64,000 bases of DNA, taken from positions 1-64,000 of the forward strand of contig JASANE010028973.1 of the NCBI GenBank assembly GCA_030248225.1, read 5' to 3'. Shown here piece after piece: positions 1 to 64,000 of this stretch (its first letter is position 1; every line of letters begins with the position of its first letter). The notes beneath the pieces are model-generated. The model searched no databases. It had not been told where the DNA came from and saw only the letters and a program-made list of their open reading frames with translations. The DNA is from Trileptium ribeirensis. Lineage: Eukaryota; Nematoda; Enoplea; Enoplida; Thoracostomopsidae. The translations under genes were made by a program, and so were the position numbers.

Positions 1-711
1 AACTTAAACAATTTTGCGAGCGAGCACGTTGGTGCTTCTGTACAGCGTTGTTGACTGAGTTGCACGTATCTGAGAGCACGCTGGTGCTTCTATGCTTGAG
101 AGCACATTAGTGCTTCATCTGTAATTGAGTATCGAGAGCACATTAGTGCTTCAATTGCATTGTGTCTTGAGAGCACATTGGTGCTTCAGTCGAGTACTTT
201 TGAGAGCACATTAGTGCTTCTGTTCTATTCGGTTGAGAGCACATTGGTGCTCCAGTTTAAGCGCTTATTGAGAGCACACTGGTGCTCCATTTCTGAACCT
301 AGCCTCTGTGGAACTCAGTCTACAGTGTTGTTGCGGGAGCACACTAGTGCTCCGATATAGCGTATACGTGTATTCAATCTAAGGCTAGGACTTGGATCTT
401 ACGATCCCTCTTCTTAACTCAAACAATATTAATATACGTATACGGCTTTGCGAGCGAAAATTTACTAGTGTTTGTGAGTATTTGGTGGTTGTGTGTCATT
501 TATATTATATATTCATATCGCTAAGGATAGGCATTGGATCTTACGATCCCTCTTCTTATCTCAATCTATTTATATATACTTATACATTTATCTCTGTTTG
601 TAGTGTGTCGTGATTGTGTATTGGTAACGTAGTAACGAGCGTTATCTTAGGTCCTGAGTGCTACTTCCCCGGTTAATTAAATCTATTCCCACACTACCGA
701 TTGAGATTACA
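1..711 (+). repeat. 5' LTR, R/U5 portion only (left end outside the window)
   Basis: Base 1 corresponds to 25969 in the 3' LTR, so U3, the TATA box and the splice donor of this copy lie left of the window. It holds nine hairpin repeats (20-353) and a duplicated segment of about 42 bp (380-421 and 522-563) carrying the palindrome GGATCttacGATCC. I end it at TTACA (707-711), which mirrors a TGTAA start at the 3' LTR. The identity with the 3' copy runs 11 bases further, to 722, so the boundary is uncertain by that amount. Confidence 0.85.
20..353 (+). repeat. Array of nine hairpin-forming repeats in the 5' LTR
   Basis: Copies lie at 20-38, 72-90, 98-116, 134-152, 169-187, 202-220, 235-253, 270-288 and 335-353. 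The core is GAGCAC-nnnn-GTGCTY, an inverted repeat that folds into a 6-bp stem with a 4-base loop of pattern R-Y-T-R (ATTA, ATTG, GTTG, GCTG, ACTG, ACTA). Copies 1-6 end in GTGCTT, giving a G-U closing pair, and copies 7-9 in GTGCTC, giving G-C; copy 9 extends the stem by one pair. All nine are unchanged in the 3' LTR. They lie downstream of the LTR splice donor, so the 5' copy would be kept only in unspliced RNA. A packaging or RNA-export role is inference; 16-bp palindromic protein-binding sites in DNA are an alternative. Confidence 0.85.
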
Positions 712-712
712 T

Positions 713-730
713 TGGCTTTATAGTACATTC
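713..730 (+). other. Candidate primer-binding site
   Basis: Retroelement primer-binding sites start with TGG, the complement of tRNA CCA-3', within a few bases of the LTR. TGG occurs at 713-715, two bases after the TTACA end, followed by CTTTATAGTACATTC. I do not recognise the matching tRNA, and the first 11 bases (712-722) also follow the 3' LTR, which is unusual. Confidence 0.3.
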
Positions 731-1020
731 CTTTGCCTTCTCCTTCTTCAAACACACACGTATTTAACACCCAACCCTATCATCAGTTATTTAAGTTCAG
801 CCCAAACATCGTTACACTTGGAGGTCCCACCGAGATCCGATTCTTCATATTCGGGTTAAACGAATTCGGAAAGGATTCACCAGCATTCTTAACCGTAAAT
901 ACCTAGCACATAAATACGGCCGCTTATCAGCTTCGAAGTGCCCAAAATCTCTATAATTTAGAGCTAACGGACGACGAGCAAGATAGTTCTTTCTTTGAAA
1001 CTGATCTGGAAAATCAGCAA
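723..1020 (+). other. Untranslated leader between LTR and Gag start
   Basis: This is about 300 bases with no ORF, leading to the ATG at 1021 (context cagcaaATGG). It is the expected place for dimerisation or packaging signals, but I see no clear repeat in it. Confidence 0.4.
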
Positions 1021-2370
1021 ATGGATAGTTTAGTTAAAAACATCGGCCAACTTGATCATGTCATTAAGGATCTAGCTACTAGATTGGATGATGGCTTAAG
1101 GGATCTTTCTGGCGAAGTCGACGAGGTCTCTCAACGAGTTCGCCTGGGAAACGATGCAGATCTTTCGATCTCACCTTTCCGAGGAGATTTAACTGGTCAA
1201 GATTTCAACTCCTGGTTAGAAAATTTCAACCTCATTTGCGATGCTAAAATAATTGATGACAATATGAAGCTTAGAATGCTGCCCGCATACTTGAGAGACA
1301 GAGCAAGGGATGCGTATGAAAGGGTCCCCGATGCAGCAAAGAGAAACTTTAACGATCTGGTCCGAGCTCTGAGAACCGCCTTATTAACTCCAGAGTGGTC
1401 AATGTTTCATGAAGCAGCACTTGAGCAGCGCCATCAAATGAGTGGTGAGACAGTGACCGCATATCTTAAAGCGATTAAGAAAGCCTGCCGTAGTATATAT
1501 CAGCATGAAAATGATGCTACCTTACAAAGGAAAATCATATCCCGATTCTTTAATGGATTGCGATCACCGGAGATGAAGCAACAAGTATTCCGGGATATGC
1601 CAAACACGCTTAGGGAAGCAGAAGACCTTGCCCAGAAACTGGATATGCAATCTGTTCTTTGTGGAAATGTATCCTCACCAGTCGGTTTAACCAGTGTTAC
1701 TAATAATTTAGCACGGGATCAAACCCTACAAAAAGTAGCACAGGGAATGGAACTGCTAGCAAGGAACCAAAAAGACATAGCAAATACTTTGCAGCGAGTT
1801 AGGAATAACCAACCAAGGAGAAACAACCGCCCACCTGCTGTTAGTACAAATCAAAACCGGTCACCCGAGAACCGACCTCGTCCTAATAACTTTGAGCAAA
1901 ATTTCTCACCTCGCGGACCACGCTGCTTCAATTGCGGTAGATTAGGCCACATGGCAATGGGTTGCTTGCTTAGAGGAAACCAAACTAGGACAAATAATAT
2001 CAGTCGCCCACCAAACAGTGGTTTCCCACCTCGTAATAATTTTTCACAAAATTTTAGGAAACCCCCGGTCAGTACTAACCTCAGACCAAATATCCCCAAC
2101 GTTGGTCACATGGCTAATGCTACTAATACCAGAAACGTTGTCGCAACAACAATGCTCCATCCCGTTCCGAAGGAAGAAGAGCAGAAAAATCCCACCGAAG
2201 TTCCATATAGAACTGAGTTAGAGAAACTTCGCAGAGAAGTGGATGCCCTCACCAAACAGAATTCTTTACTCGTTGAAAAGGCTTACCCACAACTAGTTGG
2301 TGCAATTGAGGTAAAATCTAAATCATATGAGCCAATGAGTATTAAAGCACAAACTGACCCGGCAAAAATA
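1021..2370 (+). other. gag: Gag region of the polyprotein
   Basis: Residues 1 to about 450. The N-terminus (1-45) is predicted helical, followed by a Ty3/gypsy-type capsid region (about 50-210) containing a W-x-x-x-F-N motif and a segment of the retrotransposon Gag type. Residues about 255-345 are rich in Asn, Arg and Pro, as in nucleocapsids, around a single CCHC zinc knuckle (302-315, CFNCGRLGHMAMGC). It packages the RNA and builds the particle. A predicted coiled coil (about 397-420) lies just before the Env signal peptide. Confidence 0.85.
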
Positions 2371-5300
2371 ACCACAATGCCCAATGAGCCAAAGGCCAAA
2401 CTAAGATATGGCCTAACATCAGTTCGTCCACTTTTGGTCCTACTTTCCTTGGTGACGCTTATGGCCCCAGCGCAATCCACAGTAACTCAGGAGCTAAACC
2501 GCTTGCATCCCCATATTTTTCCTTCTTTTGGTGTAGGACTTGTTCCCGAAGGCTTGGTTATGACAGCCCCAGACTCGGTATACTTACCTATACTTGTCCA
2601 CACGAGACATGAACAGCACGAAGCTTGTAAAACTGCGGTAAGATATTCGGTCAACCCTAAGGATTGCAATTGTACAGGTCACCAGTTTTTACATGATCAG
2701 ACGCGGAAAGCACTTAGTGACCTGAGTGAAAATTTTCGCGATTCTGTTGACCCGGCATTTTACGAGGCTCTCTTACAGAGTATATGCACCGACAAACCGT
2801 TTGCCTGTACCTTTGTTCATCCCAAACGACAAAAACGTTTTGTCGCGGTTGCCTTAGCTGGAGTTGCCTCCGTTGCAAGTATAGGTTTGGGAATCGCTAA
2901 CAGCATTCAAATGTCTCATCTTAAGCCTAAACTGATAGCACTGCAGAATTCGGTACGAGTATTTGGGGAACAAACCATCCGCAACGAAGAAGCAATAGCA
3001 CAACTGACCGTTAATCAGGAACGAATATATGCCATCACACACGACATTGTCCGTTATATGGAACAAACATCTGTTGCCTTAGAATGCACACTCATGAAAA
3101 CTGTAGCCTGGACTCACTTTATGGCACAAACTAACTTCTTTGTAAATGATGTTAGGAATGTAGTCCGCGCCATGGTTTTGGCAGGTAATAGCGGAACTCT
3201 GTCGTCAGAAATCTTAACCGCTTCGCAAATAAAATTGTTAGTCCAGCGAGAACCCACATTGCACGACACGATATATTTACATGATCCCAGCCTGTTCTAT
3301 CATTTCGTTAAAGCATACCCAGTAATAATGGATATAATGAACACTAGATTCGGACTCATACTAGAGATCCCCCGCATAAGAGTCAAGAATATTCTACCGC
3401 TTATGAGAGTTGTTAATGTAGGATTCAATAACATAGCCTCTAACACAACTGTGAGATTGTCGCTTCCACAGTTCATTACGTATGATACTGCACTAAATAA
3501 GGGTTACTTTTACGAAGTTAAAGCGGATGGCTGCCACAAAACTCCAGGCCTGTGGTACTGTAACAGAGCGGCATTGCCAACCAGTACCAGTGACAGATGT
3601 TTACATGATTTGAGAAATTCATCAGTGAAAGATTCTTGCACATTTGATATCAAACAGTACTCACCAGAGACAATCATTGAAAGTACAAGAGTTGGTATTC
3701 TGGTCCGCACTTCAGAAAAATTTGTCCATGTAACACGTATTCAACCAGGTAGTAAGGTGACGAATGCTGACAAGCTACCAGTACCTAACCATGGTGTAAT
3801 GTTTTTCGCCCACTCTAACTTTTCGATGATAATTGTAGGAGATCAAGTACTTATGTCCAGTTTTCGCCCAGTACAAGATTTTGAAGTGTTTATGCAGATA
3901 ATTGGAAACTTTTCGTTTAATTTTTCTGAAATAGCCCCACCTACTTGGAGTAAGCTAGAGGATGTGAAGTATCACTCCTCGTTAACCGATCAGCGGTTGA
4001 AACGGGAACTAATGTATCTTACTCATGATGATGATGACTTCCCCGCGGAAGTCATGTATGCTGTGGCTGTGTTGATCCTAGGAATAGTGTTACTGTGTGT
4101 ATTATACGTGTTATGGAGAAAACGGCGTAAACTATTAACATGCTTAGGTAAAAGGAGAAGTTCTGTTAACGCAAGAGGTTTAAATTCTGAAGGGGTCGAA
4201 ATAATAAAAACTCCAAGGGTACAACAAAAAGTTCAAACACACTATGGGGGTGCATGTGCTCGTCCAGCCTCCATCTGCTGTGCTGTTCCACATCATCTCC
4301 CCCCTCCAAATTTAACAGCTACCGTTCCCGATGTTTGTGAGCTTCCATTCTGTCGTGGCAGAGTATCCAATACGAGCAGTAAACAACAAATAAACACACC
4401 CGTGGCCGAAACCGTATTTACGGTGGGTAAAGCTGTATCCCAAATTGATGTCACTATAGAAGGTGAACTATTTACCGGAATCTTAGATACTGGTAGTAAT
4501 ATAACTATAATTTCAAACGAAACATTTGATAAGCTTGGGCTAACGTCCGAAGACCTGGTTCCGGTCCCTTGGACTTCAGCTGTGGGAATAACAGGTCACA
4601 ATTTGCAAATGAAGGGGGCTGTTAAGGTCGCTCTTGGCATTGGAAAACGAACCTTTGATTTTCATGTTTTCGTGACCAATGAGTGTACACATTCTGTAAT
4701 AATAGGTGTTGACGTATTGCGTCAACTTGGCACAGTGACCATCAACTACCAAAAAGAACAAGTAGTAATAGATGGCGTACCTTACCAACTAGGAGGAACC
4801 GATTTCAAAACCCTGCGTTTGGAAACCAATACGACTATTCCAGCGCGAACCGAGGTGGTAATACCCTGTGAGATTGAAGGGTTCAATTACGAGGGTGATG
4901 TTATTTTTGAACCAAGTGAGAAACTGGAGCAATTCGATTTACAGGCAGCCCAAATTCTAATATCAAACGACACGAGAATTACTGTCCCGGTTAGGTTATT
5001 AAACATGTCCTATTATCCTGTTAAGCTATATAAGAATACACCATTAGGCACTGTGGAGCTATTGCAAGATAGCTCAGTGGTCTTTTCGGTACTAACCCAA
5101 AAGTCAGGAGACAGTAATTTCTTGAGTGAGCTTCAACTAGATCAAGTAAAAATAACTCCCGAACAAACGAGACGGTTTGTTGACCTATGTACAGAATATT
5201 CGGAAGTTTTCGCCAAACATGACTATGACTATGGTGACATAACTGTCATACAACATAGTATCGATACTGGCGACGCTGTTCCAATCAAACAGCGGCCTTA

Positions 5301-8190
5301 TCGTATACCTTTCCAACGTAAGGAAAAAGTTGACGCCGAGTTAGATCAAATGTTAAACTTCGGAATTATAGAGCCCTCAACTAGCCCGTGGGCGAGTCCC
5401 ATAGTTTTAGTCGGTAAAAAGGATGGCGAATCTTTACGACTCTGCGTCGATTATAGAAAACTCAATGCTGTAACAAAGAAGGATTGCTACCCTTTACCTA
5501 ACATCAATGACTTGTTAGAATGTATAGGGAAGGCCAGATTTTTTAGTGTGATGGATTTGCTATCGGGATTTTGGCAAATTCCTATGGCCCCAAACTCCGT
5601 TGAGAAAACAGCCTTTATAACACCTTCAGGTTTGTATCAATTTACCAAGATGCCTTTTGGATTGTGTAACGCACCAGCTACATTCCAAAGGACACTTGAG
5701 GCGACTTTACATGGGCTTGTGGAGCGAATATGTTTAATCTATATCGATGATATATGTGTATTTTCCGACACTTTCGAGGAACATCTAAACCGACTTCGGC
5801 AGGTGTTTGAACGCCTAAAACAAGTCGGGTTAAAAGTAAAGCCCAGGAAGTGCAAGTTTTTAAGGGATGAAGTTCCTTATCTAGGTCATATCATTTCGGC
5901 TGAGGGGCTCAGACCAGACCCCGAAAAGATTGAAGCTGTTAAGTCATATCCGGTACCACATGATATTACTTCAGTTCGTAGCTTTCTCGGTTTCTGTAGC
6001 TACTATCGTCGGTTTATTAAGGATTTTGCATCCATAGCAAAACCTTTAAGTCAGCTAACTAGCACACTGAAAAGGTTCGAATGGAATTCGGAAGCTCAAA
6101 AGGCATTCGAGACTTTGAGGGACAAACTAATCAATCCCCCCATCCTTCGAATAGCGGAACCTTCCAAACCATACTTTCTCGAAACAGACGCGAGTACCAA
6201 AGCTATTGGTGGCATTTTGTCGCAAGCAGATGACGACAATAAACTGCATCCTATAGCCTACGGAAGTAGACTGCTACAAAAAGCCGAGCGAAATTATACC
6301 GCTACGGAGTTGGAAGCACTAGCTGTGGTGTACTTTATGAAGTATTTTCGTAATTATATTTATGGCCAGAAGATAACCATAATAACGGATCATTCCGCTT
6401 TAAGATGGTTACTAACGAACAAAAATGCTTCGGGTCGGTTGCAACGTTGGGCCCTATCCCTTACAGAGTTTGACTTTACCGTAGAGCATAGGGCAGGCAA
6501 GAAGATGGGGCATGTAGACGCTCTATCGCGCATGGAAATCAAAGGAGATCAAATTCCAACTAACCATATCACCGAACAAAATAGTGAGGAGGATATAAAT
6601 TTCGCATATGCAGTAACCACATATCGAAATAAAGTACCTAGCGTAGAAAATCCCAAAACTGTGGAGGAGCGTAATCGATTAGAATATATTCATAAGCAGG
6701 ATCAAGACCCTGAAATTAAGGCTTTAAAAATGTATCTTGAATCTGGTAAGCGTCCAGACGACAAGACGCTCGCGGCTCATTTTGCTGCAATACAGCCACG
6801 ATATGTGGTAAAATATGGAGTCCTTTACCATCATTACCCCATGCCAAAATACAAACAAGGCGTCTTACTCGAACAGCTAGTAGTCCCGTTTGCTATGCGG
6901 GAGGAAGTGATGTCGGCCCACCACGACGATGTGGTCGGTGGCAATCACCTGGGTATACTAAAAACTTATAAAAAATTATTTACTAAATATTATTGGGACG
7001 GGATGTACAGAGATGTGGCAAAATGGGTTCAATCCTGTTTAGAGTGCGCCAAGCGAAAGGCGGGACCTCACCGAGGGAAAGCACCTCTGAACCCGATCCC
7101 TGCCACGCGTCCTAATTACACATACCATGTGGATGTGTTGGGTCCCCTACCACAAACTTATAACGGCAATAGATATGTTGTCATATTTATTGATCGTTTT
7201 ACAAAATACCCTGAGGCTATATGCACGCCGGATCAAAAGGCAACCACAATAGCCAAACTTTTTATGACCGAAATTGTGTGTCGTCATTCAGCTCCTCATG
7301 AGCTAGTTAGTGATAATGCTCCAAACTTTCGGAGTGAACTAGTTGAACAAATTTGCCGACTAACTGGCACACGAAAAGTTTTCACAACACCATACCGTCC
7401 TCAAACTAACGGTATCGTTGAAAGAATTAATAGGACACTTATGGAGATGGTGTCTCAGTACGTAGACATGGCACAACGAACTTGGGATGAATTTGTCCCG
7501 TTTGCATGTTTTGCCTATCGAGTAAGTGTGAACGAATCCACAAGCTTGAGTCCGTTTGAAATGGTGTATGGAAGGGTGCCCAGACTCCCCATCGATACGG
7601 TTCTTCCGATTTCAAATATAAACTATTTAGATGAGGAAGACTGTTTTCGGGATATCCAACTGTATTTAAAACGGGCTTGGGAGATAGCGAAGGAGAACAT
7701 CGTCAAGACTCAAGCTCGGATGAAGGAAGTTCACGATCGTAAAGCGACACCTGTAGAGTATTGGGAAGGTCAAAAAGTGCTGCTACATGTTCCCTTTAAC
7801 AAACAAGGAAAGACTAAAAAGTTAGCACAGCCATGGCACGGGATATACGAAATAGAAAAGATTATATCGCCAGATGTAATCCTGAGATCCATAACCAACC
7901 CAAAAGAAGTGCACAAAAGGGTTCACGTTGAGCGTATAAAGCCGTTTTATGGCCCCTACGTCCCACCTTTGTTGTTAAGGGAAATAAAGGAACCACCTCC
8001 GATAGAAGAAGAAGAACCAGCGAAGGCGGAAGATCCTGCTAACGACGAAACACTTCCGAAAATTACAGTGACGGGGCCTGAACAAGATGCTGACAAAACT
8101 GAGGATGCCGCAGGGGAGGTTTCTCCGCAAGAAGCTGCCACGCCAAAACCAACTCATGATTATAATTTAAGGTTGAGAAAAGCTACGTAA
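1021..8190 (+). CDS. Gag-Env-Pol polyprotein (2389 aa), env inserted between gag and protease
   Basis: A single ORF without stop or frameshift encodes all structural and enzymatic parts of the retroelement. Order by residue: Gag with zinc knuckle C302-x2-C305-x4-H310-x4-C315; signal-peptide-like hydrophobic segment 470-485; envelope ectodomain with a basic KRQKR cleavage site (602-606) followed by a hydrophobic fusion-peptide-like stretch; transmembrane segment 1011-1032; retropepsin DTG 1156-1158; reverse transcriptase YIDD 1574-1577; RNase H; integrase with HHCC finger and D2038, D2098, E2134; then an acidic, proline-rich tail. In known retroviruses and errantiviruses env follows pol and is usually made from a spliced RNA. 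Here Env shares the frame with both neighbours. With two membrane crossings, Gag and Pol would both stay cytosolic, so one polyprotein is topologically possible; this is inference. All catalytic signatures I looked for are intact, so the element may be active. Confidence 0.95.
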   Translation: MDSLVKNIGQLDHVIKDLATRLDDGLRDLSGEVDEVSQRVRLGNDADLSISPFRGDLTGQDFNSWLENFNLICDAKIIDDNMKLRMLPAYLRDRARDAYERVPDAAKRNFNDLVRALRTALLTPEWSMFHEAALEQRHQMSGETVTAYLKAIKKACRSIYQHENDATLQRKIISRFFNGLRSPEMKQQVFRDMPNTLREAEDLAQKLDMQSVLCGNVSSPVGLTSVTNNLARDQTLQKVAQGMELLARNQKDIANTLQRVRNNQPRRNNRPPAVSTNQNRSPENRPRPNNFEQNFSPRGPRCFNCGRLGHMAMGCLLRGNQTRTNNISRPPNSGFPPRNNFSQNFRKPPVSTNLRPNIPNVGHMANATNTRNVVATTMLHPVPKEEEQKNPTEVPYRTELEKLRREVDALTKQNSLLVEKAYPQLVGAIEVKSKSYEPMSIKAQTDPAKITTMPNEPKAKLRYGLTSVRPLLVLLSLVTLMAPAQSTVTQELNRLHPHIFPSFGVGLVPEGLVMTAPDSVYLPILVHTRHEQHEACKTAVRYSVNPKDCNCTGHQFLHDQTRKALSDLSENFRDSVDPAFYEALLQSICTDKPFACTFVHPKRQKRFVAVALAGVASVASIGLGIANSIQMSHLKPKLIALQNSVRVFGEQTIRNEEAIAQLTVNQERIYAITHDIVRYMEQTSVALECTLMKTVAWTHFMAQTNFFVNDVRNVVRAMVLAGNSGTLSSEILTASQIKLLVQREPTLHDTIYLHDPSLFYHFVKAYPVIMDIMNTRFGLILEIPRIRVKNILPLMRVVNVGFNNIASNTTVRLSLPQFITYDTALNKGYFYEVKADGCHKTPGLWYCNRAALPTSTSDRCLHDLRNSSVKDSCTFDIKQYSPETIIESTRVGILVRTSEKFVHVTRIQPGSKVTNADKLPVPNHGVMFFAHSNFSMIIVGDQVLMSSFRPVQDFEVFMQIIGNFSFNFSEIAPPTWSKLEDVKYHSSLTDQRLKRELMYLTHDDDDFPAEVMYAVAVLILGIVLLCVLYVLWRKRRKLLTCLGKRRSSVNARGLNSEGVEIIKTPRVQQKVQTHYGGACARPASICCAVPHHLPPPNLTATVPDVCELPFCRGRVSNTSSKQQINTPVAETVFTVGKAVSQIDVTIEGELFTGILDTGSNITIISNETFDKLGLTSEDLVPVPWTSAVGITGHNLQMKGAVKVALGIGKRTFDFHVFVTNECTHSVIIGVDVLRQLGTVTINYQKEQVVIDGVPYQLGGTDFKTLRLETNTTIPARTEVVIPCEIEGFNYEGDVIFEPSEKLEQFDLQAAQILISNDTRITVPVRLLNMSYYPVKLYKNTPLGTVELLQDSSVVFSVLTQKSGDSNFLSELQLDQVKITPEQTRRFVDLCTEYSEVFAKHDYDYGDITVIQHSIDTGDAVPIKQRPYRIPFQRKEKVDAELDQMLNFGIIEPSTSPWASPIVLVGKKDGESLRLCVDYRKLNAVTKKDCYPLPNINDLLECIGKARFFSVMDLLSGFWQIPMAPNSVEKTAFITPSGLYQFTKMPFGLCNAPATFQRTLEATLHGLVERICLIYIDDICVFSDTFEEHLNRLRQVFERLKQVGLKVKPRKCKFLRDEVPYLGHIISAEGLRPDPEKIEAVKSYPVPHDITSVRSFLGFCSYYRRFIKDFASIAKPLSQLTSTLKRFEWNSEAQKAFETLRDKLINPPILRIAEPSKPYFLETDASTKAIGGILSQADDDNKLHPIAYGSRLLQKAERNYTATELEALAVVYFMKYFRNYIYGQKITIITDHSALRWLLTNKNASGRLQRWALSLTEFDFTVEHRAGKKMGHVDALSRMEIKGDQIPTNHITEQNSEEDINFAYAVTTYRNKVPSVENPKTVEERNRLEYIHKQDQDPEIKALKMYLESGKRPDDKTLAAHFAAIQPRYVVKYGVLYHHYPMPKYKQGVLLEQLVVPFAMREEVMSAHHDDVVGGNHLGILKTYKKLFTKYYWDGMYRDVAKWVQSCLECAKRKAGPHRGKAPLNPIPATRPNYTYHVDVLGPLPQTYNGNRYVVIFIDRFTKYPEAICTPDQKATTIAKLFMTEIVCRHSAPHELVSDNAPNFRSELVEQICRLTGTRKVFTTPYRPQTNGIVERINRTLMEMVSQYVDMAQRTWDEFVPFACFAYRVSVNESTSLSPFEMVYGRVPRLPIDTVLPISNINYLDEEDCFRDIQLYLKRAWEIAKENIVKTQARMKEVHDRKATPVEYWEGQKVLLHVPFNKQGKTKKLAQPWHGIYEIEKIISPDVILRSITNPKEVHKRVHVERIKPFYGPYVPPLLLREIKEPPPIEEEEPAKAEDPANDETLPKITVTGPEQDADKTEDAAGEVSPQEAATPKPTHDYNLRLRKAT
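2377..4260 (+). other. env: Envelope glycoprotein region (class I fusion-like) embedded in the polyprotein
   Basis: Residues about 453-1080. In-frame Met439 and Met453 precede a signal peptide (hydrophobic core about 470-485, likely cleavage after AQS, 486). The ectodomain has paired cysteines and several N-x-S/T sequons. KRQKR (602-606) matches a furin-type site and is followed at once by a hydrophobic Ala/Gly/Val-rich segment (607-629) and a heptad-like helix (about 641-682), the layout of class I fusion proteins such as paramyxovirus F. A second basic motif RLKR lies at 992-995. The membrane anchor is 1011-1032, followed by a basic cytoplasmic tail. It resembles a viral entry protein by layout; the source virus family cannot be named from inspection. 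No break was seen. Confidence 0.8.
4408..4740 (+). other. Retropepsin (aspartic protease) region
   Basis: Residues about 1130-1240. The catalytic signature is LDTGSN (1155-1160), and a downstream hydrophobic-hydrophobic-Gly motif IIG (1227-1229) forms the usual second half of the fold. It would cut the polyprotein, including Env from Pol unless another protease does this. It lies about 120 residues after the Env membrane anchor. Confidence 0.85.
5218..6570 (+). other. Reverse transcriptase and RNase H region
   Basis: Residues about 1400-1850. The RT has the Ty3/gypsy fingers motif SPWASPIVLVGKKDG, the primer-grip area TPSGLYQFTKMPFGLCNAPATF and the catalytic YIDD (1574-1577). A connection region with FLGFCSYYRRFI follows. 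RNase H starts near LETDAS (D1723) and includes the TDHSALRWL motif (D1790). It copies element RNA into DNA. All motifs are intact. Confidence 0.92.
6883..7980 (+). other. Integrase region
   Basis: Residues about 1955-2320. The zinc-binding HHCC motif has candidate ligands at H1967/H1968, H1976, C2006 and C2009. The core catalytic triad is D2038, D2098 and E2134, with the canonical 35 residues between the second Asp and Glu. The sequence GIVERINRTLMEM is typical of Ty3/gypsy integrases. I see no obvious chromodomain; the C-terminus (about 2320-2389) is acidic and Pro-rich and ends with a short basic patch. Confidence 0.9.
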
Positions 8191-8888
8191 ATATTACGAG
8201 TTTATTCCGTTTAGTGGTATAATATGGTGCAGGACTATGTTTGGAATGGGCTAAAATTGTTAACTGTGTGTCTGTTGTACTTTCTGGAATAAAGCTTTGA
8301 TGAGTTCGTGTGTTTTGAAACATTTGGTATGAATATTGTAGTCGAAGATCCTACAAACCGTGTGGTAACAAATAATAAACATATATATCATGCTATTTAG
8401 CTAAACAAAATTTTTGTCCTTGTTTATACTCCGGGCCCTAATCGCATTATTAATAAATTATGGTGCTGCAATTTTGTGCCTTATTGATTAAAAAGGTACA
8501 TGATCCCCTTTTGACCCCTGCTAATTTTTGTTCTAGGTTATCTCTTCGGATCGTTTGGTATATTCGTATTGTCGTGGTAACTTGGTCGTGTGGAAATTTG
8601 CGATTACCATAGTTTAATAAATATCTTATATAGCTAATTTACAGAGCTATGTAAACGCCAAGTAACACAGTCTCGAGTTTGCACAGATAAAGTTAATAAG
8701 ATAAAACAACCTTGACAAATAGCTAGTGATAGCGTGATACACTTTTAAGCGTACTGCCTCGTTTTTCTGAGTCCTTTAAGTTAACAGTTAGCTGGAAGTT
8801 TATCCGCGCGCGTTAAAGTTCAACGTCTTTCTAATTGTCCTTGCGGGCACTCTATAAATTACTACAATATTTCATCAGTTTTTTTTGT
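8191..8888 (+). other. Spacer between pol and helicase genes
   Basis: About 700 bases with no ORF. It has AATAAA at 8288-8293 and further AT-rich AATAAA-like motifs to about 8455, which could end a Gag-Env-Pol transcript, though the genomic RNA must read through. Its right end is the pyrimidine-rich tract of a splice acceptor. Confidence 0.5.
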
Positions 8889-8890
8889 AG
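8870..8890 (+). promoter_or_regulatory. Predicted 3' splice site for the helicase mRNA
   Basis: A long T tract (8878-8886) ends in GTAG (8887-8890), 60 bases before the helicase ATG. With the donor in the LTR R region (GTAAGT, 25926-25931 in the 3' copy) this would join a tiny leader to the helicase ORF. This is prediction from consensus only. Confidence 0.5.
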
Positions 8891-8950
8891 TTTGGGCTTT
8901 TTCGCGCCTGGGTTTTCGGTGAATTAGTTAGAGACAATAGATAGTTGGAT

Positions 8951-11900
8951 ATGGAGAACGTGGTTGTGCCGCTTGACACGTCCGCGGCACGTTTCGGTAT
9001 TCCTACGGAGGTGACTGATCTAGTAACCCAGTACCTGACTAACGTCGCTATCGACGGCGCACCGTTTAGTTATGAAACTTTGCAGCATAGTCTCTTCCGC
9101 TACTTGCCATTAGAGGCAATGCTTCCCGAGCTTCGTGAATTAATACTGGCTCCACCGAACGAGGGCGTACCAACAGCACTTTGGAGTGTTATTGAGGCGC
9201 GGTTATCTTACACCGTCCGGCCAACGCATCTGCCTAGTCTGGGTATTTCATTTTGTCCGCTGTGTAAGGTTGACATCATAGATGCTAACCACTTCAGCAG
9301 CCCGACTCATAGTGAAATCGTGGAACTTCAACGTTTTCGCTTTGCACCCGTAGGCCGACTTATATCGGAACACCAGCTGTGGATAACTCGCCACCGTGTA
9401 GGAGCTCGTGTTAAGTTACGGGGCACTCTCAGTAGCGTTACTGTGAGCTTCTGCAGCATAACTAATGGAATTGGCGCCATCACTCGGGAAGCCCAATGGC
9501 ATAACGGGCCCCAAAACTTTCCGGTGATTTGGGGGGTTTCTCCGATGGATACGCGGTCAATAATAATTTTTGAGGCGATCAATCAAGGCGAGAAGCCTGT
9601 CCTTCTGCACGTCCCAGACCTAAGTACGTGCAGTAATTTTTATACCATAGAGTTAGCTCCTTACGGACGACCAAATCGGGCGGTTAGAATATGCCTTCCA
9701 ACCGAGGCTAATCCGGGTTTTCATTACTACGACCTGCACTTTTGGGTTCGCTATGAAAGCGAAACCTTGTTCGCTAAGACCTATAAATTCGCCCCTATTT
9801 GCGCGGCCGTACAGTGGCAATTCAATGACCCTGCTACTGACCAGGAAATATGTACCACACTCAACACTGTCCCAATGAAACAGCGACGGGATCCGTTAGC
9901 ACGTGGTATTGCCTTGCACCCTGATTGCGCCCACGCTCCGCCGCGCCAACCATCAGAAGAGGGCCCCATAAATCGAGTGTGCAAAAATGTTCGCATCACT
10001 GACCCCTCTCTGGCCCCATATTTTGACATCTGGCGGACCATTGGTGATACCAATACCAACACACGGGTTATAAGTGACGAATTGCCGTCTTACCCGGTGC
10101 TGAGCCGAGACTCGGACTCAACACTGGTATCACAAATTCTGGACTGGGCAATTCCATTTAGCGTCAACAATTTTCCGCAAAAAGTGCTCGCTGAGCTCTT
10201 AGGGCAGATACAATACGAAGAAGACGACCCTCCAAAAGCTGTAATCGAAAACCTGTGGGTGACGATCCCAGAGGATCTCTCGTCTTTGGATTGGTCTGAC
10301 TCGCTATGCCCTGGGGACTTAGACGGAGACACTAGCTGCTACCACCTTAGTGCAGAATTAAGTGCCATCAACTTAGCTCGCCTGCGACTACGCACTAAGA
10401 CTGTTCGCCTTATTCAACCCGGCTGGCCATTTAAAATTTTGGCCTACGTAGCAGGACGTAAGGAGATAGGCGACCAGGTAATGCTTATACTTCGCCTCAA
10501 TTCCGGGACAAGACGACTCTTGCTTGACGGAAACACTATCAGGCCTTTGCATCAGCCTATAAGTGTAACTCCTACACTGGGTCCCGCCGTGGAGTACCTA
10601 ATTGCGTTGCTTATGGCCGTAATCTATCAGGACAGTCCGGACGATCCCCAACAGCCACCAGACAACCAGGGAGTTGCTAACGCGGCTGATCCCTGGGATC
10701 CGGGACACAATGGCGGACACGCTTGGCAGGACGAACCAGCATTTGACACGGACGCGGCCCATATTCCTGAAGATCCTGCTCCTGCAGTCGACGATGCATC
10801 TGCCCAGCTTCGACAAGGTCTCGAAGCAATGGATTTAGGCAATGGCCAACCGGACCTAGCAGACCCAGCCGAGCAAATGGACGCAGTCGAGGCTAGAGTG
10901 CTACCGCCAGGCGAACCTGAGGGACCAGCGTCTCGTAGACGACAGTTCCTCCAGATCCATCGTGCAGGGTGGCGTACCGTTTTTGAAATGTTATTCTGTA
11001 GCATTTCTCCACCACTAGCTCCTCCGCTAAACGAAGACCAGTCTGCTTTTGTACGAAACCACCTAGACTGGTTTAATCCTGAGCAGAAAGTAATAACCGA
11101 AGCGTTACTATGTGGTAAGAAGGTTATCCTATGCAAAGCGCCACCTGGGTCGGGCAAGACCTTGTGCATGGCTGAGCTTTCCGCTGCGTATCTAACAGCA
11201 GATCCCAATAAGAAAGTTCTCGTGGTGGCCAGCACTAATGCAGCAACCAACATCTTCGCCCTTCGAGCACGCGAGGCTTTCGAAAAAATATATGGGAACG
11301 AGGTTCCAACTATTGTCCTTCTCCGGTATCTAGCGCGCCACTACGATATCACAGCGTTGGAGCCTAACCTAATTCCGCACTGCTCCGCGCGCGCTGATCC
11401 CAATAGTATGCCTGCTGAGGGACAAATAATATCCAGCGCGGACCTCTTACATTATAAAATGGTCGCCTGCACCCTTGACATGGCAATAATGGACCTGGTA
11501 AACAACCTAGACGCTTACCACCGCGACCCTGGTCATCCCAATTTCGGTGGCAGCAAGTTTGACCTTATAATCGTGGAGGAAGCAGCCTCTGTTGACCTCC
11601 CAAGGCTCTCTGCAATCCTACCGCTAGCGGCTAATGGCCAAATTATCCTAATGGGCGATGTAAAGCAGTTGCCTGCCTATATCACTAACATGCTCCTTAG
11701 GAGAGTGGCTGCCGAGGAATCGGGTATGCAGTTCTTGCTAAACTTGGCCCAAGAGAGGCCTTTCTGTAGCGTTGTGCAGCTGCGGCACAACTATCGTTCA
11801 CGCGCCCAACTTTTGTTACCACCCAACCGCGTTGTGTACGCTGACACACCGCTTGAGGCCGCAGCTCCCGAGTCACTATACGAAATTCATCCCGCTGAAA

Positions 11901-12484
11901 CTGCCGTAGTACCCTGCGGGTCCATTGGCTTCATGCATATCGAAGGCTTCCAAGCCCCGCATGGTAGCAGTTTGTATAACGTCGCAGAAATCACGGGTGT
12001 ATTTCGTATCGCTGACATCCTCATTTGCGACCATGGCGTCGAGCAGGCGTCCATCGGGATAGATGCCACTTATGCCGCTCAGGCAGACATAATAAAGGGT
12101 ATCCTGTCATCTTATTACCCACAAATCAAGGTTGGATGTGCCAACAGCTGGCAGGGCGACGAACGCCCTTACATGATAATATCACTGGTTCGCTCGAATC
12201 CCCTGGTTGATGTCCGTGGTCAACCACATGACCTCGGGTTTTTGAGCGACTATCGTCGTCTGAATGTCACCACCACCCGGGCTCGAAAGCTTAATATCTT
12301 CGTTGGTAACGCCCTTCATTTTCTGCAGCACCCGTTGATACGGGAATCTATCCGCGAATGCTGCACTAATGGCGCCTGGGTTGGTAAGATTGATAGTGGT
12401 GTCAAGCGGTTCATTCACATGCGAGTATGTGAGGCGCAAACGCTTGCGGAACCCGCTGATCAGCGGATCGACGTTCACATGTAG
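8951..12484 (+). CDS. Superfamily 1 (UPF1-like) RNA/DNA helicase encoded by the retroelement (1177 aa)
   Basis: The first ATG (8951) opens an uninterrupted ORF. SF1 motifs run in order: Walker A GSGKT (733-737); motif II IIVEEAA (873-879), with Glu in the place of the usual first Asp; motif III GDVKQLP (902-908); NYRSR (947-951); WQGDE (1067-1071) followed by an IISLVRSN stretch; and TTTRAR (1107-1112). The GDxxQLP, NYRS and LNV-TTRAR pattern fits the UPF1/MOV10/Dna2 group (SF1B, 5'-3'). The N-terminus has a C2H2-like C102-x2-C105-x8-H114-x5-H120 motif. Residues about 565-660 are an acidic, Pro-rich linker. Codons look clearly more GC-rich than the polyprotein and the flanks, which suggests a separate origin. 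Possible roles are countering nonsense-mediated decay, or aiding packaging or reverse transcription of a 30-kb RNA; these are inference. I know of no LTR element with such a gene. Confidence 0.9.
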   Translation: MENVVVPLDTSAARFGIPTEVTDLVTQYLTNVAIDGAPFSYETLQHSLFRYLPLEAMLPELRELILAPPNEGVPTALWSVIEARLSYTVRPTHLPSLGISFCPLCKVDIIDANHFSSPTHSEIVELQRFRFAPVGRLISEHQLWITRHRVGARVKLRGTLSSVTVSFCSITNGIGAITREAQWHNGPQNFPVIWGVSPMDTRSIIIFEAINQGEKPVLLHVPDLSTCSNFYTIELAPYGRPNRAVRICLPTEANPGFHYYDLHFWVRYESETLFAKTYKFAPICAAVQWQFNDPATDQEICTTLNTVPMKQRRDPLARGIALHPDCAHAPPRQPSEEGPINRVCKNVRITDPSLAPYFDIWRTIGDTNTNTRVISDELPSYPVLSRDSDSTLVSQILDWAIPFSVNNFPQKVLAELLGQIQYEEDDPPKAVIENLWVTIPEDLSSLDWSDSLCPGDLDGDTSCYHLSAELSAINLARLRLRTKTVRLIQPGWPFKILAYVAGRKEIGDQVMLILRLNSGTRRLLLDGNTIRPLHQPISVTPTLGPAVEYLIALLMAVIYQDSPDDPQQPPDNQGVANAADPWDPGHNGGHAWQDEPAFDTDAAHIPEDPAPAVDDASAQLRQGLEAMDLGNGQPDLADPAEQMDAVEARVLPPGEPEGPASRRRQFLQIHRAGWRTVFEMLFCSISPPLAPPLNEDQSAFVRNHLDWFNPEQKVITEALLCGKKVILCKAPPGSGKTLCMAELSAAYLTADPNKKVLVVASTNAATNIFALRAREAFEKIYGNEVPTIVLLRYLARHYDITALEPNLIPHCSARADPNSMPAEGQIISSADLLHYKMVACTLDMAIMDLVNNLDAYHRDPGHPNFGGSKFDLIIVEEAASVDLPRLSAILPLAANGQIILMGDVKQLPAYITNMLLRRVAAEESGMQFLLNLAQERPFCSVVQLRHNYRSRAQLLLPPNRVVYADTPLEAAAPESLYEIHPAETAVVPCGSIGFMHIEGFQAPHGSSLYNVAEITGVFRIADILICDHGVEQASIGIDATYAAQADIIKGILSSYYPQIKVGCANSWQGDERPYMIISLVRSNPLVDVRGQPHDLGFLSDYRRLNVTTTRARKLNIFVGNALHFLQHPLIRESIRECCTNGAWVGKIDSGVKRFIHMRVCEAQTLAEPADQRIDVHM

Positions 12485-12756
12485 CGAGCGAGTGGGTTTT
12501 TCTTCGAACTGTTCGGTGGCGATAATCGATCGTTCTTTTTGTTGCTTTTCATTTGACTCCGCCTTATAGCTCCGGAGACACTAATCACATCGTTACTTTG
12601 CACTTATAGCTCAACGTTTGTGTTGTTTGGGTGTTTACATATGTTCTATTACATTACCGTACTATGTTATTTTATTTTTATTATTTTCTTCAGCGCCGTG
12701 GTCAAAAAAAGGGGCTGGATACAATCGCGGTGAGCGTTTTCATCTTATTTTCTACA
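12485..12756 (+). promoter_or_regulatory. Helicase-NADAR spacer with a predicted 3' splice site at 12692-12693
   Basis: This 272-base gap contains a long pyrimidine/AT tract ending in TTCTTCAG (12686-12693), a strong acceptor candidate 63 bases before the NADAR ATG. It mirrors the layout before the helicase gene. Confidence 0.5.
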
Positions 12757-13350
12757 ATGGCCGACCACCGGACCGACGTGGTCCCCTTCTTCACTAAAAA
12801 CAGCGTTTTCTCCAACCACTACCCCATCTCGTTCACCGTCGATGGTGTTCGATACAATTGCACAGAACAGTATTACATGTTTAAGAAAGCCGAGTATTAC
12901 GGCTTTAAAAGTATTGCGAAAATAATACTTAAAAAGGATAAGCCCGCCGTCATGAAACAAATACTTAAAACCACAGAAAGAAAACTTGAAAGAACAACCG
13001 AGGGGGAAGAATTGGTTCGTCTTTGGTCGGAGCAGCGGGTTACGATAATGGAAATAGCTGTAACCAATAAGTTCGATCAAAATGAGCATTTGAAAGAAAT
13101 TCTTCGCAAAACGCACCCCAAAATCTTGGCTGAAGCGAATCCTAGCGATTTGTTTTGGGGTATCGGCCTTTCAAAGCGGGATCCTCGAGTTCAATTCCCG
13201 TCACGCTGGCCAGGTCAAAACGAAATGGGTAAGATCCTGATGCGAGTCAGAGATCGTATTCGTAAACCACTACCGCTCATGTCGATTACCTACGAAGTAG
13301 ATAATGAGCGTCCTGGATCGTCAGGCTGGGACGTCAGACAAATACACTAG
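12757..13350 (+). CDS. NADAR (YbiA-like, DUF1768) family protein encoded by the retroelement (197 aa)
   Basis: The frame is open from 12631 without an ATG before 12664; I choose ATG 12757 because its context (acaATGGcc) is ideal and the protein then has the usual NADAR length. Family motifs are intact: FSNHYPISFTVDGVRYNCTE (18-37) followed by QYYMFKKA (38-45) near the N-terminus, and DLFWGIGL (131-138) with WPGQNEMGKILMRVRDRIR (151-169) near the C-terminus. NADAR proteins act on N-glycosidic bonds of ADP-ribose-like compounds. Bacterial members remove ADP-ribose from guanine in nucleic acids, and YbiA-type enzymes hydrolyse riboflavin precursors. In this element it could remove host-placed ADP-ribose from element nucleic acid, a counter-defence role; that is inference. 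It lies 272 bases after the helicase gene, same strand. I know of no NADAR gene in an LTR retroelement. Confidence 0.88.
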   Translation: MADHRTDVVPFFTKNSVFSNHYPISFTVDGVRYNCTEQYYMFKKAEYYGFKSIAKIILKKDKPAVMKQILKTTERKLERTTEGEELVRLWSEQRVTIMEIAVTNKFDQNEHLKEILRKTHPKILAEANPSDLFWGIGLSKRDPRVQFPSRWPGQNEMGKILMRVRDRIRKPLPLMSITYEVDNERPGSSGWDVRQIH

Positions 13351-16300
13351 GTTTGTTAAGTTACAGGTTCATATCTGTTAGGTCTGAACCCGCGTTATCT
13401 ACTTCGTATAACTGTATAAACCATAACCACGTTCAACTGCACTTAAGAAAATACTTATGTAAACAGCAGCCTTAGTATTGTATGTTTCATTCCGAGCGTG
13501 TGTGCTCACGCGGTGTCACTGTAAAACTCATGTGCCTACTGAAATAGGTTAGCTATAGTAACCAAAAGTAGTAAAACATATACGGTAACGAGGCTAATAG
13601 AAGAGTCGCGTTAGATTATGAAATCTATGGCAGTGTGAATCTATGTGACTATAAAACCACAACAACCATAATCTTTCCATATTGTTAGAAAAAGAATCGC
13701 AGCTCTCAACATTTAACAGGGGCCACCGTTTAAGCTCTCTGAATTTGTTTTACGCTGTAGCGACATATACGTTCTAAACAAAGATAAATCACGCGTTCCA
13801 AGCATGAGAACCTGTATAAAGCTGCACTGTTTTAATAATTCAGTTGAATGATTCTCAACAATAGTGTCAAAAATAGCAATTACTTTAAAGATATTTCGGG
13901 AAGTAATGAAACTTTTAACAGTTGGACTTGGAAAAATAGCTCCACTGATTAATTGTCTGACACTGCAGGGGTTATTAGTGTGAATTGTTTTGTCAGTAGC
14001 ACTGTCACGTATCAGAAATTACTCGAATTAAAAGTTCTATGACGATAATTAGGTGCCCAATCTTTTGATTCGTATATTGTAGGTCAATCTAATGCATTCG
14101 TCTATTTATACTTGCAGCATCGCATGTTTCGTAGAGCACAGCTATTGTACGCCTCACTAGCAATATATTTGTTTGAAATTTTTATGGTTAAGTTCCTTAA
14201 ATAATGTTAACTTTGTTAATCTAAGGGTGCCGAAATATCATCTAGTCGCTACCAAAAATACGGTGTTATAGAATTGTCTGGACTGTCTAAAATTGCTCTT
14301 ATGTTATCGTACAATTCTCTACATAAGACTTAAGTCAAACATGATGGGATATTTTTGATAGGTTCGTCCGATTAAATGTAATGTTACTTTATTGCCACGG
14401 TTGATCAACTGAGGCCTTGTTATCGATTGGCGTTAGACTGTACATGGGTCGATAGCAAGAGTTTTTTTTGTATCAGCGTGCACAAAACCCCTAATTTAGT
14501 AGGGTTGAAAAGTTTCAATGACTGCATCAGCATGTAGAGCGTGTTCACACTCTTATTTCAAATATATCCGATTGCAAAATTTTAAAGCTAGACATTTTGT
14601 TGAAGACATCGTTAGCCGATATGATAATTTAGTAGTATTATACAAAGCTCGGATATTACCTGGATGCACGGCGTATTAGTGTATTTTTGTAGCATTTAGC
14701 CAGGCTGAAAGCATAGGCCACCTCAAGGTTACTTTTAATATATGTAGCTTTCATAACAGCTATTTTCCTGTGGAAAAAATAAATTTATAACCAAATCACT
14801 TAGCTGCCAACGATTAAGAGGATTTTCTATTGCTTATATCGGTCCGGGGCAGCAGCTTAGCATCTAGCAATCGCTTCCAAAAATACGGTGAATAATGCAG
14901 ATTTTTATGTTGCGACGCTATTTCAAAAGAATACGATTTACCCCTGTTAAATGTTTATCGACGTGCTTTAGTCTAGTTAGACGCATTACTGTTTTATTGC
15001 CACAGCCGACTAGTTGAGGCCTTGCTCTCGATTTGTGTCAAACTGTATCATAATTTTGGAACTACATTAATCAGAGATATCCAACTAATTTAGGGTGGCT
15101 AATAAACTGAAGCGAATCATATGCACTTATACTTAGGTGATTGTTTTACCCTCTGTAAAAAATATCTATATTTAACTAGATCTTTCTGAATATAGAGCGT
15201 ATATCGCTTAATAGTTTATTCCAAAGATGTTTTTTTCCACGTAAGCAAATTGTAAACTTATAAATACGCATATTATTGTGTAAAGCTGACATGCAAGAAC
15301 TAACCTTAAAAAAAAATCCCAAATACTTATTAAGAATTTCAGTACTATTCCATAAAGTAAATCGTGAACGTCATACAATAACCAGATACAATTTGTAAGG
15401 CTTAATGGAGCCGAGATCGTAGCGACAAATATTGTTCATATTTACTTCCATTAATTTGAAAACCAGATCAAATGTCATAAAATTTACATGTCAGTAGCGG
15501 AGCCGACCAAACGAATTGCATTCGGATTGTTATAGATTAGCCGTGCTGTGATTCTGGGTTTCATAGGGTTAAATTACAACTAGTTTTGTACAGTGGTTTA
15601 TTTTGCCATAAACTCAGCCGATAAAAAAAATTCTTAGACCCTACGATTATAGCAACGACGGAATTCTAACACACCGCAATGTGACAACATAACCACTAAT
15701 GGTTATGATAACATAACTGGCTGTTCATCTGGTTGGGACCACCTTATCTTTTCTAAGACTGTGCATTAGAAGCTGATGGCATGATTGCCTTCAAATGCAT
15801 CCCAAATTCTACCCATGCTATCCGCGAGCCAAAAACTATTTCCTATGTTTTCCTTTTAGTATTATACCACCTGGAAGTCGTTTCCTTTTAACTCAAAACA
15901 AAAATTGAAGTTCCGCATTGATGGTTAGTGCAGGAATGACCACGTGCGCGCACCTTTTCTAAACTGATACCTGTGCCAATTTTTTTGTGAAGCCAGAGTC
16001 ATGCATAACTGTGTCTCCCTCTAGACCTGTTCATCGAAGTTATTGAAATGTAGGTTAAATTGGGTATAAAACGGATAAAATACTAAGATACAGTCTTTAC
16101 TAATTTGAAAGCAAAATCACTTGGTTTATTTAGATAAGTATCATGTTCCGCAACTAAAACGCAAACTACACTTTGAAATTAATATTTTTAACGGATGCTT
16201 AATGAATTTCCCAAAAAAAAAATGGGGTTTTATCACATTTTGCGATGCACACCACCAAAAAAACCAACGGATATTTTGGATAAAAATGTGAAACAAGGTA

Positions 16301-16796
16301 TTATTACGGTCTTTAGCCCAATATTTTATATAGTCTTCGTCAACAGACTGCAATGTGCTAATTTATAGTCCTATAAAAAGAGTTTTTGTCTGTTGAACGT
16401 TTTCATATTGTCACGTCACATGCTGACGCCCTACGCTCGATTTGTGTTAACTTGTGTATGATTGACGCCAACAATATACCAGATATGTTATATAACCACA
16501 TTTAGCTTTAAGGTTTATGACTGATACTACATGTTCTTTGTTGAGGCAACCGAAACACTTGTAGCATATTATAACAGGAAACACTAAGTTCTGGCATAAA
16601 AGGAATTAGCTATTTTCTCGTGGGGCAGGCGAGAACATGATTTAAGTTCAACAAGTTTCCTAAATTATCGTTTTGCCCTCACACATTGTATTCTAACTGG
16701 CTCGCAGGAGCTTCGCCTTGAAATGCTGAAGTGGTGTGACAGGAGCACGTGTGGTTTGTTTTTGACAATTTGACTAATCCACAATCTTATACTGGT
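13351..16796 (+). other. Long non-coding internal region with diverged repeats
   Basis: AT-rich, with no convincing ORF. Two colinear stretches, about 14225-14445 and 14850-15055, share blocks such as CCAAAAATACGGTG, TTATTGCCAC and GAGGCCTTG with similar spacing, so they look like an old duplication of period about 620 bp. A fragment near 16405-16460 (CTCGATTTGTGT) looks like a third copy. No RNA gene was recognised. Confidence 0.5.
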
Positions 16797-16814
16797 TTCA
16801 CTGGCTATTTTCAG

Positions 16815-17042
16815 ATACATGCATCAAACCATCCGTGATCGATCGTTACAGTATTGTGCGGTCCTGCCAATCCGGAGCTTAGCGTTCAGCACATGCCGGT
16901 GTCTGGGATTCAGCACATGCCGGTGTCTGGGATTCAGCGCATGCCGGTGTCCCCAACAGTCCCCGAGAAGTGTCTACTTACCAGTGGAAAGATTGATGAA
17001 CCAAACTATTTTATAGATGAATATTTCAAGCTTCTAATGTAA
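16815..17042 (+). CDS. Possible small accessory ORF(s) with a 24-bp triplicated repeat
   Basis: A splice-acceptor-like tract ending in TTTTCAG (16808-16814) lies just before ATG 16819, which opens a 65-codon frame ending at 17016. A second frame without an upstream ATG reads about 16852-17042 and looks more protein-like at its C-terminus. Both cross three tandem copies of a 24-bp unit (16883-16953) whose translations repeat HMPVSGIQ or STCRCLGF. The acceptor-then-ATG layout resembles the helicase and NADAR genes, but nothing is recognised and this may be chance. Confidence 0.22.
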
Positions 17043-20000
17043 ATGTATTCCAAACTCTGTGATTTGAACGGGTACAAAGGGTGTTTTAACAGTGATTTAG
17101 AGCGGGGGTTTTTTAGTAGTAATAATAGGGCATTTATAAATCGCCCTTTTCGTTGATAGCGTTGCAGAGGCGCATGGCGGGTTTGGGATGCAGGTTCAGG
17201 TTTCCAACTTTAATATGAAAGTAGCATTTTTTCAACACCTAGTATAATTGCAATTAGGAAATACGTTTCCAAAATTGGAAGTAGACTGTGTACATATTTT
17301 TTGATTTTTTAGATTTCTTGTAAACAGCGGCAAATCGCTTGGCATGGCAGCCAGTTTTCTAGTGGGGTTTGACAAATTTTTCCTATAGATAGTTGAGACA
17401 TTTCTCAATTTCACACTTCCATATTAATTCAACGCTTCCATTTGTTTTCGTCAAAAAGTTGTTTATTGTCTTAAAGTCAGCTGTAAGATTTGCTAACTGT
17501 CAAAAATCTTGCTTTTTTGGAGGAAATACATATCATATCGGTATATACGTTCAAAATATCTGCCATATGTGCAATATTTACTGGTGTTTTATGATCAAGT
17601 TTGGCTACATATCTATTTTCAACTGTCAGGACCATATGTTTGAAAAACGCATACTTGGCTAACAGCTGGTTTTGTTTTCCGGAACCGCTAGGAATTCGAG
17701 TCAATTTTTTTTTTTGGAAAATACTAGAAAATATTTTTTCCGACGTGGAAACTTGAATTTTCTGAGGTCGGACGGGCAACTCAAAACGAATTATTTGTTC
17801 TGCTGCTCTATGCAGAAAATTGCTATTATTGGATCTCTATCCCTAAATTAGATCTTTAGACTTATTTTCGACAGTTAAACGTGGCATGTGTCAGTCTATT
17901 TAAAAAAAATAAGACGTCAATGACTAGTTATTTTTCCTTATGTAGCTTCGGTCTATTCCTACACTCCTTAACCACTATATTCCAAACAGAATAATATTTG
18001 CTGCCTAATAAGAGTGTAGCGCAAATTTGTGTCATCAATTTTAATAGCATTGATGTGGAACGGAAAAAATGATAAATTTGCAAAAAAAAACATTGGAATA
18101 TTCAAAGGTCACCACTGGGTTAAAGATCCAGCGAAGTTGAAACGGATGTCTAACTTAAAAGTTGTTATTTTTAACTGTACTATTTAAATCATTGCTTCCA
18201 GAATTAATTCGATGAGCCATTATAGGTCGCCACGAGCTATAGAACCTAGAACATCCCAGTAAAATTTATGTTTACTAGCCACTGAGCTATTGTTCCGATC
18301 TATAAGGCTGTTCGCAAAGCGCTCTACCACAAACGCATAATTTTAAGCGCAATTAGTTATCATGGACCAACTGCACGAGTTAAAGAAATAAATTTTGGCA
18401 ACTGAAGAAAAACATAAATTTCTCATTTTGTACTAAAAATGAGCTATCGTATGAAATCGTGCTAAAAGTTGTATGAGTTCCATTGCGAAGCAGAGACAAT
18501 GGGTATACTATAAAGAAAATTTTATACTGCATCGATCGGAAGTATTTATTTGATTCGTATGTTCCAACTACACTAAATTAAATAAATGATTATTATCACA
18601 AAGAATCGCAAATATAACTTTATTTATCACTTTGAGACTTTTATAGTTTCGTTTTCGCGCGATAGCTGAATTTTACAAGTTAAGCTTAGATTAAAGGCAT
18701 TTTTTTAATTGCTATGGTTGAAATCCGGCATCAGCCGGCTTCCATCGGTTTGAGGTTTAGCGTCATCGTTTAGGTACTCGACTAATATAGTAGACAAACT
18801 ACACGCGAATTATACATTCGGCATTTTTTTATATATCGCGAGATCTTTATTGTGACGAGCGGCTTGGTTGTCGAATTTATTAGTGTATTTCGATGCATCA
18901 CCAAGCATTTTTTTTAATTTCAGCGTAATTGCATTAAATATCAACATCCGCTCGCTAATATTAATAAATTGAGCGGTGGTGGTCTTTTTTATGTAAAAAT
19001 TTATTTTTCTTAGTGTTCTTCCAATCGAAATACCAGCTTGTAGGCAAGAAGTAAATTGAATCTCGGTGTATATGCGAAATATCATGAAAATACAAGTTCT
19101 ATATATTGATTTCTTATGTACCAGATATTTTTCAGCCATAATTTAGACTGACTGTTGAATATATACACTGGCACATAATTTTCGTTTGGTGCGTTCCATA
19201 AGCGACAGGAAGTTAAATTACTGTGTGTATCTACTAAGTCATGAAGCATCTTTGGATTTGTCGAATGATTTTGTGTTGTGAAAGATACAGCGTAAATCTA
19301 TCAAATATTAAAATAGTTTACTAACTAGAGCAAGGAACAAGTTGTCAGGCTTGAAACTACAGCTACGCACGCAGCGTCTTAACTACAGTTTGACACATTT
19401 ATATATTCTTAAATGAAGTGCGTAACACAAGTATGAAAGATAGCTCAAATTCTCTCCTCGATTGCGGCCCAAGAAGGTGCCTCAACATTTTTGAACAGGC
19501 TACTCTGTATAACCTACTTATAATGAGCAGCATCCAAAAAAAATTTTGAGCATTATTCTTGACTCGCAAACGTGCAGTTTAGTAGTACTTTTTTTACTGA
19601 GAAATTTAATAAATAGTAGTTATGGTAAATGGAACGGCGGTAAAATTGATAATGTCATATTCCGGGAGACCGATGTATCATTTTTCGTCCATGACAGACT
19701 ATTACAATTTTTGTTTCGCCTTCTAATTGTTTGTCCAGCTAGCCAAAGGCGTTTGCCCTACGCCATTTGCAGTCAGTAAGCCGAATCAAGTGTTATAGCT
19801 TGCAAAGTTTCGCAATATTAACGCAGTGCACAGGCAAAATAACTCAATGTGGTATGGAGTCTATATAATGAATAAATCAAGTCCGCTCTGGAGGTCTTCC
19901 TGGCGGTGGAGAATAAAATCCAAAACTTTTGATTCTAATTAATTTTTGAGTGAAATATTTCCTTCAACTAAACTGTGGCAAACATAAACGACACTGTTAT

Positions 20001-22469
20001 TAGTTGAAATGAGTTGTAACTAGTCCTGCTGTAGAATGGTTTTACTGATTGAAATTTCGAATTAAGTTTTGTGTGATTTTCTTAATAGAAACAGCTGATA
20101 TGAGCTTTTGCCGATGATATCCCTTCCAAAATTCCAGGATCTTAACTGAAGGGTATATATAATTGTTGTAAGTTCTATTTATTGTTCTGCGATTTATCCG
20201 CACTGTGTTGCCACAACCCTATGGGAAAAGCGGATCAACGATTAGTCAGCAAAGTAGATGGCAAAACGAATACGTGTTTGTTCAAATTTTTTGTAACGTC
20301 ACATTTTATAGGTTTCGCATTTTAAGACATAATTTAAGTAAAAATTCTCACATCGAATGATGTAGCGAAATATAACACTACGTAGGACCACTACAAGCAC
20401 GTGGATCTATGAAAGTAATATTTTTCATGTGAGATTGAATTCCTCATTTCCTGGCATTATTAACTCAACTTACCTTGCACCGACATTCCAGAGACTCACA
20501 ATTGTCAAAAACTTATCACAGCCGGTCAGTCGTGAAAAAAATTATATGGCGAATGCAATATTTGCTGAGTATCTTAAACAGGTTTTAATGAGGACTTCAT
20601 TCCTGGCATTTCCGATATTTATATTAGTTCGATAAAGAACAGGGAGTTCTTCATCTGACCAAACCCGCCCGCGTATGTACCAGTGATTTTTAATCCTAGC
20701 TGAAATGGCACAGTGCGAATGTGTTCTATTCATAGCATTAGTAAATTGCAGCACTACACTACGGGCAACGTAACTTTTTGGGGTGGCAGTGCAATACATA
20801 CTACGTCGGTCTGGATATACTAAGTCAAAACGTTACAATGATTCAGAATTTTGTTCAAAAATTGTTTCAACCTTCATGTGCATCGCATATTTCATTTCGC
20901 GCAATGCGTTGATGCACAAGGTCATTCATTAAAAGGCAAGAGATGCATTTATTTATTGTAAGGGATAAAATAAACGACAAGCCCTTCTAGCATGATTTCA
21001 AGTGGAATCGGATGTTCCTATAGCCGCTTCAGAGAAACTTTGACCGATGTATTGTTGTGCTTTTTGGTTACAGACACACTTTTATTTCATACACACAATA
21101 GGAGGCGACAACGTTCCTGCAAACGTTTGCACAGGTAAAAATGTAAGTAGTCGATGGTTTGAACAAATTGAAATATTTGCAGTCACGTTCGAACATTCTA
21201 TGCGCTATACTCTTCCGTTTTGTTTTTTAACAGTGGTCATTCAGGACTTGTTTTCGTTTTCGTCAAGGGTTAACGAATTGGGCTTAGGCTTATCATTAGG
21301 CTCAGGATTTTGCATAAATAGAAATAACTCTTTAACACGTCAACCGATTCACCTAATTTTACAATCATTCAAATCAGCTCGTCAATAAGTTTCGAATCTT
21401 GAACACTTAACGATAAAACTTTTCGAAATTTTTGGATGTTAGGGGGGACCAGTGGGAGGCCAAAAATGTCGCGAACAAAAATTGTCGTAAATGTTGTTGA
21501 ATGGTTTCGGAACTATCTCGTGGAGCTGACTGGAGTGTAAATAAATAAATTATCAATGTATCTTTCTGATAAATTTCGGGGGGGAGGAGTGGTTGATGAG
21601 GGACTGAGCATAGCTGATTGAAGGAACAGGCCACTGTCGAGGGTGATTAACGTGGAGGCCTCGAATGGACAAAGGGGATCCGAGCCTCAGGATAATCTCC
21701 CGTCTCCAATACAGAAAATCTACGGCTATTAATTTTCTTGTGCGTATGGTATTATAGTGAAAGTAACAATAAGCAAGTGAAATATTGCATAATAGCCATA
21801 TTCTTCAACTAGCATAAGCCCTACTTGAAATGGCAATTTCGCGCCAAATAAGTTCATTCGTGATTGAAATCTACCTCTCCCTGAGCATGTAGATATGAAT
21901 CGCAAAAGTTAACTCGACTAGATTAGAGTCTCGAAACCAAAACAACTTTTAAATTTAGCCATCTTTGTGGGCAAATCGGTTAATCTTGGCGCACCAGTTT
22001 TGCAACACACTGCGTTTAAGCTTTAAACTAAACGAGCCTACTTTACTACCATGGAATAATGGGCCACATGGAAAGATCAAACGATTTCGTTTCATAGGCT
22101 GTGTAACACGAGCAAGAGTATATTTCCGTCACAACGTTGCGGACTTCGTTAAATATGTTCTATGATGATAGAGCTTGGATAAGTATAATTTCTCGGCACG
22201 AATAGTAGCCAGTGAAATGTTTTGGTGCTTTTTCTCTAATCCGCAATAGCGTTTCACACCAATGCGAGTTAATAATGTCTCTCTTTGTGTTAAAATGCCG
22301 TTTTCAAAGTTATAAGGGGGATTATTGTCACCCTCGAGGATGGAAGAAATAAAAAAGATTACCCGATATTATTATTTAGTTTTTTATTGGTTACTAATAC
22401 ATGTGGAAATGCAGCAAATTGTAGTGACGTCCTGTATAATTCTTTCTCTCACGGTCAAGCGAAATTATC
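17043..22469 (+). other. Long internal region without recognised genes
   Basis: About 5.4 kb of AT-rich sequence before the polypurine tract. Open frames are short (at most about 113 codons), on both strands and not protein-like. A G-rich run at 21578-21589 (GGGGGGGAGGAG) is a weaker alternative polypurine tract. I see no RNA gene or repeat array. Confidence 0.4.
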
Positions 22470-22483
22470 AGAGAAAAAGGGGG
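22470..22483 (+). other. Polypurine tract (plus-strand primer site)
   Basis: AGAGAAAAAGGGGG is a 14-base all-purine run of retroviral type, followed by TTGTAA. It marks the likely start of the 3' LTR at TG 22485. TGTAA here mirrors TTACA at the LTR end, the expected short inverted repeat. It can be confirmed only by the missing left end of the 5' LTR. Confidence 0.6.
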
Positions 22484-25400
22484 TTGTAAGCGTGCTTCGT
22501 GACGCCAATTGTCGGAATGTTGAGTCGTTTACTCAGCAGTTGATTTGGTTAGCAATGCAATGCTGACAGTTTAGTTTAACAAAACTGCGAGCAATATTGT
22601 TCACACGCCAGCTTGCATATTATGGTTTTGAGTTTAGCTTTGAAATGGATGCTCCCAGATGCGGAACGTGCATCATGACGGCTGGATGTCCAAAAGCAGA
22701 ACATCGTTGTGATTCTTTGGACTCTTTCTTGCTTTTGTTTTGGATAACTGCGTCTCTTATTCTAGAATGAACAGAACCCATCGATTGAGACTAACACTAT
22801 ACCTATTTAGATACAGAACCACTGGGAAATTCAGCGGTGGTGGAACCATGGTGAGGGACACTGTATTTCCACAACATAGCAAAAGTTACTTCTATTTTTT
22901 TGTATGGAAAACGGCTATTCTAGCTTTCTTATTCATTATTTTAATAAGTTATTATAACGACATGACTACTACGTTGCAAAAGTCTGAGCCAAATTCGTTC
23001 ACCCCATTATAAATCTTTGAAACAAAACGACTGTTATATTAGAGTAAATTTTGGTGTGTAATAGATTGCTCAGCAATTTCTCGCTAATGCGTGCAGATCC
23101 ACGTGCGAAGCTTAATCTTATCACAAAAAAACTAGGTACTTCTTTCTGCCCAATCAGCAATTAATGCGATGTATCAAAAAATTATTGTGGATAAATATCC
23201 CAGCATAAACTGTTTGTCGGCAGTGTTTGTCATGTTAAAAGTTAATAGTGATGTTGAGTATAAACTAGCTCAAGTTTTCAACATTCCGTTACTGAATATA
23301 ATATGGAGATTCGGTTGAATTTTTTTTGAGAATGTAGAATCTGAAGAATATAGATTTTGAGAAAACTCTGTCGTATTTCTTATTTCAACTTATTAATAAA
23401 AGTAATTTATACCTAGTGTACTGTTTACGCCTAGGGCTTAACCTAATGCTAGCATTTTCAGACTGTACATATTTGTTAAATGTAGCTGTCAATTTGTTGA
23501 TGGATGAGCAGATAATTCATGCTTTCCAACGCTGATGTGACTGGTGCCTCCAAGGTAGACTGCCACAAAAATTAAGTGCTTTCAGCTGGTGTCGTTCGGA
23601 AAGAATAAGCCATTTACATCGTTCTTGCTGTAAGATGAGTAACTTATATAACCGATGATAACTTCCTTTCGCTTACTGCCAAACCATACACTAACAAGAT
23701 CGCCTGAATCATTGGCGGGGTTATCGGATTTTCAAAAATTTAGGCTTATTGGCATGAGACAGAATCTAGGGTTAAAAGGATGTTGCTTAAGTCTAAAATT
23801 TCATGAGTTACGTTTACTAATACGATAATTATAGGTTTGGGTTATTGTATACGCTACGTTAATATCAAAAATCGTATTAGCCTCGTTCGTTTTTCGTTGG
23901 CAACTAAATCTACGGCATTTAACGGATTTAATAGCAAATTTATATATGGTTTGGCTTATTCGATAACAAGTATTATTCCTGTCACCGCAGCAGGTAAACG
24001 CGGATTCTTCTGTTCAACTCCGATTTTGGTCACATCGTGTCGATTATCATACCAGTTGGCAGCTCTTGTCGGACTATTTATCGATACTTGACGTTCTTAC
24101 AGTCGTAAATTTTGGCATATCGTTGGTGACGCTAGCGTTCGAATTGGCTATCATAACGATAGCACTTTATCAGTTCTTTTTTCGATACATATTTTCAGCG
24201 GAATCGATATCCAACGACCTGGTGCTCTACTAGGTTAGTTGTTGTTATAGATTACATGGCAATAACTATTTGCAATGGCCGTAACTCTTTTGCACACTCT
24301 CCTACATTGTATAAATCTTTTTTTGTTATTAAATATTAAATATGTCGGCTAGGTACTGTGCAGCTAACTGAGAAAATTCCTATCACTAGAAGTTCAATCG
24401 CTAAGTTAAACTGGTGTACAGGAAGCTACCCAGATTCGTTCATTACCATAAACCGTAATAACAATGGAACTTCAAGACTTAATTTTTTCGGGAAATATGA
24501 ATTTTTTTTGCTTGTTTCAGTTTGTAGTATCACACCATTAAATACAAATCCTGTTCAGTATACGTTACGTTATGTGCATATTCAAATAGCATGTTGCTGG
24601 GATATATTCATTCCCGTAAATTCAAAATTTTTTTTTGCATCATTTACAATGAAAGGCGGATATAACGCGATCCATTCAACTAAAGTAATGATCCGAAACG
24701 TTTAAAATCTCCTAACCTGTCAACTTATACTATACTCTTCTGACCTTCCTACGTAATTCACAAATCCTGTTTGAATACCATATGGAAGCACATTTTTTTT
24801 GCTTAGATCTGCGCCCCTCTAGTTACCACAACAAAAGCACAAATATAACACCAATTTTTCAGTAAATATATATATCGGCATCCGTGAAATTATCGTGTTT
24901 TGGAAGTTCATGATTTATATTTCAGCATTCATCTTTTAGAATTATTAACACCACTACAAGAATTATCCTTGTACCACTTTACAAATTAGAGGTACTGAAA
25001 GATGATGGTTTTGGTTAATTTAAATCTGTTTGTAACAGGTGTATCCGCTGGTTAGTAGTATGATGACCACTTGAACACTAGCGCTGGCCACACTTTACCC
25101 AGTCGTGCTAAATATCATGTTTTAAAAGTTGTTTACCTCCTGGTGTCGTTCGCTGTTCGGGTGTAGATTGATCTACTTTCTAGTTTACTTTTAGAATTTA
25201 TATTGGTAGGCGCTAGTAGATTGTTATTGTTTATCTTAGCAGAGCTCGATGTATAGAGTATGAGAATATAAGCAATACTTATATATAATTTAACGAGTAT
25301 TTTATCATACCGACATTTCAATGGATAATTATACATGTGTATGCTTGTGTGTATATACATATGTACATGTATATCTAAATATGCGTGTATATACCCATGT

Positions 25401-25868
25401 GTGCGCAGGTATATGTGTACGTATTTCGAACGATGTTTTATTTTTTTATTTATTTCAAACTCATAAAAATTTAGTTTTGTTTTTTTACTTCTAGGAACTC
25501 ATTTCTAAGAATCGTTTTAAAAATAGACCACTACATGTGGTCGTCAACATCAAAAAATATTAAAATTTTATCGCGAGAGCGTGGCACATTCTGACCCTTA
25601 AAATAAGTTTATTAAATGTCAAAAGAGTTGGGTATGAATTTCGGCAAACTTGCTTGAAACTTTTTATTGCGCCTCAAGCTCGTAAACATCAAAAAATACA
25701 AATATTGAAGTTCGTGGTAGGCATTTAAAATTACTTTGCAGGTTCCGACAACTAAGATCAAGAAACGTTTCATATATTCTAAAAATAAATAACTGGGATG
25801 TAGCAATATTCCGCAAAATTCTGAGAATAACACCCAGTGATCTGGAGTTTCCTAGACGGCTCGGTAGG

Positions 25869-25906
25869 TATAAAAGATTACGTCAGGCATTCATCGGCCC
25901 TCAGTC
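25869..25906 (+). promoter_or_regulatory. LTR core promoter: TATA box and initiator
   Basis: TATAAAAG (25869-25876) lies about 32 bases before TCAGTC (25901-25906), whose A at 25903 is at the right distance for the start site and matches the invertebrate initiator TCAGT. It would drive the genomic RNA from the 5' LTR copy, which is outside the window. Confidence 0.65.
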
Positions 25907-25925
25907 TCAAAGTGCCTAACTACTG

Positions 25926-25931
25926 GTAAGT
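25926..25931 (+). promoter_or_regulatory. 5' splice donor in the LTR R region
   Basis: CTG/GTAAGT is a near-perfect donor, only about 23 bases after the predicted transcription start. A donor so early in R recalls foamy viruses, where the major donor lies in R. Joined to acceptors at 8890 and 12693 it would make short-leader mRNAs for helicase and NADAR. Confidence 0.5.
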
Positions 25932-25987
25932 GTTCACTTTATTCTTACGACCAAGCGGTCTCCTTTATAACTTAAACAATTTTGCGA

Positions 25988-26321
25988 GCGAGCACGTTGG
26001 TGCTTCTGTACAGCGTTGTTGACTGAGTTGCACGTATCTGAGAGCACGCTGGTGCTTCTATGCTTGAGAGCACATTAGTGCTTCATCTGTAATTGAGTAT
26101 CGAGAGCACATTAGTGCTTCAATTGCATTGTGTCTTGAGAGCACATTGGTGCTTCAGTCGAGTACTTTTGAGAGCACATTAGTGCTTCTGTTCTATTCGG
26201 TTGAGAGCACATTGGTGCTCCAGTTTAAGCGCTTATTGAGAGCACACTGGTGCTCCATTTCTGAACCTAGCCTCTGTGGAACTCAGTCTACAGTGTTGTT
26301 GCGGGAGCACACTAGTGCTCC
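25988..26321 (+). repeat. Hairpin repeat array in the 3' LTR
   Basis: The nine repeats of the 5' LTR recur here at an offset of 25968 bases with no differences. The GGATCttacGATCC palindromes recur at 26362-26375 and 26502-26515. Confidence 0.85.
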
Positions 26322-26688
26322 GATATAGCGTATACGTGTATTCAATCTAAGGCTAGGACTTGGATCTTACGATCCCTCTTCTTAACGCAAACAATATTGA
26401 TACGTATACGGCTTTGCGAGCGAAAATTTACTAGTGTTTGTGAGTATTTGGTGCTTGTGTGTCATTTATATTATATATTCATATCGCTAAGGATAGGCAT
26501 TGGATCTTACGATCCCTCTTCTTATCTCAATCTATTTATCTATACTTATACATTTATCTCTGTTTGTAGTGTGTCGTGATTGTGTATTGGTAACGTAGTA
26601 ACGAGCGTTATCTTAGGTCCTGAGTGCTACTTCCCCGGTTAATTAAATCTATTCCCACGCTACCGATTGAGATTACATTGGCTTTATA

Positions 26689-27083
26689 AAAACCTATCAG
26701 TGACCGTAATAACAATTTTTCTTTCAAACTTTGTAGTTAGTTCTTAGATTTTGAAAATCTTGATAAATTCCGTAAGTGGAACCGACTGACAAAGTATCTA
26801 GTCTTGTACCTATTTTTCCAACAAGTGTGTCAGACTAATTCTTAAGAAATTTTGATTGGATACCTGTCCTATATTCTACTAAATCACAGTACCGAGCAAT
26901 ATCAGAAGAGAAACTATCAATAAACTTATCTGAACAGAAAGCTTTAATAAACCGATACTTAGGGGACCTTTCTTAAAAATGTTTCGTAATCTTGTATCAG
27001 GAACGATATGTAGGTCACCACAGATGACGTGTCCATGAAGTTTGTAAATGAATTTGATGCGCAGGTACAGCTAATATTCCTAG
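26689..27083. other. Flank immediately right of the retroelement
   Basis: About 400 bases of AT-rich sequence without ORF or repeat that I recognise. The target-site duplication cannot be defined because the 5' flank is outside the window. Confidence 0.4.
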
Positions 27084-28010
27084 CTATGCTGTCCACCTTG
27101 CAGATCGTATTTCTGTAGTTAAAAATACGAGAACAAACTGGTTTGTTATATTTGAAGGAAACAATTTAGGTTTAGTATACTTTTTCAGATTCTTATTAAT
27201 GTAAAAATTGATAGGCCAACAATCAACGATTTCAAGTTGCTTAATTATTTTATTAAGTCTTATGTCGTCAAAAATTCTATGTTTAAAATTTACCATGTAT
27301 TGAATATCCTTTTTATAATATCCAGGATTACTGAAGTTTGATTCACATCGATAATCTATTAAATCTGACAAAATATTCTTAACAGATTCAGGTAATCGGT
27401 AATTGGGGTCTGAAAGAATGTTAAGTATGATGTTTACATTCTTATTACAGCTGTTTAATACAATGTGGACTATTTTATGTTTGAAGAAAATACAGTCTTT
27501 GTTATGGGCAGAGTTCAAGTCCTTAGCAATATCTGCTACATGGTTTAGTGTACGTAGTCTTCTACCCCATCTACGTCCACGCTTCTTTATCTTTTTTATG
27601 TGAAATTTGGGAAAACAAGAATTATTTCGAAGGTTAAAAAATGTAAATTTATTTTCGTCCATTGCTACGAACTTTTCGTTAAGACCATAAAGTAATTTAC
27701 TACAAAGTCTATCTAACCAGAAGGACTCACGTGAGCGTCTGTATTTGTCACTCTCGCTCTGGAGGTCAATGCTGTCATCAATTATTTCAATGACTTGGAC
27801 TCTCACGTCCGAAGGTGAGCATATACCATTGTTGAAATGGTCAACAACGGTTATAATGTGTTTTTTTATCATTTCAGACGGCGTTTTTTATGTTCTCTGC
27901 AGCATTCTTTTAGAGATCTACTAGTTTCACCTATATGCTGTACATTACATTTGGCGCACGAAATTCAATAAATAATATTTCTAGTTTTACAATTCAAGGG
28001 AGTGTATGTC
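27084..28010 (-). pseudogene. Penelope-like element remnant with GIY-YIG-type C-terminus, frameshifted
   Basis: On the minus strand, near 28000-27880, a frame reads TPLNCKTRNIIY, a stop, then ISCAKCNVQHIGETSRSL, which matches the cysteine-containing GIY-YIG endonuclease start of Penelope-like elements. It meets stops and continues in another frame as an open stretch (27872-27084, 262 codons) containing RRSRESFWLDRL and LYGLNEKF, the R-x-x-RE-x-FW and P/L-x-GLN motifs of the same domain. The stop inside the first block and the frameshift show it is dead. No reverse transcriptase part was found upstream, so it is also truncated. Confidence 0.6.
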
Positions 28011-28453
28011 TGGAGCTACTAAATCTATTGGTATTGTAATCAAGAATTTGAAAAGAATTATTTGAGAAAGCTGCCAGAAAATTTTGGACCATTCTGTAGA
28101 TGCCGGTATGTGACGCAAACTCATTTACAATGGGTATCAAAGGCCTTATTAGGTATAACTGAGTTCGTAGTCTGCTTGTGTCCAAAGTAGTAATTCAGGT
28201 CTGAATTGGAAGGCCGAAAACGAACTCTCCCATTATGGCCTTCCGGTATGACAGGGCAGGTGGTTAATGAGATTGTAAGCGCCCCCTGACTATTTAAAGC
28301 CTGCAGGGTACTAGGGGCCATTTGCAATTTTGTACTGTTCATGAATAAAAGGAGGGTTAGTTTTATATAAAGGGTGCCCAAGTCCCTTAAAAGTTAGGCT
28401 GATTTTGTAGCGCAAAAGATCTCTATAGAGTTGTGCTTGACGCTTTGTTGCAT

Positions 28454-28890
28454 GGCTGTTTTAAGATGCAGTGTCTGGGTCAAAAGGACTTTTTCAACGG
28501 GTCTATGAGACCCAAAATATACGAAAGGTACAATACCTCAGCAACTACATGATTTATATGGATGTTTTTGGTGTCATTTTGTTGAGCAATTCACCATCTA
28601 TACAGTGTAATATAACGTGCTTTTGCTGTCTTTATTTGCGTTGCATGGTAGCATGGTAAAAGTGTGATTTTCAATGGGCAAATGAGACCCAAAAAACACG
28701 AAAACGGCAATGTCTCCGCAAACTTTCGAACTATTTGGATGTTAATGGTCTCCTTTTGTAGAGTAATTCACTCTTTATATAGTTTTTCATCGGAGGCTGC
28801 TGCTCATCTGAGGGTCAAAATGGGGTTGTCCGTGTGCCACCTCATTGTGACAACCGATCAATGCTTCGTGCTAACCGCCGTTAGGCCAAA
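28454..28890 (+). repeat. Two tandem monomers of a dispersed repeat of about 177 bp
   Basis: Units share GAGACCCAAAA near 28507 and 28684 and TGGTGTCATTTTG or TGGTCTCCTTTTG about 60 bases later. Related units recur at 30440-30900 in the same orientation and 59330-59760 in the opposite orientation. Confidence 0.6.
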
Positions 28891-28925
28891 TTAGTGCGAA
28901 CCATACGAGGATATGCTGCGATTAA

Positions 28926-29050
28926 TTATATATATATGTATATTTTATATATTGTATATTATAAATATTATACATTGCATATATATATATACAATATACA
29001 TGATATATATAAATATTATATATTGCATATATACAATATATAATACAATA
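28926..29050. repeat. TA-rich microsatellite
   Basis: Nearly pure A/T with repeated TATATA, ATATTG and ATATAC units. It lies about 60 bases upstream of an ArfGAP exon. Confidence 0.85.
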
Positions 29051-29112
29051 CGTGTACGCATGATGTGCATTTCTGTAATTAGCTATATAACCGATTTTTA
29101 ATAATTTTTAAG

Positions 29113-32100
29113 TTATCGTAACACCGGAACCGAAGATTTGTTTTCGAATACGTCATCATTGTCGAGAAATACGTCGGGAAATGATTTATTTTTTGACGCG
29201 ATCGAAAATTCGACGTCATCGGACGGTGGAAATTTGAATGACGAGTAGGTGTCTGACTAATTTCTAACTATATTGGTCTGTGTAACTGCTGTTGGTGCAG
29301 ACAATAATGTTGACGGCTTATGTGAGGTACTTACAAGCAGCGAATGTAGAAGTTAATCTGTTAACGCATGTAGTCGCGTCGACAGCGATCAGTTACAGTG
29401 CGATGAATTGTATTAACTAACTTCGACACGTACAGTGTGAATGATGTGTTAAATCGCGCACTTGTTAAAGTTTTAATCCGGATGGAAGCAAATCATAATA
29501 TTCTGTATATCTCGGCTTTTGTAATAATATACAAATTAACTTAAAATGACGCCGTTACCGTAGTATTTATTTTGTAATAACTGATATGAATTCCCAACTA
29601 TGGTTGGGCCTTTAGTGCACTGCATTACAGTTTTGTACCAAAGCCACCTTGCAGAAATAAAGCATAACCCATTATGCTATTCTGCCGTAAAGAAATAGTC
29701 GCCCAGTTGTGCCTTTTTGCTATGTGTACGATTCAAACGAATTTCTGGTTGTTTCTGCATTATAATATTGTGGTGACTGGTATAATGGTAATTTTTTCCA
29801 TAGCTAGGAATGAAGATTCTGTTTCTGGTTTTGTCTGCTGTTTTTTCTTTTTGTTTCTCCCTTTTAACAATAACTAAAGTTAATTTTTATGGTAGTTGGC
29901 AATTCGCCTAGGTGCATAGTATAGTTAAAAATCAGTTTCCAAAAAGTTAGGAAATTTGGCTTTCTAAACATAAATTACTTCAAAAACATATCAGATATTC
30001 CTTCGACCTTCATTCGAACAAAATTTTGAAAATTTTTCTGTTTTCTGTAAAATGGTTCTCTGATGCCTATTAACTTTGAATTTGGATTTTGTAACTCCTT
30101 CGACCTTCATTCGAACAAGGTTTTGAAATTTTTCCAATTTTTGAAAAATGGCTCTCTGATGTCTATTAACTTTGAATTTGGATTGGTGAATATTGAATTC
30201 TAAGCGTAGTGAGTGAAAGCTGCGAAGCGAATGATTCTTGTTACTCGTGACAGTGGTGAAATTTGCCAATGCACGTTATTGGATAGTTAGTGCTCCAATC
30301 TTGCCTCCGAAAAACCGGACCAAAGGGGCTCGCATCGGGTCCCGATAGGCCCAAGAATTACGTTATTTATTGTAACCCCACAGCCGGTGTTTTATAAGCA
30401 AATAAGGCTGTCTAATGTTTCTCTAAGCGGTTCTCTTAGGATATAGGATTTGTGTCAAAACCGGTTTTAAAATGAGCACATGAGTCAAAACACGCGGTAA
30501 TTGTAACATTCACAATCACTCAAGGTATATGGGTGTACTAACCTTATTTTGTAAAACAATTCATCCTCTATGTAACTGCAAATATTTGCTGCTGTTGTCA
30601 TTATATATGCTGTAGGGTTGGGTCAGAAAGGGTATTTGAATGGGCTATGGTACCCAGAATAAATGAAAATGGTAATATTTCCACAACCGTTCGAGTTATA
30701 TAGGTTTTTGCCATTAGCATTTTGCAATTCATCCTGTGAGTAGCTTCAAATGGTGTGCTACTGTTATTATTTTGGCTACCGGGTTGGGACAAAAAGGCTT
30801 TTAGTGTGTCATAGGTCCCAAAATAAATAAAAATATTGATGTATCGATAACTGTTGGAGAAATATAGGTATTTTTGGTCTCATTTTGTAGAGTATATAAT
30901 GTACCTGCACGCTGCGAGCATAATAATGCCGTATATCTTCTCAAATATTCAAGCAACATGACTAATATTCGGCGGCTCAATTTGTAACTTAATGTTCAAT
31001 ATTAATGTGCACATCTCTCTAAATTAGTTAGTTAATACGCAGAGTTCGCCATTTTGGCCATAAGATAAGCTACTAGTTATACAGTATTACAGATTAAAAT
31101 ACATACACTTTTTTGACAAATTAATTATTGAACTCTGTGGAACGAGAATTCTCAATTTTGGCTTTGGAGGGGGGTTGAGGAGGTCCTGTAGTGGCTGTCG
31201 CACCTGGATCTTGATAACGGTTGGGCGGATTTTGAACTCATTCGAACCGCAATGGTCGATTTCAGTGTAGTGACGGAGCCCGATTTTTCAATTTTCCCCG
31301 TGGGAAATGTTATGGGGTAAAATGACGTCATTTTGGCCCATTTTTCGGGCACCCCCTCCAGTTTTTGCGACATTTCTCAATAAGTAAACAAGGTATTTGC
31401 AAATTAATAGGCCTATTCCATGTAGCTTTACCAGGGCTTTCCAATAATATACAACAAGTTTTTCAACTACTTCCCAATCTGGAGTCTATGAGCTTTTAGT
31501 TGGCGATAAATTTCATATTTGGTGAAAAGTCGTTGGAAATGCATCTAAATGTGTGTTTTTGTTGCTTTTAGTGTCTTATATGGGGTTTTCTGGGCAGATA
31601 AACTCATTGCAAGTGTTAAAAATATTGTTGGGCAAATATTTTTTACACTTCTGGTCCATACTTGGCATAAAAAATGACGTTTTCGAAATTTTTGGTGAGA
31701 AATCATGGGAAAAGCACCTGAATGTGTGTTTATTGTTGGTTTTAGTGTCGGATATGGGGTTTTCTGGGTCGACGAGCTCATTGCGAGTGTAAAAAATATT
31801 GTGTGGCAAATATTTTTCGCACTTCTGCTTCGGGGGATTGTTCTCACCACTCGAATTCTGGCTCGCATGCGAGCTTCACTAGTTTCAAATCAGCATATTG
31901 AGAGACCGCTGTTTTGTAAATATAGCATCCAACAGAATATATTAGGTATTTCTGGTGTAAATGTTGAGAATGTTACGTATTTATGGTAGAATAATTGATG
32001 ACTATGTGATCATTAGCAACCGAAATACCTCTGTAGACGCTTGGAGTTGTAATTTTGTCGCGCTGCAGTCAAAGCTGGGATCGCGTAGACACAGCAACGC

Positions 32101-33913
32101 TTTAGTAGATCAATTTCTGAGAACATTTTAAACGTTATATTTATATTAACGTCGACCATTCAGCAGCTGTGTGGTCTCATTACATTCGTGCACAAAATGT
32201 AAAGCAGCACTGACTTGGGTTTAAAATGATTCACCGTGTAATAAATTTCGGTTCGATGCTGGGCCAAACAATTTGAATTTTAAAAAAATTTGCCGTTCGT
32301 AGGGCAATACCAGTCAATGGCTGAGCGTGTAATGCTCGGTCTGTTGTATGTAGCTGATGATGCGCTGTCATTGAGGCGACGACGTATTTCGAAGTGAAAT
32401 TTGGGTTTTAGGGCCAAATCGCCTTACACTCGCTCCGACAGCAACAGGATGACGTCATCGACTAGTGCAACTAGTAATTTTACGTCGTCGTCCGATGCTC
32501 TGACAAAGTTTGGGAATGCCAAAGCGATTAGTTCCGATATGTTTTTCGACGGAAAGTCACGTGATGTAAGTCAGTACGATTGACTTGTTAAAAAATTAGT
32601 GAACGTTTGTGTTATTTGACGATTGTGAGTTGGCAAATTCATGCTGGGAGTTAAGGCTCGTTCGCACACGTTCAAATTTTCTTCTCAAAATTTGAGCGCA
32701 TGACTTACTAATTTTTAGTTTTTCTGGTGAATCTCAACGTCAGCTAATTTAACGCCTGCAAACTTTGTTTTAGCTAAAGACAATTTTTCCCATGTCGGAA
32801 GGCAATAATTTTGAGACTATTCTATACTCATAAGAGAACCTCAGAAAATTTGCTGTTAAACACCGATATTTGTCCATGTTGATATACTTGCATACTTTAT
32901 TTATTTGCATAATATACAGATATGCGTTTGTATATATATGTTTGTATGTTCATATATATTATTGTGTTACATTCCAGCGTTTCCCAACCTGCTGCGCTTA
33001 TATTCTATATTAGTCACCACCAACGCTATAACCTTGTAATGTTTTTAATATCATTATCATTACGTGATTTTGATATCAATCCGTGTTGTGAATTTTGGAT
33101 TTTAAGTATGTAAGTTGGCAGGAACAGACGTATGCGAGCCTTAGTAATACTTGGCTTATGTTCATATTAATTTAAACTATGCGGGTAACGGTTGTTATTC
33201 TTGAACCTAATTGTTATTAATAAAATACCTTAAAAATTAGTGTTCCAAAGCGAAGTTAAATATGTGGAAACCTCAAATAATGGTACACTCCGGCCACACT
33301 TGTGATAGCGACTATGAGGAAGTGTTAAAATTGATTATCAACTTTTGTCTATAGACAGTAGATCGCTTCACCCGCGTGCGTAGATGATATATTTGTGAGT
33401 TTGATATGTCACATTTACAAAGCCTCCAATCAGGCGACCAGAATTTTGAATATTTATTCGGTGCTTAAAAACGTCGTTATGTTTTTTTCAGAACGGTTAC
33501 GGCGATAATGCGCTCAATCGATTCCAGGGTCAAAACGCAATTTCGTCGGCTGAGTATTTTGGTACTGATGAGGATAAGAAAAAGGGTGGGATGTCCTACT
33601 CGTCATATTCGAGCGCGTACTATCAAAACGTGCCTGAAATGTCGGATATAAAGGACTCCGTTCGAACCGGCGTTACAAAAGTCGCAGGAAAGTTGTCATC
33701 GTTGTCGAGTTCAGTTTCTAGTTATATCGGGGTAGGTTACTTATTTTAATTTTATTTGATAAAGTTTACGAGATAGACTAGCTACGATATTCAAATTATT
33801 ATTAACAGGTTGGTGGTTCCAGATGTGGGGGTGCCAAACCATGTTGCCAGTGTATTAGTATCGGCAAGAGTGCACAAGGGAACAGTATAACACTTCGCTG
33901 TATTATCATGTAA
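29113..33913 (+). CDS. ArfGAP2/3-type ADP-ribosylation factor GTPase-activating protein, 3' exons
   Basis: Four exons are visible: 29113-29244 (enters and leaves in phase 2), 32412-32565, 33492-33731 and a doubtful terminal exon 33809-33913. All junctions are ag/gt and the phases join exactly. The protein has the C-terminal signatures of ArfGAP2/3: [16 protein letters not shown] in exon 2, [14 protein letters not shown] in exon 3, then [24 protein letters not shown], the conserved C-terminal helix that binds membrane or coatomer. These proteins stimulate GTP hydrolysis on Arf1 in COPI transport at the Golgi. The N-terminal zinc-finger GAP domain is not seen between 26689 and 29112, so upstream exons probably lie left of the giant retroelement. 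The last exon, which is rich in Cys and Gly and ends at TAA 33911-33913, fits the frame but not the family, so the true 3' end is uncertain. Confidence 0.75.
30000..30186. repeat. 97-bp tandem duplication
   Basis: Units starting at 30000 and 30097 both read CCTTCGACCTTCATTCGAAC and end with TTAACTTTGAATTTGGATT. Confidence 0.85.
30440..30900 (+). repeat. About three monomers of the dispersed 165-180-bp repeat
   Basis: Landmarks GGGTTGGG, a (G)(T)CCCA(A/G)AAT block and TTTTGTA(G/A)A recur with a period of about 166 bp. It is the same family as 28454-28890. Confidence 0.55.
31508..31840. repeat. 173-bp tandem duplication
   Basis: Units from 31508 and 31681 share GTGTGTTT, GATATGGGGTTTTCTGGG (TTATATGG in unit 1) and AATATTGTTGGGCAAATATTT (GTGTGGC in unit 2). 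Confidence 0.8.
32566..33491 (+). other. ArfGAP2/3 intron
   Basis: Bounded by GTAAGT (32566) and TTTTTTTCAG (33482-33491). AT-rich, no features recognised. Confidence 0.6.
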
Positions 33914-36600
33914 ACTTGTGTCTGATAACGCGGGCGTCTTCGGTCTGACCCATTTATTTCTGCTTGGTCATCATGCACAGATTCCCAGATTCACGGAAAA
34001 GGTAGTTCGGACCCCATTATTATGTATGTCAAACCCAGTCCACCAGTTTTGAGAGGGCGTCGGTTTAACCAACCAGCATCTGCTATCCATCCGACCCCCT
34101 GAAACTGGGCATACCACCCTTAACGTAGATATTTGTTTGATTACAAGTTACACCCTCCCCCAAAAAACTGTGATAGGGCCTGTGCATGACGGCCCCCGCT
34201 CCCAGAATTGGGGGTCAGGCTGAAAACGCGTTTTTTCAGACACGGGTTTACGTTAAAATGCAGGGAAGTGTCATACTCTTCCATTATGCACTCTTGGTAT
34301 CGGTTATTTGTTAGTTGCTAGTTTGTAAAGGTTGTATTAATGAAAAGTGCTGCGCGAATGCTTCATGCTGCATTTATTTTTACATTGAATAATTGATTCA
34401 ACCATCTTTTTGTGTCCATCATCTGGCAAACTATTAATTGCACCCTGCGTAGAGTGTTTTTTACGATACAGTTGTTTCCCACTGAGCGGGTGGCAGAGCA
34501 GGTGAAAACTCAGTCGGAGAAGTCGATTATACATTATTTTATCTTTTATGTCTCTGGCGAAGGGCGATTTTATGTCCCTGGGTTGTCCATTGAGTCAGAA
34601 ATCCAGGGGGTATCAACGAGGAAACATCCTTTCGAGACACTGAGAGTGAAAATCTCGTTGTCAAAATATGATGGAGAGCCATTTTGCCATAAACGTATTC
34701 TAAACTGTTTATTTTCTTATTTCTATTACAAATTCATTACAACCCGCGCCTGAGCAAGCTTGTACTTCTAAATTTTGTGTTGATTTTGAAATGGCAGATC
34801 TGATTAAATCGAAGTTTCGTCAAAATGAGATTTTTTCATTATGTCTCAAGGAGTTACCGGGGTGGTCGTCAAGGCTGGACACACCGGTACAACACCCCTG
34901 AATAGTGTTCTATACGTTAGGTCATGAACATTCGGTAGCTGGTGTCCACCACAAACGATCGCTACTCGAAACATGTTTTAGCACAGCTTCTTCAAAGGGT
35001 GACAGTAATTTCAGTCGCATAACGTAAAACCCAGTAGAAAGTGTTGATATAATTTGGCCGAAGTAGCTAGATGTTCAAATTTAAAATTATCGAAATTTCG
35101 ATCGATTTCGACAAAACGAAATTTCGATCTATTTCGATTTTAGCGCAACTACAAAAATTTCAAATTTATAACATTTCGATTATTTTCGAGTAAATAAAAT
35201 TTTTATTGGTTGCGATTTCGATTTCGCTCGAATTTGGTCGTTTTCGATTGCATTTATTTTTGGACGCAACTGTAGGCATTTAAAAATGTTGCTCCGGAAT
35301 TCAAGTAAGCATTATTGCTCCACCGTTCTACCGTTCGGAGATTCTTAGCCTTTCTCATCTGCTAGCTGCATAGTCAAGATAGACTTATTATTATAGCCCA
35401 TGTGGCATTGTAATAGCTTACGGCTGAAAGGATGCCTCCCAGATATTTCGACTTTCACCAGCTAATGTGACTAACCAGTTCTTGTTCGCCGTAGTTCATG
35501 CCCGCAGGTACGGCTAAAAATTTGTGAATTGATTGTACTTTTTGCCTGGCAGAAGACAGAAGTTCCATATTTTGGACTAAAATTCTCATAAAATTTCCCA
35601 TTTATGCAAAAGAATGTTACAGATTTTTTACTTTTTATTTTAAGTCGTTGGTCGTTAAGATAAATTAATTAGACTTTTCTGAAAGTTTGGGTACTTTGTG
35701 GTTCCTGTGTTCAACTACTGGGTTAATTTCTTAGGTATTTTTAGTTCACTCAGTCCCTAACTGGGACTCTTCAGGTTATGTCCCTCAGGTATAATTTTGG
35801 TTGTTTGGAGTAGTCAGGTGTCCAGAATCGTATTCCAGCAACAGACGGAGCTGCTGAGCTGTGTCTAGGTATTGCGTGCGTTCAAAAATTTTTTTAGATT
35901 GTTTTGCTAGAATTGCATTAATAGTAGTTACTTTGGTTAATTTGTGGGAATGTGACCAAAGCTGACTCTTTTCTCGTGATAGTGAATAGAAGTTTCAATG
36001 CTGAGTTCTGATGTCTGCGGTTTGTAATGCATAATGCCATTGTTTGACTACTATCCCAAACATTAAATTTCTTAGACGCTTAATTTAGGATTAACGTAGT
36101 ATGCGGTTTTCCCCATTAGACTGGTACTTTACTAACCAAGATTGAACGTAGTATGTCAAGCTTCTAGGCGATCGTAGCAGTCGTTATTTTGTACTTTATA
36201 ATATTACACTATGTAACTCATTCGACAATGAGAGTCTCGACATTTTGATCGAAACTTAACTAACACTGAATAAATTTTTCGTGCTCTTTGACGTGAGCGT
36301 GGCGTTGAGGTCAAAGATTAGCAAAAATGGGTTACATATTTATTTTTGCCGTATACCAAATCGACGTATATATGTATCTTTGAAAAGTGTTTAAAACGTG
36401 GCAAATGATCAGCAATCAGATTTAGTATATTCTAAGGTCTCAAACCTAGCAAGTCAGAATACTAACAAGAGTTGATGATTTCTTACTCAAAAATATAACA
36501 TTCTTCTGCAAAAACATATCAACCGAAGAAGTATGTCGAGACCTTTTCGCACGGTTTTACTGTATCACCTGTGAGGGGGCAGTTCTTCTGCCATGTTAGT
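33914..36600. other. Intergenic region with a TTTCGA-rich palindromic patch
   Basis: I see no gene. Between about 35086 and 35250 the sequence repeats CGAAATTTCGAT and TTTCGATT, a self-complementary low-complexity patch. Confidence 0.45.
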
Positions 36601-36910
36601 CGAGTTGTGCTTTACGTGTATTGCTTTGTCTGGGAGGAGCTAGTTTGTCAGTCGACGGATACACGCCTTATGTACATGAATCAGCCAGCGATCCGGGCGA
36701 AGCATCGATCAGCTCCAAGGCGTGTTCCGTGCAAGTGTTAGTTATGCCTATCGAGTACTAGTAGTCGCCGCGGCAATCGTCTGTTGCTCGCTAGGGACAT
36801 ATAGTATACTTGTCGCGAATACACAGTTTTGCTTTTTGATAATAGTTTTTTAATAGTTATTTGATCGACGTTTGCTCGTTGCTCGCTAGTAGTTTACAAA
36901 TTGGTTGTAA

Positions 36911-36933
36911 ATGGCGGCGGCGGATGTGTCCCA
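36911..36933 (+). CDS. Possible short first coding exon of an unidentified gene
   Basis: ATGGCGGCGGCGGATGTGTC begins a start-like MAAADVS stretch, with a donor-like GTAGGT directly after 36933. The preceding 300 bases (about 36600-36900) are GC-richer than the surroundings, as at a promoter or 5' UTR. No downstream exon was recognised, so this stays a guess. Confidence 0.2.
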
Positions 36934-39123
36934 GTAGGTTGATATCGTTGTTTTCATTCAATAATGATCAATTCTATATTTATAGCTACTAACGTATTGT
37001 ATTAATAGCCTGGCTTGCAGTTCTCCTTCCAAGATTCGAACCTATAAGTAAACTAGTAATGCTACGATGAATGCATTAACAAAACAATTAGTATTTGCGA
37101 CTTGTAAATTTCCGACCAGCTAGAAAACTTAAGTTGATTATTTCAAAGAAATCACTTGAGTTTAGGATGAAACTATTTTAGGCCGAGGTCAGGCCAGTTT
37201 TTAAAAGATAATAGAAAGCGATTACCGCTAGTGTAGTGGAATTATGTAGGTTTTTCGTTGCTGCTCGTCAGCTATGCCCGAATTGATTTGAGCTTCTCAA
37301 GTTTAAAGGTGTCTAGACTCAACTGAACTATTTACCATAATAAATGAGTTTGGGGCTAACGAATGTCGAATTAAATTTATCGAACCGTGATCAAGTCTCA
37401 AACGAACTTCAAACAGCCTTCGCACAAATTTTATAAATCTGATCGAGCACAATGTCGACTAAAATTAGAACATATATCCATCGGTTGCTCGCGTTTGTTC
37501 AAACGAACAGCTCTCTGTTGTTTTTAAAGTACTATATGTGCCTGATGGCCATATTTTCAAAACCTTCCCCTGAGAAGCGCGAATTGATTGGGAACAATAA
37601 ATTATCGCTTTTACGTCTGTCTGTATAACTGTAGTTATGTAGTCATAAACAAGGGAAGAGTCTTTGGCTAAACACGTTTGGTTTTGATTTGTCCATGGCT
37701 TATGCACTCAGTTCTAGATGTGTAACCCATATTTGTGTTTTACGACACTATTTTCTAGTTTTGGTCATAAAAACGATGCCACATTATTTGAATCATTTCT
37801 TGTTTTTCACTGTCATGTAGAGCCATGTATTTATTCTATGAGTGTACCTAAGTTAAGAAATGCCTAGTTGTTTAACTTTTCTATGGTGTTTAGTTTAAGC
37901 TGGCTCGTGTTTATACTACGTGGCTGGTAGGGCATAGCCGAAATTCCGGTTAAGGCAAAAATGCTGTTCCTGTTGCTGTTCCGGCAATATGCAAACACCA
38001 TATCCTTTTGCATGGGCTCTCCAGATTATAGGGGCCCTGGCATTTTTCGGTGTCTCATGGTTCAAAACAAGCGCCCCCCGATTCATGGCAAAATTTTGGG
38101 CTCCCCCGGTTCAGTGCCTCGTGGCATTTTTTGTTTCGAATAGGTACAAAGTACATAACATTTCATCAAAATTTTTACCAAAATTTTATAATACTAACTC
38201 AACTTAAATTTTTACTATAATTTTGTGAAAATTTGCCTTAAAATAGCTTTTTCTCTCCATCTAAAGTGTTTTGGCAATGATTGTGACACGATTTTTTAGC
38301 CGTTTTTCTTTTGGAAAAATAGGGCGCTCCCCGGTTCGGAACTAGGAACCCCCGGTTCATGCTCCCTGGCCAAATTTTCAGTGAATGGAGAGCCCAGTAC
38401 CCTTTCCGGAAATCTGGTTTTGAAATTTGTTCAAAAGTTTCCGAATTTTTCCTCCAGTCGTGGTCTGAACATAAGTCTTTATATATACTGTGATGAGTTT
38501 CCAGTCACATCGGACAAAAACTTTTACCATTCAAATAAAACTGTTAAACTTAAGTGCGACAAATACTTTCAGTGGTATTTTTTCGTCATAACCCTGTAGG
38601 AATTGTTAATCTTCAGCATAATTTACGCAACAATGCCAGGCGTGTGCTTTCCCTGTTTTCTTAGCACGGTATAAGTGGGGGAGACCGTAACTAGGTGGCA
38701 ATTCTATGGCTTTTCCAAAAATTAAATTTTTTTAGCAAAATTTGTCGAAAGTCGACAAAATTATAGCAAAAATTGGAGATAATTGGCAAAATTTGAACAA
38801 AAATTCGGAAAATTTGGAACAAAATTTGTCAAAAAGAAAAATATTTGATCGGGGGAGTTGTCTTTTAGGGGTCACGTAGAGCTAATGAGGCATCAGCTCC
38901 GCCCCTTCCCTCTTTAAAATGCCTCTAGCTACCAAAAACAGTTATTGATTTATCCATTTAATGAAATGCAGTGCATGTCCAGATTCGCTTTGTTTCACGC
39001 ATAGCGTTCTGTTAAGAAATTTAGAGCATGCCTTGAGTAATATATTTTCTTTTAGCTCCGGAAAAACGATTTATTTCAAGTTTCCTACGGAAAACATAAT
39101 ATAACAACCGTATGTCAAGTAAC
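36934..39123. other. Intergenic or intronic AT-rich region
   Basis: No gene recognised. About 38020-38400 has repeated GCCCCCCGGTTC-like and CCGGAA motifs belonging to a dispersed family also seen at 42010-42070, 48480-48580 and 49510-49590. About 38710-38840 is rich in AAAATTTG units. Confidence 0.4.
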
Positions 39124-39127
39124 CGAG

Positions 39128-40730
39128 GGGTCATTTCACGAAACCATGTACTTTTGAAACACCACTTTTTGAAGCCAAAATGAAACGTTTTCGAATGTAC
39201 AGTGTCTAGACCCCTTCCGATGTAAAAAACCCTGAATTTTTCGAATATCGAGGTCTCTATGCAAAACGAGCTACCTGAAACCTGCTACAGGGGTTGGAAA
39301 GGGCCCCCCTGGGGGTCAAATTTTAATCCGAAATAAGTCATTATTCTGTAGTGTTGACGGAGTGACACGCGAACCATGGTCTGTTTTTATGCAAGTCCAT
39401 CCAAAATGGTCCTAGTCAAGCCATTTGGAGCACTTGCGACCTAAAATTGATGCTGCTAGGGCATTATTGGGGTTAAAATCGACCAATTTAGAACAAGCCT
39501 GTCGCAGAAGTTTTTCTAGCGCAACGGAGACAGCACCTACAGATACCATTTTATGCTCACAAACCTACCATGAGCGGGGGACGTCTGAGAAAAAATTTCA
39601 GGCAGATCCTTAGGCCTTGTAAAAAATGGCACCCCGATATGTTGAGTCGGGGGGGGCTACACCTCAGGTCGTGGGGGGCTACACCTCAGGTCGGGGGGGG
39701 GCTACACCTCAGGTCGGGGGGGGCTACAGCTTCCTACAACATGCAACGCGCCAAACTTTAGCTACTTCTATACATTCTAGATGTAAGCTGGTGTAAAACA
39801 AATACAATAGATCTATGACCAGTTTACATTTAAGTAATGATACCAAGGACAATGCGTGTAATAGATGTGCGGGCAGGCAGAAGGGTTTCCGAGCTGCCCA
39901 GTTAACAGCACGGCCCCATATCATAGTGCAATGATGATGAACTTATATACTAATATGATTCTTGCGACCTTCGATTACTTTTATTATACATGCGGTCGGG
40001 GGGGGGGGCTACATTTTCATTAAAAATTTTTAATAGATGGGTCGATTCTAGTGGGGCTTTACTATGTTTATATCCGGCCTATTGTAAGACTGTATGCTAA
40101 ATTTGGCTTTTTTAAATTTAAGTTTGGTCAGATCGGGGGGGGCTACATTTTGCATACCCCATTTTTGGCATTTTATGACCTTCGACCTCATAATGAAATA
40201 ACACATGGACAGACGCTGATATTCTTTTTTTTTCAATAACACCTGTACTGATTGCGATTACCGTTATATAGCATTTTTGGCGCTAGTGCACTTTTACGTT
40301 ATTTACAAGCGTCTGAAAGCTGCCAGATTTGACCTTGGTCGGGGGGCTACATGTCACGAAAAAAATTTTCGGAAGCTTGACGTCAGCTTCAGTGTCGATG
40401 CTTACTCCCAAGTTTTTCCGGAAAAATTAGCAAATACCAATGGATCACAGTGAAATGAAAAACACATATATGTATCACGTGCTAGCGATACGGCGAACGT
40501 TTATATTAGGACATGTGTTTTTGGCTTCATTTGACCAACTCGGGTTGAGGGCCTCTGGCTCCTGCTATGTTTAGGGTACAGAGGTCCACCATACCTTGTT
40601 ATGATCGTCGGATATGGTATTACTACATCTCACAGCGACATTAAATTTCCTTACAAAAGACTGGTGGTATGGGCCAAAAAGTGCCGATGTAGCCCCCCCA
40701 CTAAAATGACATGGTTTCGTGAAATGACCC
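39128..40730. mobile_element. Non-autonomous TIR DNA transposon (1.6 kb) with 4-bp target duplication
   Basis: A 22-bp perfect terminal inverted repeat is present: GGGTCATTTCACGAAACCATGT at 39128-39149 and its complement at 40709-40730. Both sides are flanked by CGAG (39124-39127 and 40731-40734), fitting a 4-bp target-site duplication. Inside, the motif TCGGGGG(n)CTACA recurs at least seven times: four tandem copies of about 22-24 bp (39645-39730) and single ones near 39995, 40131 and 40337, plus an inverted one near 40688. No transposase frame is visible, so it would depend on an autonomous relative. Sola elements are one group with 4-bp duplications, but the superfamily is not assigned. 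Confidence 0.8.
39645..39730. repeat. G-rich minisatellite inside the TIR element
   Basis: Four tandem copies of a 22-24-bp unit, GGGGGCTACACCTCAGGTC with a variable G run. The G runs of six to eight could form G-quadruplexes on the + strand. Confidence 0.85.
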
Positions 40731-41223
40731 CGAGGCAATCGTCAACAGAACGAAATTGTTTAGGCTAAGCTCGGTTGGACGGGTGTATATTTGGTGTGAC
40801 CTAGTTCACGTAGGGTTGCGTAATGGAAGGCATTTTAGATGCGTAAAAGCCGACAAACGTGATAAATAAATGAAACATTTTTTAAATTTCTCAGCTTCCT
40901 CAATGTCTCAGCGAAGGCACTAATATCATCGCAATACAATAAGTTTAAGCTATTTAGTCTTTGATACCTTTATCTTTTCCTTCCATTTGTGTTAATCAGA
41001 ACGTAGTGGAGATTGTGTGTTGCAGGGGTGAAATCTTTTAAATTCCGTCTGTTTGTGTGTTTGATCGGCCATAACTCGAGAACGCCTTAACCGATTTTCA
41101 TGATCTTGGGCGCATTCGAACCGGCATAGTCGATTTACGGTGAACATCCCGAGCGTTTTTGATTTGGGGTCTTGTTTCGGGGTCATGGGTCAAAATGTGG
41201 GTTTTTGGCCCCATTTTACCCCA

Positions 41224-41845
41224 TTTTAGTACCCTTCACCGAAGCAAGCTTATTTTTATCTTAACTATCGAATTCTTTTCTCGGGATGGTTTTATTTAAT
41301 AGTAAAATGGTAAATGCCGATGTCTCTTTTTGTTTTTCGATTAAGGCTCCGGTTCTGGATATATGGGATTTGATGTACGGGGGTATGGCGTCCCAATGGT
41401 TCCTCGACCCAAAATTTGAAAATTTGTTCTGACGTCCTGGGCGGCTGATAAGATTTACCTGGGTGTTTTCGGGCATGAGAAACTCATTGCCGCTACTGGT
41501 TTGGCTCTGCGACCTATGGTTCCATGAGTACGATGGTATGACGCCCATGGTTCGGGGTCAGAGGTCAAAATAGGGGTTTTTAGTACCCTTCACGGAAGCA
41601 AGGTTATTTTTATCTTAACATTCGAATTTCTTTCTCTGGTTGGTTTTATTTCATAAAATGATAAATGCCGATGCCTCTTTTTTGTTTTTCGATTAAGGCT
41701 CCGGTTCTGGAGTTATGGGGTTTGAGGTACCCTCGTGGTTCCTCGACCCAAAATTTGAAAATTAGTGCTGACGTCTTGGGCGGCTGATAAGTTGCACCTG
41801 GGGGCTTTAGGGCATGGGAAACTCATTGCCGGTGTTAGTTTTGTT
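41224..41845. repeat. 353-bp tandem duplication
   Basis: TAGTACCCTTCAC at 41228 and 41581 starts two units. They share TTCGATTAAGGCTCCGGTTC, CTCGACCCAAAATTTGAAAA and GGCGGCTGATAAG in the same order. The segment just upstream (41080-41223) belongs to a dispersed family also present at 31190-31372. Confidence 0.85.
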
Positions 41846-44800
41846 GTAACTTGTGCTGGTATTGTGTGATGTCCATATACAGCATATCGGCGAATGCTAT
41901 CGAGAGCAGATTTGATGTGCACGCAAAAGGCGTAGGCGTAAGTGTACCTATGCTTCACTACGTTCTGCAATCTCGATAGAGTTACCAGTATAGATTTATG
42001 ACTTGCTTCTGGTTCTGCTTTAAAGTCCCGGTTCCGGTAAATTTAGGTGCCTGTCATACCCTGGTATCTAGATTCATACCCGCTCAAAATGATTCGGTGA
42101 ATAAGATCTGGCTAGTCTGTGCCATGATGGCTGATTCTTTCCCGGGAAGTTTACAACACTACCTCTGTATATCTATTCGACGGGCTTGGTTTTAGATGAC
42201 AAAATTTTTTTCGTTCACCTGATATTGGAGGATAAATAGTGGAGATTTGGAGCTGCTTTCAGACGAAAACTGTATACAATTCCGCGGTGTCGGCTTAACT
42301 GTAATTATCCGGTTTGACCTGAACATAAACTTTTCCCTGTGCGTGGTTAATTTTTACCGCCGTGCATGCTGCAATGTTAGTTTTGTTCATAGGTTTTGTA
42401 TAAGGCTGGGGAGAATGTGCCGTTTTGCTTAGCATTGTTTGATATTGCACATAATGTTCGCTACTACGAACAGAGTCATTGATTAAATGATTGACTAATA
42501 ACGGGCAAACGCCATTATTCTTTAAATACTAGCGTTAAATTATTGACGGAACCACAGCTACAGTTTCTACTAGCAGTGTTGCCAATATTTAATTAGTCGA
42601 ATCGCCACGGATCAGAAACGTGATACGACAAGTGTTGGTAGGGTAAACACGGGTACGTTGGTTGGTTGATTATTTAAAGTTTGAGAAATTTCATTATAAA
42701 TTTAAACAATACACCAATCACATTGCTAACAAACAATTCATTTTTGAAGGTAAAGCGCGATACGGTGAGGAACACATTTGGGCAAAAACAAACATATGGC
42801 AATTAACTGATCGTGGCGGTGTTATGACTGAATTTAGTTTATTTAGACATTTCGACGACCGATATCCATGACTTTTTGCTGAAGTACCACATTGCACGAT
42901 TGTGTTTCACCACACTATATCGTTTTGAAACAATTATTACTATTTTTGTAGCAATCGTTTTCTTACCGTTTTAGCGTAAATAGCACCACTGCAGTTGTTC
43001 GAGACTTGTGATCGCCTGTTTATTCGGTCGGTCGTTCGTTTGAATCGCCGTCCGTCTTCGATCTGCTCCAATCGCTGTGTTCAATGACGGCTAATGATCG
43101 AATATTATAATTATTGACTAAAACGTTTGAACCACCTAACCACACATTGTTCCTGTTCACCGTCACAAGTCCTTTTATCCTGCTGCTTCCCGAGAGAACA
43201 CTTTTTGTTCATTTTGTTGTTCTAACTCGTATTATTTATGTTTTATAAAATGTATTTTGTGTGCAAAAATGTTATAATTATTGTGATCAAGATATTGCGA
43301 TCATAATCATAGGTATGATAGTAATAGCTACAATCCCTGTCAGAAATGCAGTTCGCGACTTTGTCGATGGTCGTTCGAGCATTGTTCGACATCTAATCGA
43401 ACATGAATGTTTGTTCGCTCGAGCAGTATTTGTTTGCAACACGACTGTCATTTTGGGAGGGTCTGTAGATTAGGCGTTAGTTGTAGGAATTTAGGCACGG
43501 AGGTGGGGGTCAAGTTTTATAAGTCTTGACTCTGTCTTCGCAGGGACGAGTTGGGTCCGAAGAATACCATGACATACTTTAGCTTATTGCCGGCAGATGT
43601 GGATCCCGGCTATTTCTTGTGAATTCAGTGGACACATTGCAATTGTATTTTCGTTGTAGGACTTGACGATGGATTGACTGCAACTATGGTTTTGTTTATG
43701 GAAAACTTTGGTGCCTAACACAACGCCTACAATTGGCTATAATTTATATCTATGTAGGTTACAAATAATAGTACTATTGATATTTGTATGAAGTGGCGAC
43801 ATTACCATTTTGTGCTCGTCTAATTTTTATCGCTTTATAGTAGTGTCGTGATTTTGGTCAAACCATTTTGTAATCGGATGTCGGCCTATTCGATGAAAAG
43901 GATACGGACGATATAAACATATTATGAAAAACGTGACATGAGCGCGACGAAATATTCTTAAATTGAGCCGAATATTATTGAACTGTGTCCTAAAATTGAT
44001 ATTTGCCGGCATAACAACACAATGATACATAATGTGGTTGAGCTGTTGTATAAAACAGGTTTCAACTTTTCGAAACAAATTAAACGTAAATCGTAAAAAG
44101 CCTAGTTTCAATACTTATGTTCTACGTACTATCCGACATGGTTATATTTTTTATTTTGAGCTTATTTTTATAATGATTAAGCTGTACTGATTGGATATAG
44201 TGGACTGTTGTAGCACACACTATAAAATAGTTATCAACTGCAAACATGCTTTGCATAAGTTGGTGCATCCATTTTCGGACCGAACACTAATGAGACACAT
44301 CTGATGTTTGAAGCAACGATGTGACCGGCCACGACTCTGATGACGGTCATTTTTATGGTGTCTGCACTTAAAAATACTGGCGCTCGAAACATTCGATGTC
44401 TAAGTTAAAATGAGGACGCGTCAAAATTTTTATTCGTCCGTTAGAAATCGGGTACCGGCCCGGCTAGCTTGCTGTACCGTGGGCCGGCCGGCCGAAATTC
44501 TTCCTAAACCCACCCTAAGAACTTATAGCTTGACTCATTGTTTTCACGCATTGGAGAGCTTGTATTTTTTATGCACGTAGTATACCTCCTATCGTGTGCA
44601 ATAATTTTCATTTTAAAATTTAATAAAAACATAGTAAAAAATATATGTATACGAGATAAAATACATATGCTCATCCTAAATTTTTGCATTGAGTTTTGTG
44701 AAATTGACACAAAATTTCAGAGGTGCAATGCAGCGATTTTTGACATCTGTAGCTTGCTGTATGTTATATATACGTTTTTCATTGCTGTTGTTGCCTGCCC

Positions 44801-47800
44801 TTAAAAATATATAAATGTAATATTGTAGTTGTAGCAGTGATATAGTTGAAGATTGCCGAATGGAGTGAGGGACCAGCGAATAATGCAAACCATGTGGGTG
44901 CGATCGAATTGAATTGAGTTTCAGGTTTTTTGTGTGTATAACCACAGCGTTGTGTAGCATTAAGTTGACGAATCAATTTTATATGGAACTTTTAACTATT
45001 TTTAGCCAAAATGGGATAATATAAATTTTGATAATTTTGAACCGCTAAAGTCTCTACTTTGTGTCGTGTGTGCTGGGAAAACCCAGGCGGACATCAAAAT
45101 ACACGAGGGTCCTATTTTCACGAGTCAGATCCAGGCTGTTAGAGACCTCATTCAATAAACGAAATTTATTTGAGTGTTAAACGTGTTTGATTAACGTATA
45201 GTATAGAATAATTTTGATAGGTTTTATAAAGTTTACCACCGAAACAGGACTACTAATGTTTAGAGACTATAGTTTGCGTTAAAATTGCCGCAAGCAAAAT
45301 GCTAACCGATCATCGGTGTTGTAGTGTTGTTCGTTAGTTTATATTGCGGCTGAATAATAATTGCTTATATATTATTTTTCTATCTAGCCATAGTAGTTTC
45401 TACTAACTCCGATCGGACTACCATGCTAATTGTATGAATAAATAGTCTAGCTCTTGTAAGTTTGGTTTGTCATGCATACAAAGATTTGTACAATAATGTG
45501 ACTAGTTCGAGCACGAATTGGAACCAGCAAATCTACACGACCGTGCGTACAAATCTGTGAATGTACGGCGAACCTGCACAATTGGGATCAGTTGAAGAAT
45601 CCCCCCCCCGATAACTAAGGGGGAATTCTTCCACAGGGTACTACGGAAAAAATTCTTACACGTTGTACTACATATCAATATCAACCGTGTTGGCCCAAGT
45701 AACCCTGAGGGGCGGAAAGAAAATACAGGCCATGTCGTTCTCGATATACTAAGCCTAAGCCTTAAAGTCCGGGTAGTGAGTTGAAACTTTATGAATGTTG
45801 CAACGCCTCAAGTTACGATATTTTTCATCGTTTACACCTCCAACAAATATGTCATAAATAGTATAGTGGTTCAGTTCACTAATTCATGTGTGGCAGGATG
45901 GTGGCGCTGGCCATGGGCGCAGAATAGGGGAGACTTGTCCCCTTTATTACTTTTTGAACTGGGGGACATCCCCTACTGTTGAAAATACGACATTTAATAA
46001 GGCAAGGATTAAAACGATGTTGCTTATCCACACACTCGCACATGTATCTTAGAATTTTCAAGAGCTCTATTTATACAATAAAAACCCATTTGGTATAAAT
46101 ATATGCCAGTATCTACACCCATCAATTTATTTTTTGGCATTTTATGTTTTAACTTTTTTACATTATGCGCAGTTTGTCTAGAGCTGTCCTACGAAGCTGT
46201 CCCCAAACACCACTTTTCAATTAATATCTGCGCCGTTGCGCTTACTTTCTGTCGTAAAATAATATATTGTTAGAACCTAAATGCTTAGTACTCAAAATCT
46301 ATTATGTAGCTAAAATTCGATCCCATTGTTGTTTTCTCTGACTGAAATAGATTAATTTTAGTTTGCTTTGGCATGTATGCCTTGCAGTAATGTTTGTTAA
46401 TCCTTTTAAATATTCCATTAGGTCGTTTTGCTGTAAGATTTCTCGAAATTAGAAATTTCACACGTTTTAGTAATATATGTAATTTTGAACAATATGTTAA
46501 ATAATATGAAATAAGTAGTTAAAAAATCTTTAAATACGTTTAAATTTCCACGGATATTGATAGTTAGAAATATGCATTGAAGTGTTATCTTAATATGAAT
46601 GAACAACATGTTTGATGGCCGTCTGATTTGAAATTACAATTATTTTATGCAAAGCCTAGTTTGTTTTGTTTTCACTATGATGAGTATACACACGCTGCTA
46701 AAATGAGACAGTGCACGCCGCAATTTAATTAATATTTTCGCATACTTTATCATCGGGTTTACTTGAGGGTTCTGAGAAAGTAAAATTGCAATTTTGATAT
46801 CAACAAAAGTAATTGATTTGTTGGTCAAGTTATGGATCGGTAAATACTGTCCCACAGAGACGGACATGTGAAAGTGAAATATTTAGTCTCGGATGGTACT
46901 CAATCAGTCGCGAATTTTTTTGGTCCGGCCAGGCCCACCCGATCCGCCGCGATATTAGACGCATGTAAACGAAAAGTATTTTAAGTCCTATATGTATTTG
47001 TAAAAGTGTCATGAGAAAAATATATGCATCTAAACTCTGAATTATTTAAAACTTCTGCAACATATTTGCTATACTGTTCGGATAACTCAAACAAATGTAA
47101 CTTCCGCATATTAACGCCAAATCAAATGTAACCGCATCTAGACCACATATTAATACGTTATTTTTTTCACAGGCGCTGTGGACTTGGACCTCTGGTATAA
47201 CTACTGTACAAGTTCTATAGCTTATTTAGGAGGTTTCAAAATGCTCACGCCTTTTACGCCTACGTAATTGTAACAATTATATTATTATTCTTGGTTTCAT
47301 TTCATGGGAACTTATTAATGTTTCACTAGGAAAATTTAAAAAAGGCGTTTGTATTCGTCAAGCTTTGTTTTTAAATTTGGAAATCGCGCCGTCATTCAAT
47401 GTAACACTGCTTACCTATTTCTTTGAACACAATACTTTTTGTTTTAAAATTTCCCGTCAGCTCATTATTTTGCAAACATCTAATGTAACTAGTGTTTCAC
47501 CGCCATTTACACTGGATAACTTGGCAGTGCAACGCTGAAGCATTTGATATTTGGGAGCAACTGATGTTCGGAATTGGATCGCCGATGTTTAATTGTTAAT
47601 CGTTGTCGACGTGTCCTCTAGCAAGAAAATGAACAACCTTGTTGGAACGTCATTGTGCAATTGGGCACTTTCCAAGTCCAGATTAGCTCAGTTGGGTCTT
47701 CTTGGGCCTGTGTCCACATTGCGTTCAAACCGATTTGTGGTCACACTGCATTTGATCCAGTACGACCAAATTGTGTGTGTACCCAATGTCGTGTGTATTT

Positions 47801-50800
47801 ATGTGTTTGTTTTCTATGCTACATGGTCCGATTTGGATGCTGTAAAATATTTGATCCTCTGTCGCATTCTGAAGATGACTTTTGAACCCGTATGTTGCGG
47901 AATTAAAAACATTGCTGTTGTGTAAATTTTGTTATATCGAACAAAGAGCTTGGAAAAATGCAGTGTCACAATTTTTTAACGAAATCACTGTTTATAATTG
48001 AATTTCAGGAAAATTACTACAATTAGCAACTCAATGTCGATAACGAAGCGGCAGGGTGCGAAAACAAATTAAGATATGTGTAGATATATGACGTCTGACT
48101 TTCTATTGCTCTTGTATATAAATATATATGGTATGTTTTTGTTCATATACATATATATTTCAAATAATACAGCTTGTATATTTAAAATATGTTTCAAATC
48201 ATATGCTGCAAAAGATTGAATCTTTGCTTTCAGATATGCATCTTGACCTATTTAAAATCCGGCCAAAGTAACGATTGGTGGCGGTGTAAAAGTAATGCTG
48301 GCTATTCCAATCCCGATATGCTAGACTGTATTTATTTAGACTAAGCTTATTTGAGTCTACGACTAAAGTGGTGGAGCTACCGCCCCCGAACGTTTCAATT
48401 CTCGACCGCCGGTTTGAATAGTTAGGGTATTAATGATACAGTATTCTTCCGTAATGGTATTTTTTCCATTTTATTTGTATATATCAAGGAGTAACCGGAA
48501 TTCCGGTTCCTGTATGGTTTTTGTCCTTTCCCGGAACCGTAACCGGAACATGATTTTCGCAAGAACCGGAAATTTTATTTGAAATGTTCCACATTTTTTG
48601 CTTCATCTGTGGTCCAAACATATGTAATATATATACAATGTTCAAGTTCCAATACAACCAAACAAAAGAAAAAATTAACTCAGCAACGCCAAGTGAAACT
48701 TAAGCAGGGCACAGTAGGAATTTTTCGTCTTAACCTGCAGCAGTGTGTAAACAAAACAAAGCCAGGTCGATGCTTGTTGCAGCTATTTTACACATTCAGA
48801 AGTCTGCGGGGTATGTTCGAATTAAACCGTCCAACTCTGTAACAGAGTATCGATTACGTAGAAGTACCTAGCGTAAGCTTAGCTAACATAAATTGCTTCA
48901 AGAACCAGCCAGTGTGCTTGTAAACTTTGTAAACCAGTGTACATTAACGTGAAGCAACCTTATCTGCAACGCAGCCAGAAACTACTTTCTTGGCAATGAC
49001 CTGTATTTTTATTGAAACTGTGCGAGCAGTATCACACTTATTTATAGCATTCTGATTAGAAAGTTATCATCATTAGCATCTAACTGACGGGCACTGTTTG
49101 CACAACGTTAGCCTAAACAGTGTCTCTGACCACTGATCCGAAAATTACCTTCTCTTTGAACCATAAACCAATGATTTCAAGTTTCCTACAGAACAACATG
49201 TAACCAACGTATGTGTAGTAAAGAGAGGCGACTGGAGACAGAGTGAAAGTGTTTATTCTACGCTCCATGAGTTGTAATCACATTCATTTTGACGCAGTAC
49301 ACTCAAGGGTGTAATAGTGCAAGGCATTTTTTGCTCTTGGTGTGCAAAAATCGACATATTAATCGATAAATAAACATTATTAGCTTGTTCAGTCTTTTTC
49401 AAGTTTGAGAAAGACAATAATGGCTTTAAGTTTAATGTAAAAGTTATTTTCAATACATTTCAAATACGCTATACCTTCATTTCTCCCTTCATCTGTTTTA
49501 CTATATATAAGTTTCGAAGACCAGGTTTCCGGTTCTGGTTTAAATGGACGGTTCCGGTAAATTTCGATTCCGGTTATTCCCTGGTATATATAGATATATA
49601 TATATTTTGAACCTTAACAGTGTTTCATATAGTGCGTGGAATGGTTATTATTGTCGCCCATGGGCCGTGATGTCCATCGTTAAAAATTTTCAAAATAGAC
49701 TTGACACATCTTTACATTCAATATGGTCTCTCGTTTTTTTCGCACGTACTCCTGTTTTCTATACTCCTGGTATGATGACATAGAGATGGGATTGCAACGA
49801 GTCAATTACTCGATTTCGCAGCAACGGAGTGATTTTGTTTGGGCTTCGCTCGGTGTGACACGTTTTTCGTACGGTGACGACGTCTGTGTTCAAAGCCAGC
49901 TGTCGAATACTGCCAATGGCGCAGATTACTTCTGAGGTTTGAAGGGGGCGAGATGTTTGGCGCAGTATTTAAATTGGGATTGTGAGCATAGTATCCATGG
50001 ATCGAGGTGTTTTGGTCCCAGATTACCAAATGTATGGGTGGCGACGTATATCTTTCATACCACAGGATCTACGCCTATGGGCACATTGAACTGCTGCCCT
50101 GGCCATAGGTCATATCTGAATGACGCGTTAGTCCATGCTGATTTAACTTCACTAATATATATAAGTTTTATGCACCTGAGTAGCATGATTAAATACAATA
50201 TGGAAGTAATGCTGGAAAAAGAATTTAAATTTTTGAGGTATACGCGATAACTTTTCAAATGACACTTGGCACGTTAGCCCCATATTATTTCGCTGCGGCG
50301 TTTGATAAATTTGAAATAGTTATTTTTGTGATTGCCGCAATGTCCTGATTGGAATTTACAGCCGAAGAACCGTTTTTATATTCATAAATTCATTAGCAGC
50401 TCCTATGTCAATTTCGTTATCCCCGGAGAGCCAAGAACAAAGAAACACGGCGTCAGAACATTTATGTGGAACTGTGTTGCAATATGTTTTATGCGATCAC
50501 CGGAACACTTATTAATATTAGTAGGTATTTGGTGTTTTGTTATTTTCGTTAGTATTTCGACACTGATTATTCCATTCCTTTGCGGTCTGTGTTCAATATA
50601 TATTTATAATATAATGATGTATAAATAATTATCCAGATTTAAATTGTGTAAATGTCAAGTTTCACTCACGTACAGGATCATGTGTAGCTTCTGCATCTTG
50701 TTTGGCCGTATAAAGTTATGTTCTTCTACGTTTAAGCCTATCCTGTGGTACCCCCACTTTTATGGAGTGGATTGATGTGATCCTTAGATTTTACTTAATC

Positions 50801-50816
50801 TCACGAACACAGTGGG
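41846..50816. other. Long region without recognised genes
   Basis: About 9 kb of AT-rich DNA with short open frames. A 69-codon frame at 42662-42871 has a plausible start but matches nothing I know. A short dispersed repeat (CTCGATATACTAAGCC) at about 45700-45775 recurs at about 52880-52940. TA-rich tracts lie at 48110-48190 and 49585-49605. Confidence 0.35.
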
Positions 50817-51472
50817 GTTCTTTTCCTTTATCCCCCCCAGCCGGAATTTCGTCAATTTTTAAGATACAGGCAAGATTTTGGTACCAATCGATTCAGCTCG
50901 ATATGCCGGTTCAGAAAATACCAATTTTACCCACATCCCTGACAAAAATTTTTTTTCGAATTTTTGGGGTCCCAATGGTCCCCCCTTGGGAACCCAAAAA
51001 ATTTTTTCTTCCGAACTTGGTCATGTTGGGTACCGTTCGACTCGGCTTAATGAGGGAAATCTAATGATGCGTATTTTATTGAAATCTGTGGAGGCGTTCA
51101 AGAGTTATGGCCGAAAACTGTCAGTAAAAACAACATTCCACGCAACCAATTATTAATAATTTTAATAAAATTATTAATCAAATTTAATAAAGCGACAATG
51201 TCTTCCTGGATGGCGTCGAATCATTAGATTTCCCTCATTAAGCCGAGTCGAACGTTACCCAACATGACCAAGTTCGGAAGAAAAAATTTTTTGGGTTCCC
51301 AAGGGGGGACCATTGGGACCCCAAAAATTCGAAAAAAAATTTTTTGTCAGGGATATGGGTAAAATTGGTATTTTCTGAACCGGCATATCGAGCTGAATCG
51401 ATTGGTACCAAAATCTTGCCTGTATCTTCAAAATTGACGAAATTCCGGCTGGGGGGGATAAAGGAAAAGAAC
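50817..51472. repeat. Foldback repeat: two 252-bp inverted arms around a 152-bp spacer
   Basis: Arm 1 (50817-51068) begins GTTCTTTTCCTTTATC and ends AATCTAATGA; arm 2 (51221-51472) is its reverse complement with very few changes. A transcript would make a hairpin of about 250 bp. The near identity suggests recent origin or gene conversion. Open frames inside it are mirror images and not genes. It may be a foldback-type MITE; no target duplication was found. Confidence 0.9.
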
Positions 51473-54400
51473 CCACAGTGGTTTAAGACGTAATTCTTAC
51501 ATCTGGCTATATTCCTTCCGCTTGCTTCAGGGGCCATGCGAAAATATTCATTAACAGATCTATCTACGCTGTTTGAGATCTACTGCGACATGGCTTCGTA
51601 TAGTTCTTCACCGACTCTGCTTAACTGTGACGATAGATGCCAAATTAGTGGGTTGTTGAAACAGACGCTTTGAAGGCAATAATAAGCCTATTACAAAATT
51701 TAATAAGCTGGACCTGGTGTGTTACTGACGAATAATAGTGGCATCGTTTGTACTTGAATTGATAGGAATATAATGAATGTTGTACGTACTACGATTTTAT
51801 TACTTTTTTGGTGTGTAATTGTATATATATATTAGTTACCTAATATTTAAGTTTTGTGTATGCCTTTAAAAGCGGTTATATATAATTTAAGCAAGGGGGA
51901 GGTGAAGTTGAGGAGTACGTTATTGGTGGTTTACGAACGCGTCACACAAGTAGACTAGATTTATGTAGCCAAAACATCAAATGTAAACACTAATAAAGCG
52001 TTGACGTTCACTTGGATGTTTTCGGGTGGAACAGGTCCATGTTTTTGATAATCACAATCTCAATCTCAATATTGGCAGTTGTGTGATATGAAAGACTAGG
52101 AATTTTAATTGCAAGAAATATACATATATAATTGATGTTTGGTGCTATTTTTCTACTTATCGTAAATAACATAACTGCCGTAGACTTTAATTTGTAACTA
52201 TCAGCTGTCGAGTATTTTATGGATTAAAAACGGTACGGTGCCCTGAACGACAAGTGCTTTTTTGTAGCACAAATCTAAGTCCGAAATTGGCACCATCATG
52301 TGTCTATCATCTAGAAATTATTTTGAAATGTAGTTTAGTTAACACGTATCGTATGGTATATTCTCCTATCTAATGATGATGTGCATATGACAAGTGTCCA
52401 AGGCTCATCGATTAGGAGTGGGGATGGTTGTGGTGGGTTCTTACAAATTTAAAAATTGCTTATATTTTGATAGTTTGTGTAATACTTTGCTGATAATTGC
52501 AAAAATTTTCAACTTCCGGGTGTAAGTGGATCTTAGGAGGTAAGGCTGGGCTCCTCCGTATGGACACTTATGTCAATTATTATATGTAATGATATATATC
52601 TACTTTTATATATGAGGCGGAAAAGTGACATAATAACATGGCAAGATCTACTCATCAGTTGGCCAATATCATCCTTAGTCGCCTTGCAGCATATTTCCTA
52701 GCTCTTGAAAAAAGCAACGACATTTCCCGTTACATTTGCATATAAACTGAAAGTGGCGAAAATATTTATTTTTTTGCGAAAGACGCCGTGGCCTTGAAAA
52801 ACAAATTTGACCATTTGAGTAGGTACAGGCTGTCATGCTGTTTACCCAAAAGAGCCCAAGTCAAGTTGATGGGCAAGCTATATACAGGCTATGCCGTCCT
52901 CGATATACTAAGCCTTAGCCTTTAAGTTAAGGCCTTTATATGAAGCATATACTAACTCAGGGAGCTGCCTCCTCCAACCCCCCGCACTAAGCCGTTCTTT
53001 TTAAGACATAGATGTACACCCCTCAGCTTACTCAAATAATGTTTTCTCATCGTTATTGTATAAATCCGCTTTTGTTTGTATTCTCAATAGGCTTTGCCTC
53101 CGTTGGTACCAGCTACTGTCGATATGTAAATACTTTATGATAATATATATACTAACGAATAATATTACAACATTGTATATTGCATTCACTCTTTGTTTTG
53201 GCGGAGTTGAGTAAAATTTTATTTGGGTTTATCCCATGAGTTGTTTCTTTCGGAGCTCCGATGTTTTAGGAGCTTGATCATCCTTGAGTGAACTAGACAT
53301 TCGCACTATCCATTAAGTGGCAGTTGAGATATATCTTAAAGGCAGGCCTGATGAGCGATTTAAAATTTACCATTTTCTTTGTGTACGGAGAATTTTTGGT
53401 TCGTCGCTAAGTCACCCGCCGCATTATAACAGTGTAAATTTTCTATCTGCTGCTGCAACGCGGTGTTGCTCGCCATGCGTCGGGAGCTTAAAAGCCTTGA
53501 TTAAACGACACAAATTAGGACGCGGTTTACATATTAGGTCTAATATTTTGTTTGGTAGGATGCGGTTTCATCTAAAATAGTTATGCGTATAAGAGTGGCG
53601 ATGAGTGATCAGGATTGAGGCCTCCACAACCGTGGGGCCAGTTATATGTGTACTCTTCGTGATATATGTACGTGGGTGTGTCGTGCGTGTTTTAAGCTCC
53701 TGGTGGGTGCCTGTAATTAACGTATAGTTCATACTAGCTGAGGTACTCGCCCCCACCCGAGGGTGGAGAAGCTTCGCGGCATAGTAGCCTGCCAAATTTA
53801 TTCGTTTACTTATATATCTGAGTTTTGCTGAGCTTGTATTGAAGGTTCGGACTCACTTAGCTTAATAGACAATTTTCATCAGGGTTCATTCAGAGGAAGG
53901 GAATAACTGGCTATAATCTGTAATCAAGCCGTAATAGTTCTCATCATTGTGAACCAATGCCCGGCTTTCGTTCAGGCGATAGTATAGGGTGCGCGATTAA
54001 ATGTTTTCGTCAGCTCATGCTGATGATTGCGTGAAGGTTACGTTTACGGTTGCCAGTAGATAACTCAAATGGTATGCTAGAAGCTAATTAAAAACGGTTG
54101 CATAGCGGTGGAATAGAACATTGTCCTCCTGTTGAATACCTTTGGAATAGAACACGATCCTCCTGCTGAAGGACTGCGCTAATTTAGACATCCAAAAGTG
54201 CACCACTTAACTCAGTACATAAGTTAATACATAGTTAGCTAACCCTCCTGGGGGTTTAAAAATATGCAATCTCTGTTGCGCTTTGCTGACTCAGAATATA
54301 TATGGATTGGGGTGTGTCAATACTTTTGACAGTGTTCAAAGACAAACATTAAGACTAAAATTATACGCAGAATAAAAAACCCTCTGTTCTTATAGATTTG

Positions 54401-55483
54401 AGATGTCTGCCATCCATTAGTTCGTTGCGTACACCTGGTTTCTTTTGTCAAATCAGTTCGTAAAAACAGTGAACGCGAACAAATGATTTTCCCTTTGTGT
54501 GCGTACATGATTTCGTATGCAGCAACGTGTATGCACTGTTCGCAGTCACTATTTTGCGATTTAGCTGACCGCGTGCAAACGCAGTTTACCAATTGCGGTT
54601 TTCTCGTATACCATAATACACAGATAGACCGCGAACACTGATATGCAATTCAGAATGTCATTTGAAAACCTTGGACAAACGTGTGAAATGGACAAATGTG
54701 CGCAAACGCTAATTGCATTTGTACATCGCAGAGCCCATGTTCGCGTTCGCAAAAATGCGTAATACCAATTGCAAAAAAATGTTAAGCGCCAATTTCTACG
54801 GAAATTAATTCGTGATTTTGACAAATGTACGCACCTAAAACGGGCTCACGCGTTATGCGTCGAATATTTGGCTGGTGCTAGTGGCAATGGCTGGTTTCGA
54901 AGTGAAATAGCCGGCCGGTAAAACAGTGGCCCGGCGACAGCGAATGAACGGCTGAATTCTAAGAGGGTTTTTCTTTTGGTACGAGCGAATTTAATTTTCA
55001 TAAATGCTGCTACAGCATTTGCTCAATTTGGATAATAAAGTTTTAGCTCAGCGTACAGTGCAACGCTAGAGTCGAACCTTACGTCAACACAGACAATAGT
55101 ACCTAGCGTTGGGAAACTGCTGCGGTAATCTTAGGCTCATAGCCGGCCGTTTCGGTGCCAACGGCCCGTGGGTAACAATTTCTTGTCGTTAACGGTCTCG
55201 AAAGTTGGTCAGCGGTGCGAGCTCGGTCGACCGCCCGTTTTTAGTTCACTTGCTACACAGCAGTAACCGGCAATCCATAACGGCTGGCCACGGGTTTCAC
55301 CGCCGTTCGCAGCACTCCTATATATAATTTATATTTCGCGTGTACTGTATGAAATTCGTATGAATCAGCATTAGAGCAGAGACGTGTAAAACTTTATTAA
55401 AGGTTGTGTTGTGAGAAACATCTCGAATGCCATGAAATGGGTCAACGTAGTGCTCGATATGATAGTTTGGGATTACAAGGAAT
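51473..55483. other. Intergenic region without recognised genes
   Basis: No coding region that I can support. A GC-richer stretch (about 54840-55320) includes CCGGCCGG-type motifs. A small duplication (GAATAGAACA...TCCTCCTG) lies at 54113-54175. Confidence 0.35.
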
Positions 55484-55930
55484 ATCGATTGAGTTACTCA
55501 GTGATTAGAGCATAGGCTTCTAAAGCCTAACGTCGTAGGTTCCTCGTGGGCCGACACGTGATATCGAAGGAGCTGGGCCGAAGTGTTGTAGATCCGGGCC
55601 AGGCCGACCTCGATTTCTTCCAACGTGCAGGGGCGTGCCGAACAATTTAGCTTTGTTCTCACCTCAGTCAAAGACTGATTAATTAGTACAGACACGATCC
55701 GATAATCTTGGATCGTTCGAAAAATTTCTTGTGCTCATTTCATATATGCGGTTTTTAATCGTACTATCGCCTGTATCCGTTATATTGAGCATGCCTGCAC
55801 CCGGTTGCAAAATGGCTGGGCAGAAATGTTACAGCTCCGGGCGTGCCGAAAATTTGCAGCTCTATACTGGGCTGTGCCGATCTCGATTTCCAACGGGACG
55901 GGCCGAAAAATGTTTGGATCGTTTTTATCT
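55484..55930 (+). repeat. tRNA-related SINE-like region
   Basis: 55487-55556 resembles a tRNA: CTCAGTGATTAGAGC (D-arm, box A like), an anticodon arm TAGGC-ttctaaa-GCCTA (55511-55527) and GTAGGTTCCTCGTGGG (degenerate box B). Acceptor pairing is poor, so it is not a working tRNA. The following sequence shares blocks such as TGTT(g/a)(t/c)AG(a/c)TCCGGGC, GCCGA and TCTCGATTTC between 55570-55640 and 55810-55910, which looks like two tails of a SINE family. Confidence 0.5.
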
Positions 55931-56332
55931 CTAGTGGTTAGAAAACTTTAAAATTGTGTGGACGAGTGCTTGACCAACAGCTGTCTTTCAGCATCTTTGG
56001 AGTAAACTTTATCTCTTTATGTCTGCATGAACCAATGTATACGATAAGGCAAACAGCTATTCCTAATGTATCATATTATATACAATCACGGTTAGTCGCA
56101 AAACAAAATTGGGATGTGTGCTTGAAAAATTTGGGAACGATTCGTGAATAGGCTCAAAATTTAGGAACGATTCGTTAATAGACTCATAAATTAATTTTTT
56201 GTGATGTAATCGGTCGCGATAAATCTGCTTTTACTTCTTAGCGTTACTGTAAAGTAAACAACCTTTGCTCAAACGTAGGATTACTCTAAACTCAACGCAT
56301 GTGATACTTAAAAGCAACTTGCCTCCTGGATT
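55931..56332 (+). promoter_or_regulatory. Region upstream of the adenylate kinase gene
   Basis: No ORF. It includes a small direct repeat (GGAACGATTCGT at about 56133 and 56163). It probably holds the AK promoter and 5' UTR, but I see no TATA box. Confidence 0.35.
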
Positions 56333-59300
56333 ATGTCTACTTCCGCTGTCAGTGCAGCCCGCTTGGCCAAACTTGCCCTCAAATCGCATCTCCGATTGTT
56401 GCTCATGGGTCCGCCTGGATCGGGCAAAGGCACCGTTGCCGAACGAATTGTTAAGGATTTCGGATTTGCGCACGTGTCGTGTGGTGATGTATTGCGGACG
56501 CATATGCGCGACGACACAGGTATGAATTGTTGATTTACCTGGAAAATGCTCATTTTTCGAAAGCTATGTTTTTACCAAAATTTCTACGGCGGACATTATT
56601 GACCGACTTGTATTGGCGCGGACACTGTATATATATACAGTTCCGGACAAAAATAACATCGCTTTGCTCACGACGAATAGCAATATTAAACAGCTGCTGA
56701 CTATTAGTCCAATAACCTACAAATCCTAGGGGTGTCGGAGAACAGATTTGTTGACGTACCAAGATCCGCCTCCGAAAATTTGGGATTGTCTTTCGGAGCC
56801 AGGTGTACTGGATCGTATCATGCTCGACTCTTTTATATGATGAGGGCTAGAAATGTCTTACCCTTTCCGAGAAGCCATCATGGACTCTCGACATGATGGA
56901 ATCTGTTATTCTTGATGATTAATTTATAAACATCGACCTCGTCAAATATGGGAATAATATTGCAAATCTGATTTAACTGAGGGAAGAAGGTGGGTGACAA
57001 AAGCATAGAAACGCAGCTCTAGGCCAGGTTTTGCATTGAACAAAAGCTTGAAGAGTATTCTTTATATGTGGCTAGAAATACGACATGTTTTTCGCTGTAG
57101 AGACGTCTGTGATAGCTGTTTTTATAAAATTTTAATCTAAATTGTGTATTGATTTTCAGCGCTCGGTCAAGAAGCCAAAAAATATATTGCCGAGGGTCGG
57201 CTGGTACCCGACGATCTCATTTGCGACGTAATGGTCGACGAAATGAACCATCGAAATCTTCAAAACGTACTAGTCGACGGTTAGTTTTAGATGCCCGTTT
57301 GTGATTAACAGTTATAGCCAGGATGGATTTCGTTGCCGAAGCCGTCAAAGTCACAGTGGTTTTGTAAATTGAAAGGCGTTTTCTTCATAGATTCAGAGGA
57401 ATACCAATATGACTCTTCGTTGGCTAGATGGATTGATATATGCGCGGTAGCTGTGCTAAAGTTTGTGGTGCTTGCGGTCTACATCGGTCAGTTTTGGTCA
57501 TTGTTGACTTAAAGGCAGCTGAACACAATTTAGTTTTCGATTCCCAGAGTATCGGTGGATTACAAGTTACAAACCTGTCGGCTGTCATGTTTGCGCTTCC
57601 AAATGGTTTTGTACAGCGTACCTGAAAAATGCGATCAGTGGCAAGGCTTTACCAGCCGTATGTTATATACCTCTTGATTTATTTCAAAATTTACTTCAAT
57701 AACAATATTAAGTAGTTTGCAGCGTCTGCCACAAACTGCAACTATATTTTCAAAAGTAGACGGGGTAAATTTTTTCGCATTCCTCTTTCGAGCTTTTGAA
57801 ATGAAGCACCGTAGCGACCGGAGAATCTTCAAAATGCGCATGTGTAATTGTGCGAACAGGGGGTCACTCAACATTTTATTTTACGTTATAACTCTTGTCA
57901 CACTGGCTAGTCCAAAGTGCTGGCGGGGGCAGCATTTTCAGCTGCCCTCCGGCAAAACGGAGGTGCCTCCGGCAAGTATTCGGTTACCCCGGCTCAAAGC
58001 CCCCTGCTGAGAAAAATAAACGTCAAAACGCGACAAAATTCGGCAAAAAAATTGGCCCTCGGCAAAATCCGGAACCCTTCGGCAGGTGAGCCGGGGCCAC
58101 TCGGCTCATGCGAGTCGGCTGTAATTTCCGAGGTTTGGACTAGCCAGGTCACAGGCATCGGGTTGAACCTGGGACGGAATCATCTTTATGAGAACTAGAT
58201 CATTGCTGTCTATTTCTGTTAATTTGCGTGTATTTTTTTCCTAGCAGCCGTTTTCAAGCCCAAGTTTAAAAAGTATACCCCGAAAAAAGAAATATTCTAA
58301 ATTTTGACAAAATCATTTTCTTGCTTTGTTGGTGTTGAGCGATGAAATTATAGTTTTGTTTAACTCATTAAACACGTTGATTTCAGTATTGCAACTTTAA
58401 TTGTGTTTGCTATTAAACTTGCCGAACTGTACCCGGGCAAAATTTTGGCACCAAATCTAGTAGCAAAATTTTGCCACGTGGTTAATATGTAGACCCATGG
58501 AATTTGTAGAATTCGGTATGAAAGAATACGGTAACAATGCGCTTGATATTCCCCAAAAAAGGCAAAGGACTTAAGACCTCATTAAATGACGTTTCTGTAT
58601 TATTTTTCTTGACGTGTTTGAATTATAAGTTTCAAAGTTTTTCAGCTTTTGGGTCATACGGAGAAGATACAACGTAAGGACTCCCCAGGGTTGGTGATGT
58701 TTGTTAAAAATAGCTGTAGCGCTGCCAATAATGTATTAGAGATGTATTATTTTGAGGGGTGCTATGGTAGCGCAACTTGGATGCTTGAAATAGTCGCTGA
58801 GCGCACTCGTACCGTTTTCCTTCGTTGGACCAGTAACTAGTTATATATATTGGCTATAACGAGATGACATTTTAAATAATATATATCATAAGGTGCACTT
58901 CGAAATTTGCAACAGCTTTTCAATTTTCCTCCAAGCTAACAACATCTTTAATCTGATTAATCATTGTGTGTTTTCCGTTTTGCAAAATCGATCAAAATAA
59001 GTTGTCTAGTTTTTGTTGCAAGTGTTTTAGCAATATGTCGGATAGTTTTACCAGTAAAATAATGCGTAATTAAAACTCTATTATCACACAAATTAACCTA
59101 GTAATAATGGTAGCTTGTCCTATCGCCAAGGCGGTGGATTCTGAGCAATGAACATGTAATTTAGCGAGACATGCAATTTAGCAAGATGTACACAGCTATA
59201 TTGAACGTCCACTTATGTGCAAAATGAGCATAATATCAGCCATCTTGTTTGAATAGTTAAGGAGATATATTCACTTATTACTCATCTAGGGAGGCACAAT

Positions 59301-62300
59301 ATTGCAGTACATAGAGGGTAGGTTGTTTCTCCACTAAATGAGACCAAAAACACACCTAGGTAGCTCATGCTGTTGCTGTGATATTGCCATTTTTATTATT
59401 TTGAGCCCCAGTCGCCATTAAAAACCTCATTTTGATCTAACTCTGCAGCGTAAACAATGACAGTAGCAACAGAATATTTGCAGTTATATAGAGGACGAAG
59501 TGCTCTACAAATTGACATATTTTTCAAGCGGATGCAGAGATATTTCCGTTTTCCTGTATTTTGCGTCTCGTATCATTCAAAAGCCGTTTGATTCAGCCCT
59601 ACATCGTAAATAGTGACAACAACTGCACATGATTTTTAGGATAGAGGATAAGTTGTTCTACAAAATATAGCTCGAAAGGTTGCGGAGATGTTACCGTTTT
59701 TGTGCATTTTGGGTCTCATGGGCGCATTGTAAAAAATTATTTCGGCCCAAATCCTGCAGAACCAAAGTCGTTTAGGCCCAAAGCCGCGTAAAAAGCGTTA
59801 TATAATCTTGTGTAGGGTTATGAGCTCCACAAAATGAGCCCAATTTGACTAAGATATCTATATTTACCGTGTTGTCGAGATACAATGAATATTGTGACAA
59901 GCCGCTTCTTTCGCTTTTTCTGAGAGGGATTTTGGAGTCAGGTTTCGTGTGTAACAAAATATCACAAATAGCGATTTCAAACTTTCAATCGAGTTATTAC
60001 TTGAATCAATCCGCCCAGCCAAAGTTGCGTTAACCACCCTAAAATCCAATAATGGGCATTGTCAAATTTCATTACTATTCCGGCTAGTAAGAAAATTTTG
60101 ACTGTAATGAGTGAAACGAACAAGGCTTTAATTTATGATTTGATATTTCATTTAGGTTTTCCTCGTACGATGAAACAAGCCCAATTCATTCAAAAACGCG
60201 CTCCTCTGGACGTTGCGATTGAACTGGCGGTTCCATTCGAAACGATTATCGAACGGGTGAAAGACCGGTGGATTCATGGACCATCGGGACGAATTTATAA
60301 TCTCAAGTTTAATCCTCCACAAGTTGAAGTGAGCATAATGACTAATGCATGGTACGTTTGTACTGATACAATTTCAGCAGTAGTTACCATTTCTAGTGTA
60401 TGTCATTAAAAATAATTCCTCTGCTGATGCGTGTTTTTTGACTAAATTCAATATTTTCATTTCAAAATTCTAGTGTTGCAATGGTTGTAGACATCGACGG
60501 TAAACTAGACCGCGATCAATGCGGTTTTGTTTGAATGATAAATGGAAATTCATTGAGACATTGTTGGTAACAAATTGAATAATTTGTAAAATATATAAGT
60601 TTCTTTCAAGTTGGGATCAAACGGAGCAAACGTGATTTTATGTATAGTCTGTTATGAGTGTGATCACCTATAACGTGATGGGTGTGCACAGCCCTCCGAG
60701 ACGTTAGGGGACTTTGGGGGGCGCCATGTTCATTCTCAGGAGAAATTTTAGAGCGGGAGGAATAAATTTTATTTAAAATAACTAAATATTCCCATATTTT
60801 CATGTAGTTTTATAGCCATGAATGTATATTCAAGCTAAAAACGATGTTTTAACATTATAAATATTGGCAGTTAATGTGAAAAAACAATGTTCAAACAAAA
60901 ACATAAATTTTCAGACATAAAAAACTTGGACTCCCAAGCGCGCGACATATCGCATGTTAGAAGTGTTTGAGCGCAACTGTCTGTGCATTTAACGGCTGAG
61001 CCATGCTGTATATATACCTTTGCGAACCAGAAATGCAGCTTGTTGCAGATGGTTGCAACTATGTGGCTACTATGATTGAGGCACGTGCTAAGGATCGATA
61101 ACACCTGGTTTACAAAACAGATCTTGCTCGCAGATGCCCCATCAAGGTGGGAACGACCACGTCTTCGTGCCGTGGAAACCTGGAAACGTTCAACGCCGAA
61201 TGAGGTGGAGCCATGTTCACGGACGTATCAATAAGACGACGGAAACCTCTAGATGTCATGTTCGGGCACGCTCGGACTAACAGCAGTGGATAACGGACTA
61301 GTGCACAATCAACCTAGTTTTAGCCTTTTTAGGAGCTCAAAGTTTTTCCGAAAAAAATTTCACCAATCTCTGCCAAGTTGCAATAAATTTTTCCTAATTT
61401 CCCTTAGTTTTTTGCCTATTTTAGCGTATGTTTTGTTGAAATTTTGCGCGAACCTTTTGCTCGCGGCCGAAGGTGTGGTGCCGAAGCCTAGCGTAGTAGA
61501 TTTTCGTGGGAAGGTATTGTAGACGGAAACCGGCTTCCCCTAACGATACCTATGAAATTGACCATTTTTGTCGCCCTGTATGCAATACATAACCAAACAA
61601 TATTAGTGAAAATAGACTACAGCTTGGAAATCGGTTTCGCGTCAGTAAAACTGTTGAAACAACGTGGAAAGAAATAATATAGTCAAGTTGAACTCTGGGT
61701 AGCAAAACCATCGTATTATGCCTTCTTGATAACCTGATTGATAGTCGTCGCAACGAAAACGCACGAAATAACATGCATAAATTTGAAAAATCTATATTTC
61801 TGGCAAAAATCTATCCGAAGATGAGTTATAAATGACACAGACAGACAAAAGGAAAAATTGGCCATTTTCTGCTTAGTGTGTCCGGTGTAAACTCTACTAG
61901 CTTTGCTTGCTTCGTTTCAATTATCAGGAAACTTTGTTTTAATTTGAAAAATATATCAGTTTATGCCTCTATGAAGTTTTGATAGGAACTAGTGACTTAC
62001 GGATCAATTAATAGGATTCAAGCCTGGTCATCCTGAAGTGGGCAATAATGACTCTGGCGGTACACAAGTTGTGCTTACTCTCGTAATCTTCTTACTGGGC
62101 AGTCACAGACAACAATTTTTGGTTTTTGACCGAGTCGCCAAATACTAAAGCCTGTATGTGCCAAAATATGTCATCTAGAAAAGGAATTTTAGATGAAAAA
62201 ACCTGCGTTAACATTGGGCTCATTGCGTATTTTTGACTTTCAATTGAGTGTTCATTTACAGTAGATCGCAAAGTTAGTAAAGCGGGAAGACTTTTAGCTG

Positions 62301-62871
62301 GTTTATATCCGCATGGCGCCTGAAAGGTCTCTAAGGTATATGTGCAAATGGCAATGTCTTCGTGTATCTTGATAAATATTCATGCTATTCAAAGTACAAG
62401 CCTTGATTGACACAGATTTTGGAGTGTACATTTTTCGTATTGAGAGTTTATATTACAACCAGGACTTTGGCCACGTCTAGCTATAATGACACTCGGCTTG
62501 AGCACAAAATTGGTGATTGAATCTTTATGCTGAAGGTTTCATTAGTTTTGTCGGCGTTGAGACATAAATAATTTTTTCGCCTGAACCAACCTGAGATGAA
62601 ACTCAATGTGACTCTGTAGCCGTAGTATGTTGTATGTAATGTGTGTTGTACCGTTGTTTGTGTGAAACTGTATAATATTTCTGGTGTAGAAAAATAAATC
62701 TGTTAGTTTGGTTTAGTTTGAGTGATAAATAATTATGTTTTACTTTCATTAGGGCCTTGATGATGTCACCGGAGAGCCGTTGACACAGCGATTCGACGAT
62801 GACCCAGAAGTGGTCAGTGCTAGGCTGGAAAGCTATCGTCAGCACGAACGGCCGGTTGCGAGGTACCTTAA
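56333..62871 (+). CDS. AK3: Adenylate kinase AK3/AK4 type (GTP:AMP phosphotransferase), four exons, 3' end missing
   Basis: Exons are 56333-56519, 57160-57279, 60156-60328 and 62753-62871; all introns are gt-ag and phases agree (1, 1, 0). Together they encode about 199 residues. P-loop LLMGPPGSGKGT (about residues 23-34), the AMP-binding region VSCGDVLRTHMRDDTG, YIAEGRLVPDDL and DGFPRT, and the LID DRWIHGPSGRIYN...FNPP with GLDDVTGEPLTQR mark the AK3/AK4 branch. The enzyme uses GTP to phosphorylate AMP in the mitochondrial matrix. Basic residues at 10-20 (ARLAKLALKSHLR) may act in targeting. The last 20-25 residues of the family (G-V-L...F-G-T) are not found. A frame-compatible exon at 62932-63067 exists but does not match the family, so the true last exon may be further right. 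Confidence 0.88.
57280..60155 (+). other. AK intron 2 with GGCAAAA-rich patch and reversed dispersed repeat
   Basis: A GC-richer segment at about 57915-58130 repeats CGGCAAAA and CCTCCGGC units. About 59330-59760 holds two to three monomers of the repeat family of 28454-28890 in inverted orientation (GGGTCTCAT at 59709). No gene is seen. Confidence 0.5.
59330..59760 (-). repeat. Dispersed 150-180-bp repeat, inverted monomers
   Basis: Motifs AATGAGACCAAAAAC, GTAGAGCA-like and GATATTTCCGTTTT or GATGTTACCGTTTT recur; the reverse complement matches the units at 28454-28890 and 30440-30900. Confidence 0.5.
60329..62752 (+). other. AK intron 3
   Basis: 2.4 kb between GTGAGC and CTTTCATTAG. No ORF or repeat that I can support. 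Confidence 0.5.
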
Positions 62872-64000
62872 GTAAGAATATATATTTTAGAAAATATATT
62901 AAATGACTCGGTAAGGCTGTTGGGTTTGCAGTATCTCTTTCAAAACAGCATTAATCAACAGTTTGGCGGCACGGTTGGACATTCCGGATGCCACTAATTT
63001 GCCTGTGTTATACTTAACGATTTCGTCATTATGTTTGTATGTTATAGCAAGTTACGTAATGCCGTAAAGAGATCTGATCTATTCGTCTCGTTCACTTTGA
63101 ACGCAATGAATATTTGTATTCGTTCACTGCTCGTCGTTTGGTGTTTACTCGCTTTCAACCTGTTGTTCGCTTTCTTCTGGCTTGATAGTTCCTCGGTGAT
63201 GGCTTGATGTTCGTTCGGTCTTCGCCCGGGTTTCGCTCGCAGTTCGGTTGATGTTGTCTGTCGTGTCTGCTTTATGTTCGCTAAACGCCCTTGGAGTTCC
63301 CTAGCTCATCGCTATGTCTTGGCACGTTGCTATGCTGAAGTTAGGTCGCTTTTTGTTTGACGCATCGTTTGATGATCGCTCGAACATTGTTCGATCGATG
63401 TTCGCCCGCTGCTAGCTCGATGTAACTCGTTCTCAAAGCGATAGTCACTTCTAGCAAGCACTGCCGCTGTAAATCCGGTATTTAAGCTGTAAATACGGAC
63501 AACTTGATAACGCCGTAACCGAGTTACTAAAATTTTCACGCAGTGTTCGACGGCAAACCTTTCAGTATCGCTTTTCGCTGACAAAGGGTGCTCGAAACTA
63601 TACTACATCAAGATCTGTGTAAATTTTGCGGTTTTCGTGTACAACTTCGGCGTGATTAAATCTGCTTGACTCAGTACGCGCTTTCCTCCTTATGTAGCAT
63701 ACTCATGGTATGTGTAATAAAATCGACGTGACGCTGCTGCATTACGGACTTCCCAGACGTAATGCCCATACGACCCCGGCTATCGTGACTTCAAGGGCGG
63801 ACCTATTGGGTAAATTTTCTTTGGTTCGGGTCAGGCCCAAGAAATTACGGAGCTTAGCAAGCCGCAGGAGCGCTTCACAGGATGTGTTCTGATCCTGCCG
63901 GACGGGTTGCTGACGTAGTCTACGAGGTACTACCTTTGAGGTCCCCAGGGAGGTTGGCTCCGCCACCTGCTCGCAGGCCAAAGAGACCAAACCGCTATTC
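62872..64000 (+). other. Region right of AK exon 4
   Basis: Starts with the donor GTAAGA. About 63100-63420 is rich in TTCGCTCG, GTTCGAT and ATGTTCG words, a low-complexity patch resembling 43340-43440. The last 300 bases are GC-richer, with open frames on both strands that I do not recognise. Confidence 0.4.

What the first reader, a model, noticed from the sequence alone, without database searches (positions are those of the whole stretch)
1021..8190. Envelope gene sits inside the gag-pol frame: Gag-Env-PR-RT-RH-IN in one ORF
The 2389-codon ORF has no stop, and Env features (signal peptide about 470-485, basic KRQKR at 602-606, fusion-peptide-like segment, anchor 1011-1032) lie between the Gag zinc knuckle (302-315) and the protease DTG (1156-1158). 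Known env-bearing LTR elements carry env after integrase. I know of no element with this order.
Basis: partly seen in the sequence, partly recalled or inferred. Interest (0 to 1): 0.95.

Follow-up and report, generated by a model that had tools for sequence, protein, structure and literature searches.

The report
Retroelement with envelope inside Gag-Pol

Summary
In detail: one 2389-codon ORF reads Gag, Env, protease, RT, RNase H, integrase. It is not an accident of one copy: the same genome holds at least 70 env matches; 14 lie in open frames of 2279 codons or more, in families 63-100% identical to the window's Env, and env is under strong purifying selection (median dN/dS 0.072). The Env looks like a class I, F-type fusion protein (Fusion_gly E 3.5e-7 in a sister family, but only 0.009-0.014 in the window's copy and none in the most distant family). 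Elements from public data carry other glycoproteins in the same slot, one of Monjiviricetes type (E 1.6e-17), suggesting an exchangeable cassette. Best reading: a new branch of env-carrying Ty3/Gypsy elements that makes Gag, Env and Pol as one membrane-threading polyprotein. Order, conservation and homologies are shown; expression, processing and infectivity are inferred. No paper found here describes the order, but a relevant 2025 survey of env-carrying elements was not available.

The parts
1..816 (+). 3' part of the 5' LTR (the contig begins inside it); ends ...GTTACA, 2 nt before the primer binding site
   Evidence: direct repeat with 25969-26688, 715/722 identical; LTR end by comparison with five other copies
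23..351 (+). nine AGCAC-N4-GTGCT stem-loops in the leader
   Evidence: RNA fold of 20-360 has z-score -6.8
819..840 (+). primer binding site TGGAGGTCCCACCGAGATCCGA; complementary to the 3' end of animal tRNA-Gln (tRNA identity recalled, not searched)
   Evidence: its first 17 bases are kept in five other copies
1021..2376 (+). Gag part of the polyprotein, residues 1-452
   Evidence: conserved in the genome
1924..1965 (+). zinc knuckle, residues 302-315
2212..2307 (+). coiled-coil-like junction between nucleocapsid and Env, residues 398-429; weakly similar to the same place in P0040 and P0051
   Evidence: BLASTP E 0.019 and 0.006 in a comparison of six sequences
2410..2478 (+). Env signal peptide, about residues 464-486
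   Evidence: hydropathy; a hydrophobic stretch is kept there although its sequence differs
2479..4059 (+). Env ectodomain, about residues 487-1013, class I F-like; its 10 cysteines are invariant in 13 aligned copies
2824..2838 (+). furin-type site KRQKR, residues 602-606 (R-x-K-R-F invariant in 13 of 13)
2839..2895 (+). fusion-peptide-like segment, residues 607-625
4060..4116 (+). membrane anchor, residues 1014-1032
4444..4731 (+). aspartic protease, residues 1142-1237
   Evidence: RVP 8e-8, Asp_protease_2 5e-8
5416..5895 (+). reverse transcriptase, residues 1466-1625
6082..6471 (+). RNase H, residues 1688-1817
   Evidence: 1.7e-38
6883..7401 (+). integrase, residues 1955-2127
   Evidence: Integrase_H2C2 4.9e-19, rve 8.9e-13
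8873..8890 (+). candidate splice acceptor before the helicase ORF
   Evidence: consensus score only
8951..12484 (+). SF1 helicase ORF (1177 aa from its first ATG), UPF1/IGHMBP2/DNA2-like
   Evidence: AAA_12 2.4e-27, IGHMBP2-family model 1.8e-29, below its cut-off, PDB relatives; downstream of env on the same strand in 15 of 15 contigs found to hold both
12676..12693 (+). candidate splice acceptor before the NADAR ORF; acceptor-like sites precede NADAR in the other families too
   Evidence: consensus score only
12757..13350 (+). NADAR / YbiA-like N-glycosidase ORF, 197 aa
   Evidence: NADAR 7e-38; TIGR02464 1.8e-40, above its cut-off
25817..26688 (+). second LTR copy, incomplete: stops 94 bp short of the LTR's end, and may lack more at its start; TATAAAAG at 25869, splice donor CTG|GTAAGTG at 25926

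Best explanation
A probably recently active, envelope-carrying Ty3/Gypsy (Metaviridae-like) retroelement family in which env has been captured inside gag-pol, between nucleocapsid and protease, in frame. Its unspliced LTR transcript is read as one Gag-Env-PR-RT-RH-IN chain. The internal signal peptide threads the Env ectodomain into the ER while Gag, the Env tail and Pol stay in the cytosol; signal peptidase, furin and the element's own protease then cut it (compare the C-prM-E-NS polyprotein of flaviviruses, recalled). The Env is a class I F-like fusion protein, so particles should bud with a fusogen and could pass between cells or hosts. The family also encodes a UPF1-like helicase and a NADAR protein, probably expressed from RNAs spliced from a donor in the LTR. 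Shown: order, frame, conservation, selection, homologies, LTR/PBS/TSD in a related copy. Inferred: topology, processing, budding, entry, the roles of helicase and NADAR.
For: ORF and domains; same order and frame in 19 of 21 genomic loci examined, the window included; 14 of 70 env matches in frames of at least 2279 codons, in families 63-100% identical to the window's Env; env dN/dS median 0.072, maximum 0.136, in 54 of 210 pairs with usable dS, beside gag 0.016 (35 of 171) and PR 0.139 (82 of 190, some with dS above 2); furin site and ectodomain cysteines invariant in 13 of 13; Fusion_gly 3.5e-7, 2.8e-6 and 2.9e-6 in three copies of sister families, and all 8 PDB chains reached at E up to 10 are F glycoproteins, best 0.12, not significant alone; no frame-preserving splice pair that would remove env in 8 of 8 loci tested with a simple score; independent elements with an Env-like segment in the same slot: P0040 and P0051 with PF24664 at 1.6e-17 and 1.8e-17, P0073, P0094 and P0043 with signal peptide and anchor; helicase 4.5-5.6 kb behind the env match on the same strand in 15 of 15 contigs holding both; NADAR behind it in the 4 fetched downstream loci that have the helicase, of 5 fetched; TATA motif and donor 57-58 nt apart in 7 of 9 LTR copies scanned.
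Against: The window's own Env scores only 0.009-0.014 against Fusion_gly (0.17 without the part before the cleavage site; none for smaller pieces), the most distant family does not match at 0.1, and no match reaches Pfam's cut-off. No reliable fold. A 1:1:1 yield of Gag, Env and Pol would be odd for a particle that needs far more Gag than Pol. No RNA or protein data. A separate spliced env mRNA is not excluded: weak acceptors lie upstream of the signal peptide, though not at one conserved place. In the Pol tree the env-bearing elements are not one clade (p-AU 0.045), so gain and loss of env are unresolved.
Confidence: 0.72

Rival explanations
1. The order is real but Env is made from its own spliced RNA (leader donor to an acceptor in 3' gag), giving Env or Env-Pol; the long ORF is mainly a way to fuse Env to Pol.
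For: A strong leader donor exists in the LTR; env of insect errantiviruses is made from a spliced RNA (PMC12992720, passages); weak acceptors lie upstream of the signal peptide in each of the four families scored.
Against: Those acceptors are not at the same place in the four families, and in copies of three families no stop or frame change separates Env from Gag or Pol (open frames of 2416-2465).
Confidence: 0.3
2. The segment 453-1080 is not a viral Env but an unrelated membrane protein caught by the element.
For: Weak Pfam score in the window's own copy; no homologue at E 0.001 among the roughly 8000 candidates scored in each of two protein searches.
Against: Fusion_gly 3.5e-7 in a sister family; conserved furin site, fusion-peptide-like segment and anchor; a known type of viral glycoprotein in the same slot in P0040 and P0051.
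Confidence: 0.06
3. Gag-Env-Pol is one element, but helicase, NADAR and the second LTR 26 kb away belong to other insertions or to chimeric contigs.
For: The second LTR copy in the window is incomplete; the non-coding stretch before it is not shared with other copies apart from 69 bp; LTR pairs of C11945 and C16223 are only 85-86% alike beside intact ORFs; C8298 has a 99.4% LTR pair without the helicase.
Against: Helicase and NADAR follow pol in four families at a similar distance; C9306 is a 33,153 bp copy with TG...CA LTRs and GTAT on both sides that encloses both genes. For helicase and NADAR the rival is nearly excluded; for the window's own length it stands.
Confidence: 0.2

Closest known systems
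Insect errantiviruses (gypsy, ZAM) and other env-carrying Metaviridae
   Same: Ty3/Gypsy-type Gag and Pol; captured F-type Env with signal peptide, furin site, fusion peptide and anchor (PMC12992720, passages)
   Different: There env is a third ORF made from a spliced RNA; here it sits between Gag and PR in the same frame. Helicase or NADAR genes were not met in the passages read.
TelKA of bdelloid rotifers
   Same: Env of paramyxovirus F type (PF00523) with furin site, fusion peptide, coiled coil and anchor (PMC5408684, passages)
   Different: TelKA env is ORF3, downstream of pol; TelKA has a dUTPase between PR and RT
Hookworm Atlas virus (Belpaoviridae)
   Same: Env is part of one unbroken polyprotein (PMC9094657, passages)
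   Different: Order there is Gag-Pol-Env; phlebovirus-like class II Env; BEL/Pao Pol; 9.2 kb
Cer1 of C. elegans
   Same: Large Gag-Pol message that has to skip splicing, and a spliced RNA for an extra protein (PMC10309623, PMC3315495, passages)
   Different: No Env recognised; the extra ORF (part of CERV) lies after pol and serves RNA export
Anakin (mosquito BEL/Pao with a chuvirus glycoprotein)
   Same: Capture of a chuvirus-type glycoprotein by an LTR element (PMC7642597, passages), compare P0040 and P0051
   Different: BEL/Pao, not Ty3/Gypsy; the figure legend lists the glycoprotein after integrase
Giant LTR elements Ogre (plants) and Burro (planarians)
   Same: Tens of kilobases, multi-kb LTRs (recalled; a search for Burro, listed nothing on it)
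   Different: As far as recalled, no Env between Gag and Pol and no helicase plus NADAR pair
Flavivirus polyprotein
   Same: Works like: capsid, internal signal, envelope ectodomain in the lumen, protease and polymerase in the cytosol (recalled)
   Different: No kinship claimed; analogy of topology only

Membership tests
Ty3/Gypsy (Metaviridae) | PR-RT-RH-IN order of Pol with Gypsy-type domains | tested here: met
   among the 120 listed relatives in PR-RT several are named Ty3, 297 or 412 type
Ty3/Gypsy (Metaviridae) | LTRs with TG...CA ends, primer site next to the LTR, 4-6 bp target duplication | tested here: met
   met in copy C9306: TG...CA, GTAT on both sides, PBS 2 nt inside. In the window the 5' LTR start lies outside the contig and the 3' copy is incomplete, so not testable there
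Ty3/Gypsy (Metaviridae) | Gag and Pol adjacent, env (if any) after pol | tested here: not met
   env between Gag and PR; read as a variant arrangement, so the filing under Ty3/Gypsy rests on Pol and LTRs only
Errantivirus | env as third ORF after pol | tested here: not met
Errantivirus | baculovirus-type F (Baculo_F) | tested here: not met
   Fusion_gly is the only viral fusion family that Pfam reports for these Envs at E up to 1
Errantivirus | env made from a spliced RNA | not testable with these tools
   no RNA data; only consensus scores
Class I viral fusion glycoprotein, F type | sequence homology to Fusion_gly | tested here: inconclusive
   3.5e-7 at 29.3 bits against a cut-off of 29.8 in a sister family; 0.0091-0.014 in the window copy; none in the most distant family
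Class I viral fusion glycoprotein, F type | signal peptide, basic cleavage site followed directly by a hydrophobic fusion peptide, C-terminal anchor | tested here: met
Class I viral fusion glycoprotein, F type | trimeric helical fusion core | tested here: inconclusive
   single-sequence model too poor
UPF1/IGHMBP2-type SF1 helicase | SF1 helicase domains | tested here: met
   AAA_11 and AAA_12 above their cut-offs; PDB relatives DNA2, UPF1, SMUBP-2; NCBIfam IGHMBP2 model matched far below its own cut-off, so not an equivalog
NADAR / YbiA N-glycosidase | curated family score | tested here: met
   PF08719 130.9 bits (cut-off 35.1); TIGR02464 138.7 bits (cut-off 73.7)

The most novel reading that the evidence does not exclude
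A separate group of giant virus-like retroelements (about 20-33 kb) that makes Gag, Env and Pol as one membrane-threading polyprotein, uses the place between nucleocapsid and protease as a docking slot into which fusion proteins of different classes (class I F-like, Monjiviricetes-type) have been swapped, and has added a UPF1-like helicase and a NADAR glycohydrolase, which could shield a huge RNA with a very long 3' tail from decay and undo host ADP-ribosylation: a retroelement that converged on the polyprotein and helicase plan of large plus-strand RNA viruses.
Probability: 0.45. Interest if true: 0.95.

Novelty: new variant of a known kind. Interest (0 to 1): 0.87.

Why it matters
Env capture is one way in which retrotransposons become infectious, and in the env-carrying elements read about here env follows pol. 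A lineage with env inside gag-pol, kept by selection, and with different fusion proteins in the same place in other elements, means that the order is not fixed, raises a testable question (how a particle copes with Gag, Env and Pol made from one chain), and is a reason to look between Gag and PR when annotating elements. The helicase and NADAR genes may tie element size to functions also used by large RNA viruses.

Tried and rejected
Env removed by splicing as an in-frame intron: no frame-preserving donor/acceptor pair in 8 of 8 loci. Polypurine tract at 21578 as the 3' LTR border in the window: no other copy supports it, so not used. tRNA and Rfam scans of the window: 0 genes, 0 families. IMG/VR scans with Env, NADAR, helicase, an RT piece, P0040 and P0073, and a GTDB scan with P0094: no relative confirmed. 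Protein searches with the Env: none at E 0.001 among 7997 and 7995 scored candidates. PDB by single sequence: none. AlphaFold without alignment: mean pLDDT 37, pTM 0.24, not used for a fold search. Window Env against the segments of P0040/P0051 and of P0073/P0094/P0043 by profile: no similarity (E 0.21 and 0.86); P0040/P0051 against the P0073 set E 0.005, ten column shuffles 0.17-0.84, so a class III origin of the P0073 set is only a hint. Env-bearing elements as one clade: p-AU 0.045; the window with the P0073 group alone 0.238; wider sets that include Env-less relatives 0.37 and 0.396. The NADAR search of the whole genome did not complete, so NADAR was checked only in fetched loci. Whether this genome also holds close relatives without env was not tested. 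The organism could not be named.

Full report
What is there. The ORF at 1021-8190 is open for 2389 codons. [quoted passage not shown] Between the knuckle (302-315) and the protease DTG (1156-1158) lie a signal peptide, KRQKR at 602-606, a hydrophobic segment directly behind it, and an anchor; these three hydrophobic stretches are the strongest in residues 1-1160. GC by codon position is alike in the Gag, Env ectodomain and Pol parts. Sequon density is not above chance.

Other copies in the genome. The window is the start of contig C19050 of a 687 Mb assembly without a name. The Env segment has 70 match rows there, in 64 contigs, a lower bound because 68 of 2149 first-look candidates were scored. 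Of the 70, 48 have no stop inside; of the 43 that are 1700 nt or longer, 37 have none; 14 of 70 lie in open frames of at least 2279 codons, in families 98-100%, 72-76% and 63-64% identical. Of 21 loci examined, one of them the window itself, 19 have gag, env, PR and RT in the same reading frame; L007 begins inside env at a contig end and L008 is frameshifted. Pairwise dN/dS of env is low: median 0.072, maximum 0.136, over 54 of 210 pairs with usable dS; gag 0.016 (35 of 171); PR 0.139 (82 of 190, some with dS above 2 and so rough); in the other pairs dS is under 0.05 or saturated. The furin site and all ten ectodomain cysteines are invariant in 13 of 13 aligned copies. Env is thus a maintained protein, not a passenger.

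What the Env is. The window's own copy matches Pfam Fusion_gly only at 0.0091-0.014, at 0.17 without the part before the cleavage site, and smaller pieces do not match. Of 13 copies 7 match at E up to 1, the best at 3.5e-7 (29.3 bits, cut-off 29.8), two more at about 3e-6; four copies of the most distant family (L013, L014, L016, L020) do not match at 0.1. A profile of the 13 copies reaches 8 PDB chains at E up to 10, all F glycoproteins, best 0.12: weak alone, but the alignments span the cleavage site, the fusion peptide and the helix behind it. Together with the anatomy this makes a class I F-like fusion protein the best reading. The fold itself was not obtained.

The same slot elsewhere. 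A search with protease and RT gave 5861 proteins at E 1e-20 among 7962 scored, of which the best 120 were listed. A coarse motif and hydropathy scan of the 120, Pfam scans of 14 of them and reading of the segments showed five with a signal peptide, an ectodomain-sized stretch and an anchor before the protease. P0040 and P0051 carry Pfam Monjiviricetes_fusion (1.6e-17, 1.8e-17) at 737-892 and 741-898, between knuckle (335, 322) and protease (from 1070, 1083). P0073, P0094 and the N-truncated P0043 carry another glycoprotein-like segment, without a Pfam match but related among themselves (BLASTP E 1e-48 or better), and only hinting at kinship with P0040 (hhalign 0.005 against 0.17-0.84 in ten column shuffles). 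No knuckle motif was found in P0094. Neither set resembles the window's Env. The stretch just before the signal peptide is weakly shared with P0040 and P0051 (E 0.019 and 0.006 in a comparison of six sequences). Close relatives without Env exist: P0097, P0103, P0107 and P0108 have only about 95-150 residues between knuckle and protease. In the careful Pol tree of 30 rows the window falls with the P0073 group and that Env-less group (88/91), P0040 and P0051 are unresolved, and one clade of all env-bearers is borderline rejected (p-AU 0.045). Repeated capture into one slot, or an old slot with swaps and losses, both fit.

Downstream on the same strand lie a 1177-aa SF1 helicase (AAA_12 2.4e-27; PDB relatives DNA2, UPF1 and SMUBP-2) and a 197-aa NADAR protein (7e-38; TIGR02464 1.8e-40). 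The helicase search gave 52 match rows in 39 contigs, again a lower bound; 15 contigs also hold env, and in 15 of 15 the helicase is on the same strand, its match 4.5-5.6 kb behind the env match. Of five downstream loci fetched, four hold helicase and NADAR (C8969 has two NADAR copies) and one, C8298, neither. In these four the helicase is 40-95% identical to the window's, so it was probably there before the families split.

LTRs and size. Window 1-722 recurs at 25969-26688 with 715/722 identities. The LTR ends at 816, two bases before the primer site TGGAGGTCCCACCGAGATCCGA, which I recall as matching animal tRNA-Gln. Copy C9306 has both LTRs, 17880-26218 and 41633-51032 (the second longer by about 1.1 kb), TG...CA, GTAT on both sides, 33,153 bp in all; the duplication could be read as longer because the flank goes on like the LTR start, and its helicase is frameshifted. 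Second LTR copies lie 22.3 kb (C8969, 93%), 22.6 kb (C16223, 85%), 20.8 kb (C11945, 86%) and 13.7 kb (C8298, 99.4%) along; none was found in the stretches fetched of C6631, which left a gap. Against a simple picture: the window's second copy lacks the last 94 bp of the LTR and also shows no match to a further 362 bp that C11945 and C13218 share upstream (82%); the non-coding stretch before it shares only 69 bp with C11945 and nothing with the other copies compared; and LTR pairs of 85-86% beside intact ORFs point to recombination or chimeric contigs. The window's own length is therefore uncertain; that the family can be very large is supported by C9306. In 7 of 9 LTR copies scanned a TATA motif is followed 57-58 nt later by a splice-donor-like site; C11945's second copy and C16223's gave none. 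Acceptor-like sites precede NADAR in the four families scored, strong in three, weak in C16223; those before the helicase are weaker.

How it most likely works. The unspliced RNA gives one chain. [quoted passage not shown] signal peptidase and furin cut on one side, the element's protease on the other. This is inferred from topology. It explains why Env has kept frame with both neighbours, why no splice pair that would remove it was found (8 of 8 loci), and why a signal peptide and anchor bracket the segment. Helicase and NADAR would come from RNAs spliced from the LTR donor. Their roles are guesses: protection of a long RNA with a long 3' tail from UPF1-dependent decay, or help in copying it; removal of ADP-ribose marks set by the host.

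Against the known. In the papers seen, env of LTR elements follows pol: errantiviruses, where it is a third ORF from a spliced RNA (PMC12992720, passages), TelKA (PMC5408684, passages), Atlas virus, one Gag-Pol-Env chain (PMC9094657, passages), Anakin by its figure legend, and Roo, Tas and Cer-7 as cited there (PMC7642597, passages). Cer1 has no recognised Env (PMC10309623, PMC3315495, passages). Troyka lacks Env (PMC12440569, outline and passages). The passages seen of a review of retrovirus origins name no such order (PMC5962544). Searches for 'between gag and pol' with envelope and retrotransposon (15 papers), 'gag-env-pol' with retrotransposon (none), and NADAR with retrotransposon (104 papers, 10 listed) gave no listing that describes this (judged from the listings only, except PMC10309623). 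Chary and Hayashi 2025, which surveyed env-carrying elements of metazoans, is cited in PMC13172572 (passages) but is not held; it may describe such orders.

Verdict. Observation confirmed, interpretation supported and extended. A new variant of env-carrying Ty3/Gypsy elements, with an order not reported as far as could be searched.

Noticed in passing
window 23-351: Nine AGCAC-N4-GTGCT stem-loops in a row in the LTR leader (RNA fold z-score -6.8), plus GGATCTTACGATCC at 394 and 536; possibly packaging or export signals.
   Followed up: partly
window 13400-25816 and the matching stretches of C11945, C8298, C8969, C16223: The long AT-rich non-coding stretch before the 3' LTR is almost wholly unalignable between copies, even between the window and C11945 whose proteins are about 95% alike or more.
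   Followed up: partly
L024 (C8969) 4543-5962: Two NADAR genes in tandem in one family, the second more diverged.
   Followed up: no
L023 (C8298:8200-13800): A copy with a 99.4% LTR pair but no helicase or NADAR match: a deletion derivative or a simpler form.
   Followed up: no
protein P0061, about residues 740-850: Hydrophobic stretch, short gap, second hydrophobic stretch between knuckle and protease: by eye like an Env-slot remnant in an element near the window's in the first tree.
   Followed up: no
protein P0094: Listed at NCBI as a gammaproteobacterial MAG protein although it is a eukaryote-type polyprotein: probable contamination of the MAG.
   Followed up: no
window 27084-27887, - strand: ORF of 267 aa whose text resembles the endonuclease end of Penelope-like elements (from memory; no Pfam match).
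   Followed up: partly
window 50808-51480: Inverted repeat with arms 97-98% alike: a foldback or MITE-like element.
   Followed up: no
contig starts of C19050, C11945, C8298, C8969, C16223: Many contigs carrying this family begin near or inside its LTR: 33 of 70 env matches lie on the + strand within 3.6 kb of a contig start, so the assembly seems to break at these repeats.
   Followed up: no
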